Source: Neorhizobium galegae bv. orientalis str. HAMBI 540
Lineage (GTDB): Bacteria; Pseudomonadota; Alphaproteobacteria; Rhizobiales; Rhizobiaceae
NCBI RefSeq assembly: GCF_000731315.1
Contig: NZ_HG938354.1
Location: 1-64,000, forward strand
DNA: 64,000 nucleotides
Direction: 5' to 3'
The notes under the pieces were generated by a model. That model was not told where the DNA came from, did not search any database, and saw only the letters and a program-made list of their open reading frames with translations. Shown piece by piece: positions 1 through 64,000 of the stretch (its first letter is position 1; the number at the start of each line of letters is the position of its first letter). A program made the position numbers and the translations under genes.

Positions 1-1194
1 ATGCAACCGAGTCTTGTTATCCAGGACGATCAAGAGCATCTTCCTTCACTTCTGGCAACAGATGCGCAGGAGCTGTCCTATCAGCTCCAACAGCATCAAG
101 CGAAGATCTTTCCGCCTCTTTCCCAAAAGACGATGCGGGTCTTCTCTCCTGCCGAAGCCGCAGGCTTCATAGGCATTGGCGAAGGTTATCTCCGGCAGGT
201 CGCTGCCGAAGGCCATGGCCCAAGTCCCCTCGCCAATGGGCGTCGCCTTTATGGCGCGGATGATATGGACCGGATCCGCCGGGTTCTTGATGAAAGAAAC
301 GGCACCCCGAAATATGTCCCGGCCCGCAAGGGCGCCGACAAGCTTCAAATCGTATCGGTCATGAACTTCAAGGGCGGTTCGGGGAAAACGACCACGGCTG
401 CGCATCTGGCGCAATATCTGGCCCTGAGAGGCTACCGGGTGCTGGCCGTCGATCTCGATCCGCAGGCTTCTCTTTCCGCCTTGTTCGGCCATCAGCCGGA
501 ACTGGATGTCGGAGAAGCTGAGACGCTCTACGGTGCGATCCGTTATGAAGATCCGCGGCCGATCGCCGACATAGTGCGCGCCACTTATACGCCCAATCTA
601 CATCTGATCCCCGGAAATCTGGAACTCATGGAGTTCGAACATGAGACGCCCAAGGCAATGGCATCCGGCACGGCGGAGACGATGTTCTTTGCCCGGATAG
701 GCGAGGCCCTGACCGAGATCGAAAGCCTCTACGATGTGGTGGTCGTCGATTGCCCGCCGCAGCTCGGGTTTCTGACGATGTCGGCGCTCTGCGCGGCGAC
801 ATCCGTGTTGATCACCGTGCACCCGCAAATGCTCGACGTCATGTCGATGTCCCAGTTCCTGACCATGACGAGCGAGCTCATGTCCGTGGTCGAAAGGGCC
901 GGAGGCCGGACGAGTTACGATTGGATGCGCTATCTCGTCACGAGATTCGAACCCAATGACGGTCCGCAAAGCCAGATGACCGGCTTTATGCGTGCGATTT
1001 TCGGAAACCGCATGCTTCAAAACGCGATGCTGAAATCGACTGCCATCGCCGATGCCGGGGTGACCAAGCAAACGCTGTACGAAGTGGAACGATCGCTATT
1101 CGTGCGAGGCACATACGATCGGGCCTGGGAGTCGCTCAATCTCGTCAATTCGGAGATCGAGGCTCATATCCGAGCCACATGGGGAAGGAAGTAA
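1..1194 (+). CDS. repA: RepA, ParA-like partition ATPase of repABC
   Basis: RepA is the Walker-type ATPase that segregates repABC replicons with RepB and represses the repABC operon. The 397-residue protein has an N-terminal winged-helix/MerR-like DNA-binding part (about residues 46-100, FSPAEAAGFIGIGEGYLRQV) and then the deviant Walker A motif KGGSGKTT near residues 124-131. A Walker A' stretch (VLAVDLDPQASL) and Walker B (VVVDCPPQLG) follow. Length matches the family (about 395-405). The stop lies 4 bases before the repB start, as expected for translational coupling. The ATG is the first base of the window, so promoter and upstream operator are not visible. Identification is secure from motifs and gene order. 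Confidence 0.96.
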   Translation: MQPSLVIQDDQEHLPSLLATDAQELSYQLQQHQAKIFPPLSQKTMRVFSPAEAAGFIGIGEGYLRQVAAEGHGPSPLANGRRLYGADDMDRIRRVLDERNGTPKYVPARKGADKLQIVSVMNFKGGSGKTTTAAHLAQYLALRGYRVLAVDLDPQASLSALFGHQPELDVGEAETLYGAIRYEDPRPIADIVRATYTPNLHLIPGNLELMEFEHETPKAMASGTAETMFFARIGEALTEIESLYDVVVVDCPPQLGFLTMSALCAATSVLITVHPQMLDVMSMSQFLTMTSELMSVVERAGGRTSYDWMRYLVTRFEPNDGPQSQMTGFMRAIFGNRMLQNAMLKSTAIADAGVTKQTLYEVERSLFVRGTYDRAWESLNLVNSEIEAHIRATWGRK

Positions 1195-1198
1195 CTAG

Positions 1199-2200
1199 AT
1201 GGCCAGAAAGAACCTCATCGAAATTTCCTCTTCCAGCGCGACGCGCCCCGAACCGGTGGCTCCGAGGGACAACCGGCCTATTGCCGGTTTTGTGCCACAA
1301 GCCCGCAATTCCGCGCCTGTGGGCGGGATTACCAGGACGCTCGGCAATATCACCGAAAAGGTCGAACGGGCGAACGATCTTGAACGGCAGCTGGCCAAGG
1401 GTCAGATCGTCGTCGAGATCGATCCCGTCCTGATTGACGCTTCCTTCGTCGAGGATCGACTGGAGATCGACCCCGTTCGGCTGAACGAACTTGTGGAGCA
1501 GATCCGCGAACATGGCCAGCAGGTGCCCATCCTTGTGCGGCCGCATCCGCAGGCAAAAGGCCGTTATCAGGTCGCCTACGGCCATCGCAGGCTGGCCGCC
1601 ACAAAGACACTCGGCCTCGGTGTGCGGGCAGTGGTCCGCGATCTCACGGATGACCAGCTGGTGGTCAGCCAGGGGCAGGAAAACAGCGCCCGGACGGATT
1701 TATCCTATATCGAGCGGGCTCTTTTCGCCCTGCGGCTCGAACAACGAGGTTTTACCCGCGATATTATCATGGCGGCGCTGGGGGTGGACAAGGCGGCGCT
1801 CTCCAAGATGCTGATCGTGACGCGGCAGGTGCCTATCACCCTGATTACAGCCATCGGAGCTGCGCCGGAGATCGGTCGCAGGCGCTGGCTGGAGTTGGGC
1901 GAACGCCTTGAGACTGTGGAGTCTGATGTCGTTCTGGCGCAGTTGTCCGCGGACAACTCCGGACAGCTGTCAAGCGACGAGCGCTTCCATCGGGCTCTAG
2001 CCCTTGCCTCGAAAAGGCCGGCACAGACAACAGCCCCTGCAGCCAAGGTGCAGATTTCCGGAGTTCCGGTCCAGTTCAAGAAGACCGCATCGAGCGCAAC
2101 CTTCGTCTTCGACAACAAGGCGGCGCCTGGGTTCGATCAGTTCGTGCAGGAGAGGCTCGAAAGCCTCTTTGCAGAATTCCAACAAAACAAAGGAGCGTAA
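1199..2200 (+). CDS. repB: RepB, ParB-like centromere-binding protein
   Basis: RepB binds parS and works with RepA in plasmid partition. The 333-residue protein has a ParB/Srx-like domain (about residues 60-160) with the core GHRR box (VAYGHRRLAATKTLG), preceded by ILVRPHP, then a helix-turn-helix region around residues 165-230 (SYIERALFALRLEQRGFTRDIIMAALGVDKAALSKM, quoted in part). Start ATG lies 4 bases after repA. The gene contains a perfect 16-bp palindrome that fits the rhizobial parS consensus. The next gene, repC, starts 153 bases after the repB stop, leaving the usual room for a counter-transcribed RNA. Confidence 0.95.
   Translation: MARKNLIEISSSSATRPEPVAPRDNRPIAGFVPQARNSAPVGGITRTLGNITEKVERANDLERQLAKGQIVVEIDPVLIDASFVEDRLEIDPVRLNELVEQIREHGQQVPILVRPHPQAKGRYQVAYGHRRLAATKTLGLGVRAVVRDLTDDQLVVSQGQENSARTDLSYIERALFALRLEQRGFTRDIIMAALGVDKAALSKMLIVTRQVPITLITAIGAAPEIGRRRWLELGERLETVESDVVLAQLSADNSGQLSSDERFHRALALASKRPAQTTAPAAKVQISGVPVQFKKTASSATFVFDNKAAPGFDQFVQERLESLFAEFQQNKGA
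1942..1957. other. parS: parS-like centromere palindrome inside repB
   Basis: The 16-bp sequence GTTGTCCGCGGACAAC is a perfect inverted repeat and fits the repABC parS pattern GTT-N4-GC-N4-AAC. It lies within the 3' half of the repB coding sequence. A weaker related palindrome (ACAGCTGT) follows about 8 bases later. The role as RepB binding site is inferred from the match and location. Confidence 0.75.
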
Positions 2201-2204
2201 ACCG

Positions 2205-2262
2205 CAAAAGAAAAAGGCCCCCAAGCGACAAAGTCGTGGAAGCCCTTCTCAGATCTTAGCAA
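2205..2262 (-). ncRNA. ctRNA (inc-alpha type antisense RNA) in repB-repC gap
   Basis: repABC replicons carry a roughly 55-nt antisense RNA between repB and repC that represses RepC synthesis and causes incompatibility. On the minus strand a -35 TTGACA is visible (complement of 2290-2295) with a weak -10 about 17 bp further (GATTCT, complement of 2267-2272). Transcription would start near 2260. The transcript would end in a stem-loop with a CGAC-ttt-GTCG core, a GG/CC-containing lower stem and a U-run (TTTTTCTTTT) near 2205-2220. Position, size and terminator agree with known ctRNAs. The exact 5' end is an estimate. Confidence 0.65.
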
Positions 2263-2353
2263 ATCAAGAATCGCATTTCCTCGAATCACTGTCAAGAGTT
2301 TAGGCGCCGTTTGGGCGAGTGGATTTCTTTTGCCTTAGCGAAAGTGAAGGCAG

Positions 2354-3628
2354 ATGGAGAACAGGTATGTAACGACGCCCTTTGGGCGGCGGGCGATGTC
2401 GCTTGGCATGCTGGCAAGTCAGCAGCTCGCCGAGAAAATTGAACCCGGAACTAGCCGTAACAAATGGAAACTGTTCAGGGCGGTCTGCGAAGCAAGACCG
2501 CCGCTGGGCGTAACGGATCGTGCGTTGACGGTGCTCGACGCGCTGTTGACCTTCTACCCGGATGACGAGATTTCCGAGGCACGAGGCCTGGTAGTCTTTC
2601 CTTCAAACGCACAGCTTTCCCTCCGAGCCCGCGGCATGACCGCCGCAACCCTCAGGCGGCACCTTGCCGTCCTCATCGAGGCCGGCCTGATCCTGCGAAA
2701 GGATAGCCCCAACGGCAAACGTTATGCGCGGCGCAGCAGGGCCGGAGAGATCAATGAAGCGTTCGGCTTCAGCTTGGCTCCGCTTCTGGCGCGTGCTGTC
2801 GAGATCGAGAGCCTTGCCGCCCAGGTGATTGCCGAGCGTGAGTTGCTGCGGATTACCCGGGACCGGCTCACTGTCTGCCGCCGCGATGTCGCAAAACTGA
2901 TCACGGCGGCCTCCCAAGACGGTGTCCCGGGTGACTGGGGGGCGATCCTGGATATCTTCCGAACGCTGGTGGCGCGGATTCCACGTGTCGCCACAGTCAA
3001 AAACCTTTCCCCCATCCTGGAAGACATGGCGACCTTGCGCTCGAAGATCATCAACCTTCTGGAAATGTGGATAAAAACAGAAAAAATCGACGCCAGTGAG
3101 TCTCAAATTGAGCGCCACAAACAGAATTCCAAACTTAAATACAATAATGAATCTGAACCTCGCCTCGAGATGAAACGTGCCGCGCCGTCGTCGGATGATC
3201 CCGAACCGCTGAGTGAACCGGTCGAAAGCAGGCAAAACAGGCAAATACCGACCCATACGGAGGCCTCAGCAGTCAAATCCATGCAATCCTTCCCGCTTGG
3301 GCTCGTGCTACAGTCCTGCCCGCAGATCGCCGACTACGGGCCAGGCGGCAGGATCGACAACTGGCGCGACCTGATGGCTGCCGCTGTCGTTGTTCGAACG
3401 ATGCTGGGGATTACGTCCTCTGCCTACGAAGAGGCGTGCACGGCGATGGGACGAGAAAATGCGGCGACTGTCCTTGCCTGCATTCTCGAGAGGGGAGAGC
3501 AGATCAGTTCGGCGGGTGGCTATCTGCGCGATCTAACCCGACGAACCGAAAAAGGCGAGTTTGCTGTCGGTCCAATGTTGATGGCGCTTGCACGAGCGGG
3601 TGTTCGCCGTGGAAAACTGGCTGCTTAA
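2354..3628 (+). CDS. repC: RepC replication initiator
   Basis: RepC is the initiator that limits repABC replication and acts at an origin usually inside its own gene. The 424-residue product begins MENRYVTTPFGRRAMSLGML, a form typical of RepC, with a winged-helix N-terminal region (residues about 30-150, including LRARGMTAATLRRHLAVLIE). A second conserved C-terminal domain lies around residues 300-420. A purine-rich ribosome site (GTGAAGG) precedes the ATG. Between the two domains the DNA becomes markedly AT-rich (about 3063-3158), the usual place of oriV. Expression is probably damped by the antisense RNA encoded just upstream. Confidence 0.95.
   Translation: MENRYVTTPFGRRAMSLGMLASQQLAEKIEPGTSRNKWKLFRAVCEARPPLGVTDRALTVLDALLTFYPDDEISEARGLVVFPSNAQLSLRARGMTAATLRRHLAVLIEAGLILRKDSPNGKRYARRSRAGEINEAFGFSLAPLLARAVEIESLAAQVIAERELLRITRDRLTVCRRDVAKLITAASQDGVPGDWGAILDIFRTLVARIPRVATVKNLSPILEDMATLRSKIINLLEMWIKTEKIDASESQIERHKQNSKLKYNNESEPRLEMKRAAPSSDDPEPLSEPVESRQNRQIPTHTEASAVKSMQSFPLGLVLQSCPQIADYGPGGRIDNWRDLMAAAVVVRTMLGITSSAYEEACTAMGRENAATVLACILERGEQISSAGGYLRDLTRRTEKGEFAVGPMLMALARAGVRRGKLAA
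3063..3158. other. oriV: AT-rich segment within repC, candidate oriV
   Basis: A stretch with runs such as GATAAAAACAGAAAAAATC and AAACTTAAATACAATAATGA stands out against the GC-rich coding sequence around it. It encodes the linker between the two RepC domains. In studied repABC plasmids the minimal origin maps to an AT-rich region in the middle of repC, so this is the likely origin. No iterons were recognised. Confidence 0.55.
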
Positions 3629-3828
3629 GCGTAACATTGGTATCTGGAAGTCCACAGCCCCGGAAAAATCCTTCCCGACCTCACCGACAGGGTGTGCGCT
3701 TATGTCCGAAAAGCGGCTCGAAACCGCGCATGGGAGTTATAGGTGACTGGACAACGGCCGGTAAGTTCATGCAGGAATCGTTAGCCGGTCGACTGCGCAT
3801 TCGCGCGCGCTCGATCCGAGGCGCCGTA

Positions 3829-5703
3829 TCATCTTTGCACGACACGGCGCGGAGGGGTGACCTCGACTGGCCAGTTGTTTTGCAAGGAACGAACGTGCGA
3901 TTGGGCGACCGTACCCTTGTTGCTCTCCAGCTGAAACTGATTGACCAGGTTTCGCAGACGGCTCGCCTCGGACGACAAGGAAGCGACAGCGGCCGTTGAT
4001 TGTTCGACCATCGCCGCGTTCTGCTGCGTCGCCTGGTCCATGTGATTAACCGCGGTATTGATCTCAGCAAGCCCGGTCGACTGCTCGCGCGCCGACGTGG
4101 CAATCGCGTCCATGACTTGATTGATCTGGACCACGTATTCGCCAATCGACTTCAGCGAAATTCCGGTTTCGAGAACCAGTTTCACGCCGTTTTCCACTTC
4201 GGTCGATGATTTTTGGATAAGTCCTTTGATTTCCTTGGCCGCTTGAGCGGCGCGCTGGGCAAGCTCGCGGACTTCCTGTGCGACGACCGCGAAACCTTTG
4301 CCCGCTTCACCCGCGCGGGCGGCCTCAACGCCGGCGTTGAGTGCCAAAAGGTTCGTCTGGAAGGCAATCTCATCGATTACGCCAATGATGTTCGAAATCT
4401 GCTGCGAACTGTCTTCGATGCGCCGCATGGCTTTCTCGGCTTCCGATACGACCGCCGCTGATCGCTGGGCACTGACATTGGCTTCCGAAGCCACGTTGCG
4501 TGCCTCGTCGGTGCGTTTCGTCGACATCGCGACATTGGACGTGATCTCGTCCAATGCAGCAGCCGTCTCCTCGAGCGAAGCTGCCTGTTGTTCAGTGCGC
4601 TTGGAAAGGTCGTGGGCCGCGGATGCGATCTCACCCGTCCCATTGTCTATGCTGTGCACCGTCTGCAGCACCGCGCCTATCGTCGTCCCCAATTGCCGAA
4701 GGGAAGCGTTGAAGTCTTCGCGCAATGTCTCGTATTCGGCCGCAAATTGTTCCGAAAGCTGGAATGAAATATCACCCGCCGCAAGGCGCTGGAGACCTCC
4801 ACCCAATGTCGTGGTCGCGAAGCGCAACTGTTCGGCCTCCCGGTCGGCGCGCTGCTGGGCTGCAGCGCGTGATGCTTCCATCTCGCTGCGCGATGCCTCC
4901 GCTTCGTTCTCGAGCCTGACAACATTGAGGGCATTCTGCCGGAAGATTTCAACGGCACCGGCCATTTCGCCAACTTCGTCAGCGCGACCGGCATAGGGAA
5001 TATCGCTTTCGAGGTCTCCATCCGACAGTTGTTTCATGGCAGATGTGATCCTCCGGATCGGATTGGCGACGCCGGAGATTGCAAATACGATACCAGCCAG
5101 CACGATCAGCACTGCGAGCACGGCGATTGCCGCGGTCAATGCGAAAGCGGACTTCGCGGAGGCATCGCTGGCCGCCACGAAGCCTTCAGCCTGGCTGAGA
5201 ATGAAGGTGGCCAGGTTTGTTATTCCCTTGTTCACCAGCTCGGCTTGCGATTCCATATCCTTCTTGAATAAAATGACCGCTTCAGGTGTTTTTCCGGCGT
5301 CATCAAGCGCGACCATTTGCTCCGCCAAGCGGCGATATTTGCTAAGCTCCGGCTTGATCTGATTGATCAGTTCCCGTCCGCGCTCCGTGCGAACACCCTT
5401 TTCATATTCGGCAACCACCTTTTCGACGGCGGCAACGGCAGCATCGATTTTCCGCTTCCCGATGCTCTGCTCCTCTGCCGTATCGTCGAGGATGTACTGG
5501 GCATAAACAAGTTTGAGATCAAGAAAATTGCCTTTGATCTCTCGGGCCGTCATCAACCGCTGAATCCAGAAGGTCCCGATCTGCTCCGCATTGGCGCTGA
5601 GCGTCGAGATCGTGCTGAGCGAGATATAGGATAAACCTATCATGAAGATACTGATGATCGACAGCTTTAGGACGAGGGCTTGCTTGATGCTCGGGCGTTT
5701 CAT
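3829..5703 (-). CDS. Methyl-accepting chemotaxis protein
   Basis: A 624-residue transmembrane chemoreceptor. It has an N-terminal membrane anchor (about residues 12-33) and a periplasmic four-helix-bundle-type sensor (about 34-180). A second membrane segment follows near 185-210 ([20 protein letters not shown]), then HAMP regions (about 210-330) and a long signalling coiled coil. The coil carries the conserved hairpin tip [20 protein letters not shown]. Start chosen at the ATG preceded by GGAGAG. No che genes lie nearby, so it must feed a chemotaxis complex encoded elsewhere. The ligand is unknown. It lies convergent to repC with about 200 bases between, in which nothing was recognised. Confidence 0.93.
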
Positions 5704-5975
5704 GCTGCGGCTCTCCGATCAGAGGCTCTTGGGGGTGACCTGATTGCGGTCATAACAAAATGTCGCACTAGATCGATAATTTAATATTAACTAAAATACG
5801 TCGGGATTTCGGTCTGGATATCTGGACGTAGAAGATCGCTTTCACGACCTCGCAACAGATCCTCCGAGCGGGTGCCTGTTATTTATAAGCGTCTATATGC
5901 GCTACTTGAACTTTAGCGATTTATTTCATCCTTCCCGCTAACCTCTCATCTGAAATTGTTCCGGTCGAATAGGCA

Positions 5976-7574
5976 GTGCTTGAGGAAGCTATGCTTGGTG
6001 CGGAAATGATGCTCTTGTTGGAATCTTGTCCACTTGCCGCGCTCATGGTGAACGCAGCGGGTTTTGTCATGTTTGCGAATGCCGAGGCCTGCACACTCTT
6101 TGACGAAGCAGACACGCTGAATGGCACGAACGTTGCCGATCTCTTGGCCGGATGGCCACTCGATAAGCCAGATGGTTCACCGGTTCTCTTGCGCAGCAGG
6201 GCGGGAGAAACTCGAAGCTGCAACATCAGAGTTTCGCCATGTTCCGGTTCGGGTGAACCGATCACCGTGGTCTGGATAGAAGTTGGCGGACCGGAAAAAT
6301 CCGCCGGGCTTGCCGTTCGGGAAGCCAATCTTCGTCTGCGATATGTCATCGAGATGTTGCCGCAGGCCGTCTGTGTCTTCGACGCCAAGGACCGATACGT
6401 CCTTTGGAATCAGAAATACGCCGAACTCTACGCAGATATCGCCGAATACCTGACGCCCGGGATTCCGTTCGAGGAGATTTTGAAGATCAGCCTTGCGGGC
6501 GGCAGCATCCAGGAAGTCGTGCTGGACCAGAATGCCTGGCTTAGCGAACGCATGGCCAAGTTTCGTCAGGTCGCATCCCAGGAAGAGCGGCAAATGAAGG
6601 ATGGGCGATGGTTGCGCTACGACGATCGCCGCACGCCGGATGGCGGCGCCATCGGAATGCGCATAGACATCACCAGTCTCAAGCAGCGCGAGGAATGGCT
6701 TCGGCAATTGTTCGAAGCAAACCCGATGCCGATGCTGCTCTGCGACGGCGACAGCCTTGCGATCCTTGAAGCTAACCACGCGGCGCTTCAATTCTACGGC
6801 TACGAGAGATCGGTCCTTCTGGCCAAAGCCGTTTGCGACATGCACGCCGAAGGCCAGGGTGAGGAGTTCGCCGCCAGGCTTCGCAATCTCGACGGGGACT
6901 GCGAAGCCCGCACGGTCTGGCGGCAGCGAACGGCGAAGGGTCGGGAACACCACGTCCTCATCTATGTCCGGCTGCTCCACGAGGGTGGCGACCGGCGGCT
7001 GTTGCTGACGATCGCCGACGTCAGCGACCGGGTGCTGGCAGAGGCCGAGGCCAACCGGTTGGCGCATCATGATGTTCTGACCGGCCTTCCGAACCGGATG
7101 CAATTCTACAAAGCTCTCGATGAGGCCCTCAAACCCCAGGCGGACGAGGGCCTTGTCGTCGTCTACTGCCTCGACCTCGACGGATTCAAGCCGGTCAACG
7201 ACACGTTCGGCCATGCCGCCGGCGACGAGGTTTTAAAGATGGCCGGTGAGCGGCTGCTTTCGGCTGCAGCCGGACATCTGGTGGCCCGCCTCGGCGGCGA
7301 CGAATTTGCCATTCTCGTGAAGACCACGGGCCAAGCAGATACCGACCTTGCGGAACGGTGCATATCGGCCTTCAGCGCACCTTTCCAGATCAAGGGTTTT
7401 TCGATCGGTATTGGCGTCAGCATCGGCATCGCTGCCGCAAGTGTCACCGACGGCGATCGTGAAACGCTTGTTCAGACCGCAGACCGTGCGCTTTACCGGG
7501 CAAAGTCGAGCGGGCGCAACACCTGGCGGATCGCCGGAGACGAGCTGATGCCAGCGCTGATGACTGCGGGTTGA
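5976..7574 (+). CDS. PAS-domain diguanylate cyclase (GGDEF)
   Basis: A predicted cytosolic c-di-GMP synthase of 532 residues. Three PAS-like sensor modules occupy about residues 10-110, 118-235 and 237-355 (the second includes LPQAVCVFDAKDRYVLWNQK). The GGDEF domain follows at about 365-525 with the intact active-site motif ARLGGDEFAI. The product-inhibition I-site RxxD expected nine residues before GGDEF is absent (AAGHLVARL instead). No EAL domain and no membrane segments are seen. The start is uncertain: GTG at 5976 is used, but in-frame ATGs at 5991 and 6006 are possible. The roughly 270 bases before it are an AT-rich promoter region shared divergently with the chemoreceptor. Confidence 0.9.
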   Translation: MLEEAMLGAEMMLLLESCPLAALMVNAAGFVMFANAEACTLFDEADTLNGTNVADLLAGWPLDKPDGSPVLLRSRAGETRSCNIRVSPCSGSGEPITVVWIEVGGPEKSAGLAVREANLRLRYVIEMLPQAVCVFDAKDRYVLWNQKYAELYADIAEYLTPGIPFEEILKISLAGGSIQEVVLDQNAWLSERMAKFRQVASQEERQMKDGRWLRYDDRRTPDGGAIGMRIDITSLKQREEWLRQLFEANPMPMLLCDGDSLAILEANHAALQFYGYERSVLLAKAVCDMHAEGQGEEFAARLRNLDGDCEARTVWRQRTAKGREHHVLIYVRLLHEGGDRRLLLTIADVSDRVLAEAEANRLAHHDVLTGLPNRMQFYKALDEALKPQADEGLVVVYCLDLDGFKPVNDTFGHAAGDEVLKMAGERLLSAAAGHLVARLGGDEFAILVKTTGQADTDLAERCISAFSAPFQIKGFSIGIGVSIGIAAASVTDGDRETLVQTADRALYRAKSSGRNTWRIAGDELMPALMTAG

Positions 7575-7769
7575 CGCCAAGGGAATGTTTTCGCCCCGGC
7601 GACGGCTGTCGCCGCCTTCGATCTCGCGGATGATGGAACTCGCCAAAACTCCACCTGCTTTGGAAAGCTACACTCTCTCGCACCGGCATTTTGGAACAAA
7701 CGGGGTCGGCCTCGGCTTTGGAAGAGGATAGTATCCGGTCAGCACGATCGGAAATGCTGGGAGCTTCGA

Positions 7770-8492
7770 ATGATCGATCTTTATTATTGGCCGACGCCCA
7801 ACGGCAAGAAAGTCTCGATTTTCCTGGAGGAAACCGGCACGCCCTATAAGGTGATCCCGGTGCAGATTTCTCGCGGCGATCAGTTCAAGCCGGAGTTCCT
7901 GAAGATCAATCCCAATCATCGCATGCCAGCAATCGTCGACCACCAGCCGGCCGACGGCGGAGCGCCGATCAGCGTGTTCGAATCCGGTGCAATCCTCTTC
8001 TATCTCGCCGAAAAGACCGGCAAGCTCTGGCCGCAGGATTTGCGTACTAAATACGAAGTGGCCCAATGGGTCATCTGGCAGGTGGCCAACCAGGGACCGA
8101 AGCTCGGCGAAGCCGGGCATTTCCGCCGTTTGGGTGATCGCGAGGGCAACCAGTCCTACGCGGTGCGCCGCTTCACCGACGAGGCCAACCGTCTCTACGG
8201 CGTGCTGAATATGCGGCTGCGCGACCGTCCCTATCTCGCCGGCGACCAGTTTACGATCGCCGACATCATCAGCTATCCGTGGACCGTCGGCTGGCAGGCG
8301 CAGGGCCAGGACATCAACGAGTTCAAGCATTTCAAGCGCTGGTTCGACGACCTGAGCACACGGCCCGGCGTCCAGCGGGGGCTTGCTGTCGGCGCGGACC
8401 TCGCCGTCGACAATACCAAACTGCCGCCGGAGGAGCAGGAGCGAATCCGCAAGATCCTCTATAATCAACGGGCAATACCGGTCGCCGATTAG
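7770..8492 (+). CDS. Glutathione S-transferase, YfcG/YghU (Ure2-like) type
   Basis: A 240-residue glutathione transferase-fold protein. The N-terminal thioredoxin-like domain opens with MIDLYYWPTPNGKKVSIFLE and carries the glutathione-binding NHRMPAIVD cis-proline and ESGAIL motifs. The C-terminal helical domain includes WQAQGQDINEFKHFKRWFD. The Thr-Pro-Asn segment in place of a catalytic cysteine or tyrosine is typical of the Ure2-like disulfide-bond oxidoreductases YfcG and YghU. The ribosome site GGGAG precedes the ATG. It lies 71 bases before a peroxiredoxin gene on the same strand, so a shared role in peroxide or disulfide stress is likely. The substrate cannot be read from sequence. Confidence 0.88.
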   Translation: MIDLYYWPTPNGKKVSIFLEETGTPYKVIPVQISRGDQFKPEFLKINPNHRMPAIVDHQPADGGAPISVFESGAILFYLAEKTGKLWPQDLRTKYEVAQWVIWQVANQGPKLGEAGHFRRLGDREGNQSYAVRRFTDEANRLYGVLNMRLRDRPYLAGDQFTIADIISYPWTVGWQAQGQDINEFKHFKRWFDDLSTRPGVQRGLAVGADLAVDNTKLPPEEQERIRKILYNQRAIPVAD

Positions 8493-8563
8493 TCGGCCGG
8501 CTGCTAGAGTCCCGGCCATCCAAAAATGCGCAATCGATAGAAACAATTCAAGGGAGCCAAGAC

Positions 8564-9223
8564 ATGAGCCTTCGTATCAACGACATCGCGCCGGATTTCA
8601 CCGCCGAAACCACCCAGGGCACGATCCATTTCCACGACTGGATCGGCAGCGGCTGGGCCGTGCTGTTTTCCCATCCGAAGAACTTTACGCCGGTCTGCAC
8701 GACCGAACTCGGCGCCATGGCCGGCCTTGAGGGGGAATTTAGAAAGCGTGGGGTTAAGATCATCGGCATCTCCGTCGATCCGGTCGAAAGCCACGGCAAG
8801 TGGAAGGACGACATCAAGACGGCGACCGGTTTCGACGTCGAATATCCGCTGATCGGCGACCGCGATCTCAAGATCGCCAAGCTCTATGACATGCTGCCGG
8901 CCGGCGCGGGCGAAAGCTCGGAAGGCCGCACGCCTGCCGACAATGCGACGGTGCGTTCGGTTTACGTCATCGGCCCGGACAAGAAGATCAAGCTGATCCT
9001 CACCTATCCGATGACCACCGGCCGTAACTTCAACGAAATCCTGCGGGCGATCGACTCGATCCAGCTCACCGCCAAACACCAGGTGGCGACGCCGGCCAAT
9101 TGGCAGCAGGGTGAGGACGTGATCATCACCGCCGCCGTTTCCAACGAGGATGCGATCACCCGCTTCGGTTCGTTCGATACGGTCCTGCCCTACCTGCGCA
9201 AGACCAAGCAGCCCACGGCCTGA
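8564..9223 (+). CDS. 1-Cys peroxiredoxin (Prx6/AhpC-TSA family)
   Basis: A 219-residue thiol peroxidase. The peroxidatic cysteine is C45 in the motif FTPVCTTELG, and a C-terminal Prx domain is present. The length and the absence of a clear resolving cysteine place it in the 1-Cys Prx6 group. Arginine in NATVRSVYVIGPDKKI completes the usual active-site surroundings. A strong ribosome site (AAGGGAG) lies 7 bases before the ATG. It probably forms a stress unit with the upstream glutathione transferase, which could supply reducing power through glutathione. A rho-independent terminator follows 18 bases after the stop. Confidence 0.94.
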   Translation: MSLRINDIAPDFTAETTQGTIHFHDWIGSGWAVLFSHPKNFTPVCTTELGAMAGLEGEFRKRGVKIIGISVDPVESHGKWKDDIKTATGFDVEYPLIGDRDLKIAKLYDMLPAGAGESSEGRTPADNATVRSVYVIGPDKKIKLILTYPMTTGRNFNEILRAIDSIQLTAKHQVATPANWQQGEDVIITAAVSNEDAITRFGSFDTVLPYLRKTKQPTA

Positions 9224-9240
9224 TATCGTTCCATCCAGAC

Positions 9241-9278
9241 AAAAAGGCCGGCGGAGCAGATCGCTTCGCCGGCCTTTT
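9241..9278. terminator. Rho-independent terminator after peroxiredoxin
   Basis: An 8-bp perfect stem, GGCCGGCG (9246-9253) and CGCCGGCC (9267-9274), is flanked by AAAAA on the left and TTTT on the right. It can therefore act in both directions, for the peroxiredoxin gene on the plus strand and for the small minus-strand gene that ends at 9319. Confidence 0.85.
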
Positions 9279-9318
9279 GATGCGTTCCAGGAAACTGCCT
9301 CGCGCGGGACGAACCGTC

Positions 9319-9510
9319 TCAATAGACGGGATACATGCCCCAGAAAAAGCTTTCCGAATGTTCGCGATCGGGATCGCGGTTTTTGTCACCATCCTCGCGC
9401 ACCTTTTCAAGCGGCGTGCGCTCGGTGCTTTCTGTGTCTGCCTTGCCCGGCGCCCGCCGGCTCAGTCCGAACAGATCAAACCCAAACAGGGATAAGCCAC
9501 CAGCGATCAT
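9319..9510 (-). CDS. Small hypothetical protein (63 aa)
   Basis: A 63-residue open frame that starts with an apolar patch (MIAGGLSLFGFDLFGLSRRA) and continues as a highly charged tail rich in Lys, Asp, Glu and Arg, ending FFWGMYPVY. The case for a real gene is a textbook ribosome site, GGAGG, 6 bases before the ATG, and a terminator stem beyond its stop. No family is recognised. The apolar N-terminus could be a short membrane anchor or an amphipathic helix. Confidence is moderate because short frames arise by chance in GC-rich DNA. Confidence 0.5.
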   Translation of the reverse strand: MIAGGLSLFGFDLFGLSRRAPGKADTESTERTPLEKVREDGDKNRDPDREHSESFFWGMYPVY

Positions 9511-9683
9511 CGTCAGCCTCCGGTCGGTTGAACATCATGCCCGCTAACTTTCGGGCCAAACTCTGCTCGGGTCAATGTAGTCTATCAAAACCCTATACTA
9601 ATTCGTCAACGGGATGGAAACTATTATGTCCGAAATGTGGCAGTTGGCGAAATGCCGATCTTTGCAAGAGCACACGCGTGTCT

Positions 9684-11003
9684 TCAGGCGAAGAAACGGT
9701 TGGCCGGCCGTGGCAGGCCGAGATGGTCGCGAAGCGTCGATCCTTCGTAGTCGGTGCGGAAGATGCTGCGGCGCTGGAGTTCCGGAATAAGCCGCTGCGT
9801 CACGTCGTCCAGGCCCTGCGGCAGGTAGGGGAAAACAACCGTAAAGCCGTCGCTTGCCTCTTCCGAAAGCCAGGTCTGCATCTCGTCGGCAATGGTTTGC
9901 GGCGTGCCGACAAAGGCGAGGCCGGAATAACCGCCGTAACGCTGGGCGAGCTGGCGCACCGTCAGCTTTTCCTGTTCGGCGAGCTTCAGGACCTGGGCGC
10001 GGCCGGACTTGCTGGCGTTGGTCTCCGGAATGTCCGGCAACGGACCGTCCGGATCGAAACCGGAAGCGTCGTAGCCAAGCGCGATCGACAGCGAGGCGAT
10101 GGCGCTGTCGTAATGCACCAGGCTGTCGAGTTTCGCGCGCTTCGCCTTCGCTTCCTCGATGGTATCGCCGACGACGATGAACGCGGCCGGCAGGATCTTC
10201 AGATGGTCTGGATTGCGCGAGGCGGCGACCATGCGGCCCTTGATATCCCCATAAAGCGCCTTGGCAGCGGAAAGATCGCGTGGCGAACAGAAGACCAGTT
10301 CGGCGGTCTCGGCCGCAAGCTGGCGTCCCGGTTCCGATTGTCCGGCCTGGACGATCACCGGCCAGCCTTGCACCGGCCGGGCGATATTGAGCGGCCCGCG
10401 CACGCTGAGTTCCTCACCCTTGTGGTCCAGCACATGCATCTTCTCCGGATCGAAGAAGATGCCGCTTTGCTGATCGCGGATGAAGGCGTCGTCCGCAAAA
10501 CTGTCCCACAATCCGGTGACGACGTCGTAGAACTCGCGCGCCCGCTTGTAGCGCTCGCCGTGCTCCACATGTTCGTCGAGACCGAAATTACGGGCCGAAT
10601 CCGGGTTGGACGTGGTGACGATGTTCCATGCGGCGCGGCCGTTGCTGATATGGTCGAGCGAGGCGAACCGGCGGGCGACGTGATAGGGTTCGTCGAAAGT
10701 GGTCGAGGCGGTCGCCGCAAGGCCGATCTTCTCGGTGACGGCAGCCAGCGCCGAGAGCAGCGTGAACGGCTCAAACGACGTCACGGTATGGCTGCGCTTC
10801 AGCGCTTCGACCGGCATGTTCAGCACCGCGAGATGATCGGCCATGAAGAAGGCGTCGAACTTGGCAGCCTCCAGCTTCTGGATGAAGGACTTGATATGCC
10901 CGAAATTGAAATTGGCATCCGGATAGGCGCCGGGATATCGCCAGGCGCCGGTATGCAGGCTGACGGGACGCATGAAGGCGGTAAGGTGGAGTGGTCTTGC
11001 CAT
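9684..11003 (-). CDS. LLM-class flavin-dependent monooxygenase (NtaA/SnaA/DszA family)
   Basis: A 439-residue bacterial-luciferase-like FMNH2-dependent monooxygenase. It starts MARPLHLTAFMRPVSLHTGA and keeps family blocks such as ISNGRAAWNIVTTSNPDSARNF, HEERYKRAREF-like (GERYKRAREFYDVVTGLWDS) and PVIVQAGQSEPGRQLAAETA, quoted in part. The family cleaves C-S or C-N bonds in compounds such as nitrilotriacetate, dibenzothiophene sulfone and alkyl sulfones. It needs a separate flavin reductase, and none is seen nearby. It is transcribed divergently from an SfnB-type acyl-CoA dehydrogenase, a pairing common in organosulfur scavenging loci, so sulfur acquisition is the favoured role. The 269-base gap holds the shared promoters; no clear operator was recognised. 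Confidence 0.9.
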   Translation of the reverse strand: MARPLHLTAFMRPVSLHTGAWRYPGAYPDANFNFGHIKSFIQKLEAAKFDAFFMADHLAVLNMPVEALKRSHTVTSFEPFTLLSALAAVTEKIGLAATASTTFDEPYHVARRFASLDHISNGRAAWNIVTTSNPDSARNFGLDEHVEHGERYKRAREFYDVVTGLWDSFADDAFIRDQQSGIFFDPEKMHVLDHKGEELSVRGPLNIARPVQGWPVIVQAGQSEPGRQLAAETAELVFCSPRDLSAAKALYGDIKGRMVAASRNPDHLKILPAAFIVVGDTIEEAKAKRAKLDSLVHYDSAIASLSIALGYDASGFDPDGPLPDIPETNASKSGRAQVLKLAEQEKLTVRQLAQRYGGYSGLAFVGTPQTIADEMQTWLSEEASDGFTVVFPYLPQGLDDVTQRLIPELQRRSIFRTDYEGSTLRDHLGLPRPANRFFA

Positions 11004-11272
11004 GGGACGACGCTCTTGTAGGGTGAGAAACGGCTGATCGGCTTAAAGTAGGCATTCCCGTTTCACATGCTAAGCAACGTTGTTGCGCCGATTGCATCGT
11101 CCCGGAGAAATTCTCTCTCCTTCCGCTCAACTTAGCGTGACAATCCGCAAATCTCTCTCTTCGGCCACCAAAAGAGAAAATTCACTTCGTTCGACGCGTG
11201 CAATTAAAGCTTTATTCCTTCTCCCCGCCTCCGTGGCGTGGCTCAATGACGGACTTGATCCGGGAGGCGCGC

Positions 11273-12490
11273 ATGAGCAGGGTTTTCCATTTGGCAGGAA
11301 AGATCAGAGCAGTGGCTCCGTACCTCGCGACAGAGGACCAGGCGATCGACGTAGCCAAGGGGCTTTCGGCGCGGATTGCCGAAGGATCGAGCCACCGCGA
11401 CCGGCAGCGACTGCTTCCGCATGACGAGATGGAATTGGTCGCCCAGTCAGGGCTGCTGGGGATAACCGTGCCCGCCGAATATGGTGGCGCCGACATTTCC
11501 AACGCCTTCCTGGCGGAGGTCATCGCCATTCTGTCGGAGGCCGATGCATCTGTCGGACAGATCCCGCAGAACCATTTTTCCATTCTCGAAGCTTTGCGTC
11601 TTTCCGGCAACGAGGAGCAGAAAAAATATTTCTTCGCCCGGGCGCTTGCCGGAGAGCATTTCGGCAATGCCCTTGCCGAGTCCGGAACGAAGGCTGCGGG
11701 CGATATCGAAACCCGGCTTGTGTCGGAAGGTGTCGGCTATCGTATCACCGGCCGCAAATATTATTCGACGGGCGCGCTGTTTGCCGACTGGGTGGCCATC
11801 TTCGGTCTCGATCCCGAAGGCAAAGCGGTCATGGCGATCGTGCCGCGCGATGCGGAAGGGCTGACGATCGTCGACGATTGGGACGGGTTCGGCCAGCGCA
11901 CCACGGCCAGCGGCACCGTGCTGATCGACAATGTATACGTCTCGCCGGACTCGGTCATCAGCTACTACCGGAGTTTCGAACGGCATGCGCCGCTCGGCTC
12001 GCTTGGCCAGTTGCTGCATGCCGCCGTCGATCTGGGGATTGCGCGCGCCGCCTTTGCCGACATGGTCGGCTTCGTGCGCAGCAAATCCCGCGGCATCCGC
12101 AATGTCGGCATCGAGACGGCAAGTGCCGATCCGCTGACCATCGCGCGGACCGGCTCGATCGCCGTCAAACTGGAAGCCGCGAGCGCCGTTCTGGAACGAG
12201 CCGGTCGCAAGGTCGATGTCGCCCAGATCAACCCGTCCTCGGAGACTGCGATCGAGGCCTCGCTTTCCGTCGCTGCCGCAAAGATCCTGACGACGGAGGC
12301 AGCACTCGACGCGACCAACGGTCTGTTCGAACTCGCCGGAACGTCTGCGACCAAGGAGGACCTGAACCTCGACCGCCATTGGCGCAACGCCCGCACCCAT
12401 ACGGTGCACGATCCGGTGCGCTGGAAACATCACGCGATCGGTGATTTTCACCTGAACGGCAACGTCCCGCGGCCGAACGGACAGTTCTGA
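11273..12490 (+). CDS. SfnB-type acyl-CoA dehydrogenase family flavoprotein
   Basis: A 405-residue acyl-CoA dehydrogenase-fold flavoprotein resembling SfnB and DszC proteins of sulfur acquisition. Family blocks include GLLGITVPAEYGGADISN, FGNALAESGTKAAGDIETRL, GRKYYSTGALFADWV and the C-terminal RHWRNARTHTVHDPVRWK. The start was set at the ATG preceded by GGGAGG with 5 bases spacing; in-frame ATGs at 11198 and 11246 lack such a site. Partner reactions in this family are flavin-dependent oxygenations of alkyl sulfones or sulfoxides. The divergent LLM monooxygenase and the downstream Rrf2 regulator support a sulfur-related unit. Confidence 0.88.
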   Translation: MSRVFHLAGKIRAVAPYLATEDQAIDVAKGLSARIAEGSSHRDRQRLLPHDEMELVAQSGLLGITVPAEYGGADISNAFLAEVIAILSEADASVGQIPQNHFSILEALRLSGNEEQKKYFFARALAGEHFGNALAESGTKAAGDIETRLVSEGVGYRITGRKYYSTGALFADWVAIFGLDPEGKAVMAIVPRDAEGLTIVDDWDGFGQRTTASGTVLIDNVYVSPDSVISYYRSFERHAPLGSLGQLLHAAVDLGIARAAFADMVGFVRSKSRGIRNVGIETASADPLTIARTGSIAVKLEAASAVLERAGRKVDVAQINPSSETAIEASLSVAAAKILTTEAALDATNGLFELAGTSATKEDLNLDRHWRNARTHTVHDPVRWKHHAIGDFHLNGNVPRPNGQF

Positions 12491-12496
12491 AGGACT

Positions 12497-12516
12497 GCTG
12501 CGCAAAAAGGCGCAGC
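12497..12516. terminator. Stem-loop after the SfnB-type gene
   Basis: A 7-bp perfect stem GCTGCGC / GCGCAGC with a 6-base AAAAAG loop lies directly behind the stop at 12490 and before the convergent Rrf2 gene. There is no long T-run, so termination is likely but not certain. Confidence 0.5.
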
Positions 12517-12550
12517 GGTTTGCGGCGGCGTCAGGCGAACCGGTTGAATT

Positions 12551-13006
12551 CTATTTGCTGCCGGCCTGCGCGTCGTCGAGAACGCCGCTCGAGCGTTTGG
12601 CGACCATCTGTTCCAGCGTCATGTTATCGAGGACCGCAGCGATCGCGTCGCGCACTTCCGTCATCGAATGGCGGATCTGACAGTCTTCCGGGTGGTCGCA
12701 ATCGTCGCAGGGCTCGAACGCCGTCTTGCTGGCGCAGCGGATCGGCGCCAGCGGACCGTCCAAGATGCGGACCGCCTGGCCGACATAGATCTGCGAAGCG
12801 GGCTTGGACAGCGCATAACCGCCGCCAGGCCCTTTTTTCGAGCGCAGCATGCCGCCCTTGCGCAGTTCGAGCAGGATCGCATCAAGAAATTTTTTGGAAA
12901 TATTGTTCTGTTGGGCGATGTCGCTGACGAAGGCGGTCTTGCCGGGTTCAAGCTGCGCAAGGTGGACAAGCGCCTTCAGTCCGTATTTTCCCTTTTTCGT
13001 CAGCAT
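12551..13006 (-). CDS. Rrf2-family transcriptional regulator with cysteine cluster
   Basis: A 151-residue Rrf2 (IscR/RirA/CymR-like) repressor. The winged helix spans about residues 1-70 (MLTKKGKYGLKALVHLAQLE, SKKFLDAILLELRKGGML and the GPGGGYAL wing). Four cysteines, C91, C100, C103 and C109, sit in the region where relatives bind an Fe-S cluster. This suggests sensing of iron, Fe-S status or redox, although the CxxC spacing differs from classical IscR. Start chosen at the ATG beginning MLTKKGKYG, the conserved family start; an upstream TTG would add 28 residues not expected in the family. It sits beside sulfur-scavenging genes and may control them. Confidence 0.85.
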   Translation of the reverse strand: MLTKKGKYGLKALVHLAQLEPGKTAFVSDIAQQNNISKKFLDAILLELRKGGMLRSKKGPGGGYALSKPASQIYVGQAVRILDGPLAPIRCASKTAFEPCDDCDHPEDCQIRHSMTEVRDAIAAVLDNMTLEQMVAKRSSGVLDDAQAGSK

Positions 13007-13119
13007 CGAAGATCGAAATTCCGCCTCGCCCGTGTCCTTTCCCCGGCGTCCCCGCCGCGGTTGTGACATCCGATACAGGACCGGCGCCAAAGGTTCAATG
13101 TCGGTTTGCGTGTCTTGCT

Positions 13120-14352
13120 CTAATCTGCCGAAAGATCGCGCAACGTCCGCGGCAGCCTATTCATGCATTCGGCCCCCGTTTCGGCGATCAGGAACTGATC
13201 CTCGATCATCAGCGCGCCGATACCCTGTCCGTAGAACGGCGTCTCCAGCGCCACCACCATGCTCGGCTGGATGATTTCCCGATTGCCGGCGGAGAAGAAC
13301 GGCCATTCCTCGATGCCGATGCTGCCGCCGACCGAATGGCCGAAATGGCCGCGATCATATTCTGCAAAGCCGTCCTTGCGCATCGAGGCGAGCATGGCCG
13401 CATGCACAGCGCCGAACGTATTGCCGGGACGAAGTTCATCGAGCCCGGTTGCGAAAGCGTTTTCCAGCGCCTTGAAGATTTCGCGCGACAATGGCGATGC
13501 ACGGCCATGGGTGAAGGTGCGTGCGCCGTCCGAGGAATAGCCGTCGACCAGCGTTCCGACATCGGCCTTGATCAGCGCGCCCGGGGTCACGACCGCCGAC
13601 ATGTCCGAAAGATCGGCGCCGACCGAGATGAAATCCCAGTGGCCGCTCAGCCCGAAGCCGCCTTCCGCCGCGGCTGCCTGGGCGCCCGCCTTCCAGGCGC
13701 AAGAGAGTTCAGTAAGCTGTGCACCGGGTTTCACCGCCCCCGCCATGCGGACGAGCCCGGCTTCCGCAGCCTTGGCGGCACGACGCAGCCGTTCGATCTC
13801 GCGCGGCGACTTGATGGCCCGTAGGCGGCGCAGCGCGTCCGAGCCATCGGTCCAGGTCACCGTCGGCAAAGCCAGTTTCAGGGCCTCGAAATCGGCGGCC
13901 GGCATGAATTCCAGGTCGGCACCGATCCGTGCCCGATCAAGGCCACGCTCGTTCAGCAGATCGCCGAGCAGGCCGAAACATACGGACCGATCGAACGTTT
14001 CCGGCCGAGGTCCGAAAGACCCGAGCCGGCGATAGGCCTCGTTGATCTGCTCAACGCTCTCGGCTCCCGTCAGATCGAGCATGTCGATCCAGCCGCGATG
14101 GGTGCGCAGGTCCACGTCTGCCGCAGCCTTGCGGATCGAGCCGGCGGCGTGGTCGCTGGCGATCGCAGCCAGACCGGTCGCGGCATCGGCCGGCACAAGC
14201 GCGATTGCGGCACCCGCCCTGCCCCACATGGTTGCCACACCGGCCGGCGCACCCACCGCATACCGAAAGGCTTCGGGCTGGAAGATTACCAGGGCGTCGA
14301 GGCCGGCTTGCTCCATCAGACGCTCTGCATAGCGGCGGTCGATATCACTCAT
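13120..14352 (-). CDS. M24-family metallopeptidase (Xaa-Pro aminopeptidase-like)
   Basis: A 410-residue creatinase/prolidase-fold protein. The N-terminal creatinase-like domain covers about residues 1-165, and the pita-bread catalytic domain about 175-395. The five expected metal ligands can be picked out: two Asp in KADVGTLVDGYSSDGART, His in GHFGHSVGG, Glu in VALETPFYG and Glu in LMIEDQFL. The start ATG has a GGAG site 6 bases upstream; the open frame continues further but that extension overlaps other coding remnants. Likely a dipeptidase or Xaa-Pro peptidase; the substrate is not evident. It is transcribed toward the Rrf2 gene. Confidence 0.88.
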   Translation of the reverse strand: MSDIDRRYAERLMEQAGLDALVIFQPEAFRYAVGAPAGVATMWGRAGAAIALVPADAATGLAAIASDHAAGSIRKAAADVDLRTHRGWIDMLDLTGAESVEQINEAYRRLGSFGPRPETFDRSVCFGLLGDLLNERGLDRARIGADLEFMPAADFEALKLALPTVTWTDGSDALRRLRAIKSPREIERLRRAAKAAEAGLVRMAGAVKPGAQLTELSCAWKAGAQAAAAEGGFGLSGHWDFISVGADLSDMSAVVTPGALIKADVGTLVDGYSSDGARTFTHGRASPLSREIFKALENAFATGLDELRPGNTFGAVHAAMLASMRKDGFAEYDRGHFGHSVGGSIGIEEWPFFSAGNREIIQPSMVVALETPFYGQGIGALMIEDQFLIAETGAECMNRLPRTLRDLSAD

Positions 14353-14571
14353 CGCGTTCTCCAAATCCGTCTTTTCTCGAGGCCTTAGCCGGCCTCCGGT
14401 CAAATCGCCAGCGGTTGGAACAAAATTCCTGAATGCTGTCGTGGCGGCGAAGAGCATTTCCCGCCGGTGCCCAAAATCACCCTCCGCCACCCTTCCGGCT
14501 GAGAGCGACTGAGATGTTCTCCGCGCCGGTATACAATGGCTGAAAATGGCCGGCATGATCAGGGAGTTTAA

Positions 14572-14802
14572 GATGACCGGTTTGACGATCCAATCGTCGA
14601 ACTGCTCAGGCAGTTGTCGAAGACGGTGACGCTGGTGCTCGTCTCCCACGATATCGGGCTCGTCGCCTCGCTCTGCGAGGAAACCATCATCCTCGAAAGC
14701 GGCAAGATCGTCGAAAGCGGCAGGACCCGAGATACCCTCGCCGCTCCTCGTCATGCCTACACGCAAAAGCTCTTGTCCAGCATTCCCCGCATGCCGGCCT
14801 GA
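14572..14802 (+). pseudogene. Remnant of an oligopeptide-type ABC transporter ATPase (C-terminus only)
   Basis: The reading frame encodes the C-terminal part of an Opp/Dpp-type ATP-binding protein: IVELLRQLSKTVTLVLVSHD, with the switch histidine in SHD, then EETIILESGKIVESG and YTQKLLSSIP. Walker A, the signature motif and Walker B are missing. Homology appears to begin near 14592, with an in-frame stop at 14569 just before it, so about four fifths of the gene has been lost. This is a deletion scar, probably of a peptide-type importer once upstream of the nitroreductase. The approximately 220 bases before it hold nothing recognisable. Confidence 0.75.
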
Positions 14803-14829
14803 TCCCTTTCCTCTCCAAAGGAGTTTTCG

Positions 14830-15672
14830 ATGTCCATTTCCCGCTTCGCCTTCGCCGCTGAAACTGCCTCCACCCCGGTCGATCTTCTGCGCCAGCGTTA
14901 TGGATCGGATCAGCCGGCCTCGACGGCGGAGTGGAACACGGCGCTCGAGGCGATCCTTTCGCACCGTTCCGTTCGCACCTATCTGCCGAAACCAGTGCCT
15001 GAAAGCGTGCTGCATCTGATCGTCGCGGCGGCCCAATCGGCGCCGACCTCCTCCGGCCTGCAGGCCTGGAGCGTCGTGGCGGTCGAGGCCCCGAACGGCG
15101 GAAAAAGCTTGCCGAACTAGCCTCCCCCAATCCGCAGATCATCTCGGCACCCGCTCTTCCTCGTCTGGATCGCCGATCTCTCGCGGTTGAGGAAAATCAC
15201 CACCGAACAGGGCAAGACCGGAGAAGGCTTCGACTATCTCGAAAGCTTCCTGCTGGCGACGCTTGCCGCTCAGAATGCGCTGGTCGCGCTCGAATCGCTT
15301 GGTCTCGGCACCTGCTATATCGGTGGCATTCGCAACCATCCCGCCGAAGTGGGCGAACTGCTCGGCTTGCCGCCGGAGGCCTTGGCAGTGTTCGGAATGA
15401 CGGTCGGATACCCAGACCCGGCGGTCGGGACCGAGGTCAAGGCGCGCCTGCCGCAATCCCTCGTGCTTCATCGCGAGCAATATCAGGCAGCACCGCCGGA
15501 AGCGGATCTCGCCACCTACGATGACACGATGCGGCCCTTTCAGACCGGCCAGGGCATGGCGGTGCCCGGCTGGACCAGTGTCGTCGTGAGCCGCATTGCC
15601 GACGCACCGGCCTTGAAAGGCCGGCACGTGCTGCTCGATGTGGTGCGACGGATGGGTTTCAAGGTGAAATAG
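14830..15672 (+). pseudogene. NADPH-dependent nitroreductase/oxidoreductase, frameshifted
   Basis: An NfsA-like nitroreductase of about 280 residues, interrupted. The N-terminal part (14830-15120) carries the family blocks ILSHRSVRTYLPKPVPE and AAAQSAPTSSGLQAWSVVAV and then ends at a TAG (15118-15120). Homology continues in another frame (ERRKKLAELASPNPQIIS) and returns to the first frame near 15140 (LFLVWIADLSRLRKITTEQG). It runs on to 15672 with LLATLAAQNALVALESLGLG and GMTVGYPDP. One base seems lost near 15090 and one gained near 15140, so two compensating indels break the gene. A sequencing error cannot be ruled out; otherwise it is inactive. The start has AAGGAG close upstream. Confidence 0.82.
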
Positions 15673-15688
15673 CGGGGCAGGCAGGCCC

Positions 15689-16759
15689 TCAATCCACGAT
15701 CGGGACGATCTGCGCGGGATCAATCTGCAGCCAGGCCGGCGCGCCGACCTCGAAGACGTCCGCTGGCGGCGCGGCGACACGGAATTGCAATCCGCTGTCC
15801 GTCGACTGGAAGACGTAGTCCCAGGTCTCGCCAAGGAACGAGGATTGCCGCACCGAGCCTTGCAGGTTGATGGCCTTTTCCCGGGGAGCCTCGATTGCGG
15901 AAAGCTTCATCGCCTGCGGCCGGATGGAGACGGTGATCGGGCCGCCGCCAGAAACCTCTTCGCCGATCATTGCCCGCGGCACACTGAAGCCCGCAAAGTC
16001 GATCATGTGGTTGCCGCAATTGCCGGAGAGGAAATTGGTGCGGCCGATGAAGCTCGCCACAAACCGGGTCTTCGGCCGGCTGTAGAGCGCGTAAGGGCTG
16101 TCGATCTGTTCGAGGCGGCCGTTGTTCATCACAGCGATACGGTCCGAAGTCACCATCGCCTCTCCCTGGTCGTGGGTGACATAGACCGAGGTGATCTTGA
16201 ACTCGTCATGCATGCGCTTAATTTCGAAACGCATTTCTTCGCGAAGGTTGGCGTCGAGGTTCGAGAGCGGCTCGTCGAGCAGCAGTACGGCCGGACGGAT
16301 AACCACGGCGCGGGCGAGCGCGACACGCTGCTGTTGGCCCCCGGAAAGCTCGGCCGGGTAACGGTCGGCGAGATGGCTCATCCGCACGGTTTCCAGCACC
16401 GCGCCGACGCGCTTCTTGACTTCATCGCTCGGCAGCTTGCGCAGGTTGAGGCCGAAGGCGACGTTCTGCGACACCGTCATGTTCGGCCAGATCGCGTAGG
16501 ACTGGAAGATCATCGACATGCCGCGCTTTTCCGGCGGCACGGAGCCTGATGGTGCCGACAATATTTTACCGTCGAGCTCGATCGAGCCGGAGGTGGGGTC
16601 GATGAAGCCTGCGATCATCCGGAGCGTCGTCGTCTTGCCGCAGCCGGAAGGGCCGAGCAGCGAGACGAATTCGCCGGGCTTGATATGCAGGTCGAAATCC
16701 AGAACCGCATCGACGGCACCGAAACGGCGACCGAGTTTCCTGAGGACAAGTCCGTCCAT
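15689..16759 (-). CDS. ABC transporter ATP-binding protein (Fbp/Pot type)
   Basis: A 356-residue importer ATPase. Walker A is LLGPSGCGKTTTLRMIAG, the Q-loop FQSYAIWPNMTV, the signature [14 protein letters not shown], Walker B PAVLLLDEPLSNLD, and the switch VTHDQGEA. A C-terminal TOBE-type regulatory region covers about residues 260-356. Start at the ATG with GAGGAGAA upstream. Its first base overlaps the permease stop (TAATG), showing translational coupling. With the double-length permease and the periplasmic binding protein upstream it forms an iron/thiamine/polyamine-class importer, transcribed last in the six-gene unit that begins at 23106. The cargo is unknown. Confidence 0.92.
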   Translation of the reverse strand: MDGLVLRKLGRRFGAVDAVLDFDLHIKPGEFVSLLGPSGCGKTTTLRMIAGFIDPTSGSIELDGKILSAPSGSVPPEKRGMSMIFQSYAIWPNMTVSQNVAFGLNLRKLPSDEVKKRVGAVLETVRMSHLADRYPAELSGGQQQRVALARAVVIRPAVLLLDEPLSNLDANLREEMRFEIKRMHDEFKITSVYVTHDQGEAMVTSDRIAVMNNGRLEQIDSPYALYSRPKTRFVASFIGRTNFLSGNCGNHMIDFAGFSVPRAMIGEEVSGGGPITVSIRPQAMKLSAIEAPREKAINLQGSVRQSSFLGETWDYVFQSTDSGLQFRVAAPPADVFEVGAPAWLQIDPAQIVPIVD

Positions 16760-18528
16760 TAGCTTCTCCTCAACATGAAGTCGCGGCCGAGATAACGCAT
16801 CCCGATGGCGACGACTGCGACAATGATGATCAATAACAGGGAGCCCAGCGCCGCGAGCTTTTCGAGCTCGCCTTCTTCGCTGAGATCGAGCAGCACGACG
16901 GAAACGACGCGCGTGGTGGGACCGACCAGGAAGATGGCGGTCGAGAGTTCCTGGGCGGCCGGCACGAAGATCAGCAGCCAGCCGCCGGCGAGCGTCCGCT
17001 TCAACAGCGGCCCGACCACATGCCTGAGCGCCGTCACCCGTCCGCCGCCGAGAATGCGCACCGCCTCCTCCATTTCCGGATGGATGCTGCGCACGCCGGC
17101 CGAGCTGGTGGTGAAGGCGATCGGCAGGAAGCGGGTAACGAAGGCAAGCGCCATGATCGTATAGGTGCCGTAGAGCGCGATCGGCGGCAGGGCGTAAGCC
17201 GCATAAAAACCGATGGCGAGCACGATGCCGGGCACCACATAGGGCGAGACCGCCAGGAAGGCGAGCAGGCCCGAGAACGGGATCAGCTTGCGCTGGACGA
17301 TATAGGCGATGAACAGCGCCAGCGTGATTGCCACCGTCGCTGCCACGATGCCGAGGCCGATGCTGCCGACCAGCGCCTTTTGCGAGCTCGAATGCTCGAA
17401 GAGCACGTAGTGGAAATTGGAAAGCGTCAGGTTGCTGAACGAGAAGCCGGCCGTCCAGGAATCGGAGAAGGCAGCGAGAAGCAGCACGAACATCGGCATT
17501 AGCACCGACAGCGCCACGACGCAGAAACAATAGGCAAACAGCACCCAGCGCCACCTGCCGAGCTTGACGATGCGGCGCTCGCCGCCCTTGCCGCTGACCG
17601 AGACGTAACCCTTGCGACGCAGGATCAGCTTCTGCAGCCCGAGCATCGCGGCGGTGATCAGCAGCAGCGGGATCGAATAGGCGGCGGCCACCTGGATCCG
17701 CAGCGGGAACGAGAAGAACTCGGTGAGTTGGATCACCACGACCGGGTAGCGCGCCGGGATCGAGATCAGCGCTGGCACGCCGTAGAGCGCAATCGCACCG
17801 AGGAAGGACAGAAGAGCCGAGCCGATGATCGCCGGCATGACCAGCGGGAACGTCACCTTCATGGCCGTCTTGAACGGGCCGGCGCCGAGGATGTTGGCAG
17901 CGTCCTCCATCTCCGAATTGATCATCTCGAAGGCCGAACTCACCAGCACGAAGACGAGGAAAAAGCCGCCGATCGCGGTGACCAGCACCAGTCCGCCGAA
18001 GGAGAAGATGTTGACCAGCGGCTCGGTGGAACCGGAAAGGCTGTGCCAGACGCGGTTGATCCAGCCGGTATTGGGGCCAGCGAGCAGGATCCAGCCGACG
18101 CCGGCGAGATAGGGCGGCATGATGAAGGCGCCGAACACGCTGTAGCGCACGAAATTGCGGCCCGGCATATCGGTGCGGGTGCAGGCCCAGGCGAGCGGCA
18201 CGCCGAAGGCCAGTTTCAGCACGACGACGACGGCCCCCATCTTCAGCGTATTGGTGAGCGCCGTGATGTGGCGTTCCTTGCCATAGGCCTCGACATAGTT
18301 GTGAAGCGTCCAGCCGCCCGTTTTGGCATCGGTGAAACTGGAGACGACGAGCGTCCACATCGGCGCGACGATCAACACGACCAGGATGCCGGCCAGGAAC
18401 ACCCAGAGCAGATTGGCCGGCTGTAGCCGCTGGCGCCAGGGCACGCGCACCTTCACCGGCTGGTCGTCTGACCAGGTGGTGGCTACGGGATGGGAAACAC
18501 TCGTCATGATCGGCGCTCGCTTTGTCAC
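16759..18528 (-). CDS. ABC transporter permease, fused double-domain (FbpB/ThiP type)
   Basis: A 589-residue inner-membrane permease made of two tandem binding-protein-dependent transport domains. Two EAA-type loops are visible (EDAANILGAGPFKTAMKVTF around residue 210 and EEAVRILGGGRVTALRHVVG around residue 495). The hydrophobic profile suggests about twelve membrane segments. This single-chain layout is typical of iron(III), thiamine and some 2-aminoethylphosphonate importers. It follows the binding protein gene after 74 bases that contain a stem-loop, and it is coupled to the ATPase. The cargo is unknown, but co-location with the CxxC protein and flavoprotein points to their substrate. Confidence 0.91.
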   Translation of the reverse strand: MTKRAPIMTSVSHPVATTWSDDQPVKVRVPWRQRLQPANLLWVFLAGILVVLIVAPMWTLVVSSFTDAKTGGWTLHNYVEAYGKERHITALTNTLKMGAVVVVLKLAFGVPLAWACTRTDMPGRNFVRYSVFGAFIMPPYLAGVGWILLAGPNTGWINRVWHSLSGSTEPLVNIFSFGGLVLVTAIGGFFLVFVLVSSAFEMINSEMEDAANILGAGPFKTAMKVTFPLVMPAIIGSALLSFLGAIALYGVPALISIPARYPVVVIQLTEFFSFPLRIQVAAAYSIPLLLITAAMLGLQKLILRRKGYVSVSGKGGERRIVKLGRWRWVLFAYCFCVVALSVLMPMFVLLLAAFSDSWTAGFSFSNLTLSNFHYVLFEHSSSQKALVGSIGLGIVAATVAITLALFIAYIVQRKLIPFSGLLAFLAVSPYVVPGIVLAIGFYAAYALPPIALYGTYTIMALAFVTRFLPIAFTTSSAGVRSIHPEMEEAVRILGGGRVTALRHVVGPLLKRTLAGGWLLIFVPAAQELSTAIFLVGPTTRVVSVVLLDLSEEGELEKLAALGSLLLIIIVAVVAIGMRYLGRDFMLRRS

Positions 18529-18570
18529 TGGAGGCGTCGGAAACAGGTCACGCCGCCAGGCGTGATGGAC

Positions 18571-18594
18571 GGAGGCCAGATGTTGCCGGCCTCC
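18571..18594. promoter_or_regulatory. Intercistronic stem-loop between binding protein and permease genes
   Basis: Perfect 7-bp arms GGAGGCC and GGCCTCC are separated by 10 bases. The element lies between the end of the binding-protein gene and the permease start and has no T-run. Such hairpins commonly protect the upstream message and keep the binding protein more abundant than its membrane partners. Confidence 0.5.
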
Positions 18595-18602
18595 GATACG
18601 GT

Positions 18603-19652
18603 TCAGATCCCGAACGTGTCGCGGAACTTCTCCTGCACCTCAGGCAGCTTCTTGATGCCGTCGGCCGTCGCGATCGACTTCGTCTTATAGCTGTTGAGCG
18701 GACGCATGCCTTCGGCAAGCGGCACGCCGGCCCGAAGCGGGTAGCGGTAGTCCTTGGCGAAGTATTCTGCGATTTCCGGTCCGAGCAGGAAGTTCTCGAA
18801 CAAACGTGCGGCATTCGGATGCGGCGCATCCTTCATGATCGCTGTTGCCGAGGGCGGCAGCAGTGCGCCGTCGGTCGGGTAGATGACGCCGATCGGCACC
18901 TTCTTGAGGATCGAGTCCGACAGGATCAGCGGCAGCGGCGCCAGTGCCACCTTGCGCTCGCCCGAGGCGACAAGGTTATGCCCATCGGCCACCGAGCGGC
19001 CGATCTGTGGCTTGTTCTTCTCGATCTTGGTGAAGAAATCCCAGCCGTAGAGGTCGTTCATCAGGATGGTCCATAGCCCAACACTGCCGGAGAAGCTCGG
19101 ATGGCCGATGGCCACCTGGCCCTTCCATTTCGGATCGGCAAGATCGGTCCAGTTCTTCGGGGCTTCCGCCTCGGTCACCAGCTTGGTGTTGTAGGCGATG
19201 ACGAGAGGCGAGACGCCGGATGTAATCCAGTAGTTCTCCTTGTCGGCGAGCGCCCGAAGCTCCGGCACCATGTCCTTGAGGTTTTCCGGGGCGAACTGGG
19301 CAAGCGCGCCTTGTTCTTTCAGCTGCAGCATCTGGCCGTCGTCATTGGTCGACATCAGGTCGCCCTGCACCGCTTTTGCCTGCAGTTCCTGCACGAGGCG
19401 CTGGAAGATGACCTGGCCGGAGGCACGCACGACGTTGCAGCCGACGCCGGCATATTTCGCCTTGAACAGGCCGCACATGCCGTCGGCGAACTCGGTGGTC
19501 GTCTGCGAGACGTACCAAGTGACCGAACCTTCCTTTTTGGCGGCGTCGTAAAGCTGCTTTTCGCCGGCCGTCATTTCAGCCGCGCCGGCAAGACCGGCTG
19601 CCAGCAAGAATGCCGGAACCAGGCCGGCCACATAGGTAATGGCATGCTTCAT
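18603..19652 (-). CDS. Periplasmic ABC substrate-binding protein (iron/Fbp-like fold)
   Basis: A 349-residue exported binding protein. A Sec signal peptide (MKHAITYVAGLVPAFLLAAG, cleavage near AGA/AE at residue 24-26) precedes the mature protein (KEGSVTWYVSQTTTEF). Later blocks such as VSPLVIAYNTKLVTEAEAPK and PHPNAARLFENFLLGPEIAE are usual for Fbp/Fut-type and related binding proteins. It has two Cys close together in the mature N-terminal lobe (MCGLFKAKYAGVGCNVV). A classical iron-tyrosine pair is not evident, so the ligand may be organic rather than ferric iron. A GGGAGGAG-type site precedes the ATG. It is the fourth gene of the putative unit starting at 23106. Confidence 0.88.
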   Translation of the reverse strand: MKHAITYVAGLVPAFLLAAGLAGAAEMTAGEKQLYDAAKKEGSVTWYVSQTTTEFADGMCGLFKAKYAGVGCNVVRASGQVIFQRLVQELQAKAVQGDLMSTNDDGQMLQLKEQGALAQFAPENLKDMVPELRALADKENYWITSGVSPLVIAYNTKLVTEAEAPKNWTDLADPKWKGQVAIGHPSFSGSVGLWTILMNDLYGWDFFTKIEKNKPQIGRSVADGHNLVASGERKVALAPLPLILSDSILKKVPIGVIYPTDGALLPPSATAIMKDAPHPNAARLFENFLLGPEIAEYFAKDYRYPLRAGVPLAEGMRPLNSYKTKSIATADGIKKLPEVQEKFRDTFGI

Positions 19653-19764
19653 GATCTCTCCTCCCTTTGATCCGGCCCATTGCCGGCGACAAGCTCGACC
19701 CTCCCGAGCTTAGAAATTCACGTTTTCCTTCCGCCGCAATCGATCCCGGTGGCGATGTTCCTCA

Positions 19765-20454
19765 TCATTCGCCGGGGATCAGCTGGCGTTCCACCGGGCG
19801 CATCAGCGCCAGGAAGTCGCTGAAATATTCGCCCTGGATGACGACATGGTTGCGCATTGCATCGCGGGCGCGGGCGTCGTCTCGGTCCCGGATCGCTGCA
19901 AGCACCTCGTCGTGCTCGGACAACGAACTGTTGACGCGTCCGGGCACCCGCAGCTGCAGGCGCCGATAGGGCTTCAGCCGTCGCTGCAGCGCATGGGCAT
20001 TTTCCGCCAGAAAGCCGTTGCCGCTCGCCTCGTAGATCACCCGGTGGAATTCCGCGTTGGCGTAATAATAATCGTCCGAATTGCCGGCCTGTTGGGCGGT
20101 GGCGCAGGCGGCTTGCGCCTCCTCGAGCAATTTCAGCTGTTCCGGGCGGATGCGGCGAGCGGCAAGCCGGGCGCACATCGCCTCCAGTTCGCCCATCACC
20201 TCGAACATTTCGACAAGCTCGGTGATCGTCAGCTGGGTGACGAAGGCGCCGCGATTGGGCACCATTCTGATGAGGCCCATGGTGCTCAGCTGGATCAACG
20301 CCTCGCGCACCGGCGTGCGGGACACCTGATGGCGGGCCGCAAGCCCCGCTTCGTCGAGCCTGTCGCCGGGGGAATAGAAACCGGTGACGATATCCTGCTC
20401 GATCGCGTCGCGAACGCTCGGTTTGCCCTGTTTGCCTTTGAGCAGCACGTTCAT
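19765..20454 (-). CDS. GntR-family (FCD/FadR subclass) transcriptional regulator
   Basis: A 229-residue regulator. The N-terminal GntR winged helix covers about residues 5-75 (SVRDAIEQDIVTGFYSPGDR, VSRTPVREALIQLSTMGLI). The C-terminal FCD ligand-binding domain covers about 80-225, with Asp and His residues (ANAEFHRVIYEA, LSEHDEVLAAIRDRDDARA) that normally hold a metal for carboxylate ligands. Start at the ATG 4 bases beyond the flavoprotein stop; an upstream in-frame start would overlap that gene. It sits inside the unit it probably controls, and GTATGCAA half-sites upstream of both this unit and the malonate genes are its candidate operators. It may therefore serve the role of MatR. Confidence 0.9.
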   Translation of the reverse strand: MNVLLKGKQGKPSVRDAIEQDIVTGFYSPGDRLDEAGLAARHQVSRTPVREALIQLSTMGLIRMVPNRGAFVTQLTITELVEMFEVMGELEAMCARLAARRIRPEQLKLLEEAQAACATAQQAGNSDDYYYANAEFHRVIYEASGNGFLAENAHALQRRLKPYRRLQLRVPGRVNSSLSEHDEVLAAIRDRDDARARDAMRNHVVIQGEYFSDFLALMRPVERQLIPGE

Positions 20455-20458
20455 GGGC

Positions 20459-21436
20459 CTATCCTGCCGATGCGGCCGCGATATCACGCGGTCCTGCCTG
20501 TTGGGTATTACCCTGACGCTGTGCCAGATGGCGCACCGCGGAAATTGCTGCCGTCACGCCGTCGCCTGCCGAGGCCGCCAGATGCGCGACCGAGCGGGCT
20601 CGGATGTCGCCGGCCGCGAAAATGCCCGGCACAGATGTCTGCATGTCGAGATCGACAACGATCCGGCCATCGGCCGCGAGCGTTACCGTGTCGTTGAGGA
20701 AAGACGTATTGGGCTCAAGTCCGACATAAACGAAGACGCCATGGCAGGGGAGATCGCTCTCTGCGCCCGTCGAAAGATCGCGGACGGTTATGGCGCTGAC
20801 GCCGCCTTCGCCGCGGATCGCGGTCGCCACCGTGTTCAGTCTGACTTCGATGTTGGAGGCTTCCCGTGCTTTCGCCTGCAATGCGGCGCTGGCACGGAGG
20901 CGCAAACCGCGGTGGATGACCGTGATGCGGGCAGCATGAGGGACCAGCGCCAGCGCTTCGTCGAGTGCGGAATCCCCGCCGCCGAGGATGCACACGTCCT
21001 TGCCGCGCATCAATGGTCCGTCGCAGGAAGCGCAATGGGAAACGCCGCGCCCTTCGAATTCCGCCTCGCCCGGAATGCCGAGCGTGCGCTTGGCCGAGCC
21101 GGCCGCTATGATCACTGCGCCTGCCGTCAGATCGAGATCGCTACCCGCGATGCGGAAGCCGGTATCCGTCTTCGAGATGGTCTCGATCGTATCGAGCGCG
21201 AATTCGACGCCGGCCTCGTCCGCCTGCATCTGCAGCATCGGGCCGAGTTCGAAACCGGACATGCCCTCGGCTGGCCCCGGGAAATTGTCGATGCGGTCGA
21301 CATTGATCACCTGGCCGCCGGCACCGAGCATGTCGATGATCATCGTGCGGGCACCGTGGCGGGCAGCAGCGATGGCTGCATTGAGCCCCGCCACGCCGGC
21401 GCCGATCACGGCGATATCGTGGTCGTTCGCGCTCAT
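20459..21436 (-). CDS. Thioredoxin-reductase-like FAD/NAD(P)H flavoprotein
   Basis: A 325-residue pyridine nucleotide-disulfide oxidoreductase of the low-molecular-weight thioredoxin reductase type. It contains the FAD-binding GAGVAGLNAA (residues 12-21), the redox-active pair C135/C138 in SHCASCDGPL, the NADPH-binding GGGDSALDEA and the C-terminal FAD motif GIFAAGDIRA. The chosen ATG starts 2 bases after the stop of the large CxxC protein gene; a TTG four codons earlier would overlap that gene. Immediate coupling suggests that it reduces the upstream protein or its disulfide product rather than a general thioredoxin. No thioredoxin gene is in the window. Confidence 0.92.
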   Translation of the reverse strand: MSANDHDIAVIGAGVAGLNAAIAAARHGARTMIIDMLGAGGQVINVDRIDNFPGPAEGMSGFELGPMLQMQADEAGVEFALDTIETISKTDTGFRIAGSDLDLTAGAVIIAAGSAKRTLGIPGEAEFEGRGVSHCASCDGPLMRGKDVCILGGGDSALDEALALVPHAARITVIHRGLRLRASAALQAKAREASNIEVRLNTVATAIRGEGGVSAITVRDLSTGAESDLPCHGVFVYVGLEPNTSFLNDTVTLAADGRIVVDLDMQTSVPGIFAAGDIRARSVAHLAASAGDGVTAAISAVRHLAQRQGNTQQAGPRDIAAASAG

Positions 21437-21438
21437 CG

Positions 21439-23106
21439 TCAGCGCCAATCGTCGACGGAAACGGTCGTGCGGTAATGCGCGCCGTAGATCTGCCAGTAGC
21501 CGTTGGACTCGCCGCCGACGACCACGACATTGATATCCTGCGGGCGGAAGATATGGATAAGTTCGTCCTTGCCGGGCTTCAGCTTGCCCGCCATCGGTTC
21601 CTCGCCGAAGGTTGCGCGCGGATAGATGTAGTTCTGGACGAGCTGCAGATCCCAGTAACGGCCGGCCGGCATCTGCGCCGTCTCATAGATGAAGTCGAGC
21701 AGATCCTGCTTGTTCACGAACCCGCCGCGATCGATGAACTGCCTGGCGCAGATCGGGTCGAGCACCAACGTCGGCGCGGTGATCGCATCGGTGCCGAGCA
21801 GCATGTCGCGCACGTGCTCGCGCCAATATTCCTTGCGCAGGCCAAGGCTGAAGGTCGTGGAACGGCAGCCGTGAAAAATGCTGACGGTGCTCGTCCCGGC
21901 GTCGAAACCCTTCTGCACATGCAGCGGCTCCCACGGACTGCGCTCCTCGTTTTCCGCGAAGGTGAGGTTGTTGTAGGTATAATTGTTGCCGAGCGAGCCC
22001 ATGAAGGTTTCGCCGACAACCGAGCCGCCCTGCAGGTTCTGCGACAGGAGCCCGAAGGCGCGACCGATCGTGGCATTGGCATGGCTGTAGGGGCCGAGCG
22101 CGCCAACGCCGCAGTTCATGCCGATCTCGTTGCGAACAGGTCCGTTGACGACGGCCATAGCCGCTGCCGAAGAAGAGGTCGATCCACGCGCGGAGACCTG
22201 AGCCGCCGCCAATGCCAGGATGACCGGAAAATACTCGGGCGACGCGCCGGCCATGACGGCGTTCACGGCGACCTTCTCGACCGTGTATTCCCACAGGCCG
22301 CGATTGGTGGTCGGCTGCATATGGCCGACGACCTCGTCCGGCTTGCGGGAGGTCGCCGCCAGCATGTCGGCGACGCGGGCGTCGGTCGGCAGGATGATCG
22401 GCAGCTTGTCGGTCCAGCTGTTGCGCAGGAACGTGGCGTGGAGATTGTCTTCCGTGTCCGGTTCAATGAGGCGCGGCGTGCTGCGCTCGAACTGCGCATC
22501 CTCGGCGCTCGCCGAAAGGCCAACGGTCAAAGCCGCGATGATTTCCTTCATCACCGGTTTTCCGCTGAGCGGATCCGTGCCTTCCACATAGGCGCGCAGC
22601 TCTTCCGGCGTCTTGCCCATTACCGGCTGCGGCACGAAGACCAGCGGCTGCTGCGAAAGCCCGCCCATCTTGGCGACGGAGCGGACGACCTTGTCGAATT
22701 TTTCGGTATGAATGGCTGCGGTCGGTACGCCGTATTTGGTTTCCAGCGTGATCGCATGGGTGGTGACGGCCGGTGCGCAGGTGCTGCAATGGCCGACGCC
22801 GATAATCGCGGCATGGCCGTTCGCCTTGATCTCTTCCCAGAGCTGCGGGTCGTCCTTGGAATAGGTGTTCGCCATCTGGCGAATCCGCACGTCCACGGAG
22901 GGCATGTTGCGTGCAAACCAGGCCTCGACCTCCTTCAGGAGCTCGACGGAATCGTCAAAGCGGCTGTCGACCAGATAGACGACCTTGCCGTCGAGGCTTG
23001 TCGGGCGGTCGGCCGGCTGCTTGCGGCTGACCTTGGGCGGATAGCCCATCGGATTGTGGACGGTGACGAGCGGCTGAGCGCTGTCCGGTTTTCCCTGTTG
23101 CAACAT
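21439..23106 (-). CDS. Large CxxC protein resembling the UGSC family; probable thiol-redox enzyme
   Basis: A 555-residue protein of uncertain function. The N-terminal domain (about residues 35-170) includes VVYLVDSRFDDSVELLKEVE and the motif GHCSTCAPAVTTHAI with C107 and C110. The motif's place after AAIIGVG and before a helix recalls the UGSC (Cys/Sec-Gly-Ser-Cys) family. The remaining part (about 250-555) contains VNAVMAGASPEYFPVILALA, GMNCGVGALGPYSHAN, NNYTYNNLTFAENEE and an extra Cys in IFHGCRSTT. Both motif cysteines are ordinary TGC codons, so it is not a selenoprotein. Start at the ATG with GGAGGAAG upstream. It heads a unit with a thioredoxin-reductase-like protein, GntR and an ABC importer, so reductive processing of an imported compound is inferred. 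Confidence 0.7.
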   Translation of the reverse strand: MLQQGKPDSAQPLVTVHNPMGYPPKVSRKQPADRPTSLDGKVVYLVDSRFDDSVELLKEVEAWFARNMPSVDVRIRQMANTYSKDDPQLWEEIKANGHAAIIGVGHCSTCAPAVTTHAITLETKYGVPTAAIHTEKFDKVVRSVAKMGGLSQQPLVFVPQPVMGKTPEELRAYVEGTDPLSGKPVMKEIIAALTVGLSASAEDAQFERSTPRLIEPDTEDNLHATFLRNSWTDKLPIILPTDARVADMLAATSRKPDEVVGHMQPTTNRGLWEYTVEKVAVNAVMAGASPEYFPVILALAAAQVSARGSTSSSAAAMAVVNGPVRNEIGMNCGVGALGPYSHANATIGRAFGLLSQNLQGGSVVGETFMGSLGNNYTYNNLTFAENEERSPWEPLHVQKGFDAGTSTVSIFHGCRSTTFSLGLRKEYWREHVRDMLLGTDAITAPTLVLDPICARQFIDRGGFVNKQDLLDFIYETAQMPAGRYWDLQLVQNYIYPRATFGEEPMAGKLKPGKDELIHIFRPQDINVVVVGGESNGYWQIYGAHYRTTVSVDDWR

Positions 23107-23135
23107 CCCACTTCCTCCCGAAATGTTCCGTGCTC

Positions 23136-23164
23136 GTATGCAATCATAGTCCACGCGTATACAT
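23136..23164. promoter_or_regulatory. Candidate GntR operator upstream of the CxxC protein unit
   Basis: GTATGCAA (23136-23143) and GTATACAT (23157-23164) lie 29-58 bases before the start of the large CxxC protein gene. The first half is identical to both arms of the inverted repeat upstream of matA. TGTATAC-like cores are usual for FadR-subclass GntR regulators, and one is encoded within this unit. Function is inferred. Confidence 0.55.
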
Positions 23165-23193
23165 GAACCGTCAAGTCCCAAAATCGCGATCGC

Positions 23194-24726
23194 CTATTTT
23201 GCGGCCGCTGCTGTGGGCTCGAAAGTTCCGGAGAACTGATTGCGGAGTATATTCTTCTGCACCTTGCCCATCGTGTTGCGTGGCAATTCGGTCATAAATG
23301 CCACCTTTTTCGGGCGTTTATAGCCCGCCAGACGGCCGTCGAGCGCCTTGATGACCTCCTGTTCGGTCAGTTGGGCCTCCGATTTCAGGACGATCGCGGC
23401 AATGATGCCCTCGCCGAAATCCGGATGCTTGACACCGAACACGGCACTTTCGATGACGCCGGGCATGGCGTCGATCTCCATCTCCACCTCTTTCGGGTAT
23501 ACATTATAGCCGCCGGTGATGATGAGGTCCTTGCCGCGGCCGACGATATGGACATAACCGTCCTTGTCGATCTTTCCGAGGTCGCCGGTGATGAAGAAGC
23601 CGTCCTTGCGGAATTCCGCCGCGGTCTTTTCCGGCATGCGCCAGTAACCCGAAAACACGTTGGGGCCGCGCACCTCGATCATGCCGATTTCCTCGGTGCC
23701 GAGGGAGGCGCCTGTTTCGGCGTCAGTGACCCGAACCTGGACCCCCGGCAACGGGAACCCGACCGTGCCGGCGACACGCCGACCGTCATAGGGGTTCGAG
23801 GTGTTCATGTTGGTTTCGGTCATGCCGTAGCGCTCGAGGATGGCGTGACCGGTGCGTGCCTGCCATTCCTCGTGGGTTTCGGCCAGAAGCGGCGCCGAGC
23901 CGGAGACGAAGAGGCGCATATGGGCGGTGCTGTCCCTGTCGAGCCCCGAATGTTGTAGCAGCCGGGTGTAGAAGGTCGGCACCCCCATCAGCACGGTCGC
24001 CTTCGGCATCGCCTCCATGATCTTGTTCGGATCGAATTTCGCCTGGAAAATCATCGAGGCGCGCGAGGCGAGCACGACGTTGGTGGCGACGAAAAGCCCG
24101 TGGGTGTGGAAGATCGGCAGCGCGTGGATCAGCACGTCCTTGTCCGTGAAACGCCAGCTTTCCACCAGCGACACCGCGTTCGACAGGAGGTTGTCGTGGC
24201 TGAGCATGGCGCCCTTGGAACGCCCGGTCGTGCCGGACGTATAGAGGATCGCGGCGATATCCGCCCCGCCCCGCGCCGAGGTTTCGGTTATCGGCGTGGC
24301 TATGGCGGCGGCATCGGTCAACGTCCCCTTGCCTGCCAGGTCGAGCGTCAGGATCTTCGCGCCTGCCGCCTTGGCGATCGGCTGCAGCGCTTCGAATCTC
24401 GAGGGATCGCAGACGAAGATCGAGGGCTCGGCGTCGGTGAGGAAATATTCGATTTCCGCCGGCGTATAGGCGATGTTGAGCGGCAGGTAGATGCCGCCTG
24501 CCCTGACCGTCGCAAGATAAAGCGCCAATGCTGCGACCGACTTTTCCGCCTGGACGGCCACCCGGTCGCCCGGCTGCAGGCCGGCTTCGAGAAGCGCTCC
24601 GGCGAGCCGCGCGCATTGATCGGCGAAAGCGCGGTAGCTCATGGTACCGACCGTTTCGTCCGTCAGGAGCAGCCGGTCCTCCCGGTCGAGCCCGCCGAGC
24701 AGCGCGTCGTAGAGATTACCAGCCAT
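23194..24726 (-). CDS. matB: Malonyl-CoA synthetase (MatB), acyl-activating enzyme
   Basis: A 510-residue AMP-forming acyl-CoA synthetase. The AMP-binding signature ILYTSGTTGRSKGAMLSH is intact, followed by YGMTETNMN, the GDLGKIDKDGY hinge and the C-terminal catalytic lysine region RNTMGKVQKN. Length and gene order, directly behind a malonyl-CoA decarboxylase, match MatB of Rhizobium, which makes malonyl-CoA from malonate, ATP and CoA. The ribosome site AGGAGGTG is perfect. The start overlaps the matA stop by one base (TGATG). No matC malonate carrier is present; the ABC importer downstream could take that part, but this is speculative. Confidence 0.92.
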   Translation of the reverse strand: MAGNLYDALLGGLDREDRLLLTDETVGTMSYRAFADQCARLAGALLEAGLQPGDRVAVQAEKSVAALALYLATVRAGGIYLPLNIAYTPAEIEYFLTDAEPSIFVCDPSRFEALQPIAKAAGAKILTLDLAGKGTLTDAAAIATPITETSARGGADIAAILYTSGTTGRSKGAMLSHDNLLSNAVSLVESWRFTDKDVLIHALPIFHTHGLFVATNVVLASRASMIFQAKFDPNKIMEAMPKATVLMGVPTFYTRLLQHSGLDRDSTAHMRLFVSGSAPLLAETHEEWQARTGHAILERYGMTETNMNTSNPYDGRRVAGTVGFPLPGVQVRVTDAETGASLGTEEIGMIEVRGPNVFSGYWRMPEKTAAEFRKDGFFITGDLGKIDKDGYVHIVGRGKDLIITGGYNVYPKEVEMEIDAMPGVIESAVFGVKHPDFGEGIIAAIVLKSEAQLTEQEVIKALDGRLAGYKRPKKVAFMTELPRNTMGKVQKNILRNQFSGTFEPTAAAAK

Positions 24727-26099
24727 CAAAACACCTCCTGGGAAACCGGTTGGGCCAGTTTGCGCAGCGCCGGCGTCGCCGCGATATGGCCGTTTTCGGC
24801 ATAAGCCTCGTGATTTTTCTCGATCTCGCCGAGCCGGTAGCGATAGTTGATCATCAGGCCGTAGGACTGGCGCATGCCCTTCGGCGAACGATCGCCGAGG
24901 AAGTTGAGGCGCTCGGCCTGGGCGCCGTTGCCGAGGTGGAACCGCGCGACCGGATCGACCGGCCGACCGTTGCCGCGCCGGACGTTCAGCAGGTAATGCG
25001 CGCCGAGCGGCAGCATGGCGCGCTGAATCTGGTCGAGTTCGCGCTCGCCGGCCGATGCCCAATCCCCTTCGAGCTGGGCCAAAAGCCGCTGCTTTTCTCG
25101 GGCGATCTCCGCGCTGTCGGTGACACGGCTCTCGCCACGCAGCCAGGCGCCGAAGCCCGGTATGGGAGAGAGCGTCACGAAATTCTCCAGCCGCGGCAGG
25201 TCGCGCTTCAGGTCGTTCACCACCTGCTTGATCAGGAAGTTGCCGAGCGAAATGCCGGCAAGGCCGCGCTGGCAATTGGAAATCGAATAGAACACGGCGG
25301 TCGTCGCCTGCTGCACTTCCAGCGGCTGGCGATCACGGGCGAGGAGCGCGTCGACCGAAGCCGGCAGGTGGTCGGTCAGCGCCACCTCGACGAAGATCAG
25401 CGGTTCGTCCTCCAATTGCGGGTGGAAGAAGCCGAAGCAACGGCGGTCGGCCGGCGCCAGCCGTCGGCGCAGATCGTCCCAGCCGTCGATATCGTGCACG
25501 GCCTCATAGCGGATCAGCGCCTCCAGGATATTGGCGGGCGTGGTCCAGTCGATCGATCGCAACATCAGGAAACCCCGGTTGAACCATGAGGAGAAGAGAT
25601 GGCAGAAATCGAGGTCGACCGGCTGCAGCGCCGGTTCCTTGGCCAACATGTCCATCAGGTGCTCGCGCATCTCGACCAGCGTTGCGGTGCCGCGCTTGGC
25701 GAAATTGATGCGGCGGAAAAGCTCCTGCCGGCGCGGCTCGGCCGCCTCGTGCAGCCTAGCAATATTCTCTGCGCTCGGCTCGGTGTTATAGGCGGCCGCC
25801 GCGGCATCCAGGACCGTGCGATCGGGGCCGAAACGGTCCAGCAGCGCGCGCATGAAGGCGTCACGCTCCGGGGCACTTGCCTGGCGGTAGGCTTCGAGGA
25901 AGGCTTCGGCAAGAATGGCGCCGGAGACCTCGCCGCGGCGCGACAGGATCATTTCGGCAAGGCCGGTGAGATCGCGGTTCTGCACCGGCGGCGATGAAAG
26001 GCCGAACAAGGCCCGACCTCGGCCGGACAAAGACTGGATCAGCTCGCCGATAAACGGAGGAGCATCCCACCAGCCGAAAACCGGATCCCTACTGCTCAT
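24726..26099 (-). CDS. matA: Malonyl-CoA decarboxylase (MatA)
   Basis: A 457-residue malonyl-CoA decarboxylase. The N-terminal helical part covers residues 1-150. The catalytic GNAT-like part contains FFHPQLEDEPLIFVEVALTD, TAVFYSISNCQRGLAGISLG, TLSPIPGFGAWL and the C-terminal VARFHLGNGAQAERLNFLGD, all usual for the family. It converts malonyl-CoA to acetyl-CoA plus CO2, completing malonate use with MatB. It is the first gene of the matAB pair. An 8-bp inverted repeat (TTGCATAC and GTATGCAA) lies 22-52 bases upstream of its start and probably binds the local GntR regulator. Confidence 0.94.
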   Translation of the reverse strand: MSSRDPVFGWWDAPPFIGELIQSLSGRGRALFGLSSPPVQNRDLTGLAEMILSRRGEVSGAILAEAFLEAYRQASAPERDAFMRALLDRFGPDRTVLDAAAAAYNTEPSAENIARLHEAAEPRRQELFRRINFAKRGTATLVEMREHLMDMLAKEPALQPVDLDFCHLFSSWFNRGFLMLRSIDWTTPANILEALIRYEAVHDIDGWDDLRRRLAPADRRCFGFFHPQLEDEPLIFVEVALTDHLPASVDALLARDRQPLEVQQATTAVFYSISNCQRGLAGISLGNFLIKQVVNDLKRDLPRLENFVTLSPIPGFGAWLRGESRVTDSAEIAREKQRLLAQLEGDWASAGERELDQIQRAMLPLGAHYLLNVRRGNGRPVDPVARFHLGNGAQAERLNFLGDRSPKGMRQSYGLMINYRYRLGEIEKNHEAYAENGHIAATPALRKLAQPVSQEVF

Positions 26100-26120
26100 C
26101 TTTTTTCTCCTACCCCTTCA

Positions 26121-26151
26121 TTGCATACAACAGATGGGTGATCGTATGCAA
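26121..26151. promoter_or_regulatory. Inverted-repeat operator upstream of matAB
   Basis: Perfect 8-bp arms TTGCATAC (26121-26128) and GTATGCAA (26144-26151) are separated by 15 bases. The arm sequence recurs upstream of the CxxC protein gene. A FadR-subclass GntR protein encoded at 19765-20454 is the obvious binder. The spacing of about two helical turns between half-sites fits dimer binding on one face. Confidence 0.65.
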
Positions 26152-26180
26152 GCGAAGGTGCAAGGCTGGCGCCTGTCGCG

Positions 26181-27401
26181 CTATTCCATGGCGAGGATCA
26201 TGTTGCGGACGACGGGATAGATTTCCTTCTCCCAGCGGCGGCCGCTGAAGACGCCATAGTGTCCGACATTGGCCTGCAAATGATGGCGGCGCAGGTGCGG
26301 GCGTAGCGAATGACAGAGGTCATGGGCTGCAGACGTCTGGCCAAGCCCGCAGATATCGTCGCGCCCGCCTTCGACGGTCAGCAGCGCCGTGGCGCGGATA
26401 TGGTTCGGGTCCACCTTGCGGCCATGGTGGGTGTAGTTGCCGCTCGCCAGCTCCGCCCTCTGGAACACCCGATCGATGGTCTCGATATAAAATTCTTCGG
26501 TCATGTCGAGCACGGCGAAATATTCGTCGTAGAAATGCTTGATCTTGTCCGCCTCGGCGGTCTCGCCATTGGCGAGGTGGCGGTAGAGCTTGCGATGCGC
26601 CTCGACATGCCGCTCCATGTTCATGCTCATGAAGGCGACGAGCTGCAGGAAACCGGGATAAACGCGCCGCCCGCTGCCGGGAAAGCCCATCGGAACACCG
26701 GTGATCAGCTCGCTCTTGAACCAGGACAGCGGCTTTGAGACCGCAAGTTCGTTGACCTTGGTCGGGCTCTCGCGGGTGTCGACCGGTCCGGCCATCAGCG
26801 TCATGGTGCGCGGAGTTGCCGGGTTCTTTGCCTCCGACATCACCGCAACGGCGACGAGCGCCTGTACGCAGGGCTGGCAGACGGCGAGGATATGTCCGCG
26901 CGGACCAATCTCTTCCAGGAAGCGGATAATGTAGTCGACATAATCGTCCATGCCGAAGCGGCCGGCGGACGTGGATACGTCCCGCGCATTGGCCCAGTCG
27001 GTGACGTAGACGTCATGATCCTTCAGCAGCGTCTGGACGGTGCCGCGCAGCAGCGTCGCGAAATGGCCGGAGAGCGGTGCGACCACCAGCACCCGCGGAC
27101 GGGGCGTATCGACATCGGCCACAAAATGCAGGAGCCGGCCGAAGGGCAGGTCGAGCGCCGTCTCGACTGATATCGGCACGTCGCGATTGCCGATCGTCAC
27201 CGAGGTGATCTCGAATTCCGGCCGCTCGTGAGAAATCTTGAAGCGGGACATCAATTCCAGTGCTGCGGCAGCATGCCGACCCATTTCGGAGCCGGCGCCG
27301 AAGAACAATGTCGAAGACATCAGTTGCAGGCGTCGGGCCATATCCCGTATCGGGGCGAGGAGGTCGTCCTGGAATTGATAGGCCTGATAGAGCATGAACA
27401 T
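26181..27401 (-). CDS. phaZ: Intracellular polyhydroxyalkanoate depolymerase
   Basis: A 406-residue intracellular PHB depolymerase that mobilises stored polyester. The nucleophile elbow is AVCQPCVQALVAV, with a cysteine where secreted depolymerases have serine, as in known PhaZ1 enzymes. MTLMAGPVDTRESPTKVNEL and a C-terminal VGHYGVFSGRRW (catalytic His) complete the alpha/beta-hydrolase triad region. The start is ATG 27401 or ATG 27395, with GAGCGGGGA in front. It is divergent from a glutathione transferase gene, with about 110 bases between. It is not obviously part of the malonate unit, although both feed acetyl-CoA metabolism. Confidence 0.92.
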   Translation of the reverse strand: MFMLYQAYQFQDDLLAPIRDMARRLQLMSSTLFFGAGSEMGRHAAAALELMSRFKISHERPEFEITSVTIGNRDVPISVETALDLPFGRLLHFVADVDTPRPRVLVVAPLSGHFATLLRGTVQTLLKDHDVYVTDWANARDVSTSAGRFGMDDYVDYIIRFLEEIGPRGHILAVCQPCVQALVAVAVMSEAKNPATPRTMTLMAGPVDTRESPTKVNELAVSKPLSWFKSELITGVPMGFPGSGRRVYPGFLQLVAFMSMNMERHVEAHRKLYRHLANGETAEADKIKHFYDEYFAVLDMTEEFYIETIDRVFQRAELASGNYTHHGRKVDPNHIRATALLTVEGGRDDICGLGQTSAAHDLCHSLRPHLRRHHLQANVGHYGVFSGRRWEKEIYPVVRNMILAME

Positions 27402-27512
27402 GTCCCCGCTCACCGCAAAAATGCGGCAGTGCAAAAATGCTAGTGCAATATGTCTCGCGATGCGAGAAGATTGTCTTCGGACTGCATGATTGTCCGGCAA
27501 GGATTGAAACTG

Positions 27513-28166
27513 ATGACGCAGGCGGCACTGACGATCTCCTCGAAAAATTATTCCTCCTGGTCGCTGCGCGGTTGGCTTCTGTGCCGCATGGCGGGGCTGG
27601 ATTTCGAGGAAGTGCTGGTGGAGATGAACGACGACGCGCGCCAGGAGCTGCTGCTCCTGTCGCCCTCCGTGCTGGTGCCGCGGTTGACCCATGATGGCGT
27701 CAACGTCTGGGATACGCTGGCGATTGCCGAATATCTGAACGAAATCACGCCGGATGCCGGTCTCTGGCCGGCCGACATTGCCGACCGCGCCCGTTGTCGT
27801 GCGGTCTCCGGGGAAATGCATTCGGGCTTCCACAACCTTCGCTCGGCCCTGCCGATGAACCTCAAGGCCCGGCACGAACGCTTCAAGATCTTTTCCGGCG
27901 CACGGCCGGATGTCGAGCGGGTCAAGGCGATCTGGACCGAATGCCTGGAGGCAAGCGGCGGACCTTGGCTGTTCGGCGCTAATCCGACGGTGGCGGATGC
28001 CATGTATGCGCCGGTCTGCAGCCGCTTCCGTACCTATGCGGTCGAGCTTGAACCGAAGCTTGCGGCTTACGCCGACGCTGTCCTCGCCTGGCCTCTGATG
28101 CTCGAATGGACCGAAGGGGCGCTTGCGGAACCGGACGAAATCGTCGAGTTGGAAGTGGAATTCTAG
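27513..28166 (+). CDS. Glutathione S-transferase family protein
   Basis: A 217-residue GST-fold protein. The N-terminal thioredoxin-like domain begins with SSKNYSSWSLRGWLLCRMAG, where the SSWS serine is the likely glutathione-activating residue, followed by VLVPRLTHDGVNVWDTLAIA. The helical C-terminal domain spans about residues 90-210. Start at the ATG preceded by AAGGA; a further upstream ATG (27450) lacks a good site. Its stop lies 24 bases before kynA, so the two are probably co-transcribed, which hints at a role in aromatic or tryptophan breakdown. The substrate is unknown. Confidence 0.88.
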   Translation: MTQAALTISSKNYSSWSLRGWLLCRMAGLDFEEVLVEMNDDARQELLLLSPSVLVPRLTHDGVNVWDTLAIAEYLNEITPDAGLWPADIADRARCRAVSGEMHSGFHNLRSALPMNLKARHERFKIFSGARPDVERVKAIWTECLEASGGPWLFGANPTVADAMYAPVCSRFRTYAVELEPKLAAYADAVLAWPLMLEWTEGALAEPDEIVELEVEF

Positions 28167-28190
28167 ACCGCGAAAGACATATCGGACATT

Positions 28191-29030
28191 ATGAGCTCGA
28201 AACCTTACGATCCCGGCGAAGACGGCGCGGAAATGTCTTTTCGCGAGAAGATGTCCTATTCCGACTACCTGCATCTCGAAAAGGTGCTCGACGCGCAGGA
28301 GCCGATCTCGGCGGCGCATGACGAACTGCTGTTCATCATCCAGCACCAGACGTCCGAATTGTGGATGAAGCTTGCGATCCACGAGATCACCTCGGCGATC
28401 GAAGCCATCCGCAACGATGATCCGCAACCGGCCTTCAAGATGCTCACCCGCGTCGCCCGGATTTTCGAGCAACTCAACAATGCCTGGGACGTGTTGCGCA
28501 CCATGACGCCCAGCGAATATACGGAATTCCGCGCCTCGCTCGGCCAGTCTTCCGGCTTCCAGTCCTATCAGTATCGGGCGATCGAGTTCCTTGCCGGCAA
28601 TCGCAACGTGGCGATGCTCGGGCCGCATGCGCATCGGCCCGATATCATCGAGAAGCTGGAGGGCATCCTTGCCCACCCGAGCCTTTACGACGAGGCGCTG
28701 ATGCTGCTTTCTCGGCGCGGCTTCGATATCGGCGAGGACGCAGCAAGAACCGACTGGCGCACAAAACGACCTGAGAACGAGCAGGTGCTGGAGGCCTGGA
28801 AACAGGTCTACAGTGCGCCCGGCACCTATTGGGAGCTTTACGAACTCGCCGAAAAGCTGGTCGACTTCGAGGACTATTTCCGCCGCTGGCGATTCAACCA
28901 TGTTACCACGGTGGAACGGGTGATCGGCTTCAAGCGTGGCACGGGCGGCACGTCGGGAACGTCGTATCTGAAGAAGATGCTGGAGGTCGAACTGTTTCCC
29001 GAACTCTGGCGGGTGCGTACCGTTCTGTAA
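28191..29030 (+). CDS. kynA: Tryptophan 2,3-dioxygenase
   Basis: A 279-residue heme dioxygenase that opens the indole ring of L-tryptophan to N-formylkynurenine, the first step of the kynurenine pathway. Typical blocks are [40 protein letters not shown] (heme-pocket His in the HQTSELW stretch), [16 protein letters not shown] and the C-terminal [20 protein letters not shown], which contains the substrate-binding loop. Length fits bacterial TDOs. kynB and kynU are not in the window. It probably forms an operon with the preceding glutathione transferase. Confidence 0.96.
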
Positions 29031-29104
29031 GCCGAGTGAAGCTGGAAGCTGCCGGTTGGTGATCTTCTCGAGCCGGGCTATGTTGGCTCAAACGCGAGGA
29101 GCCG

Positions 29105-29914
29105 ATGCGCGCGAAGGGACGAAACGGATTTCGGATGTTTCGATGCGGCATGGCCGGCGTGCAGGCGGTCGTGGCCCGCTCCGACCACCATTTTGCCCGT
29201 CACACCCATGACCAGTACGGCATCGGCGTGATCGAGAGCGGCGCCCAGAAGTCCGCAAGCGGACGCGGTCCGGTGGAAGCCGGACCGGGCGACGTCATCA
29301 CCGTCAACCCCGGCGAAGTGCACGACGGCGCGCCGATCGGCGATGAAGGGCGTTTGTGGCAGATGCTCTATTTCGATCCGGATGTGATCGCCCGTGCCGT
29401 CGCCGATATCCGCCAGGGCAGGCCCGGCGATTTCGAATTTGCCGATCCGGTGCTGCGGCAGCCGCCGCAGGCCGCGACGATGCGGCAGCTGTTCACGGCG
29501 ATGACCGTCGAGCAAGCCGGCGCCGAACTCCGCCGCCAGGAATTGCTGCTGACGCTGCTGGCCGAGGTGATGCGGGACGCACCGGAGCCGAAACCGGTAC
29601 CGCAAGCGATCCGGGCAGCGCGCGAGCGGATTGATGACGATCCGGCCAAAGCGGTCACCCTTGCCGATCTGGCGGGCCTTGCCGGCCTTAGCCAGTTCCA
29701 GCTCCTGCGCGCTTTCGACAGGGCAATGAGGCTTACCCCGCATGCCTACCTGATCCAGCGACGTGTCCAGCTGGCGCGAAAACTGATCGCCGGCGGGGCG
29801 GGACTTGCGGAGGCGGCGCTGGCCAGCGGCTTTGCCGACCAGAGTCACATGACACGCGTCTTCACCCGCAGTTTCGGGATTTCCCCACGCCTCTACGCGG
29901 TTGCGGTGCGTTGA
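29105..29914 (+). CDS. AraC-family transcriptional regulator
   Basis: A 269-residue regulator. The N-terminal cupin-like sensor covers about residues 15-150 (HTHDQYGIGVIESGAQ, GPGDVITVNPGEVHDG). The C-terminal double helix-turn-helix covers about 170-265 (TLADLAGLAGLSQFQLLRAF, ALASGFADQSHMTRVFTRSF). Start at the ATG with GAGGAG just upstream. It lies 75 bases behind kynA on the same strand and may regulate kynA or neighbouring genes, but no operator was recognised. AraC proteins of this layout often control amino-acid exporters or small catabolic genes. Confidence 0.9.
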   Translation: MRAKGRNGFRMFRCGMAGVQAVVARSDHHFARHTHDQYGIGVIESGAQKSASGRGPVEAGPGDVITVNPGEVHDGAPIGDEGRLWQMLYFDPDVIARAVADIRQGRPGDFEFADPVLRQPPQAATMRQLFTAMTVEQAGAELRRQELLLTLLAEVMRDAPEPKPVPQAIRAARERIDDDPAKAVTLADLAGLAGLSQFQLLRAFDRAMRLTPHAYLIQRRVQLARKLIAGGAGLAEAALASGFADQSHMTRVFTRSFGISPRLYAVAVR

Positions 29915-30027
29915 TCGCAGACGTACAGCAGCTTTCGCGGAGGACAAGCGGATGACGCTTGCTCTCCATTGCGGGAATGTTAGGCTTTGCCTTCGGATAT
30001 CCATCTGACACCGGGAGGGCTCAGACA

Positions 30028-30450
30028 ATGGCCGCATGCTTCAGATACATCGTCAACGATGTAAAGTCGGCGATTGACTTCTACTCAGCACACCTTGGCT
30101 TCAAGCTCGAGATGCACCCCGCCCCGCCTTTCGCGGAAATCTCACGTGGCGACATGCATCTCTATCTCTCCCAGCCGAACCCGCGGGGTGGCGGCGGTGC
30201 GCCGATGCCGTCCGGAGAGCAGCAGGCACCCGGCGGGTGGAATCGCATCCATCTGACCGTCGACGACCTGGATGGGATGGTTGAGCGGCTGAAACTGGCC
30301 GGCTGCGGCTTCCGCAACGAGATCATCCAGGGGACGGGCGGCAAGCAGATTTTACTGGAGGATCCGTCCGGAAACCTGATCGAACTGTTCGAGCCGAACA
30401 CGCCCGCTTATCGCGCCCCCGGCTCAGGCACGAAGACCGCCGGCGGTTGA
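30028..30450 (+). CDS. VOC/glyoxalase-fold protein
   Basis: A 140-residue vicinal-oxygen-chelate fold protein related to glyoxalase and bleomycin-resistance proteins. It begins MAACFRYIVNDVKSAIDFYS and has HLTVDDLDGMVERLKLAGCG and ILLEDPSGNLIELFEPN, with the terminal Glu being the usual metal ligand. Start at the ATG with GGGAGG 9 bases upstream; the frame is open further upstream without a good site. The substrate is unknown. Its stop codon lies inside a strong stem-loop shared with the convergent ABM gene. Confidence 0.82.
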   Translation: MAACFRYIVNDVKSAIDFYSAHLGFKLEMHPAPPFAEISRGDMHLYLSQPNPRGGGGAPMPSGEQQAPGGWNRIHLTVDDLDGMVERLKLAGCGFRNEIIQGTGGKQILLEDPSGNLIELFEPNTPAYRAPGSGTKTAGG

Positions 30451-30459
30451 CCGGCGGTC
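30435..30459. terminator. Convergent stem-loop between VOC and ABM genes
   Basis: Nine-base perfect arms GACCGCCGG (30435-30443) and CCGGCGGTC (30451-30459) enclose a 7-base loop that contains the VOC stop codon. It lies between two converging genes and probably ends or insulates both transcripts. No T-run is present. Confidence 0.55.
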
Positions 30460-30466
30460 GACGAAC

Positions 30467-30790
30467 TCAGGACAGCGCCAGATCGAAGACGTGGTGATGG
30501 ATGTGGCCGTCGAACATGTCCAGTAGCCCCTTGGTCATGTCCCGGCTCTCGTAGCGCACGGGCGATTCCAGCGCCGCGGCCAGCGCCTCGCGGCTTTCGT
30601 ACATGGTCGACAGCACCATCGGATAGGACGGTGCACCTTCATCGCGCGCGATATTGTAGAGCACGCGCACTTCCTTGATGCCCGGAAAAGCCAACCACAT
30701 AGGCATCAGCTTCTCGGCCACATAGGTCTTGAACGCCTCTTCCTGGCCGGCATGGATCCTGCCTTCGAAAAAGGCCTGACGGATGATCAT
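30467..30790 (-). CDS. Dimeric alpha-beta barrel (ABM/EthD-like) small protein
   Basis: A 107-residue protein of the ferredoxin-like dimeric alpha-beta barrel type. It begins MIIRQAFFEGRIHAGQEEAF and ends HIHHHVFDLALS, with a His-rich patch near the C-terminus. Start at the ATG with GGAG 7 bases upstream; the frame extends upstream but overlaps the 3' end of the preceding gene. It lies 73 bases behind the 2-hydroxyacid dehydrogenase and is probably the last gene of the LacI-controlled unit. Members of this fold are monooxygenases or ligand-binding accessory proteins; the role here is unknown. Confidence 0.75.
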   Translation of the reverse strand: MIIRQAFFEGRIHAGQEEAFKTYVAEKLMPMWLAFPGIKEVRVLYNIARDEGAPSYPMVLSTMYESREALAAALESPVRYESRDMTKGLLDMFDGHIHHHVFDLALS

Positions 30791-30863
30791 CTTGTTTCTC
30801 CGGCTCACTTTTGCGCTGCGCAATTCCGAACGGAAAACCGCTTCACACTTTTCCTGGAATTGC

Positions 30864-31799
30864 TCAATTGACGGTGGTCGGCGGCTTTTCGCCGGCGAAA
30901 TGCGCGGCGATATTGGCAAGCACCAGCTCCCCCATGGCGACGCGGGTCTCGACCGTGGCGCTGCCCTGGTGCGGCATCAGCACCGTGTTCGGCGCGGTGA
31001 AGAAATCTTCGCGAATGCGTGGTTCGTCGAGATAGACGTCGAGACCGGCTGCGCCGATCGTGCCGTCGTTGAGGGCGGCGAGCAGCGCGTTTTCGTCGAC
31101 GACGCTGCCGCGGGCGATATTGATCAGGATACCCTTCGGTCCCAGCGCCTTGAGAACCTCACCATTGACGATGTCTTTCGTCTGCGCATTCGCGGCAACG
31201 ATGACGCACAGCACGTCGCTGTCTTGCGCCAGTGCCACCGGCGAGGCGCAGGACTTCCAGGTCGTGTCCTTGACCGGCGAGCGGTTCCAGAAGTGCACGT
31301 CCATGCCGAAGGCTTCGGCGCGGCGGCCAAAGGCCTTGCCGATCTGGCCGAGGCCGAGAATACCGAGACGCTTGCCCTTGGGGCTATGCCCAAGCGGAAA
31401 GCCTTCCTTGCCCCATTTGCCGGCGCGTACGAAGGCGTCGCCCTTGGCGACATGGCGTAACACGCCGAGCATCAGCGCAATGCCCATGTCGGCGACGTCA
31501 TCGGTCAGCACGCCGGGCGTGGTGGTGACGTCGATATTGCGGCTGCGGGTGAATTTGAGATCGACCTTGTCGGTGCCGACGCCGTTGATGGCGATGACGC
31601 CGAGCGACGGCAGCTTCTCGATCCATTCGTTGGAAAGGCCAGTGCCGCCGCCGGTCGCGACCGCGCGGATGTTCGGCAACGCCGCTTCCAGCGTTTCCTT
31701 CTGCGCCGGGTCATACAGTCTATGCACGGTATAGGCGGCATCGAGCTGGTCTTCGATGAACTGCATCATCGGTTCCACAAGCAGGATATCTGGTTTCAT
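30864..31799 (-). CDS. D-2-hydroxyacid dehydrogenase (GhrB/hydroxypyruvate reductase-like)
   Basis: A 311-residue NAD(P)-dependent D-isomer-specific dehydrogenase. The Rossmann motif is LGILGLGQIGKAFGRRAEAF. Catalytic residues are visible: Arg in NIARGSVVDE, Glu in the DVYLDEPRIR region and His in MPHQGSATVETR. AAGG-type ribosome site (AAGGAG) sits 8 bases before the ATG. It follows the amino-acid-type ABC ATPase gene by 38 bases on the same strand, so it probably acts on the imported compound, either a 2-keto or D-2-hydroxy acid. Control by the LacI protein upstream is likely. Confidence 0.9.
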   Translation of the reverse strand: MKPDILLVEPMMQFIEDQLDAAYTVHRLYDPAQKETLEAALPNIRAVATGGGTGLSNEWIEKLPSLGVIAINGVGTDKVDLKFTRSRNIDVTTTPGVLTDDVADMGIALMLGVLRHVAKGDAFVRAGKWGKEGFPLGHSPKGKRLGILGLGQIGKAFGRRAEAFGMDVHFWNRSPVKDTTWKSCASPVALAQDSDVLCVIVAANAQTKDIVNGEVLKALGPKGILINIARGSVVDENALLAALNDGTIGAAGLDVYLDEPRIREDFFTAPNTVLMPHQGSATVETRVAMGELVLANIAAHFAGEKPPTTVN

Positions 31800-31837
31800 G
31801 TCCGGAACTCCTTAATTTCAATGAGTGGCAGCAGCGT

Positions 31838-32617
31838 TCAAGAGATCTGTCCGAGGAAGATCTTCAGGCGCTCGTTCTTGGGATTGCCGAAGAATTCTTC
31901 CGGCGCGGCGGTTTCGAGGATCTCGCCGCGGTCCATGAAGATCACCCGGTCGGCGACCTGGCGGGCAAAGCCCATTTCATGAGTGACGCAGAGCATGGTC
32001 ATGCCCTCCTTGGCGAGATCGATCATGGTGTCGAGCACTTCCTTGACCATTTCCGGATCAAGCGCCGAGGTCGGCTCGTCGAACAGCATGATCTTCGGGT
32101 TCATGCACAGCGCCCGCGCGATCGCGACACGCTGCTGCTGGCCGCCGGAAAGCTGGGCGGGATATTTTTCCGCCTGTTCGGGAATGCGCACCCGTTCCAG
32201 GTATTTGCGAGCGGTCTTCTCCGCCTCGACCTTGGAAATGCCGCGCACCTTCATCGGCGCCAGCGTACAGTTTTCCAGGACCGTCATATGCGGGAAGAGG
32301 TTGAACTGCTGGAAGACCATGCCGGTCTCCTGGCGGACGATATCGACGTTCTTGCCGCCGGCGGTCAGGTCATGGCCGTCGACGACGATTTTGCCCTTCT
32401 GGATCGTCTCCAGCTGGTTGATGCAGCGGATCAGCGTCGACTTGCCGGAGCCGGAAGGGCCGCAGATGACGATCCGCTCCCCCCGGTTGACCGACAGTTC
32501 GACGTCCTTCAGCGCGTGAAAGCCGCCATACCACTTGTTGACGCCTTCCATCCTGACGGCGAGTTCGGAAGTTCCTCGCGTGGCCGCGGCCGATGCGTTT
32601 GCGTTCACCTCAGTCAT
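31838..32617 (-). CDS. Amino-acid-type ABC transporter ATP-binding protein
   Basis: A 259-residue GlnQ/HisP-type ATPase. Walker A is [18 protein letters not shown], the Q-loop [12 protein letters not shown], the signature [14 protein letters not shown], Walker [17 protein letters not shown] and the switch VTHEMGFA. The start at MTEVNANA has GGGAG 9 bases upstream; the roughly 20-residue Ala/Asn-rich leader before [10 protein letters not shown] is common in rhizobial homologues. It serves the two permeases and binding protein encoded just upstream on the same strand. Confidence 0.94.
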
Positions 32618-32663
32618 TGCGAGGAACTCCCTTTCGATCTCAGTTCTGGGCGTGGTTCTGGTC

Positions 32664-33464
32664 TTACTTGGCGTTGGCGACGAAGTCCGGCAGCGGAGCG
32701 CCGAGCCACTTTTCATGGATCTTGCCGAGTTCGCCATTGGCCTTCACCTTGGCGATGAAGGCGTTGACAGCCGTCAACAGCTCGCTCGAGCCCTTGCGCA
32801 CGGCGATCCCCTGAACCTGCTGGCTAAGTTGAAGCTTCTGGGTGAACCGGCCGGGAGCGGCCTTTTCGATCTGGGCGGCGACAACGTTCGAGACGCCGAT
32901 CAGCTGTACCTGGCCGGACAACAGGGCCTGTACTGCGCTGGCATCGTCGTCGAAACGCTGGATCTTGGCATCCTTAGGGGCGATCTTGGTGACGCCGGTA
33001 TCCTGCGTCGAGGCGCGGGCGACGCCGATCGTCTTGCCGGAGAGGTCTTCCGGCTTGGAGACCTCGGTCGCCTTGGCGCCGAACACGCCGATCGAGATGC
33101 CGGCATAGGGCTGCGAGAAGTCGACGCTCTTGGCGCGTTCTTCGGTGATGCCGAGCGAGGCGACAAGCAGGTCGACCTGGTTGCTCTGCAGGTAGGGAAT
33201 GCGGTTCGGGCCGGTGACCGGAACGATCTGCACCTTCACGCCGAATTCCTTGGCGAGCAGCTTTGCCACGTCGGCGTCATAACCGTCCGGCTCGTTCGAG
33301 GTGTTCATGATCCCGAACGGCGGGAAGTCGACCAGCATGCCGATCTTGACGGTGCCTGCGGATTTGATGCTCTCGACGGTCTGCGCCGATGCGGTGGAGG
33401 CGCCTGCGCCGATCATCAGGCCTGCGCCGATGACGGCCATAACCATGCGTCTAGAAATGTTCAT
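32664..33464 (-). CDS. Amino-acid-type periplasmic binding protein
   Basis: A 266-residue family-3 solute-binding protein. The signal peptide ([20 protein letters not shown], cleavage after ASTASA near residue 27) precedes [39 protein letters not shown] and [20 protein letters not shown]. These are the canonical features of polar amino-acid receptors. The expected carboxylate-binding Arg lies in the [12 protein letters not shown] stretch. Gene order permease-permease-receptor-ATPase, together with a hydroxyacid dehydrogenase downstream, leaves open that the ligand is a 2-oxo/hydroxy or D-amino acid. Confidence 0.93.
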
Positions 33465-33515
33465 TTTCCTACCCTTTTCTGTTGCACCGGTTTCCTCCCT
33501 CCGGCTCGGGTCCCG

Positions 33516-34178
33516 TCAACGTGCCGTTGCGCGGGAAAATCTGAGTTCCATGCGTCGCGCCAGCACCGAAAGCGGCCAGCAGAGGACGAAATAGACCGCG
33601 GCTACCGTGCCAAACACCATGAACGGGCTGAACGTGGCGTTGTTGATGATCTGGCCCTGGCGGGTGAGTTCGGTAAAGCCGATGATCGCTGCCAGCGAGG
33701 TGCCCTTGATCAGCTGCACCAGGAAGCCGACCGTCGGCGCCACCGCGATCTTCGAGGCCTGCGGCAGGACGATGTAGCGCATCCGGTTATAGTAGCGCAG
33801 GCCAAGCGCGGTCGCGGCCTCCCGCTGACCCGGCGGCACCGCCTCGATGCAGCCGCGCCAGATTTCGCCCAGAAATGCGCTGGCATGCAGGGTAAGCGCG
33901 ACGGTTGCGGCAAGCCATGGGTTGATGGCGAAACCGAGGATGTTCATGCCGAAAAACACCAGGAAGAGCTGCATCAAGAGCGGCGTTCCCTGGAAGACGC
34001 GGATGAAGCCGGTGGCGATCCGCCGCGGCCATTTCGCATCCGAGACGCGCATGAGCGCGATCAGCAGCCCGCCGATGCCGCCGCCGGCAAAGGCGATCGC
34101 CGACAGCGCAATGGTCCACTGCGCGGCAAGCACGATGATCCAGAATTCGTTGATGCCGAAAGGTCTGATCAATGGCAT
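33516..34178 (-). CDS. Amino-acid-type ABC transporter permease (second)
   Basis: A 220-residue HisM/GlnP-type inner-membrane protein with about five membrane segments. The EAA-type loop reads REAATALGLRYYNRMRYIVL. Opening hydrophobic segment FWIIVLAAQWTIALSAIAFA. It starts 10 bases after the stop of the first permease gene and is therefore translationally linked to it. The two permeases form the heteromeric channel. Confidence 0.93.
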   Translation of the reverse strand: MPLIRPFGINEFWIIVLAAQWTIALSAIAFAGGGIGGLLIALMRVSDAKWPRRIATGFIRVFQGTPLLMQLFLVFFGMNILGFAINPWLAATVALTLHASAFLGEIWRGCIEAVPPGQREAATALGLRYYNRMRYIVLPQASKIAVAPTVGFLVQLIKGTSLAAIIGFTELTRQGQIINNATFSPFMVFGTVAAVYFVLCWPLSVLARRMELRFSRATAR

Positions 34179-34188
34179 GGCCAGGCTC

Positions 34189-34857
34189 CTATCGGCTCAA
34201 CGGATATTTGAAGGCGGCCTTCTCGATCATCGAGAAGATCGTCGAGAAACCGACCGACATGACGAGGTACATGATCGTGATGACGATATAGACCTCGAAG
34301 CTCGCGAAGGTCTGCGACTGCAGATTGTTGCCGGCGGCGGCGAGGTCGTCGGCCGAGATCGCCGAGACGACGCTGGAGGTCAGCATCAAATAGATGAACT
34401 GGCTAGTCAGCGACGGATAGACGGTGCGCAGCGCCGGTTTCATGATGATGTAGCGGAAGATCTGCAGCTTCGAGAGGCCGAGCGCGGTGCCGGCCTCGAT
34501 CTGCCCCTTCTGGATCGACTCGATGCCGGCGCGGATGATTTCCGTGCCGTAGGCGCCGAAATTGACGACCAGCGCCACGAGCGCCGCGCTGTTCGGCGTT
34601 AAAAAGATCCCGAGCGACGGCAGGCCGAAGAAGATGAAGAAGATCTGCACCAGGAACGGCGTGTTGCGGATGATCTCGATATAGGCGTCGATGACCCAGC
34701 GAAGCGGCGCAATGCCCGAGGTCTTGCCGGCGGCGCACGCGATCGAGACGATCAGGCCGATGATCATCGCCGCCACCGAAAGCTGGATCGTCAGCCAGGC
34801 GCCGAGCAGAAGCTGGTCGAAACCCGCAAATACGGGCTCGAAATTGAAATTGTACAA
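34189..34857 (-). CDS. Amino-acid-type ABC transporter permease (first)
   Basis: A 222-residue HisM/GlnP-type permease with the loop GQIEAGTALGLSKLQIFRYI. The start is set at TTG 34857, which has a near-ideal GGGGAGG site 7 bases upstream and gives the usual N-terminus YNFNFEPVFAGFDQLLLGAW. A GTG at 34893 would add 12 residues but has no ribosome site. It is the first gene of the importer unit. A perfect 16-bp LacI-type palindrome lies 57-72 bases upstream of the chosen start. Confidence 0.88.
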   Translation of the reverse strand: MYNFNFEPVFAGFDQLLLGAWLTIQLSVAAMIIGLIVSIACAAGKTSGIAPLRWVIDAYIEIIRNTPFLVQIFFIFFGLPSLGIFLTPNSAALVALVVNFGAYGTEIIRAGIESIQKGQIEAGTALGLSKLQIFRYIIMKPALRTVYPSLTSQFIYLMLTSSVVSAISADDLAAAGNNLQSQTFASFEVYIVITIMYLVMSVGFSTIFSMIEKAAFKYPLSR

Positions 34858-34913
34858 CTTGGGACCTCCCCAATGATGTCGAAAGAGCGCCACTCCTCTG
34901 CGGCGTCAGTTCA

Positions 34914-34929
34914 TTTAGATCGATCTAAA
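34914..34929. promoter_or_regulatory. Perfect LacI-type operator palindrome
   Basis: TTTAGATCGATCTAAA is a perfect 16-bp inverted repeat with the central CG typical of LacI/GalR-family operators. It sits between the lacI-like gene (ending at 34958) and the first permease gene (starting at 34857). It is therefore very probably the operator of the importer unit. Confidence 0.75.
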
Positions 34930-34957
34930 AGCTTTCCGTCCGGACGTCAACCGAAAG

Positions 34958-36013
34958 CTATCGGGATTGTTGCAAGGCCGAGACGGCGACCGGCCCGCAG
35001 GATTGGCGGATATGCAAAACCGTTTCATTCACAACCCTGTGAGACGGGCGGATGGGATCGGCCAACCGGTCGAGGAGAAGCCGGGCCGCATTCCCGCCGA
35101 TCGCCACCGGCCCGGTGGAAACGGACGTAAGCCTCGGCCGCATCGCCTCCGCGTCGGTCACGTCGTCAAAACCGATCAGCGAAAAATTCTCGCCGACCTT
35201 CAGGCCCCGGTCGTAGAGGCCGGCGGAAAGGCCAAGCGCGATCACGTCGTTGAAACAGATCACCGCCGTCGGCTGTTCCCCCTCACCGAAGAGGAGATGC
35301 GCCGCATCGGCAATTTCGCCGATCTGGATCGGCAGACCCACGATCAAGTTCGGATCGAGCCCGCGTGATTGCATGGCATCGCAAAATCCCTCGACGCGCT
35401 CGCGATAGGCGGAATGGATCGGCCCGTGGACGGCGAAAGCGATCGTCCGGTGGCCGAGCGAGGCCAGATAATCCACTGCCTGACGCATGCCAGCCGCATA
35501 ATCGGAACCGGCATAATCGACTTCCTCGGAGATCTGGCGGAGCACCTGCACCAGGGGTAGATCCCAGTCGGCGAGCTGGTGAAGGAACGCGGGTTCGGTG
35601 CCGGCCGCCGGGCAGATGATGACGCCATCGACGCCGTGCTCGCGCATCCGCCGCATCACCATGTCCTGGCGTTCGACGAGATCGCCGCTGTTGGCAAGGA
35701 TCACCACCATGCCGGCCGAATCGATCACCGCCTCGATGCCGGAGAGCAGTTCGGCGAAGAACGGGTTCGTCAGATTGGGTACGATGACGCCGACGGTGTG
35801 GCTGCGCTCGGCCCTGAGCCGGGCGGCCCCCATGTTGTAGACATAGCCGAGCTCGCGCATCGCCTGCTCGACGCGCGCCCGCGTATCGGCACCGACCAGC
35901 GGGCTCTTGCGGATGACGAGCGAGGCGGTTGCGCGGGACACATTGGCGCGCCGCGCTACGTCGAGAAGCGTCACACGGCTTTTCTTTTTGTCTTCGAATG
36001 GCATGGATGTCAT
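34958..36013 (-). CDS. LacI-family transcriptional regulator
   Basis: A 351-residue LacI/GalR regulator. The N-terminal HTH and hinge cover about residues 10-65 (TLLDVARRANVSRATASLVI, then YVYNMGAARLRAERSHTVGV), followed by a periplasmic-binding-like core (about 68-340; VGVIVPNLTNPFFAELLSGI, GFDDVTDAEAMRPRLTSV). It is encoded directly upstream of the amino-acid-type importer on the same strand, with a perfect palindromic operator in between, and likely represses that unit. LacI control of an amino-acid-class importer is less common than of sugar importers and suggests an unusual ligand. Confidence 0.93.
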   Translation of the reverse strand: MTSMPFEDKKKSRVTLLDVARRANVSRATASLVIRKSPLVGADTRARVEQAMRELGYVYNMGAARLRAERSHTVGVIVPNLTNPFFAELLSGIEAVIDSAGMVVILANSGDLVERQDMVMRRMREHGVDGVIICPAAGTEPAFLHQLADWDLPLVQVLRQISEEVDYAGSDYAAGMRQAVDYLASLGHRTIAFAVHGPIHSAYRERVEGFCDAMQSRGLDPNLIVGLPIQIGEIADAAHLLFGEGEQPTAVICFNDVIALGLSAGLYDRGLKVGENFSLIGFDDVTDAEAMRPRLTSVSTGPVAIGGNAARLLLDRLADPIRPSHRVVNETVLHIRQSCGPVAVSALQQSR

Positions 36014-36123
36014 TTAGCAGAGGTGAAATCCGAATGCCAGTGAGCCGCATAGACAAGAAAAACAGTAGGTTAGTCCTGGCGGATCACTCCGATAGCGACC
36101 AATTGGCAAGGATATGAAAACGA

Positions 36124-36139
36124 GGATATTATAATATCC
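36124..36139. promoter_or_regulatory. Palindromic operator of the vapBC-type module
   Basis: GGATATTATAATATCC is a perfect 16-bp palindrome 19 bases before the antitoxin ATG, in an AT-rich stretch that should hold the promoter. Toxin-antitoxin operons are normally repressed by antitoxin bound at such a site. A partial repeat of one arm (GGATAT) recurs at 36146. Confidence 0.65.
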
Positions 36140-36157
36140 GCTCAAGGATATGCTTAG

Positions 36158-36397
36158 ATGCCTCTCTACATCAAGGACCCCGAAGTCGACAAGCTCACGG
36201 CGGAACTTGTGAGCCTCATCAAGACGTCCAAAGTAGACGCAGTGAAGACGGCGTTGAAGCACGAGATCGCCAGCCGCAAAGGCAGCTTGCCCATTCGCGA
36301 CCGGTTGGCAAAATCTCTGGCGATGGCCCGCGCTGCGGGACCATTCGCACCCGGCGACCACAAGCGCGCGACCGATGAAATGTGGGACGAAGACTGA
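36158..36397 (+). CDS. VapB-type antitoxin (PSK/Rv0623-like)
   Basis: A 79-residue antitoxin. It opens MPLYIKDPEVDKLTAELVSL, a ribbon-helix-helix-like DNA-binding start usual for the VapB family paired with PIN toxins in rhizobia. The C-terminal tail (PGDHKRATDEMWDED) is the likely toxin-neutralising segment. The gene is intact. Its stop overlaps the toxin start by one base (TGATG), the standard coupling. The partner toxin carries a premature stop, so this antitoxin may now serve only as a regulator or an anti-addiction factor. Confidence 0.85.
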   Translation: MPLYIKDPEVDKLTAELVSLIKTSKVDAVKTALKHEIASRKGSLPIRDRLAKSLAMARAAGPFAPGDHKRATDEMWDED

Positions 36398-36831
36398 TGC
36401 TGTTCATCGACGCATCCATGATCGTGGCTATCCTTGCGGAAGAGTAAGACCGTGATGAGTTGCTGGACCGTATCGGCCAAGATCCTGGTCCGTTCTATGT
36501 GTCATCTGTGGTGCGGATGGAGGCCTCGCTTTCGCTGACACGCCGCAAGGCTGGGGTAAGTGGCCGAGACAAGCCCGCCACCCCCGAAATGCTGGCGGAG
36601 TCTCGCCGTCTGGTGGACCAGTTCATTGCCGATCTGGAGGCCCGGGACATCATGATCAGCGGAGACGTGGGGACAAAGGCCTTGGACGCCGCCCAGGACT
36701 TCGGCAAGATCGTCAACCACCCCGCAAAGCTCAATATGGGAGATTGCTTCTCCTATGCCTGCGCAAAGGCTTATAGGACCAAGGTTGCCTATAAGGGCAA
36801 CGACTTCGCCTTGACGGATATAGGCTGGTGA
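36397..36831 (+). pseudogene. VapC-type PIN-domain toxin with premature stop
   Basis: The frame starting at ATG 36397 encodes a PIN-domain ribonuclease of 144 codons. It begins MLFIDASMIVAILAEE and then hits TAA at codon 17 (36445-36447). The rest continues in the same frame (DRDELLDRIGQDPGPFYVSS, RMEASLSLTRRKAGV, LNMGDCFSYACAKAY, GNDFALTDIGW) with no other defect. The acidic active-site residues are all encoded (Asp in FIDAS, Glu in MEAS, Asp in MGDCFSYA), but the first lies before the stop. A single base change restores the gene, so it is a recent inactivation, or a sequencing error. Reinitiation at TTG 36460 would give a toxin lacking the first Asp. Confidence 0.85.
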
Positions 36832-37014
36832 AGCCAAGCGGTTGAGCGCTCATCGGCGGGAGCGGCCCGGCCTAATGCTACGATCCAATGCCAAGCTTCA
36901 GCCGCCACACCGACAGTTCCGACAGAATGTAGAGTCCCGTTTGGATTGGCGAAGGGGAGCCGGTTGTCGCTGCGGATCTTCCATGTCGCGCGATGCGTCC
37001 GCTATCTGCCTGCT

Positions 37015-37836
37015 TCACTGCCCGGCAGCCAGGCCTTCCATTTCCATTAGGAAGGCGAATTCGCCGGCAAGCCCCGGCGAACAGGCGACCACCGGCCCAC
37101 CCCGAGAAAGCAGATCCTCGAGCGGCGGCACGGCGATCGTCGCACCCGCTTCCGATGCGATCAGCACGCCGGCGAGCATGTCCCAGGAGGAAAGGTGCCG
37201 TTCGTAATAGAGGTCGGAAACACCTTCGGCGACGCGAACCAGGCCGATCGCTGCGGCTCCCATGCGGCGGTAGTCGATGCCGCGCTCGTAGAGTTTTCGG
37301 GAGATGGCGAGGTAGTCCTCGAAATCAGTGCGTCGGGAATGGCCAAGAATGGCGATCGCGTGGTTGGGATCGCTCGTCTTGGCCGCTGTGATCGGCTTGC
37401 CTTCCTTGAAGGCCCCCTCGCCGCGGATCGCATGGAAAACCCGGTCCTGCGCGGCGTCATAAATCACGCCCACCAGGATCTTGCCGCCGGAGATGAAGGC
37501 GATCGAGACGCCCCAATGGCGGAAGCCACGGATGAAATTGGTTGTGCCGTCGATCGGATCGACGACCCAGGTGCCGCGTTCTCCGGACTGCCCGCCGCCC
37601 TCTTCGCCCAGGAAGGAATCGTCGGGAAATTCGCCGAGCAGGGATGCGCGGATCGCTTTTTCAGCCCGTTTGTCGGCGACGGTGACGAAATCCTGCAGGC
37701 CCTTGTTCTCGACGCCGAGCGTTTCGGGAAGCGCCTCGGCGCGGAAGGCGGCTGCCTCCATGCCGACCCGGCGAGCGACCTCGATTGCGGTCCTGGCGCG
37801 GGATTGCAGGGAGGAGAGATCGAATGCAGATGCCAT
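37015..37836 (-). CDS. Inositol monophosphatase family protein
   Basis: A 273-residue Mg2+-dependent sugar-phosphate phosphatase of the IMPase family. The metal-binding motifs are GEEGGGQSG (residues about 77-85), WVVDPIDGTTNFIRGF and SSWDMLAGVLIASEAGA. The family acts on inositol-1-phosphate, histidinol phosphate, glycerol-2-phosphate and similar compounds. It is the last gene of an ABC operon and its start overlaps the stop of the GDPD-LacI gene by one base (TAATG). This placement argues for dephosphorylation of a product released from an imported phosphodiester, with glycerophosphoinositol as one candidate. Confidence 0.9.
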   Translation of the reverse strand: MASAFDLSSLQSRARTAIEVARRVGMEAAAFRAEALPETLGVENKGLQDFVTVADKRAEKAIRASLLGEFPDDSFLGEEGGGQSGERGTWVVDPIDGTTNFIRGFRHWGVSIAFISGGKILVGVIYDAAQDRVFHAIRGEGAFKEGKPITAAKTSDPNHAIAILGHSRRTDFEDYLAISRKLYERGIDYRRMGAAAIGLVRVAEGVSDLYYERHLSSWDMLAGVLIASEAGATIAVPPLEDLLSRGGPVVACSPGLAGEFAFLMEMEGLAAGQ

Positions 37837-39575
37837 TATGCACTTCTTCTTTTGATCAGCGTCACCGGTGTGAACTCCACTCTTGCGACGGCGTCCGGTT
37901 CGGACATGCGGCTGGTCAGGAGATCGATCACCTGTTCCGCCTGTACGTCGCAGGGCTGTACGAAGGTGGTGAGGTCATAGGCCGACCAGCTTGCCTGAGG
38001 GATGTCGTCATGGCCGATCACCTTGACAGAACCGTAGCTCCGGCCGGCCTCGGCGAGCCCGTCGAGGACGCCGCAGGCCATGTAGTCATTGACCGAAAAC
38101 ACCCCGTCGATGCCAAGGTCGATCAGAGCCTGCGCCACCTCGTGCCCATGGGCGTAGTCGTTGATGGCGACCGGGATCAGCGGCGCATCGAGCCCGAGCA
38201 TCTGGCAGCGGCTCTGAAAAGCCTCGGCGCGACGGCGCGAGGAATAGGAGACGGCGGTGCCGGCGATGACAGCAAGCTTTTTGGCACCCGCTTCGACGAG
38301 ATGGTCGACGGCCGTGTAACCCGACATCCGGTCATCGGAGACAACCCGGTCGACGAAGGGAAAATCCTCGCCCTTGTTGACCAGCACGATCGGCACGCCC
38401 TCGACCGCGCATTCCTCGAAAATATGCGAGGGCGGTGCATCCGAGGTGATGATGACCCCGGAAACGGCGTAATGCAGCAATTGGCCGATGACCGTGGCGC
38501 TGTCCGCTTCCTTGGAGGTAGGCAAAAGGATCGGTCGGTAATTGCGGGCGATTAGCGCGCGGGCCAAATTTTCGAGCTGCTGGGTGCGAAACGGATTGTC
38601 GAGGCCGGCGGCGACCAGGCCGACGAAATCGGAACGCTTGTTGGTGAGGCTGCGGGCGAGATAATTGACCCGGTAGCCGAGTTCCTTGGCAGCCTGATAC
38701 ACTTTCTGCCGGGTTTTTTCCGAAACGCTGGCATCCGGCGTGAAGGCGCGCGACACGGCGGCGCGGGAGACGCCGGCTGCACGGGCGACGTCGAAGGAGG
38801 TCACGCGGCGTGGCTCGCGGGACATGCCGCTCATTTCCCTCGGCCGCATCAGGTCCGGCAGGTCGGTGCAGATGCCGAGCACCGGCAGGACCATGATGTC
38901 TTTCAGGACATCCGGCCGCTCCTCGTGCCAGAGCACGATTTCCTTGCCCTCGGCAAAAGCCCTGTCGATCAGTTCCTCGGTAACGAATTCCTGCGGCGTG
39001 TCGCTCGCTTTTTCCCAGCACAGATGCAGGATGTCGGCGCCGGCCATCTCGCCTGCCGCATGCGGATCATGACCGACGCGGATCAGCACCGAAAGCGGAA
39101 AATCGCAGCCCATCTCCCGCAGCTCGCGCACCTGCGCGACATCGAAGGAACCGAGACAGGCGAAACGCTGGCCCATGTCCTTCAGGTGCTGCCAGCAGAG
39201 CGGCCCGGTGCCCGGCCGTTTCAGTTCGACATAGAGGCCGCAACCGGTCTCCCGCCCGAGCGCGGCGACTTCCGCGAAACTCGGCACATCCGGCACCGCC
39301 TCGCGCAGCTCCGTAAAAGTCATCTGCGAGATAAACAGGTCCTGCTGGAAGACCCGTTGCAGATGATCGTCATGGGAAACGACGACCACGCCGTCAGAGG
39401 TCATCTGGGTGTCGAGTTCCCACATTTCGGCACCGAGTTCCGCTGCGCGGCGGAAAGCAGTGAGCGTGTTTTCCCGTTCATGGCCGCTCGCGCCGCGATG
39501 GCCGATGCAGAATGGCAGCCGGCCCTTCCCTTCCGGCCAGCCGAATTTTCCGAAGAAGGCGGAGAAGTCGTGCAT
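37836..39575 (-). CDS. Fusion: glycerophosphodiester phosphodiesterase + LacI-family regulator
   Basis: One uninterrupted 579-residue frame joins two families. Residues about 20-245 are a GDPD TIM barrel with the catalytic set in CIGHRGASGHERENTLTAF, MWELDTQMTSDGVVVVSHDD, GLYVELKRPG and GICTDLPDLM. Residues about 255-579 are a complete LacI regulator (VTSFDVARAAGVSRAAVSRA, LGYRVNYLARSL, FVGLVAAGLDNPFR, VIGHDDIPQASWSAYDLTTF). Start set at ATG 39575 with GGAGG 5 bases upstream; ATG 39590 overlaps the ATPase stop. Internal ATGs at 38834 and 38825, behind GAGGG, could also yield free LacI. It probably cleaves an imported phosphodiester and regulates the operon. Stop loss between two former genes is the alternative origin. 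Confidence 0.85.
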   Translation of the reverse strand: MHDFSAFFGKFGWPEGKGRLPFCIGHRGASGHERENTLTAFRRAAELGAEMWELDTQMTSDGVVVVSHDDHLQRVFQQDLFISQMTFTELREAVPDVPSFAEVAALGRETGCGLYVELKRPGTGPLCWQHLKDMGQRFACLGSFDVAQVRELREMGCDFPLSVLIRVGHDPHAAGEMAGADILHLCWEKASDTPQEFVTEELIDRAFAEGKEIVLWHEERPDVLKDIMVLPVLGICTDLPDLMRPREMSGMSREPRRVTSFDVARAAGVSRAAVSRAFTPDASVSEKTRQKVYQAAKELGYRVNYLARSLTNKRSDFVGLVAAGLDNPFRTQQLENLARALIARNYRPILLPTSKEADSATVIGQLLHYAVSGVIITSDAPPSHIFEECAVEGVPIVLVNKGEDFPFVDRVVSDDRMSGYTAVDHLVEAGAKKLAVIAGTAVSYSSRRRAEAFQSRCQMLGLDAPLIPVAINDYAHGHEVAQALIDLGIDGVFSVNDYMACGVLDGLAEAGRSYGSVKVIGHDDIPQASWSAYDLTTFVQPCDVQAEQVIDLLTSRMSEPDAVARVEFTPVTLIKRRSA

Positions 39576-39586
39576 CAGAGCCTCCA

Positions 39587-40642
39587 TCACAATCTCTGTC
39601 CGTCTTCTGCAAAGACAAAGGTCGAGGCGCTGTCCAGGTTCCAGCGCACGCTATCACCCGGCTTCACATCGTCGCGCACCGGCTGGATCGAGCGCAGCAC
39701 GGAACCGTCCGGCAGAATGACATCGTATAGATTTTCGCGGCCTTGAGTTTCCGCAAACACGACTTTGCCTTCTACGGGCACACCGCCCGCCGTGCCGAAA
39801 TGTTCCGGGCGGACGCCAAGGCTGAGCGCGGTTCCATCCGGAATGCCCGAAACTGTGGCAAGCGGCAGGCGCAAACCGTTTTCACCGAGCACGAATGCTC
39901 CCTGCTGGGCCTTGCCCTTGAGGAAGGAGATCGGCGGATTGCCGAGGAAGCTGGCGACGAAGGACGTGCGCGGATCGCTATACATCTGCGACGGCGTGGC
40001 GATCTGGACGATCTCGCCCGATTTCATGATGGCGATGCGATCGCACATCGACATCGCCTCGACCTGATCATGGGTGACGAGGATGGCGGTGATGCCGGTT
40101 TCCTTCTGCAGCCTTCGGATTTCCGAGCGCATTTCGAGCCGCAGTTTCGCGTCGAGATTGGCGAGCGGTTCGTCGAGGAGCAGCACGTCCGGGCGGCGGA
40201 TCAGGGCGCGGGCGAGCGCCACGCGCTGCTGCTGGCCGCCCGAAAGCTGCGCCGGGCGCCGGGCGAGGAGATCTTCGATATGGACAAGCCCCGCGATGTC
40301 CGCGACCTGCTTTTTGATATCGGCGGAGGCAACCCGCTTCACCATCAGCGGGAAGCCGATATTCTCCTCGACCGTCATATGCGGATAAAGCGCATAGGAT
40401 TGGAAAACGACGCCGACATTGCGTTCCTGGCTCGGCAGGTTGGTGACGTCCCGATCGCCGAACAGGATGCGGCCTGCAGTCGGCCGGTGGATGCCGCAGA
40501 CAGCAAACAGCGTCGTCGACTTGCCGCAGCCGGAAGGCCCGAGCAGCGCCAGCATCTCGCCGGAGCCTACTTCGAGATCCATATCCTCGATGACCTTGGT
40601 GGAGCCGAAACTCTTGGAAAACTTGTCGAGCAGTATACGCAT
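39587..40642 (-). CDS. Carbohydrate-type ABC transporter ATPase (MalK/UgpC-like)
   Basis: A 351-residue CUT1-class ATPase. Walker A is LLGPSGCGKSTTLFAVCG, the signature [14 protein letters not shown], Walker B PDVLLLDEPLANLDAK, the switch VTHDQVEAM. A TOBE/OB regulatory domain covers about residues 235-351 (LGVRPEHFG). Start overlaps the preceding permease stop (TGATG). It energises the two upstream permeases. UgpC, the glycerol-3-phosphate importer ATPase, belongs to the same subgroup, which fits the downstream GDPD. Confidence 0.93.
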   Translation of the reverse strand: MRILLDKFSKSFGSTKVIEDMDLEVGSGEMLALLGPSGCGKSTTLFAVCGIHRPTAGRILFGDRDVTNLPSQERNVGVVFQSYALYPHMTVEENIGFPLMVKRVASADIKKQVADIAGLVHIEDLLARRPAQLSGGQQQRVALARALIRRPDVLLLDEPLANLDAKLRLEMRSEIRRLQKETGITAILVTHDQVEAMSMCDRIAIMKSGEIVQIATPSQMYSDPRTSFVASFLGNPPISFLKGKAQQGAFVLGENGLRLPLATVSGIPDGTALSLGVRPEHFGTAGGVPVEGKVVFAETQGRENLYDVILPDGSVLRSIQPVRDDVKPGDSVRWNLDSASTFVFAEDGQRL

Positions 40643-41499
40643 CAGCCCTTGGTGCCTCCGCCATAGATGTTCATGAGATGCTTCTGGAAGAAGACATAGA
40701 GGATCAGCACCGGCACGACGTAGAAGACGCCGACGGCCTTGAAGGTGCCGAAATCGAAATTGTTGTCGTCGATGATCAGGCCCGCCAGATAGACCGACAG
40801 GACCTGCACCTTTGCGCCTGGCGCCAGCACCTGCGGCAGGATGAATTCGCTCCAGCCGGTGAGGAAGGAAAACAGCCCGAGCGCCATCACCGCCGGTTTG
40901 ATCTGCGGCAGCACCAGCCGGCGCCAGACCGTGAAGCGCGAGGCGCCGTCGACGGTGCCGGCCATCTCGATCTCCCAGGGCACGGTGTCGTAGAAACCCT
41001 TCATCAGCCAGATGCCGAGCGGCAGGTCGATCGCCGCCTTCACCAGGATCACCCCGATCAGCGAATTGTAGAGGCCGATCCACTGCAGCACGATGAAGAT
41101 GGCGATGATCAGCGTCACCGACGGAAAGGCGTGCAGCACCATCACGCCGGCGAGGAAAAAGCCGCGCGCCGGCACGTTGAGGCGCGACAGCACGTAACCC
41201 GCCATCGACGAGACCGTGAGGATGACGCCGGTGATGCAGCTTGCGAAGATGAAGGTGTTGAGCGTGACGAGCCAGATGTTCGGCTTGCCGGTCTTGGTCT
41301 CCCAGAGGAAGCTCCAGTGGCGCAGCGTGAACTCGTTCGGGATCAGCGAGCCGACTTCCGTGTCGCTGATCGTGTCGATGAAGAGATAGGCATACATCAC
41401 CAGCAGCGGCAGGCTGAAAAGGCCGAGCAGCAGGATCACGGGCAGGCTCGAAAAATTCGCCGAGGTCGCGTTTGACGAAATTTGCGGTTTTTCGGCCAT
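40642..41499 (-). CDS. Carbohydrate-type ABC permease (MalG/UgpE-like)
   Basis: A 285-residue CUT1-class permease with about six membrane segments. The EAA loop is EIEMAGTVDGASRFTVWRRL. It starts at MAEKPQISSNATSANFSSLP, 2 bases after the stop of the upstream permease, and overlaps the ATPase start. It pairs with the large permease encoded at 41502-42803. Confidence 0.93.
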   Translation of the reverse strand: MAEKPQISSNATSANFSSLPVILLLGLFSLPLLVMYAYLFIDTISDTEVGSLIPNEFTLRHWSFLWETKTGKPNIWLVTLNTFIFASCITGVILTVSSMAGYVLSRLNVPARGFFLAGVMVLHAFPSVTLIIAIFIVLQWIGLYNSLIGVILVKAAIDLPLGIWLMKGFYDTVPWEIEMAGTVDGASRFTVWRRLVLPQIKPAVMALGLFSFLTGWSEFILPQVLAPGAKVQVLSVYLAGLIIDDNNFDFGTFKAVGVFYVVPVLILYVFFQKHLMNIYGGGTKG

Positions 41500-41501
41500 G
41501 C

Positions 41502-42803
41502 TCAATCCTCGATCAGCGGTTTGGAGATCAGCGTGTCGTAGCGGAAGATGCGCAGGTAGATGAGCGACAGCACGATCCCGACAACCACCAGCACCAGCGC
41601 CATGGCGGCGCCCAGCCCGTATTCCAGGTTGCCGGTATAGTTGTTGAGCGCGGTGTGGTAGGCGGCGAGCGACCAGACTTCGGTCGCGCGCCCCGGCCCA
41701 CCGCGGGTCGAGAGGAGGATTTCGTTGAAGGAGGCGAGCAGCGACAGGGTCTGGTAGCAGGTGACGAACAGGATCGGCCAGCGAAGCTGCGGCAGGATGA
41801 CGTGGCGGACCTGCTGCCAACGGCTGGCGCCATCGACCTCGCTTGCATGGAACTGCGTCTGCGGGATCGCCTTGATCGCGGAAGAGAAGACCAGCATGCC
41901 CATCGAGGCGCCGATGAAGCCGTTGATCAGGATCACGAAGAACCAGGCGTTATAGGCGCTGTCGAGCAGGTAGTTCTTTGGCGGATAACCGAACTGGCCC
42001 ATGAACATCGAGATGAAGCCGCTGTCCCAGGTCAGCCATTTCCACATCAACACGTAGATGACCACCGGCGTGATGCGCGGCAGCAGCCAGATGGCGCGGA
42101 AGATGGATGCGGTCGAAGCCGGCATGTAGTGGGTGGTGATGGCGAGGAAGAGTGCATAGCTGACATTGAAGACGAGCAGCGTCGTGGCGACGTAGAAGGC
42201 GGTGTTGAGGAAGATCGACGCCATGTCCGGCGAATTGCCGATGATCCGGAAGTTTTCCGTCGTCCACACCCAGCCGGTATAGGTAGCCTTGGCGACCGTC
42301 TGCTGTTCGGCTGGCGTCAGCGTGAAGCCGAGCTTCTTGAGGTTCGCCATCAGCTCGTCGCGGGTCTCGAAACGGGTATTGAGAACCGAGCGGTTGAAGA
42401 GGTCGGAGATCTGCTTGACCTCGCGGGTCGAGGGCCGGTCCTTCAGCGCCTTGATCACCCGTTCCGCCTCACGCCGGGACGGGAAGACCTCGCCCATGTG
42501 GCTGGATCGCAGTTCCGCGGTGAATCCGGCCTTGAGCTTCAGGGCATCGAGGGCGACAAGGCCCTCCTCGTCGATCACAAAGCGCGGCTCGGCAATGCCA
42601 CCCGCAAGGTCCGGCATCTCGGCCTTTAGACGGTTGACGGCACCTTGCGTGACCTGCCAGGCCCCGCCGGAAATGCCGGTCGCGGTCGTCATGTTGGTCA
42701 TGGCGAAGATGGCGGTCAACACGACCGGCACCAGGAAAAACAGGAGGATCATGACCGCGGCGGGCGCGATCATCACCAGTCCGAGCGTTCGTGACGTTCG
42801 CAT
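41502..42803 (-). CDS. Carbohydrate-type ABC permease with large periplasmic loop (MalF-like)
   Basis: A 433-residue CUT1-class permease, longer than the usual 290-320. The extra length is a hydrophilic insertion of about 130 residues (about 35-165) between the first and second membrane segments, resembling the P2 loop of MalF, which contacts the binding protein. The EAA loop reads SEVDGASRWQQVRHVILPQL. The first segment is LVMIAPAAVMILLFFLVPVV. The N-terminal insertion may help dock a specialised receptor for a bulky ligand. Confidence 0.91.
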   Translation of the reverse strand: MRTSRTLGLVMIAPAAVMILLFFLVPVVLTAIFAMTNMTTATGISGGAWQVTQGAVNRLKAEMPDLAGGIAEPRFVIDEEGLVALDALKLKAGFTAELRSSHMGEVFPSRREAERVIKALKDRPSTREVKQISDLFNRSVLNTRFETRDELMANLKKLGFTLTPAEQQTVAKATYTGWVWTTENFRIIGNSPDMASIFLNTAFYVATTLLVFNVSYALFLAITTHYMPASTASIFRAIWLLPRITPVVIYVLMWKWLTWDSGFISMFMGQFGYPPKNYLLDSAYNAWFFVILINGFIGASMGMLVFSSAIKAIPQTQFHASEVDGASRWQQVRHVILPQLRWPILFVTCYQTLSLLASFNEILLSTRGGPGRATEVWSLAAYHTALNNYTGNLEYGLGAAMALVLVVVGIVLSLIYLRIFRYDTLISKPLIED

Positions 42804-42931
42804 GGGTGAAGCCTTGGGAAACGGATGGGATGCGGGCGGCGGAGCGAGCGCCGCCCGCAGTTCGGGGCAAGGAGTTTCGCCCGGATCGGTCGGCGCCCTG
42901 CGTCAACCGGTGGAGACACAGGGCGCTTGCT

Positions 42932-44278
42932 TCAGCGGATGATGATCGCTGCGCCGAGCGTCGACTTCAGCTCGGTTTCGGCATCGTTGACCGCGGCATC
43001 GGCGGTCTTGGCGCCGGTCCAGGATGCTTCGAGGTTCTTCCACATGATCGTCCAGTACTTGCCGAAATCAGCATTGTTCGGCATGGCGTTGGCATGCGGC
43101 AGCAGGCGCTCGGTGGCTTCCGAAGCCCAACGGTTGGCGGTGTAGAGGTCGACCTTGGTTTCGGAAGGCGAGATGCCGAGATGGGCGGACTTGATCGCAT
43201 GCAGCGCGTTGATGCGCGGCTCGGAGGCGATCTTGATCAGGTCGGCCGCGATCTGCGTCTCTTCTTCGGTATGGCCGGCCATCAGCAGGTAGGCGAGCGG
43301 GTGGGTCAGCGTGTTGGCCTTGCCACCGTCGCCGGCCGGCGTCAGGGTGAACTGAACGTTGCCGAAAAAGTCCTTCAGGCCTTCCTGGTTGACGAGGCGG
43401 GCATAATGCCAGGTGCCGCCGTGCCAGATGCCGGCCTTGCCGGTGGCGACTTCCTTCCACCACTGGTCGCCCGGCATGCCGATATGGTTCTTCTTGGTGA
43501 CGCCGGCCTTCACGAGATCGGCGAAATACTGGTAGGTGCGCTTCATCGCGGCCTTGTCGAAGACGAGCTTGCCTTGCTCTTCCATCACGCCGCCGAAGGA
43601 CGTGTAGAACTGCCAGTAGTCCGGGCCGTTATTGGTGCGTGGATAAAAGCCGTAGCCCGCCTGGACGAGGCCCTTGTCCTGCATCTTCTTGGCGTCTTCG
43701 AGGACGTTCTTGAGGGTATATTCGCCCTTTTCGACCTTGGCCGGCAGAGCCTCGATATCGGCATCCGAATAGCCGATCGCCTTCATGTAAGGCTTCCAGA
43801 AGAAGAACGGGCGGGATTCGGCGTCCTGCGGAATGCCGTAGACGGTGCCGTTGAAGGAGGTGATCTCCATCAGGTTCGGATAGATGTCGCTGATCGGCCA
43901 GCTATCGAGGTCGATGAACTTCTCGACCGGAACGATGAGGCCGGCCTGGGCCCAGGGGCCGATGTCTTCATGGCCGGTGGCGACGATGTTCGGAGCCTTT
44001 TTGGCTTCGGCAGCCAGCGTCAGGGCCTGCTTGAAGTCTTCCCAGCCGGAATAGGGCGTCTTCTGGACGATGATGTTGAGCTGTTCGCCGCGGATGGCAG
44101 CTTCGCGCTCGAGAATATCGGCGGCGATGTCGAACGCATCGGTGCGGTAGTTGTCGTTCGGCCCGGAACCGCCGGACCAGACGGAGATGGTGACATCCTT
44201 GGCGGACGCGAAGACCGCCGTCGAGGCGAAGAGAACGGCCGCGAGCGTGGCGGATTTGAGTATCGGAAGAACAGTCAT
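42932..44278 (-). CDS. Periplasmic binding protein, carbohydrate type
   Basis: A 448-residue family-1-type solute receptor. A signal peptide (MTVLPILKSATLAAVLFAST, cleavage after FASA near residue 25) precedes DVTISVWSGGSGPNDNYRTD. Aromatic-rich stretches (FFFWKPYMKAIG, GPDYWQFYTSFGGVM, AGIWHGGTWHYARL) suggest stacking on a polyol or sugar. It is the first gene of the operon receptor-MalF-MalG-ATPase-GDPD/LacI-IMPase. About 130 bases separate it from the next gene, and its promoter must lie in roughly 44280-44400; no operator for the fused LacI was firmly recognised there. Ligand proposed, not shown: a glycerophosphodiester or polyol phosphate. Confidence 0.9.
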   Translation of the reverse strand: MTVLPILKSATLAAVLFASTAVFASAKDVTISVWSGGSGPNDNYRTDAFDIAADILEREAAIRGEQLNIIVQKTPYSGWEDFKQALTLAAEAKKAPNIVATGHEDIGPWAQAGLIVPVEKFIDLDSWPISDIYPNLMEITSFNGTVYGIPQDAESRPFFFWKPYMKAIGYSDADIEALPAKVEKGEYTLKNVLEDAKKMQDKGLVQAGYGFYPRTNNGPDYWQFYTSFGGVMEEQGKLVFDKAAMKRTYQYFADLVKAGVTKKNHIGMPGDQWWKEVATGKAGIWHGGTWHYARLVNQEGLKDFFGNVQFTLTPAGDGGKANTLTHPLAYLLMAGHTEEETQIAADLIKIASEPRINALHAIKSAHLGISPSETKVDLYTANRWASEATERLLPHANAMPNNADFGKYWTIMWKNLEASWTGAKTADAAVNDAETELKSTLGAAIIIR

Positions 44279-44534
44279 GGTTTACTCCCCGAAGAGCGAA
44301 ATGGCTTCTTCCGAACCCTGAAAGACCTGTCGGCCGGGGCTTGCGGAAGCGCTGAAGATCATCAACAGGAAGTGGTCTAGCGGCGCTCCTTAACACCCGG
44401 ATGACAAAATGTACGCGTGTGCAAAATTTCTTCGGAGGGGTAATTTACAGGGTCGGCGCTGACACGAGCCAGAGCACCGCAAGACGAACACGCCACCAAG
44501 CGGCTGCTCGGCACCCCTCGGAATTCGGGTTCGA

Positions 44535-44855
44535 TTATATTCCCGCAGCCTTCCGCAGATCGTCGTTCATGCGGGATTGCCAGCCCTTGCCCGTCGCCTT
44601 GTAATGCTCAACAAGGTCGGGATCGAGACGGATGGTTACTGGTTGCTTCGTCTTCTCCAGCGGCGGCCGGCCGCGCCTTGCGATCTCCCGGTCGATGCTG
44701 GCGGCGAGATCGGGAAAAACTTCGCGAAACGGTCTCGCGTTCTTGAAATCGTCTTCCGTCCATTCGGGATTTTCCGGATCGGAGGCAATCATTCGCTGGA
44801 TCTCGGCCTCTTCCTCGTCTGTGAGTGGTCTTTTCGAAGAGAACTTGGTGCTCAT
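44535..44855 (-). CDS. brnA: BrnA-type antitoxin
   Basis: A 106-residue antitoxin. An acidic N-terminal part (RPLTDEEEAEIQRMIASDPE) is followed by the BrnA ribbon-helix-helix domain at about residues 60-106 (PPLEKTKQPVTIRLDPDLVE, HYKATGKGWQSRMNDDLRKA). It is intact and overlaps the end of the brnT toxin frame by 4 bases, the usual order toxin then antitoxin. Since the toxin frame is shifted, the antitoxin may persist as a regulator. Confidence 0.88.
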   Translation of the reverse strand: MSTKFSSKRPLTDEEEAEIQRMIASDPENPEWTEDDFKNARPFREVFPDLAASIDREIARRGRPPLEKTKQPVTIRLDPDLVEHYKATGKGWQSRMNDDLRKAAGI

Positions 44856-45099
44856 GGGAGCTTCCTTTCCTTGCGGCTTGCCGGACGCATGGAGATCACC
44901 GACAGCGCTTGCGAACCGAGCGGTCGAAAGACGACCGCAATGATGATCAGGCCGTTCAGTTCTCCGATCGCCTTGAAGCGGTCTTGCTTGGCCGGTCCGA
45001 TCTTAGAGGACTGAAAGAACTCGAGTGCGAGATCGGCAAAGTCCAATCCGTGCTTGGCCAATTGTTCTGGCGCTTGGACTCGTCCCAGGTGATCTTCAT
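44852..45099 (-). pseudogene. brnT: BrnT-type toxin, frameshifted near its N-terminus
   Basis: From ATG 45099 the frame reads MKITWDESKRQNN, a typical BrnT start, and then leaves the family. One base further the correct continuation appears in the next frame: LAKHGLDFADLALEFFQ, then LNGLIIIAVVFRPLGSQALS and ISMRPASRKERK, the BrnT core, to a stop at 44852. The join lies at about 45058-45062, where one T of an expected AATTTGG seems to be missing. The repaired protein would be about 83 residues, close to the usual 90. Either the toxin is inactivated or the base was lost in sequencing. A TTG-initiated open frame from 45163 bypasses the shift but has an N-terminus unlike BrnT. Confidence 0.72.
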
Positions 45100-45104
45100 T
45101 AAAT

Positions 45105-45157
45105 GTATGTACAATAATGCGGGCGACTAAGCAAGAATTATTCGTACGTACAATATT
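45105..45157. promoter_or_regulatory. Repeats upstream of brnTA (candidate operator)
   Basis: An imperfect 14-bp direct repeat, GTATGTACAATAAT (45105-45118) and GTACGTACAATATT (45144-45157), with 12 of 14 bases equal, flanks an AT-rich core. In addition GTACAATAAT and ATTATTCGTAC form an inverted repeat. The position just before the brnT start suits BrnA autorepression. Confidence 0.5.
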
Positions 45158-45171
45158 TGACAAGAACGAGT

Positions 45172-46233
45172 TTATCGCTCCAGCGCAACCGTCTTGATCA
45201 CCGCAAATACCGGCTTTTCGAGCTTCAGGTCGAGGCGTTCGACGGAAAGCGCGGTGATACGGGCGAGCACCATGTCGTCGCCGCAGCGGATGCGGATGCG
45301 GACCATGCCGTCGCCGTCCGGCTCGATCGCGGCGATTATGCCCTCAAGGATATTGAGCGCGCTCAGGCCCTCCGGTCGCTGGGTGGCGACCATCACGTCG
45401 CGTTCGGGGATATGCACGCGCACGCTTCTCCCCTCTTCGACCCGCGCATTCGGCACGACGATCTGCGCCTGCGAAAGCCGGATCGTCGCCAGCCAGTGCG
45501 GGATATCGATCGTTTCGACCGTACCGGTCAGCACCGCGCCGGCATCGCGTCGATCGGTCGAGGGCAGCGACAGGACCTCGGATGGCGTGCCGACCGCCTC
45601 GACCCGGCCGTCCTTCATCATCACCACCCTGTCGGCAAGCCGCGCAACCTCAGATACCGAGTGGCTGACATAGACGATCGGCGTCGAGGTTTCGTCGCGC
45701 AGTCGCTCGAGATAAGGCAGGATTTCCGCCTTGCGCTGGTCGTCGAGCGCGGCAAGCGGCTCGTCCATCAGAAGGAGACGCGGGGCGCACAGCAGCGCCC
45801 GACCAATCGCGACACGCTGTTTTTCGCCGCCTGAGAGTTTTCCGGGCCGCCGGACGAGCAGCGCGCCGATGCCGAGAAGTTCAACGATGCGGTCGAAATT
45901 CTCGGTCTGCATTGTCTTCGGCGCGAACCAGCGGCCGTAATTCAGGTTCTGGCGGACGGAGAGGTGCGGGAAAAGCCGCCCCTCCTGGAATACGTAGCCG
46001 AAACGGCGCCGATGCTTTGGCACGAAGATCCGGTTTTCAGTGTCGAGCAGCACCTCGCCATCGACCATCAGCCGCCCGTGATCCGGCTTGGAGAGCCCGG
46101 CAATCAGCCGAACGAGCGACGTCTTGCCGGAGCCCGAAGGCCCGAACAGCGCGGTCACGCCGCCATCAGAGGTAAAACCCGCATCGAGGACGAACTCCCC
46201 CAGCGCCTGCCGCGCCTGAACGATCAGGGTCAT
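45172..46233 (-). CDS. modC: Molybdate ABC transporter ATPase
   Basis: A 353-residue molybdate importer ATPase. Walker A is [19 protein letters not shown], followed by [20 protein letters not shown], the signature [14 protein letters not shown], Walker [15 protein letters not shown] and the switch [10 protein letters not shown]-terminal Mop (molybdopterin-binding-like) domain covers about residues 285-350 ([18 protein letters not shown]). The [10 protein letters not shown] and Mop features identify ModC. Its start overlaps the modB stop by 4 bases. It supplies molybdenum for enzymes such as the CO-dehydrogenase-type proteins whose remains lie at 54-55 kb. Confidence 0.95.
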
Positions 46234-46931
46234 TCGATATGGACCCTCTTGCCGACCAGATAGGCCATGAATTCCGAGGCGAGGAGTGCCGCAAACGAGA
46301 TGGCGATCGCGACCAATGTCAGCCTCATCGCGCCCGCATCGCCGCCTGGTACCTGGGTAAATGTGTAGATCGCCGCCGAAAGCGTCTGGGTTTCGCCCGG
46401 TATGTTGGAGACGAAGGTGATCGTTGCGCCGAACTCGCCCATCGCCTTGGCGAAGGCGAGGATCATGCCGGCGATCACGCCCGGCAGGATGAGCGGCAGT
46501 GTCACGGTCATGAAAACCCAGGCGGGGCCGGCACCGAGCGTACCCGCTGCCTCTTCGAGCTTGCGGTCGACCGCCTCGATCGACAGCCGGATGGAGCGCA
46601 CCATCAGCGGGAAGCCCATGACGCCGCAGGCGAGTGCGGCCCCCGTCCAGCGGAAGGAGAGAACGATGCCGAGATATTCGTTGAGAAAGGCGCCGATCAC
46701 ACCGCGCCGTCCGAACAGGATCAGCAGCAGGAAACCGATGACGACCGGCGGCAGGATAAGCGGCAGGTGGACGACGCCGTTCAGGATCGACTTGCCCCAG
46801 AATTTTCCGCGGGCAAGCAGGTAGGCGACGAGAAGGCCGAACGGCAGGCTGACGATCATCGCGACGGAGGAAACCTTCAGGCTGAGCCTGATTGCGGTCC
46901 ATTCCTCGTCACTCAGCACCAGCCAGTCCAA
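46230..46931 (-). CDS. modB: Molybdate ABC transporter permease
   Basis: A 233-residue permease with about five membrane segments. Family blocks are [52 protein letters not shown] (EAA loop) and [20 protein letters not shown], all strongly conserved in ModB. The start is set at TTG 46931, giving [20 protein letters not shown], the usual ModB N-terminus; a TTG at 46961 would add ten Cys/Gly/Trp-rich residues from the operator region. A ModE-like inverted repeat lies 30-49 bases upstream of the chosen start. Confidence 0.9.
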
Positions 46932-46960
46932 ACGCCTATCCCACCCGCAGCCGCAATGCA

Positions 46961-46980
46961 ATATATCACCTTGGATATAT
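46961..46980. promoter_or_regulatory. ModE-like operator upstream of modBC
   Basis: ATATATC (46961-46967) and GATATAT (46974-46980) form a perfect 7-bp inverted repeat around a 6-base spacer. On the minus strand the outer bases read CGATATATC, close to the CGnTATATA half-site of ModE boxes. A related site precedes modA. This suggests molybdate-dependent repression of both units; no modE gene is in the window. Confidence 0.6.
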
Positions 46981-47146
46981 CGAGACGGATCGGATGGCTA
47001 GGTCTTCGCGGGAAAGTTATCGGAAGCGTACTGAAAAGGCGGTGGGAGAGCGCCGGATTGACCGCTGCTCTCCCTGCACCATCGCATTCACAAGATGGAT
47101 TGCCTCGGACGAAGGCCGTTAAGCCTTTGTCTCTTTGCGCGGCTGG

Positions 47147-47374
47147 TTAGCGGTTGTCGCGGCTCGTATCGCCGAAGATCGACGGGTTTTCCTGGCGATC
47201 GTTGTCGCGGATCTGAATGCTGCCGGTGCGCACGCCGTCTAAATTACCGCCGTTGATCTGGGCGGAAGCATGTGCCTTCGAGGTGCCTTCATAATAGTCG
47301 CCTTCGGCGAGAGCCGAGCCTGCGAAGGAAGCTGCGGCGATCATGGCGGCGATAGCGGAGATGGAAGTCTTCAT
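47147..47374 (-). CDS. Small exported protein, DUF680-like (copy 1)
   Basis: A 75-residue protein with a signal peptide (MKTSISAIAAMIAAASFAGS, cleavage after ALA at residue 23). The short mature part is EGDYYEGTSKAHASAQINGG, followed by VRTGSIQIRDNDRQENPS and the end GDTSRDNR. It is clearly paralogous to the next gene upstream: both share GDYY-G-SK, VRTGSI and a terminal SRDNR. Short periplasmic proteins of this kind are common and uncharacterised in Rhizobiales. It lies between modA and modBC on the same strand, but a link to molybdenum is not evident. Confidence 0.75.
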   Translation of the reverse strand: MKTSISAIAAMIAAASFAGSALAEGDYYEGTSKAHASAQINGGNLDGVRTGSIQIRDNDRQENPSIFGDTSRDNR

Positions 47375-47460
47375 TGTCCTAGTCCTTTTCAGAGTTCGTC
47401 CGGGGCTGAAGTTTGCGACCTGCCTGACGGACGATATTCGGTATCTTGAATGAGCTGCGG

Positions 47461-47691
47461 TTAGCGATTGTCGCGGCTTTCATGCTTGAAGATCGGCTGG
47501 TCGCCGCGATCGTCGTAGGTGCGGACCCGATCGATGCTGCCGGTCCTGACATTGTCGACCTTATCGTTGGTCTGGACGGCGGCCTGTCCCTTGGAGGCAC
47601 CCTGATAATAGTCGCCTTCTGCGAGAGCGACGCCGGCGAAAGAAGCCGAAGCGATCATGGCTGCGGCAAGCGTGGAAAGTACTGTCTTCAT
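47461..47691 (-). CDS. Small exported protein, DUF680-like (copy 2)
   Basis: A 76-residue paralogue of the preceding entry. The signal peptide (MKTVLSTLAAAMIASASFAG, cleavage after ALA near residue 24) precedes EGDYYQGASKGQAAVQTNDK, VRTGSIDRVRTYDDRGDQPI and the end HESRDNR. The two mature proteins keep the same spacing of motifs, pointing to a recent tandem duplication. The 86 bases between them include an A/G-rich ribosome site for copy 1 (AAAAGGAC). Function unknown. Confidence 0.75.
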   Translation of the reverse strand: MKTVLSTLAAAMIASASFAGVALAEGDYYQGASKGQAAVQTNDKVDNVRTGSIDRVRTYDDRGDQPIFKHESRDNR

Positions 47692-47933
47692 TATCGTATT
47701 CCTTGACTGAAACGGAGCCGCTTGGGAGCCGGCTTCCGTCGAACGGTATAGGGAAGCGCGTTGTTTGCTTCCGGTCTAGAAATGGGGGAGCGGGTCCAAG
47801 GTCGCTAGGGCATGATTTCCAAACGGAATGTTCGGGATTCGAGAACAAACAACTGCGTGAAGTCTGTTGAAATCGGAATCCGAGCCTGGCTGAGCCGCAT
47901 CGGCTCGCTCCTCAGAATGGCTTCGTCCGAAAC

Positions 47934-47956
47934 GGAAAAGGGCCCTGAAATGGGCC
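47934..47956 (-). terminator. Rho-independent terminator after modA
   Basis: On the minus strand GGCCC, a 6-base loop ATTTCA, and GGGCC are followed by CTTTT. An outer CGAAAC/GTTTCG pair could extend the structure. It lies 32 bases beyond the modA stop and should separate modA from the small exported genes. Confidence 0.6.
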
Positions 47957-47987
47957 GTTTCGATGAGTTCGCTGGAGTGCTTGCGGG

Positions 47988-48782
47988 TTACTTCAGAACG
48001 ATGAAACCTTCCTTTTCGAAGAACGGCGCCGCCCTGGCCGATTTCAGATAGTCGAGATAGGCAGGCGCATCCTTGGACTTCGATTCCGACAGAATGGCGA
48101 TTGGATAAACGATCGGCGGATGGGTGTCGGCCGGGAAGACGCCGACGATGGTAACGCCCGGATCGGCCGCCGCGTCCGTCCGATAAACGATGCCGTAAGG
48201 CGCTTCGCCGCGCGAGACGAGCGCGAGCGCCGCGCGAACGCTTTCGGCACTTGCGACGCTCTTTTCGACCGACGACCAGATGCCGAGCTTTTCGAGCGCG
48301 GCCTTGCCGTATTTGCCGGCTGGAACCGCATTCGGCTCACCAATCGCGAGCCGCCCGCCTTTAAGCAATCCCGCGAGATCGAATCCCGGCCGGATGTCCA
48401 CCGGATTGGCGGTATCCTTAGCGGCGACCAACACGATGCGGTTGCCCAGCCAGTTGAACCTGGTGTCTTCCTTGACAAGTTTCTTGTCGGAGAGGTATTT
48501 CATCCAGTCGAGATCGGCCGAAATGAGGATATCGGCCGGTGCGCCGTTTTCGATCTGCTTGGCGAGCGCCGAGCTTGCCGCGTAGGAAACCGTGACTTGC
48601 CTGCCCTCTTGGGCGCTCCACGCCTTGTTGGCGTTGTCGAGCGCGTTCTTCATGCTGGCTGCCGCAAAGACGGTGACTTTTTCCTGCGCGGCGGCGGGAG
48701 CGGCAAAGGAAGCGAGTGTTACGAAGGCGGCTGCCACCGACGTCACCGCGAGCCTGATCCAGGGATGACGCTCAATGTTCAT
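47988..48782 (-). CDS. modA: Molybdate-binding periplasmic protein
   Basis: A 264-residue molybdate/tungstate receptor. The signal peptide covers about residues 1-33 (cleavage after APAAA). Ligand-binding stretches KVTVFAAASMKNALDNANKA and VSYAASSALAKQIENGAPAD give the anion-contact Ser residues, and AYGIVY-like APYGIVYRTDAAADPGVTIV follows (quoted to 20). Start at the ATG with GGAGAGG upstream. modA is unusually separated from modBC by about one kilobase, carrying two small paralogous genes and a terminator, and has its own ModE-like box. Confidence 0.94.
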   Translation of the reverse strand: MNIERHPWIRLAVTSVAAAFVTLASFAAPAAAQEKVTVFAAASMKNALDNANKAWSAQEGRQVTVSYAASSALAKQIENGAPADILISADLDWMKYLSDKKLVKEDTRFNWLGNRIVLVAAKDTANPVDIRPGFDLAGLLKGGRLAIGEPNAVPAGKYGKAALEKLGIWSSVEKSVASAESVRAALALVSRGEAPYGIVYRTDAAADPGVTIVGVFPADTHPPIVYPIAILSESKSKDAPAYLDYLKSARAAPFFEKEGFIVLK

Positions 48783-48845
48783 GATTTCCTCTCCAATCCT
48801 CAAACGAGATATTCCTTTGGATACCTCGAAGGAGAGGTTTTGACT

Positions 48846-48873
48846 ATCGTTATATTCCGCAGGATATCTTGAT
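48846..48873. promoter_or_regulatory. ModE-like operator upstream of modA
   Basis: ATCGTTATAT (48846-48855) and ATATCTTGAT (48864-48873) form an imperfect inverted repeat, 7 of 10 positions paired, around 8 bases. The left half matches the ModE half-site CGnTATAT. It lies 64-91 bases before the modA start and resembles the box in front of modBC. Confidence 0.5.
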
Positions 48874-48889
48874 CGGGTGGGTGGGCAGC

Positions 48890-50482
48890 TCAAATGCCGA
48901 GAGCCATGCCGTCCTTGCGGGGGTCGGAGCCACCCCTTAATACCCCGGTTTCCCAGTCGATCCAGATCGCCTGGGCGCCGCCCATCGGCGATTCCGGCTT
49001 TTTCACCTCGAAACCGCGCTTGATGAATTCCGGGCCAACCGCGTCGCGCAGCCGTGCCTCCATCTGGACCTGGTTGGTGCCAGGCAGCGGGAAGAGGCGC
49101 GGCAGGTCGATGGCGCTTTGAAGGTCCATGCCGTAATCGAAGACCTTCGAGAGGAAATGGGCGTGGCCCATGGCCTGGTACTGGCCGCCCATGACGCCGA
49201 ACGGCATCACGGCACGGCCGTCCTTCGTCACCATGCCGGGAATGATCGTGTGCATCGGCCGCTTGCCCGGCGCGATTGCGTTCGGGTGGTCCGGATCGAG
49301 CGAGAAGCTGAAACCCCGGTTGTGGAACATCACCCCGCTCTTGGGATCCATGTGGCCGCTGCCGTAAACGAAGAAGATCGAGTTGATGAAGCTGATGGCA
49401 TTGCGATCGCTGTCGACGACGGAGAGATAGATAGTGTCCTTGTGCGGCACCTCGTCGAAGGGCGGCAGGTCCGTGATCGCCTTGTCGGGATCGATCATGC
49501 CGGCCAACTGCCTGGCAAGTTCGTCCGAGAGCAGGTAATCGATCGGCACGTCGGCCTTGGCCGGATCGGCGAGGAACCGATCTCGCGCCGCGTAAGCCAG
49601 CCGCGTCGCCTCGACCTCGATATGCAGGCGCTCAGGCGCCAGCGGATCGCCTTTGCCCGGAAAATGCGACAGGATGTTGAGGATCATCAGCGCGATGATG
49701 CCCTGGCCGTTGGGCGGGCATTCGTGGATTTCGTGGCCACGGAATGTCGTCTTGATCGGCGTCACATATTCGCCCTTGGCATTGGCGAAATCTTCGAGCG
49801 AATGCAGGGCGCCGATGCCATTCAGGTAGCTCACCATGCCTTCCGCGATCGGGCCTCGATAAAAAGCGTCCCTGCCTTCCCGGCCGATAGCTTCCAGCGT
49901 ATCGGCAAGTTGCCTCTGATACTGGATCGAACCTGCCGGCGGCGCCTTGCCGTCGACGAGGAAGACGCGGCTTGCAGCCGGGTCGTCCTTCAGGATTTCT
50001 GCCTGTGCGGCAAGATCGTGCGCGGTGCGCGGTGGCAGAACGTAACCGTCGCGCGCCAGCTTGATGGCCGGCGCAAGAATATCGGCCATTTTCATCCGGC
50101 CATGATCGGCAACGAGGCGCGTCCAGGCATCCACCGCACCCGGCACGGTGATCGTATGGGGCGAGGTGCGGGTGAGACTGGTGACGCCGAGCGAACGGAG
50201 ATGTTCGACGGTTGCGGCAGCCGGTGCCCGGCCTGACCCGTTATAGGCCAGCACCTCGTCCGTGCCACCAAGCGAGAGGAGAGCGAAGCAATCGCCGCCG
50301 ATGCCGGTCGACCCGGCTTCGACGACGCACTGCACGGCGCAGGCGGCAACCGCCGCATCCACGGCATTGCCGCCATTGCGCAGGATGTCGATGGCGGTGA
50401 GCGTCGCCAGCGGCTGTGAGGTGGCGGCCATCGCAGTGCGGCCGACGGCGAGCGAACGGCCGGGTAATTCGAAGTCTCTCAT
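48890..50482 (-). CDS. Gamma-glutamyltransferase family protein
   Basis: A 530-residue Ntn-hydrolase of the Ggt family, which cleaves gamma-glutamyl bonds in glutathione and similar compounds. Conserved blocks are IDILRNGGNAVDAAVAACAV, STGIGGDCFALL, PHTITVPGAVDAW and ECPPNGQGIIALMILNIL. The autocleavage Thr lies in HKDTIYLSVVDSDRNAISF, followed by PMHTIIPGMV and FGVMGGQYQAMGHAHFLS. Start at MRDFELPGRS; the upstream extension has no support. No clear signal peptide is seen, so the protein may be cytosolic. It stands alone on this strand; the LysR gene next to it may regulate either this gene or the MFS exporter. Confidence 0.9.
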   Translation of the reverse strand: MRDFELPGRSLAVGRTAMAATSQPLATLTAIDILRNGGNAVDAAVAACAVQCVVEAGSTGIGGDCFALLSLGGTDEVLAYNGSGRAPAAATVEHLRSLGVTSLTRTSPHTITVPGAVDAWTRLVADHGRMKMADILAPAIKLARDGYVLPPRTAHDLAAQAEILKDDPAASRVFLVDGKAPPAGSIQYQRQLADTLEAIGREGRDAFYRGPIAEGMVSYLNGIGALHSLEDFANAKGEYVTPIKTTFRGHEIHECPPNGQGIIALMILNILSHFPGKGDPLAPERLHIEVEATRLAYAARDRFLADPAKADVPIDYLLSDELARQLAGMIDPDKAITDLPPFDEVPHKDTIYLSVVDSDRNAISFINSIFFVYGSGHMDPKSGVMFHNRGFSFSLDPDHPNAIAPGKRPMHTIIPGMVTKDGRAVMPFGVMGGQYQAMGHAHFLSKVFDYGMDLQSAIDLPRLFPLPGTNQVQMEARLRDAVGPEFIKRGFEVKKPESPMGGAQAIWIDWETGVLRGGSDPRKDGMALGI

Positions 50483-50612
50483 GTCACTCTCATCACTGGA
50501 AAATGGGCTCAAGACCCTGTGGCGGCTCAATATTCATCCTCAACAGACCATGCCGGGCAAGCGGCATCAAGCCGTCATGTGTTGATTTCCGAAAGCCGGC
50601 CGCTTGCCGGGC

Positions 50613-51575
50613 TTAAGCTGCGATCTGCGAAATTCCCATCTTGCAGCCGGAGGCTTCAAGCGCCGCGCCGGCGACCTCCACGAAGAGGGTGCGAAACCAT
50701 GAGGCACGGCTGTCCGCGTGGTCGACGCGTCGGTAGAGCATGCTCACGGGCTCAGCCGGCAGGTCGATCGGCGGCAGGTCGATCATCAGATTGTGGAGTT
50801 GGGCCATGCAGCGGGCGATCGATTCCGGAATGGTGGCGATGGCCGGCATGGCCCGAAGCGCCGTCGGCAGCGCCGAGAACCGCGGCACCGTCGCCACGAC
50901 ATTGCGGGTTTTCCCGTGACCGGCGAGCGCTACGTCGATGCTGGTCGAGGAATTGCCCTCGAAGGAGACGGCGACATGCGGGGCATCGGCATAGGCGTCA
51001 AGGCCGAGCGGCGCCTTGAGCTTGATCTGTGCGGGGTCGTAGATGCAGACGGACGACTGGGTGAAGAGCGGCGCGCGGACGTGCCAGGAGGGCGGCTCGC
51101 CGTGCACCGCGACGCTGAAATCGAAGGCGCCGTCATCCAGCATGCGCGAAACGTCACGACGTTCCGAGGCGACGCCGATCAGCCGCGATCCGGGCGAGAG
51201 CTGCCGCAGACGGGCGGCGAGCGGGCCGAAGAAAGCCGATTCGAGATTGTCGCACATACCGATGCGGAACTCGCCTTCCCAGCTTTTCGGGTCGAACGCG
51301 GCCGGCGGACGGATCGCCCGTTCGATGTTCGAAAGCGCGTCCTCGATCACAGGCGCAATCGCCAGCGCCCGGGGCGTCGGCTGCAGGCCACGTCCGACAC
51401 GTACGAACAGGTCGTCGTCCAGCGCCTCGCGCAACCGCTTCAAGGCCGCCGACAGGCCCGGTTGTCCAAGCAGCAGCCGCTCGGCGGCGCGACTGACGTT
51501 GCGTTCCTGCATCAGCACCGCGAAGGCCAGAAGCAGGTTGAGGTCGATCTTTCGAAGGATAGCGTCATTCATCAT
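50613..51575 (-). CDS. LysR-family transcriptional regulator
   Basis: A 320-residue LysR regulator. The N-terminal HTH covers about residues 8-70 (LLLAFAVLMQERNVSRAAER, LGQPGLSAALKRLREALDDD) and the effector domain about 95-310. Its form (RKIDLNLLLAFAVLMQERNV) is typical of the NodD/NahR-like subgroup. Start at the first of two adjacent ATGs (51575). It is divergent from an MFS exporter, about 110 bases away, which is its most likely target. Confidence 0.9.
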   Translation of the reverse strand: MMNDAILRKIDLNLLLAFAVLMQERNVSRAAERLLLGQPGLSAALKRLREALDDDLFVRVGRGLQPTPRALAIAPVIEDALSNIERAIRPPAAFDPKSWEGEFRIGMCDNLESAFFGPLAARLRQLSPGSRLIGVASERRDVSRMLDDGAFDFSVAVHGEPPSWHVRAPLFTQSSVCIYDPAQIKLKAPLGLDAYADAPHVAVSFEGNSSTSIDVALAGHGKTRNVVATVPRFSALPTALRAMPAIATIPESIARCMAQLHNLMIDLPPIDLPAEPVSMLYRRVDHADSRASWFRTLFVEVAGAALEASGCKMGISQIAA

Positions 51576-51683
51576 CGCCAGTAATACGTGCCATGGCAAT
51601 TATCAATTTGCAATAGGTCACGAAGACGGACAATTTCTCGTTCCTCTGCCGGCCCGGTTCGACCTCCCCGCTCCGGGGGCAGC

Positions 51684-53102
51684 ATGAACAAGGATCAGAA
51701 TCCCATGAGCAATCCTCAATTCCGAGGGGCTGCGGGGCTCGCATTGCTGCTGCTCTGCACCGCCAATTTTCTCGACGCGATGGATGTCTCCACAATCGGC
51801 GTCGCACTTCCCGCCATTCAGGCCGAACTCGGCATGCGGGCCACTTCCCTGCAATGGGCGGTCAGTGCCTATGTGCTCGGTTACGGCGGTTTTCTGCTGC
51901 TCGGCGGCCGCGTCGCCGACATTTTCGGTCATCGCCGCGTCTTCCTCTGGTCGCTGGCGATCTTTGCGGCGGCCAGCATCGCCGGTGGGTTCGTCGACAG
52001 CGGCCCGACGCTGATCGCGGCCCGGCTCATCAAGGGCATCGCCGCAGCCTTCACGGCACCGGCCGCGCTGGCACTTCTGCTGGCGGTCTTCGGCGAAGGG
52101 CCGCAGCGCGCCAAGGCGCTTGGCCTCTTCGCCTCCACCGGGGCCGCCGGCTTTGTGCTCGGCATGGTGCTCGGCGGCGCTGCGACGCTGATCAGCTGGC
52201 GGGCAACGCTGGTGATGGGCGCGCCGGTCGCAATCCTGACCCTGCTTCTCGCGCCGATAGCCTTGCCGCTCGACGCGCGCCGCACCGGGCCGCGTCCCGG
52301 CTTCGACTGGGCCGGCGCAATCACCATCACCCCCGGTCTGCTGCTTTTCGTGTTCGGCATCACCAATGCGGCCTCGGCGGGTTGGGCCGATATCTTCACC
52401 TGGGGCTCGCTCGTGGCCGCAATCGTGCTGATCCTCGGCTTCCTCGCCATCGAAGCCCGCCATAAAGACCCGATGGTGCCGCTGGCGATGTTCCGCCGCG
52501 CCAGACTCACCCATGCCAATATCGTCGGCTTTCTCTATCAGGGGGCTTATATCGGCTTCCAGTTCACCGCGACGCTCTATTATCAGGACGTCTATGGCTG
52601 GTCGGCCTTTGCGACGGGCTTCTGCTTTGCCGGCGCCGGTGCCTTCGTGATGTTCCTGGCACCTCGCTTCGCGACACTTGCCCAGAACCGCGGCACAACC
52701 GGCTTCATGACGGCGGGCGTCGGACTGCAGGCGATCAGCTACATCTTCTGGGTCCTGTCGGTCGGCCATATCGACCCGATCCTGCTCGTCATACTGTCGC
52801 AGATACCGCTCGGCCTCGGTTATGCCATGACCTTCCCGTCCATTCAGGTCGCGGCGCTGGCCGATATCGAGGAGGACAAGTCGGGGCTTGCCTCCGGCAT
52901 GTTCTTCGCCGCGTTCCAGATCGGTGGCGGGGTGGTGCTGGCGGCAACGTCTGCCGTGTTCAGCGGCGCTCCGGCCTTCGGCTGGGAGCCCTATTCCGCA
53001 GCTGTCGCCTTCGTCGCGACGCTCGCCGTGCTGATCACCCTGATCGCGGCGCTCGGCCCGAAACCGTCTTCGGCCGCCGATCGATACCAGGCAGCCGAGT
53101 AG
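51684..53102 (+). CDS. MFS drug/solute exporter (DHA2, EmrB/QacA-like)
   Basis: A 472-residue major facilitator with about fourteen membrane segments, the number typical of DHA2 exporters. MFS motif A-like GGRVADIFGHRRVFLWSLAI lies after segment 2, motif C-like GAAGFVLGMVLGGAATLISW in segment 5, and LDAMDVSTIGVALPAIQAEL in segment 1. The ATG at 51684 is used; ATG 51705 (MSNPQFRG) has a comparable site. A strong terminator follows, then a MarR gene with its own operator. Pairing with LysR and MarR suggests an inducible efflux function for an aromatic or antimicrobial compound. Confidence 0.91.
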   Translation: MNKDQNPMSNPQFRGAAGLALLLLCTANFLDAMDVSTIGVALPAIQAELGMRATSLQWAVSAYVLGYGGFLLLGGRVADIFGHRRVFLWSLAIFAAASIAGGFVDSGPTLIAARLIKGIAAAFTAPAALALLLAVFGEGPQRAKALGLFASTGAAGFVLGMVLGGAATLISWRATLVMGAPVAILTLLLAPIALPLDARRTGPRPGFDWAGAITITPGLLLFVFGITNAASAGWADIFTWGSLVAAIVLILGFLAIEARHKDPMVPLAMFRRARLTHANIVGFLYQGAYIGFQFTATLYYQDVYGWSAFATGFCFAGAGAFVMFLAPRFATLAQNRGTTGFMTAGVGLQAISYIFWVLSVGHIDPILLVILSQIPLGLGYAMTFPSIQVAALADIEEDKSGLASGMFFAAFQIGGGVVLAATSAVFSGAPAFGWEPYSAAVAFVATLAVLITLIAALGPKPSSAADRYQAAE

Positions 53103-53114
53103 ATCTGCTCTCCA

Positions 53115-53142
53115 CCCGCGCCGTCATCCGGCGCGGGTTTTT
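53115..53142 (+). terminator. Rho-independent terminator after the MFS gene
   Basis: A perfect 8-bp stem CCCGCGCC / GGCGCGGG with a 7-base loop is followed by TTTTT, 13 bases behind the stop of the MFS gene. Confidence 0.9.
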
Positions 53143-53236
53143 GCTTAGCCTCGACCCAGCCGCAGATCGTCCAGCGACAGGCGTTGTCCATCGCTTCGCT
53201 TGCAGTCCGTCAGGCTTTGGCGGACAATCGGTCAAA

Positions 53237-53266
53237 GCAAGGTAATTTGACGTCAAACTACCTTGC
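53237..53266. promoter_or_regulatory. 30-bp near-perfect palindrome upstream of marR-type gene
   Basis: Outer arms GCAAGGTA (53237-53244) and TACCTTGC (53259-53266) flank the perfect inner palindrome TTTGACGTCAAA (53246-53257). Across the full 30 bp only one base pair is mismatched. It lies 48-77 bases before the MarR start and downstream of the MFS terminator. Autoregulation by MarR is the simple reading. Confidence 0.75.
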
Positions 53267-53313
53267 CGCATTCCCGCATTCCTACTAGTTTCCAGAGTGG
53301 GAGGAATGCAAAA

Positions 53314-53814
53314 ATGGCGGTAGAGGCATCGACGCGGCAGGACACGCATACGGAATCCGCGGACGGCGAGATGCTGGTCCCGGCCATGTTCCGGAACCTG
53401 ATCGGCTATCATCTGAGGGTGGCGCAGGAGACGTCCTTCCAGGCATTTGCCAAGGCGGCCGGCAAGGCTGACCTGAAGCCTGGGTGGTATGCGCTTCTGA
53501 CGGTGCTTGCCGAACGGGAGAGCATGACGCCGTCAGAGCTCAGCCGCATCTGCGGTCGCGACCGTTCGACGCTCACCTCCAGCCTCAAGGCATTGTCCCA
53601 CCGGGGACTGATCGAACGACAGTCGAATCCCGACGACCAACGCAGCTATAGCGTCAGGCTCACCGAAAATGGCCGCCGGATGCAGGAGCAGCTGCACGCG
53701 ATCGCGGTCGTCTACAATCGGCGTCTTGACGAGATCGCCGGTAAGGACAAGGCGGTGCTGATCGCAGTGCTCGGCCGGATCGCTGCGACCTTCGGCACAC
53801 CCCAGCATTCTTGA
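53314..53814 (+). CDS. MarR-family transcriptional regulator
   Basis: A 166-residue MarR regulator. The winged helix covers about residues 55-130 (GWYALLTVLAERESMTPSEL, CGRDRSTLTSSLKALSHRGL, SNPDDQRSYSVRLTENGRRM), with dimerisation helices at each end. Start at the ATG with GGGAGGA upstream. It probably binds the 30-bp palindrome in front of it. It may also control the MFS exporter or the CO-dehydrogenase-type genes behind it, which converge on it. Confidence 0.92.
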   Translation: MAVEASTRQDTHTESADGEMLVPAMFRNLIGYHLRVAQETSFQAFAKAAGKADLKPGWYALLTVLAERESMTPSELSRICGRDRSTLTSSLKALSHRGLIERQSNPDDQRSYSVRLTENGRRMQEQLHAIAVVYNRRLDEIAGKDKAVLIAVLGRIAATFGTPQHS

Positions 53815-53856
53815 AGATGCCGTCTCGCGGGAGTGTGGACTGCCGCGATGGTCTTT

Positions 53857-53880
53857 GGCCGGCGAGTCGCTCCGCCGGCC
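53857..53880. terminator. Stem-loop between marR-type gene and coxM
   Basis: Perfect arms GGCCGGCG and CGCCGGCC with an 8-base loop sit between two converging genes. There is no T-run. The stem is the same eight bases as in the terminator at 9241-9278. Confidence 0.5.
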
Positions 53881-53904
53881 ATTTCAATATCGATATATCT
53901 GTTC

Positions 53905-54720
53905 TCAGAGGATATGCGTGCCGCCGAGGTTCTGCACCGCGCGGCGGGTCATCACCGCCACGAGGTGGGCGCGGTAGTCGGTCGGCGCGTGCATGTCGCC
54001 CATCATCCGCGACGGGTCGATGGTGAGGCCTTCCAGCGCTTCGGCCGAAAAGTTCTCGGTCAGCAACTCCTCGGCCTCGGTCCAGCGGAACACGCCCTCG
54101 TTGCCCGCACCGGTGATCGCGACGCGGATATGGCCGTCGCGATGTTTACTGACGAAGGCGGCGGCCATCGAATAACGCGAGGCCGGGTTGCGGAATTTTG
54201 CGTAGCCGGCGATGTCCGGGGTCTTGAACTCGACGCGGACGAGAATTTCACCGGGTTCCAATGCGGTCGTGTAGAGGCCCTGGAAATATTCCTCGGCAGG
54301 GATTTCGCGGCGGTCCGTATGGACGATCGCATCAAGCGAAAGCACGGCGGCCGGATAGTCGGCTGCCGGGTCGTTATTGGCGGTCGAGCCACCGATCGTG
54401 CCCATGTGGCGCACCTGAACGTCGCCGATCGAACCCGCAAGGCCTGCAAGCGCCGGGATGGCAGCCTTGATTTCCTTCGATGCGGCGACGACGGCGTGCT
54501 TGGTGGCCGAGCCAATGATCACCTTGTCAGCGGTGACTTCAATCCCCGACAGCTCCGGAATGTTGCGCACGTCGATCAGATGCGCCGGCGCGGCAAGCCG
54601 GCTCTTCAGCGTCGGGATCAGCGTGTGGCCGCCGGAGAGATAGGAGGGCTCGTCCGAATTCCCGTAGAGTTCGACGGCTTCGGCAAGGGTCTTCGGCTTG
54701 TGGTAGGTCGTTGCGTACAT
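53905..54720 (-). CDS. coxM: CO/xanthine dehydrogenase-type FAD-binding medium subunit
   Basis: A 271-residue FAD-binding subunit of the molybdenum hydroxylase family. FAD-binding motifs are YLSGGHTLIPTLKSRLAAPA and MGTIGGSTANNDPAADYPAA, followed by the C-terminal CODH-like domain (GNEGVFRWTEAEELLTENFS). It lies 17 bases behind the 2Fe-2S subunit gene. The molybdopterin-binding large subunit needed for activity is not present on either side: a MarR gene converges from the left. The subunit is thus an orphan unless the large subunit is encoded elsewhere. The gene symbol denotes family, not proven CO oxidation. Confidence 0.9.
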   Translation of the reverse strand: MYATTYHKPKTLAEAVELYGNSDEPSYLSGGHTLIPTLKSRLAAPAHLIDVRNIPELSGIEVTADKVIIGSATKHAVVAASKEIKAAIPALAGLAGSIGDVQVRHMGTIGGSTANNDPAADYPAAVLSLDAIVHTDRREIPAEEYFQGLYTTALEPGEILVRVEFKTPDIAGYAKFRNPASRYSMAAAFVSKHRDGHIRVAITGAGNEGVFRWTEAEELLTENFSAEALEGLTIDPSRMMGDMHAPTDYRAHLVAVMTRRAVQNLGGTHIL

Positions 54721-54737
54721 GGCGTCATTCTCCCCGC

Positions 54738-55229
54738 TTATTCGGCCGCGACGGCATGTGCCGCGCGATGCTTTTCGGCGGCATCCAGCACTGCCTTGAC
54801 GATGTTGTGGTAGCCGGTGCAGCGACAGATATTGCCTTCGAGCTCGTGGCGTACGGTATGTTCGTCGAGCATGCCGTCATGGCGACGGATCATGTCGACC
54901 GAGGCCATGATCATGCCCGGCGTGCAATAACCGCATTGCAGGCCGTGATGTTCGCGGAAAGCCTGCTGCACGTCGTGCAGCTTGCCGCCTTCGGCCAGCC
55001 CCTCGATCGTCGTCACCTTCGAACCGTCGGCGGCGACGGCGAGCACGGTACAGCTCTTCACTGCCACGCCGTCGAGATGGATTGTACAGGCACCACACTG
55101 GGTGGTGTCGCAGCCGACATGGGTACCGGTGAGGCCGAGATGTTCGCGAATGAACTGCACGAGCAGCGTCCGGTCTTCGACCTCGCGCGTCTGGGGCGTG
55201 CCGTTGACGGTGATAGTAATGCGGGACAT
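54738..55229 (-). CDS. coxS: CO/xanthine dehydrogenase-type 2Fe-2S small subunit
   Basis: A 163-residue iron-sulfur subunit. The N-terminal plant-type 2Fe-2S cluster is bound by Cys in GCDTTQCGACTIHLDGVAVKSC. The C-terminal all-helical cluster domain has GLQCGYCTPGMIMASVDMIR and EGNICRCTGYHNIVKAVLDA. All eight expected cysteines are present. AGGAGGGGCG precedes the ATG. It is co-transcribed with the FAD subunit. Upstream lies a CoxG-like remnant rather than a large subunit gene. Confidence 0.94.
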   Translation of the reverse strand: MSRITITVNGTPQTREVEDRTLLVQFIREHLGLTGTHVGCDTTQCGACTIHLDGVAVKSCTVLAVAADGSKVTTIEGLAEGGKLHDVQQAFREHHGLQCGYCTPGMIMASVDMIRRHDGMLDEHTVRHELEGNICRCTGYHNIVKAVLDAAEKHRAAHAVAAE

Positions 55230-55241
55230 GCGCCCCTCCTG

Positions 55242-55640
55242 TTAAAAATCGGGCGGCGAGAGCCGCGATGGCAATAACGACGACGATGCCGCCGCGATAT
55301 GGGGCATACGGCTGAAAGGCCGCGCGGCCGTTGCCGCAGGCGCGACAGACGGTCCGGCAGCTTCGGGAGCCGCAGGGGAAATAGGTGCCGATGGTGCAGC
55401 TGACATGACTGGCGCGGCAACAGCCGCCGTCGCAATAGCCTCTGCTAATCCGGCATCGGCGGTATGATCAACCATCACGGGCCGCATCGCAAGCTTTTCG
55501 AAGAACTCGTCGGCGAGTTTTTTCGCAGCGGAATCAAGAAGCCACGAGCCCGCGTTTCCGATCAGGCATCGGCCGATCCGCTGGCCCACGGGCCGGCGCC
55601 CATGCGGAACAAGATCATAAGCCTCCCTGCGGCTACGATC
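55242..55640 (-). pseudogene. CoxG-like (SRPBCC) membrane accessory protein, C-terminal remnant
   Basis: The frame contains LLDSAAKKLADEFFEKLAMR, which resembles the end of the CoxG domain, followed by an Ala/Pro-rich linker usual before the CoxG membrane anchor. The anchor itself appears in another frame near 55250-55300 (GGIVVVIAIAALAARFL), implying a frameshift in the GC-rich run near 55320. The first two thirds of the domain are missing. This is read as a decayed accessory gene of the adjacent CoxS-CoxM pair. Homology is short, so confidence is moderate. The roughly 140 bases up to ubiX hold nothing else recognised. Confidence 0.55.
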
Positions 55641-55782
55641 GAAAACCGGCGCGCTGAAGCCCGGCACCCGCCCGGTGGAAAAGGCTGTGGCCGAACACAT
55701 GCGAGCAATCGACGATCGCCGCATTGCGCCCATCGGAAAGTGGCGTTAAGGCGTCGCAATAGATTGTTCAGGGAAAACTCCC

Positions 55783-56367
55783 ATGCGCCGCATCATCATC
55801 GCCATCACCGGAGCTTCCGGTGTCGTTTATGGCGTTCGCGCCCTGCAGCTTTTGAGGGAGGTCGAGGATATCGAGACCCATGCGGTGATCTCGCCTTCCG
55901 CTTTCCGCACGGCGATCGACGAGATCGACATGAGTGCCGAAGAGATCAAGAGCCTGGCCGACGTGCTCTATAATCACAAGGATATCGGCGCGGCGCTTTC
56001 CTCCGGCTCGTTCCGCACTGCCGGCATGCTCGTCGCACCCTGTTCGGTGAAGACGCTGAGCGGCATCGCCAATTGCTACAATGACGAGCTGATCGTGCGC
56101 GCGGCCGACGTCTGTCTGAAGGAGCGCCGGCGCGTCGTGCTGTTGTTTCGCGAGACGCCGCTGCATGCCGGCCATATCGCGCTGATGGACCAGGCAACCC
56201 GCAACGGCGCAATCGTCATGCCGCCGGTGCCCGCCTTCTATTCGAAGCCCAACTCATTGGATGAAATGGTGACCCAGACGGTCGGCCGCGCGCTCGATCT
56301 CTTCGACATCCACCTGCCGATGGTCAAGCGTTGGAAGGACGGCCCTGGTTCACCCGGCCAGCACTGA
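55783..56367 (+). CDS. UbiX-family flavin prenyltransferase
   Basis: A 194-residue flavoprotein of the UbiX/Pad1 family, which attaches a dimethylallyl group to FMN to make the cofactor of UbiD-type decarboxylases. It starts MRRIIIAITGASGVVYGVRA with the GASG flavin motif, and has PCSVKTLSGIANCYNDELIV and RRRVVLLFRETPLHAGHIAL. Start ATG is certain from the family N-terminus. No ubiD partner is in the window. A second UbiX copy on an accessory replicon often serves an aromatic-acid decarboxylase, which would suit the pca pathway nearby, but this is inference. Confidence 0.92.
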   Translation: MRRIIIAITGASGVVYGVRALQLLREVEDIETHAVISPSAFRTAIDEIDMSAEEIKSLADVLYNHKDIGAALSSGSFRTAGMLVAPCSVKTLSGIANCYNDELIVRAADVCLKERRRVVLLFRETPLHAGHIALMDQATRNGAIVMPPVPAFYSKPNSLDEMVTQTVGRALDLFDIHLPMVKRWKDGPGSPGQH

Positions 56368-56389
56368 TCTTGTGCTCCGGGTATCGACC

Positions 56390-56896
56390 CTAAAGGGCCA
56401 AGAGCGCATTTTCGATCACGGCAAGCGCCGTGGCAGTCTTCTCGTCCGGCTCCGCTCCACGGAAAAACCTCACGACGTTTCTGAGATTACCAGCTGCATC
56501 GCCTGTTGAACCGTCGGCTGCCATCAGCGCCTGCCCTTCGGCCTCCAGCATCGCCAGCTCGATCTTTTCCGAACTGAGTTCGACACCTTTCACGCCGTTG
56601 CGCAGGGTTTCCGTTTCTTTGGTGGGGGCCGGATGCGGCCCGCTCTTCAACCGCCGGCGCGCAGCGCGGAGCGGCTTCACCACCTCATTGCGCCAGTCTG
56701 CGACGCGGCCGTCGATACGGGCAACCTCTGTTGGCGAAAGCGCCACGGAATTTTTTTCCAGCCAGGCGGAGAACAACAGCACCGGCACGTCGACGCCGCT
56801 GTCGTCCTGAAGCAGAAGGCAGGCTTCGCCGACACCGGGCGTACCATAAAGCCGCAATGCGAAATCCCAAAGTCCCTGCCCGATATCCGCAGCCAT
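56390..56896 (-). CDS. TIGR02444-like (DUF2390) hypothetical protein
   Basis: A 168-residue helical protein of unknown function. The N-terminal half (MAADIGQGLWDFALRLYGTP, GVGEACLLLQDDSGVDVPVL, LLFSAWLEKN) matches the pattern of the TIGR02444/DUF2390 group. The C-terminal half has KIELAMLEAEGQALM and a final hydrophobic helix. Start at the ATG with GGAGAGG 4 bases upstream; the upstream extension of eight residues lacks one. It converges with ubiX, 22 bases apart. Confidence 0.72.
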   Translation of the reverse strand: MAADIGQGLWDFALRLYGTPGVGEACLLLQDDSGVDVPVLLFSAWLEKNSVALSPTEVARIDGRVADWRNEVVKPLRAARRRLKSGPHPAPTKETETLRNGVKGVELSSEKIELAMLEAEGQALMAADGSTGDAAGNLRNVVRFFRGAEPDEKTATALAVIENALLAL

Positions 56897-56958
56897 GCAG
56901 CCTCTCCATCGCCTTGGCACGGCTTATCAGCTTGACTGCGAACCAGGCAAGCTTCGCC

Positions 56959-58770
56959 TCAGGCGGCGCGGCGACGCCGCCCGGCCTGGGAAGAGCCGGC
57001 GGTGAGCTGGAACTGGCCGACCATCTGGCGCAGTTTCGAAGCCTCGTCGGCGAGACCGGAGCTCGCTGCCGTCGTCTCCTCGACCATGGCGGCGTTCTGC
57101 TGGGTCATCTGGTCCATCTGGTTGACGGCCGAGTTGATCTCCGAAAGCCCGGTCGACTGTTCGCGGGCCGAGCGGGCGATATCGTCCACATGGCCGTTGA
57201 TGGTGATGATATATCCCTCGATCGACTTCAGCGATTCACCGGCGTCGCGGACATATTTCACGCCATGGCCGACTTCGACTGTCGAGTTCTGGATCAACGC
57301 CTTGATCTCCTTGGCAGCGTTCGCCGACCTCTGCGCGAGTTCGCGGACTTCCTGCGCGACGACCGCAAAGCCCTTGCCAGCCTCACCGGCCCGGGCAGCC
57401 TCGACGCCGGCATTCAGCGCCAAAAGATTGGTCTGGAAGGCGATCTCGTCGATGACGCCGATGATGTTGGAGATCTGGCTGGAACTTTCCTCGATGCGGC
57501 GCATCGCCTCGACGGCATTGGCCACAACTTCGCCGGAACGGGCGGCGGACGAATTGGCTTCCGCAGCGATCTGGCGCGTCTCATCGACTTTCTTGGACGC
57601 GGAACTGACATTCGCAGTGATCTGATCGAGTGCGGCGGCCGTCTCTTCGAGTGAAGCGGCCTGCTGCTCCGCGCGGCGCGACAGGTCGGATGCGGATTGG
57701 CTGATTTCCTGGGTTCCCCCGTCGATCGCCTCGGCGCTGCCGGCAATCTGCGTCAGCGTGCTGGCGAGCTGGGCGATCGAGGTATTGAAATCGTGGCGCA
57801 GAGCCTCGAAATCCGCCGAAAAGGCGTCTGTGAGCTGGAAGGAAAGATCGCCTGCGGCGAGCCGGCGCAGGCCGCCGCCAAGGCCGGATGTCGCGACGCG
57901 GAGCCTCTGGGATGCGTCGGTTTCGGCTTGTTCCTGCGCGGCGATGCGCTCGGCTTCCGACCGGTTACGGGCTTCGATGGCCTCGTCTTCCAGCCGTTTG
58001 TTGTCGAGTGCCGCCCGGCGGAAGATCTCGACTGCCGCCGCCATCCCGCCGATCTCGTCCTTGCGGTCCATGCCGAAAATGGTCAGCGCCAGTTCGCCGC
58101 CGGCGAGGCGCCGCATGCAATCCTGCAGACGCTGCAGCGGCCCGACGACGCCCGACAGCACGACCCGGATCGAGAAGCCGACCACGATCAGCGACATGAC
58201 GCCGATCACGGTCATCCAGACGAAGAGGCTGGCCTTGTCCTTCAGCGCGTCCTCGAAACTCGTGTGTGCGACGTCGAGCTGCAGCTTGGTCAGCGCGTTC
58301 AGCGGTTCGGCAAGCGGCTCGATCGCCGGGTAGAGCCGCTTCGTCACATAGGTATCCAGGGCCGTCTGATCGCGCTTGCCCATGATCGCCAGAAGCTCGT
58401 TGACGGCCTTGGTGGTTTCGGTATGAGCGCCGAGGTAACGCTGAACAAGACTTTTTTCCTGATCGGTCAGGTAGGTTGCCTGGTAGGCCGCCCATTCGCG
58501 GTCGGCGGTGACAAGCGCTGCCCGGACGGTCTGTTCGCCCAGTTCCCAGCTGAATGCGCCGCTGCGGGTCTTGTGAGCGGTGTCCACGATGGTGACCGCA
58601 TAGGCGTCGGAGACCATCTTGATCTGCGCCATGGGCTCGATTCGATCTTCTACGATCATGCGGGTGCGGGCCGAAAGCGTGTCCATTCCGATGAATGCGG
58701 CTGTCGTCGTTGCCGCCAGCGCAAGCGCAAGGCCGACGACGCTGGCGACAAGCTTGAATTTAATGGTCAT
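56959..58770 (-). CDS. Methyl-accepting chemotaxis protein
   Basis: A 603-residue transmembrane chemoreceptor. The first membrane segment is near residues 5-28 ([20 protein letters not shown]). A periplasmic helical sensor (about 30-185) precedes the second segment ([20 protein letters not shown]), HAMP modules and the signalling hairpin [20 protein letters not shown]. Architecture is the same as in the receptor at 3829-5703, but the sensor sequences differ. Start at ATG 58770, ten residues inside the longest frame. No che genes are nearby. Confidence 0.92.
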
Positions 58771-58970
58771 CGGAAAGATCCATGGCTGCATTTGAGACAA
58801 TGGCCAAATCCTGTTGGCCCGCTATGGTTAAGGATTGCGGAAAATGCTGAGGATATGTTTAACGGCACTACCAGAGATGGCATCGGTTGCGTCTTTCGCT
58901 CGGGACCGAGGCCGCGTTTGACGAGAGGCAGGCGGCGACGGTTCGGGAGCCGGCATGAGGGAGATGAGTT

Positions 58971-59351
58971 ATGAAACTTGCGCATGTCGCGCTTTGGACA
59001 CCGGAACTCGACAAGCTCGTTGCGTTCTTCGAAGACATGTTCGGCGCCACCGCCAGCCCGCTCTATGAGAGCCGTCGGCGCGCCGGCTTCTCCTCGAAAT
59101 TCCTCACCCTTTCCGAAGGTGCTACGATCGAGATCATGAGCGGCCCGTGGATTGCGCCGGAAGCGCCGCGGGAGCGCGCCGGTTACGCGCATATGGCAAT
59201 TTCGCTCGGCAGCCGAAAGGCGGTCGACGAGATGGCCGCCAGGGCGGCAGCCATGGGCGTCCTCGTCTCCCCGGCCCGCATGACCGGGGATGGGTTCTAC
59301 GAGGCGGTGATATCGGACCCTGACGGCAATCCGGTCGAGATCACGGAGTGA
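58971..59351 (+). CDS. VOC-family (glyoxalase-like) protein
   Basis: A 126-residue vicinal-oxygen-chelate protein. It starts MKLAHVALWTPELDKLVAFF, with the first metal ligand His in LAHVALW, and has GYAHMAISLGSRKAVDEMAA (second His) and ISDPDGNPVEITE (terminal Glu). These three are usual metal ligands of the fold. AGGGAG precedes the ATG by 8 bases. The substrate is unknown. It is transcribed away from the chemoreceptor. Confidence 0.88.
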   Translation: MKLAHVALWTPELDKLVAFFEDMFGATASPLYESRRRAGFSSKFLTLSEGATIEIMSGPWIAPEAPRERAGYAHMAISLGSRKAVDEMAARAAAMGVLVSPARMTGDGFYEAVISDPDGNPVEITE

Positions 59352-59372
59352 TGGATCTCAGGTCTGGCCGGC

Positions 59373-59795
59373 TCAGCCTTGAAAAGTCCAGGGATTGAGG
59401 CAGGGCACGCCGAGCGGCTCGAAATCTAAGATGTTACGGGTGACGACGGTCAGCCCGTGATGCAGCGCTGTTGCGGCGATCATTGCATCCGGTGACGGCC
59501 GCTTGTTCGGAGTGGGAAGGGCGCCGGTGCGAAGAGCAATCGCCGTGTCGAAGGGAAGAATGCGGTCGCTGAAATTCACCAGCACATCCTCGGTCAGCCA
59601 GCGTTCCAGTTCAGTCGAGAAAACAGCGTTTCGGCTTTGCTCCAGTCGGACCCCGAAACGAATCTCCATGATGGTGATCACTGACAGAAACGCGTCGTCT
59701 ATGCGGAACTTCCGCATGAAAGCCTGAAAGGCAGGGGCTTGCTTTTCCGGCCGCTTCGAGCACGAAATGACATTGGTATCCAGCAGGAATGCCAT
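59373..59795 (-). CDS. PIN-domain toxin (VapC/FitB type), intact
   Basis: A 140-residue PIN-domain ribonuclease. The acidic active-site residues are present: Asp in FLLDTNVIS, Glu in ITIMEIRFGV, Asp in RPSPDAMIAATAL and the later TRNILDFEPLGV. FitB-like ending PCLNPWTFQG. The start codon follows the antitoxin stop directly (TGAATG). Unlike the two other toxins in this window, it has no visible lesion. Confidence 0.92.
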   Translation of the reverse strand: MAFLLDTNVISCSKRPEKQAPAFQAFMRKFRIDDAFLSVITIMEIRFGVRLEQSRNAVFSTELERWLTEDVLVNFSDRILPFDTAIALRTGALPTPNKRPSPDAMIAATALHHGLTVVTRNILDFEPLGVPCLNPWTFQG

Positions 59796-60050
59796 TCAGA
59801 ACTCAACCTCGCGCCCCTCGAAACTCAGGCGCGGAGGGTCGAAATCCTGATCGACGGTACCTTGGGTATCACGCAAAGCGTCGTAGAGGCTCTTCTGCTT
59901 CTTCCAGTTGGCCTCGAATTCGTCGTAGCTGACAAGCACATGCGTCGGCTTGCCGTGATCGGTGATGACCAGCGGGTTTTCGTTTGCCGCTTGCCGGGCC
60001 TTGCTCGGGTTCTGGTTGAAGGAGGCACTGGTCATGTATGAAAGGGGCAT
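59796..60050 (-). CDS. Phd/YefM-type antitoxin
   Basis: An 84-residue antitoxin. The N-terminal Phd/YefM DNA-binding domain (SASFNQNPSKARQAANENPL, VITDHGKPTHVLVSYDEFE) is followed by an acidic toxin-binding tail (DALRDTQGTVDQDFDPPRLS). It is the first gene of the module, and an 8-bp inverted repeat lies 19-48 bases before its start. GGAGG-type site (GGAGGTC) lies close to the ATG. Confidence 0.9.
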   Translation of the reverse strand: MPLSYMTSASFNQNPSKARQAANENPLVITDHGKPTHVLVSYDEFEANWKKQKSLYDALRDTQGTVDQDFDPPRLSFEGREVEF

Positions 60051-60068
60051 GGGGACCTCCGGAGCATC

Positions 60069-60098
60069 TCTAGTATCTTTTTTCGAAAATATACTAGA
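60069..60098. promoter_or_regulatory. Inverted-repeat operator of the Phd/PIN module
   Basis: Perfect 8-bp arms TCTAGTAT (60069-60076) and ATACTAGA (60091-60098) flank a 14-base AT-rich spacer in front of the antitoxin gene. This suits autorepression by the antitoxin-toxin complex. Confidence 0.65.
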
Positions 60099-60125
60099 AT
60101 TGCCCGTCCTTCAATGCAGATGCCG

Positions 60126-61196
60126 TCAGCCCTTGCCCAGTGACCTCACATTGGCGGCAAGTTCCGTTGCGAGCCTTAGTGCAGCGCCGGTCGCCATCAC
60201 CATAGGTGGCAGGATCAACCATTCGAGCGTCCAGGCTGCACCTGAGCGTTCCTGCTCGTGCACCATCGATTGCTGCATGCCGGAAAGCTGCACCGCGTTG
60301 AAACGTGCGAGCGATACCAGCACTTCGGCGGCTACCGGGTTCTGCTTGTGGGCCATGGCGGAGGAGCCACCGCCGCCGGCGAGCTCCATTTCCCCGCCCA
60401 TCAGGGCAAGCAGCGCCACATCCTGGCCGAGCTTGCCGAGCGAGCCGGAGATCAATGCGAGGATGCCGGCGAACTCCGCCAGCCGGTCGCGCTGGCTCTG
60501 CCATTGCGGCGCGTCAGTCAGAAACAGTTCCCAGGCCAGCGCCTTGCGCACGTCGGCGGCCTTGTCTCCGAGCTTTTCGAGGCAGCCCGCGGCGCCGCCG
60601 AACTGCACGGCAAAACCGGCCTCGGAAAACCTGTCCAGCCGCTGGTGATGCCGGGTCAACGGTTCTTTCCAGGCGCGGATACGGTCCGAAACGGTGATCG
60701 GGATCGCCGCCTGCATGCGGGTATGGCCCATCAGCCTCCGGTTGCCGAATGCCTTGTCGATGTCATCGAAAACCTTCTCGAGGGCAGCGAGCCGTTCGAT
60801 GAACAGAGAGCAGGCCTGCTTCAGGCGGATCATGAGCGCCGTGTCGATGACGTCCTGGCTAGTCGCGCCGAAATGCACGTGCTTGGCGGCCTCGCCGCCG
60901 CCTGCCTGCTGATTGACGGCATCGCGAAGCTGCTTGACGAGTTCGGCGACAACGACGCCGTCGCGCGCGGTCCCGTTTCGCAGGCCGGCCATGTCCGGCT
61001 CAAATGTCTGCAAGGCTGCGGCAATGCGCTCCCCAGCCTCGGCCGGGATGATGCCGCAGGACGCCTCGGCCCTGGCAAGGCCCGTCTCGAAGGCCAGCAT
61101 GGCGTCGATCTCGGCTTTCACCGAAAACAGCTGTCCGGCCTCGTCGTCACCGACGAGACCGGACAAAAATGGATGCTCGAAAGCCGAGACGCTCAT
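60126..61196 (-). CDS. pcaB: 3-carboxy-cis,cis-muconate cycloisomerase
   Basis: A 356-residue fumarase/aspartase-superfamily enzyme that lactonises 3-carboxymuconate in the protocatechuate branch of the beta-ketoadipate pathway. The superfamily signature is GGGGSSAMAHKQNPVAAEV, and HFGATSQDVIDTALMIRL and MGHTRMQAAIPITVSDRI are also present. Start at ATG 61196 (MSVSAFEHPFLSGLVGDDEA) with GGGAGT upstream. It is the last gene of pcaDCHGB. At 356 residues it is of the shorter rhizobial type. Confidence 0.95.
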   Translation of the reverse strand: MSVSAFEHPFLSGLVGDDEAGQLFSVKAEIDAMLAFETGLARAEASCGIIPAEAGERIAAALQTFEPDMAGLRNGTARDGVVVAELVKQLRDAVNQQAGGGEAAKHVHFGATSQDVIDTALMIRLKQACSLFIERLAALEKVFDDIDKAFGNRRLMGHTRMQAAIPITVSDRIRAWKEPLTRHHQRLDRFSEAGFAVQFGGAAGCLEKLGDKAADVRKALAWELFLTDAPQWQSQRDRLAEFAGILALISGSLGKLGQDVALLALMGGEMELAGGGGSSAMAHKQNPVAAEVLVSLARFNAVQLSGMQQSMVHEQERSGAAWTLEWLILPPMVMATGAALRLATELAANVRSLGKG

Positions 61197-61230
61197 ATCT
61201 ACTCCCGGGGCGAACCCTGATTCTTCGATC

Positions 61231-61848
61231 TCAGATATCGAAGAATATGGTTTCGTTTTCGCCCTGAAGATAGATGTTGAAGGTGACGGTATTACCGTCA
61301 CGCTTGCCGATCAGGGTTGGAACGCGAACCCGGTGCTCGATGCGCGACAGGATCGGATCCGCTGCGTTGGCCTCTTCCTCATCGGAGAAGTACATGCGGG
61401 TGTTGAGGCCGAGATTGATGCCGCGGGCGACGACCCAGAAGGTGACGTGCGGAGCCATCGGGCGGCCGTCACGGAACGGCACGCTGCCCGGCTTGATCGT
61501 TTCGAAAGCAAACTCGCCGGTCGCCATGTCGCCTGGCTGACGGGCCCAGCCGAAGAAGTTCGGATCGGCCTTGCCACGGGTTTCCGACGGGCTGTTGTAA
61601 TAGCCGTCGGCGTCCGCCTGCCAGATCTCGATCATCGCATCCTTGAGCGGCGTGTTGGCGCCGTCATAGATGAAACCGCGAATGGTGATGCGTTCGCCGC
61701 GCGTCTGGTCATTGACCATCGGGCCGGAGCCGAGATCGGTGTCATAGACGCCGGTAATGCCGGAAAAGTTCGGCGTACAGCCGATATGGACATACGGACC
61801 CGCGGTCTGCGAAGCGGATTCCTTGAAGTAGGTGAGCGGCTGGACCAT
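61231..61848 (-). CDS. pcaG: Protocatechuate 3,4-dioxygenase alpha subunit
   Basis: A 205-residue intradiol dioxygenase alpha chain. Typical features are KESASQTAGPYVHIGCTPNF, ITIRGFIYDGANTPLKDAMI, MIEIWQADADGYYNS and APHVTFWVVARGINLGLNTR. The alpha chain lacks the iron and pairs with PcaH. It starts 1 base after the pcaH stop, so it is translationally coupled. Confidence 0.96.
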   Translation of the reverse strand: MVQPLTYFKESASQTAGPYVHIGCTPNFSGITGVYDTDLGSGPMVNDQTRGERITIRGFIYDGANTPLKDAMIEIWQADADGYYNSPSETRGKADPNFFGWARQPGDMATGEFAFETIKPGSVPFRDGRPMAPHVTFWVVARGINLGLNTRMYFSDEEEANAADPILSRIEHRVRVPTLIGKRDGNTVTFNIYLQGENETIFFDI

Positions 61849-61849
61849 C

Positions 61850-63003
<1,154 letters not shown>

Positions 63004-63005
63004 GT

Positions 63006-63800
63006 CTATTCCTCGAGTTGTTCGATGAAGCCGCGGATCAGCGCGGCATGGGCGGCGGGTGCCTCGACGCAGGGGATATGCGCCGCACCCTCGATGATTT
63101 CGTAGCGCGCGCCGGGGATCAGGTCGGCAAACGATTTGACGAGTTCGGGCGGTGTCGAGCCGTCCTCGCGGCCGACGATACAGAGCACCGGCACGGCGAT
63201 CTTGCTTGCAGTCTCGGTGAAATCGGCATCGCGGATCGCGGCGCAGGTGCCGCTGTAACCGGAGGTCGGCTGGCGCACGAGCATGTTGCAATAGGCCTGG
63301 TAGGCGGCATTGTCCGGCTTGCGGAACGGCGCGGTAAACCAGCGCTCCATGATCGCATCGAGAATGCTGCCGATGCCGTTTTGCTCGACGGCGGTAATGC
63401 GTGCCGCCCAGCTTTCGGCCGTACCGATCTTGTGGGCGGTGTTGGAAAAGATCAGCGCCTTCACGAGGTCCGGACGAGTGGCATACAGGCTTTGCGCAAT
63501 CAGCCCGCCGACCGAAAGGCCGCAGACGATGACCTGGCTGAGCTGCAGGTGGTCGAGCAGGCCGGCAAGATCGGCCCCGTGGTCGGCGATCGAATATGGT
63601 GGGCTGCCGAGGCCGGAGAGCCCGTGGCCGCGCTTGTCATAGGTGAGGATCGTATAATCTTCGGCAAGCTTCGGCAGTTCGTGATGCCAGATGCGACTGT
63701 CGGTTCCGAGCGAATTGATGAACACGATGACGGGCTTTCCGTCGCCCGCGCGCTGGATGTCGTAATGGATCACAATGTCGTTGATGTGTACAAACTGCAT
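63006..63800 (-). CDS. pcaD: 3-oxoadipate enol-lactonase
   Basis: A 264-residue alpha/beta hydrolase that opens the enol-lactone to 3-oxoadipate. Nucleophile elbow VIVCGLSVGGLIAQSLYATR with the catalytic Ser, acid in CIVGREDGSTPPELV and His in IEGAAHIPCVEAP. First gene of the pca operon, divergent from pcaQ. Between them lies a PcaQ-type operator. The later pathway steps (pcaIJF) are not in the window. Confidence 0.95.
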   Translation of the reverse strand: MQFVHINDIVIHYDIQRAGDGKPVIVFINSLGTDSRIWHHELPKLAEDYTILTYDKRGHGLSGLGSPPYSIADHGADLAGLLDHLQLSQVIVCGLSVGGLIAQSLYATRPDLVKALIFSNTAHKIGTAESWAARITAVEQNGIGSILDAIMERWFTAPFRKPDNAAYQAYCNMLVRQPTSGYSGTCAAIRDADFTETASKIAVPVLCIVGREDGSTPPELVKSFADLIPGARYEIIEGAAHIPCVEAPAAHAALIRGFIEQLEE

Positions 63801-63871
63801 CAGCGACTCCTCTCGCTTTGATAGATTGCACTAGTTTCCAGTTAGGTAAAATGATATTTCAGCATCATCCC

Positions 63872-63887
63872 CTAACCGCAGGGTTAT
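63872..63887. promoter_or_regulatory. PcaQ-binding site in the pcaD-pcaQ gap
   Basis: CTAACC-GCAG-GGTTAT fits the rhizobial PcaQ box TTAACC-N4-GGTTAT (the reverse of ATAACC-N4-GGTTAA) with one mismatch. It lies directly upstream of pcaQ and about 75 bases before pcaD, as in Agrobacterium and Sinorhizobium. Confidence 0.7.
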
Positions 63888-63893
63888 TTGATC

Positions 63894-64000
63894 TTGATCA
63901 ACTCCCGAGTCAAGTTTCGGCACTTGCATACATTTGTCGAGGTCGCGCGCCAAAAAAGCGTGGTCAAGGCAGCCGAGATTCTGCATGTCAGCCAGCCGGC
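63894..64000 (+). CDS. pcaQ: PcaQ, LysR-family activator of the pca operon (partial)
   Basis: Only the first 35 or so codons are inside the window; the gene runs off the right edge. The frame reads VKFRHLHTFVEVARQKSVVK and AAEILHVSQP, the LysR helix-turn-helix, very close to the known PcaQ start. No ATG is present: TTG 63894 or TTG 63888 is the likely start, preceded by AGGG. PcaQ activates pcaDCHGB in response to 3-carboxymuconate or carboxymuconolactone; its box lies in the divergent gap. Confidence 0.88.
   Translation, partial: MINSRVKFRHLHTFVEVARQKSVVKAAEILHVSQP

Follow-up and report, generated by a model that had tools for sequence, protein, structure and literature searches.

Glycine reductase and D-proline reductase, whose Sec/Cys subunits are GrdB and PrdB, provide the nearest known chemistry to the reaction that we propose here for a member of the selenoprotein family UGSC. 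The family itself is already known by sequence. Zhang and Gladyshev named the UGSC/Unknown_1 fusion in 2008, guessed at a Trx-like fold for UGSC, and counted 255 Sec sequences of it across 37 Global Ocean Sampling samples, which makes it one of the commoner selenoprotein families there; the available portion of that paper does not mention an operon, a TrxR partner, or any tie to malonate (PMC2398784). A 2026 review, in the excerpt available, lists UGSC among the selenoproteins whose functions are largely uncharacterized (PMC13188914). As far as their accessible text goes, the open-access PMC papers on UGSC are surveys and reviews of selenoproteins, trace elements, or tRNA-Sec, and they give no function, TrxR partner, or malonate link.

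The rhizobial matRABC and matPQMAB systems, as described in the available part of PMC5237526, share MCD (MatA), MatB, and a GntR regulator with the locus analyzed here, but our locus lacks MatC or a TRAP transporter and has an ABC importer, a UGSC protein, and a TrxR instead. In the Cloacibacillus fluoroacetate operon, recruited GrdB-like proteins encoded beside a transporter cleave a substituted carboxylate (PMC10838667, available part); the genes differ from those of the UGSC unit, and the operon serves as an analogy only. A sequence-only reading of our locus knew of no characterized pathway with such a layout, and none was present in the accessible parts of the open-access PMC papers on UGSC, TrxR, and malonate. 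Relative to that literature, the TrxR partner and the malonate context described below are new.

The window, which is the whole 64,000-nt stretch of DNA that was analyzed, lies at the start of a 1.8-Mb secondary replicon in a 6.46-Mb Neorhizobium genome. The features of interest are as follows.

24726..26099, minus strand: MCD (MatA-like malonyl-CoA decarboxylase), 457 aa, the gene with which the drawn unit begins (PF05292, 3.3e-101; PF17408, 6.6e-30)
23194..24726, minus strand: MatB-like malonyl-CoA synthase, 510 aa, start taken from the ORF list (PRK07514.1, 830.7 bits, cut-off 558; AMP-binding, 1e-83)
21439..23106, minus strand: UGSC two-domain protein, 555 aa, UGSC domain at residues 16-175 (PF24696, 1.6e-25)
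22777..22788, minus strand: CxxC codons of the UGSC protein, Cys107-Ser-Thr-Cys110
20459..21436, minus strand: TrxR-like flavoprotein with CASC, 325 aa, the proposed UGSC reductase (Pyr_redox_2, 6.1e-47; TIGR01292, 1.1e-89)
19765..20454, minus strand: GntR/FCD regulator, 229 aa (Pfam GntR and FCD)
18603..19652, minus strand: solute-binding protein (SBP) of the ABC importer, 349 aa (Pfam SBP_bac_6)
16759..18507, minus strand: double permease of the ABC importer, 582 aa (BPD_transp_1, two stretches)
15689..16759, minus strand: ATPase of the ABC importer (ABC_tran and TOBE_2)

The six minus-strand genes from 15689 to 23106 had been read as one unit, and they were found at exactly these positions with the motifs described for them. 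Their assignments (UGSC, TrxR-like protein, GntR, binding protein, permease, and ATPase) were all borne out by Pfam and NCBIfam. The statement that several of them are spaced by -1 to 4 nt held at three of the five junctions, which were UGSC/TrxR (2 nt), TrxR/GntR (4 nt), and permease/ATPase (1 nt shared by the permease stop and the ATPase start); it failed at GntR/SBP and SBP/permease, where the coordinates gave distances of 112 nt and 95 nt. The six-gene unit proved to be incomplete. MatB and MCD lie upstream on the same strand as the UGSC gene, with an 87-nt gap between MatB and UGSC and a 1-nt overlap of the MatB start with the MCD stop, and they bring the total to eight genes.

A survey of gene neighborhoods, suggested earlier for all six genes, found the full order with the malonate genes ahead (MCD-MatB-UGSC-TrxR-GntR-SBP-permease-ATPase, on a single strand) in 12 of the best 80 of 533 loci that encode a relative (L026-L033, L036, L037, L039, and L089). 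The majority were close Neorhizobium relatives; the exceptions, L037 and L039, were Chelativorans loci in which UGSC was 73% identical. As judged by gene order, the recurrence of all eight genes in 12 loci is more than chance. The subfamily of the window protein is over-represented in these best 80 of 533 because the search patterns included GVGHCSTC.

Two neighboring genes were left outside the unit as drawn. About 80 nt upstream of MCD and on the same strand was a gene for an intracellular PHB depolymerase (26184-27404, minus strand; PF06850, 3.6e-89), which may belong to the same transcript as the MCD unit; this depolymerase cluster (c38) adjoins MCD in several Rhizobiaceae relatives. On the plus strand, a nitroreductase-family gene (14830-15672) was split by an in-frame stop into two ORFs that share a frame (14830-15120 and 15187-15672, with PF00881 in the second part) and is either a pseudogene or a sequence error.

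The 555-aa protein had been described as a UGSC-like CxxC protein, and a profile search agreed. It matched PF24696 at 90.6 bits (cut-off 25; E = 1.6e-25; residues 16-175) and contained GHCSTCAP, in which the two Cys residues of the motif are Cys107 and Cys110. Its score against the UGSC equivalog model of NCBIfam, NF041046, was 62.5 bits, which was under the cut-off of 125; the model was built on UGSC short forms. No clear match placed it in a known enzyme family with a non-redox reaction, an outcome that had been named in advance as grounds for abandoning a redox role. The C-terminal domain (about residues 196-555, or ~360 residues) had neither a Pfam family nor a clear PDB match, and we infer that it is the same as the 'Unknown_1' domain of PMC2398784. 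Two features of the family in the available part of that paper, Sec or Cys at the first motif position and fusion to a second domain, were also found here.

The AlphaFold2 model of the 555-aa protein (pLDDT 91.2, pTM 0.90) had five alternating strands and helices at residues 42-158 in the UGSC domain, and the top listed PDB matches of this domain were Rossmann-like. These modeled similarities argue against a Trx fold, although a list of matches excludes nothing. Homologues were abundant, with at least 7795 matches among the 7998 candidate proteins scored, and the closest named relatives among the matches listed were from Neorhizobium; UGSC was found in 5 of 398 genomes in a phylum scan and in 6 of 151 genomes in a family scan. 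One locus, L072, contained two UGSC two-domain genes (650-2272, plus strand; 7527-9149, minus strand), and the second, 50% identical, had its own TrxR at 9218-10120.

GrdB and PrdB (PF07355) resemble the UGSC protein in outline, as each has a Sec/Cys-x-x-Cys motif and depends on thiol reducing power. When profiles were compared using hhalign, the CSTC of UGSC aligned on the CPVC of PrdB-like proteins with a probability of 52.7 (E = 1.4e-4, 53 columns), versus 11.3 or less for the controls (six unrelated families and the protein's own C-terminal domain) and 35.5 in another PrdB comparison. This remote likeness of the CxxC sequences is suggestive, not proof. Two short-form UGSC proteins and that of L019 had no match to PF07355 at E values up to 10, only to PF24696, and the protein in the window matched PF24696 alone and not PF07355 at E values up to 1. 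In glycine and proline reductase, a partner subunit has a pyruvoyl group derived from a conserved Cys, Ser, or Thr; at N331-C332 of the UGSC protein, no such residue was invariant among the distant relatives compared, and residue 332 varied. PrdB-like proteins (PF07355, 300-311 aa, PNCPVCHQ) were common in Bradyrhizobium and others (L106-L110, from alphaproteobacterial and related genomes); some are annotated as 'glycine reductase'.

At position 107, which aligned exactly at the first position of the CxxC motif, 56 of the best 80 of 533 relatives had Cys and the other 24 had an in-frame TGA (23 of the TGA rows were placed by pattern and one, L105, by eye). A tRNA-Sec was taken as clear from 69 bits upward (the next score was 52.7). 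Such a tRNA-Sec was detected in 12 of 13 genomes with the TGA placed at the motif, compared to only 3 of 13 genomes with the Cys form, and for this reason the TGA was read as Sec. The lone TGA genome of the 13 without a clear tRNA-Sec, G110, was 68% complete; G455, with a strong tRNA-Sec and a TGA that was not placed, and G422, with an in-frame TGA away from the motif, were kept outside the count. The second Cys was not universal since GSS replaced xxC in the short-form relative L002. In two loci, a tRNA-Sec was located near the UGSC gene: L024 (G455:C31; tRNA at C31:7168-7258, UGSC at 5009-5515) and L019 (G001:C85; tRNA at C85:29674-29766, UGSC at 36595-37059).

The flavoprotein had been characterized by its CASC and both nucleotide-binding motifs, a description that fits its matches to Pyr_redox_2 (6.1e-47) and to the thioredoxin reductase model TIGR01292 (300.3 bits, E = 1.1e-89, below the cut-off of 343.45). 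It shares FAD/NAD(P) domains and a CxxC with TrxB, and its best solved match was 2q7v (3.9e-65), but it contains CASC and HRG, whereas the TrxB of the same genome (L173) contains CATC and HRR. The only other close TrxR homologues in the genome were two proteins at 35% and 32%.

TrxR homologues were located within 3 kb of UGSC in 44 of the best 80 of 533 loci, and on the same strand in 42 of these 44. They accompanied both Cys and Sec forms and occurred in Alpha- and Betaproteobacteria, Chloroflexota, Myxococcota, and Thermodesulfobacteriota. In a TrxR tree of 47 rows, 42 UGSC-linked rows clustered separately from the genome's canonical TrxB, at a weak node (86/58), and 39 of these 42 had CASC. 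The TrxRs of three more distant UGSC loci all fell outside the cluster, and that of L021 paired with an ordinary TrxB. The tree omits the short match L069 and five complete TrxRs whose alignment extended into the stop codon of the gene itself (L019, L041, L057, L071, and L085), and it includes one genome twice (L015/L038).

Both the co-occurrence in 44 loci and the grouping of UGSC-linked TrxRs as their own kind favor the earlier proposal of a dedicated TrxR-type partner. Neighborhoods in which the flavoprotein and the CxxC protein do not co-occur had been named as evidence against it; among the 53 loci flanked by 3 kb or more on both sides, a TrxR was within 3 kb in 37 and absent in 16, which counts in part against it. 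Two distant loci encode a thioredoxin-like domain at the N terminus of the second domain (best PDB matches of 3.6e-4 in L021 and 4.1e-4 in L024), for which Pfam gave a match of 0.0082, below the cut-off, in one of the two and no match in the other. The Sec/Cys exchange, the nearby TrxR of its own kind, and the thioredoxin-like fusions make a UGSC/TrxR redox couple well supported at the level of sequence; electrons would pass directly from this TrxR-like protein to the UGSC protein.

The two additional genes connect the unit with malonate. MCD had a single match in its own genome, and MatB and MCD together likely make malonate the end product or the inducer of the unit. Among the best 80 of 533 UGSC loci, MatB (at least 50% identity, within 8 kb) was present in 15, MCD (at least 45%, within 10 kb) in 15, and either in 17. 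These genes were found in three arrangements relative to UGSC: on the same strand ahead of it, divergent from it (L061), or past the importer (L085 and L091). The placement of UGSC-linked MCDs in one clade was rejected (p-AU 0.003), and UGSC-linked MatBs were compatible with one clade (p-AU 0.32); near-copies were left out of both trees. Because the UGSC-linked MCDs did not form one lineage, the pairing of MCD with UGSC probably arose more than once. Repeated pairing is likely on this phylogenetic evidence, but loss or transfer could yield the same picture.

For comparison, we used 20 Rhizobiaceae MCD loci, drawn from 101 genomes of which 44 had an MCD match. MatB was present in all 20 of these ordinary malonate loci and UGSC in none of the 20. 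One carried a TRAP transporter (L148), matching matPQMAB, and one from the same genus as the window carried MatC (L153), matching matRABC, as these systems appear in the available part of PMC5237526. With malonate genes at only 17 of the best 80 of 533 UGSC loci, the association of UGSC with malonate may not extend beyond this branch, and the gene neighborhoods support the link for this branch only; elsewhere, UGSC adjoins other genes, such as TctC/TctA or an aldo/keto reductase. Another part of the same genome (L172 6806-7291, C2:1139805-1140242) contains a C-terminal MatB fragment (66% identical over residues 358-503, ORF of 162 aa), which may be what is left of another malonate locus.

The GntR regulator was 46-51% identical to regulators in 19 of the 20 ordinary malonate loci. 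This similarity is not diagnostic because a 44% identical paralogue in the same genome adjoins a different ABC importer. A tree test of GntR, from which six rows below 36% and near-copies were omitted, gave a p-AU of 0.27, and the sequences are compatible with kinship to MatR.

The importer had been linked to UGSC, and this link was recovered in 19 of the best 80 of 533 loci, in which the permease was present at 60% identity or more. Fifteen of the 19 also had MatB or MCD, and four did not (L038, L066, L070, and L077; L070 is a 6.5-kb contig). Neither the importer permease nor the binding protein was found in the 20 UGSC-free malonate loci, except for weak 25% matches in L151 and L161. These two results tie the importer to UGSC rather than to the malonate genes. 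The nearest solved relatives of the binding protein were Fe3+-type binding proteins. A Mem_trans (AEC-type) permease replaced the ABC importer in L034, together with MatB, UGSC, TrxR, and GntR, and by cluster assignment in L035, together with MatB and UGSC; in other lineages, TctC/TctA genes were near UGSC. On these neighborhoods, the importer, the AEC-type permease, and the TctC/TctA genes point to carboxylates. In Ramlibacter and related loci (L041, L048, L050, L051, and L069), an aldo/keto reductase gene was directly before UGSC and TrxR was after it, with TctC before or after (the Pfam assignment was made on the L051 copy); these loci probably represent another substrate route of the UGSC enzyme family.

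The sequences themselves show which genes are present and in what order, the families to which they belong, the Cys/Sec exchange, the co-occurrence with TrxR, and the malonate genes. We tentatively propose, as the best explanation of the whole and at somewhat less than an even chance, that the eight genes from 26099 to 15689 are one catabolic operon in which UGSC and TrxR reductively yield malonate. The ABC importer would take up a small carboxylate, a malonate derivative, which the C-terminal domain of the UGSC protein would bind. Cys107 in the N-terminal domain (Sec in relatives) would act as the nucleophile that cleaves the substrate reductively, Cys110 would resolve the intermediate, and the TrxR-like flavoprotein with NAD(P)H would re-reduce the Cys107/Cys110 pair. 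The malonate produced would be converted by MatB to malonyl-CoA and by MCD to acetyl-CoA, under the control of the MatR-like GntR regulator. Substrate binding by the C-terminal domain, the reductive chemistry, and malonate as product rather than imported compound are the predicted parts of this scheme.

Malonate itself could instead be the cargo of the importer, which would then stand in for MatC or the MatPQM TRAP transporter, with UGSC and TrxR in a side role such as by-product repair or detoxification. Ordinary loci likewise join MatA/MatB, a transporter, and GntR (L148 with TRAP, L153 with MatC; available part of PMC5237526), and L034 and L035, which have UGSC and MatB, hold an AEC-type permease and not the ABC importer. 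We consider this explanation unlikely; the importer is found beside UGSC without MatB or MCD in 4 of 19 loci and in none of the 20 UGSC-free malonate loci. A different possibility is that the UGSC reaction yields malonate non-reductively, the Cys/Sec nucleophile acting in a transfer or a C-C/C-X cleavage and TrxR only preventing oxidation. That no reaction is reported for the UGSC family in the accessible open-access PMC literature (including PMC2398784 and PMC13188914) leaves room for such chemistry, as does the GSS that replaces xxC in L002, but Sec in place of Cys, the linked reductase, and the thioredoxin-like fusions point to reduction linked to turnover, and we consider this possibility unlikely as well.

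The neighbors of UGSC varied widely among the best 80 of 533 loci, and 63 of the 80 had no malonate gene at the distances tested, as would be expected if UGSC were a general thiol oxidoreductase whose placement by malonate genes in Rhizobiales and Rhodobacterales was accidental. The three MCD arrangements and the MCD tree, in which UGSC-linked sequences were not a clade, argue against an accident of this kind, and we give it little credence. The preferred reading, reductive formation of malonate by UGSC and TrxR, can be extended to a joint claim for the family that we regard as doubtful in its entirety. UGSC fusions would be a new class of aerobic thiol/selenol reductases that join a Rossmann-like Cys/Sec domain to a new substrate domain, use their own TrxR rather than thioredoxin, and cleave substituted carboxylates reductively; the Neorhizobium member would make malonate from a plant or soil compound that is new as a bacterial carbon source.

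The operon context suggests a testable role for the selenoprotein family UGSC. As the operon links a UGSC member to an end product that is known and to a reductase of its own, this orphan family could be assayed with both proteins in purified form, NAD(P)H, and a handful of malonate derivatives.
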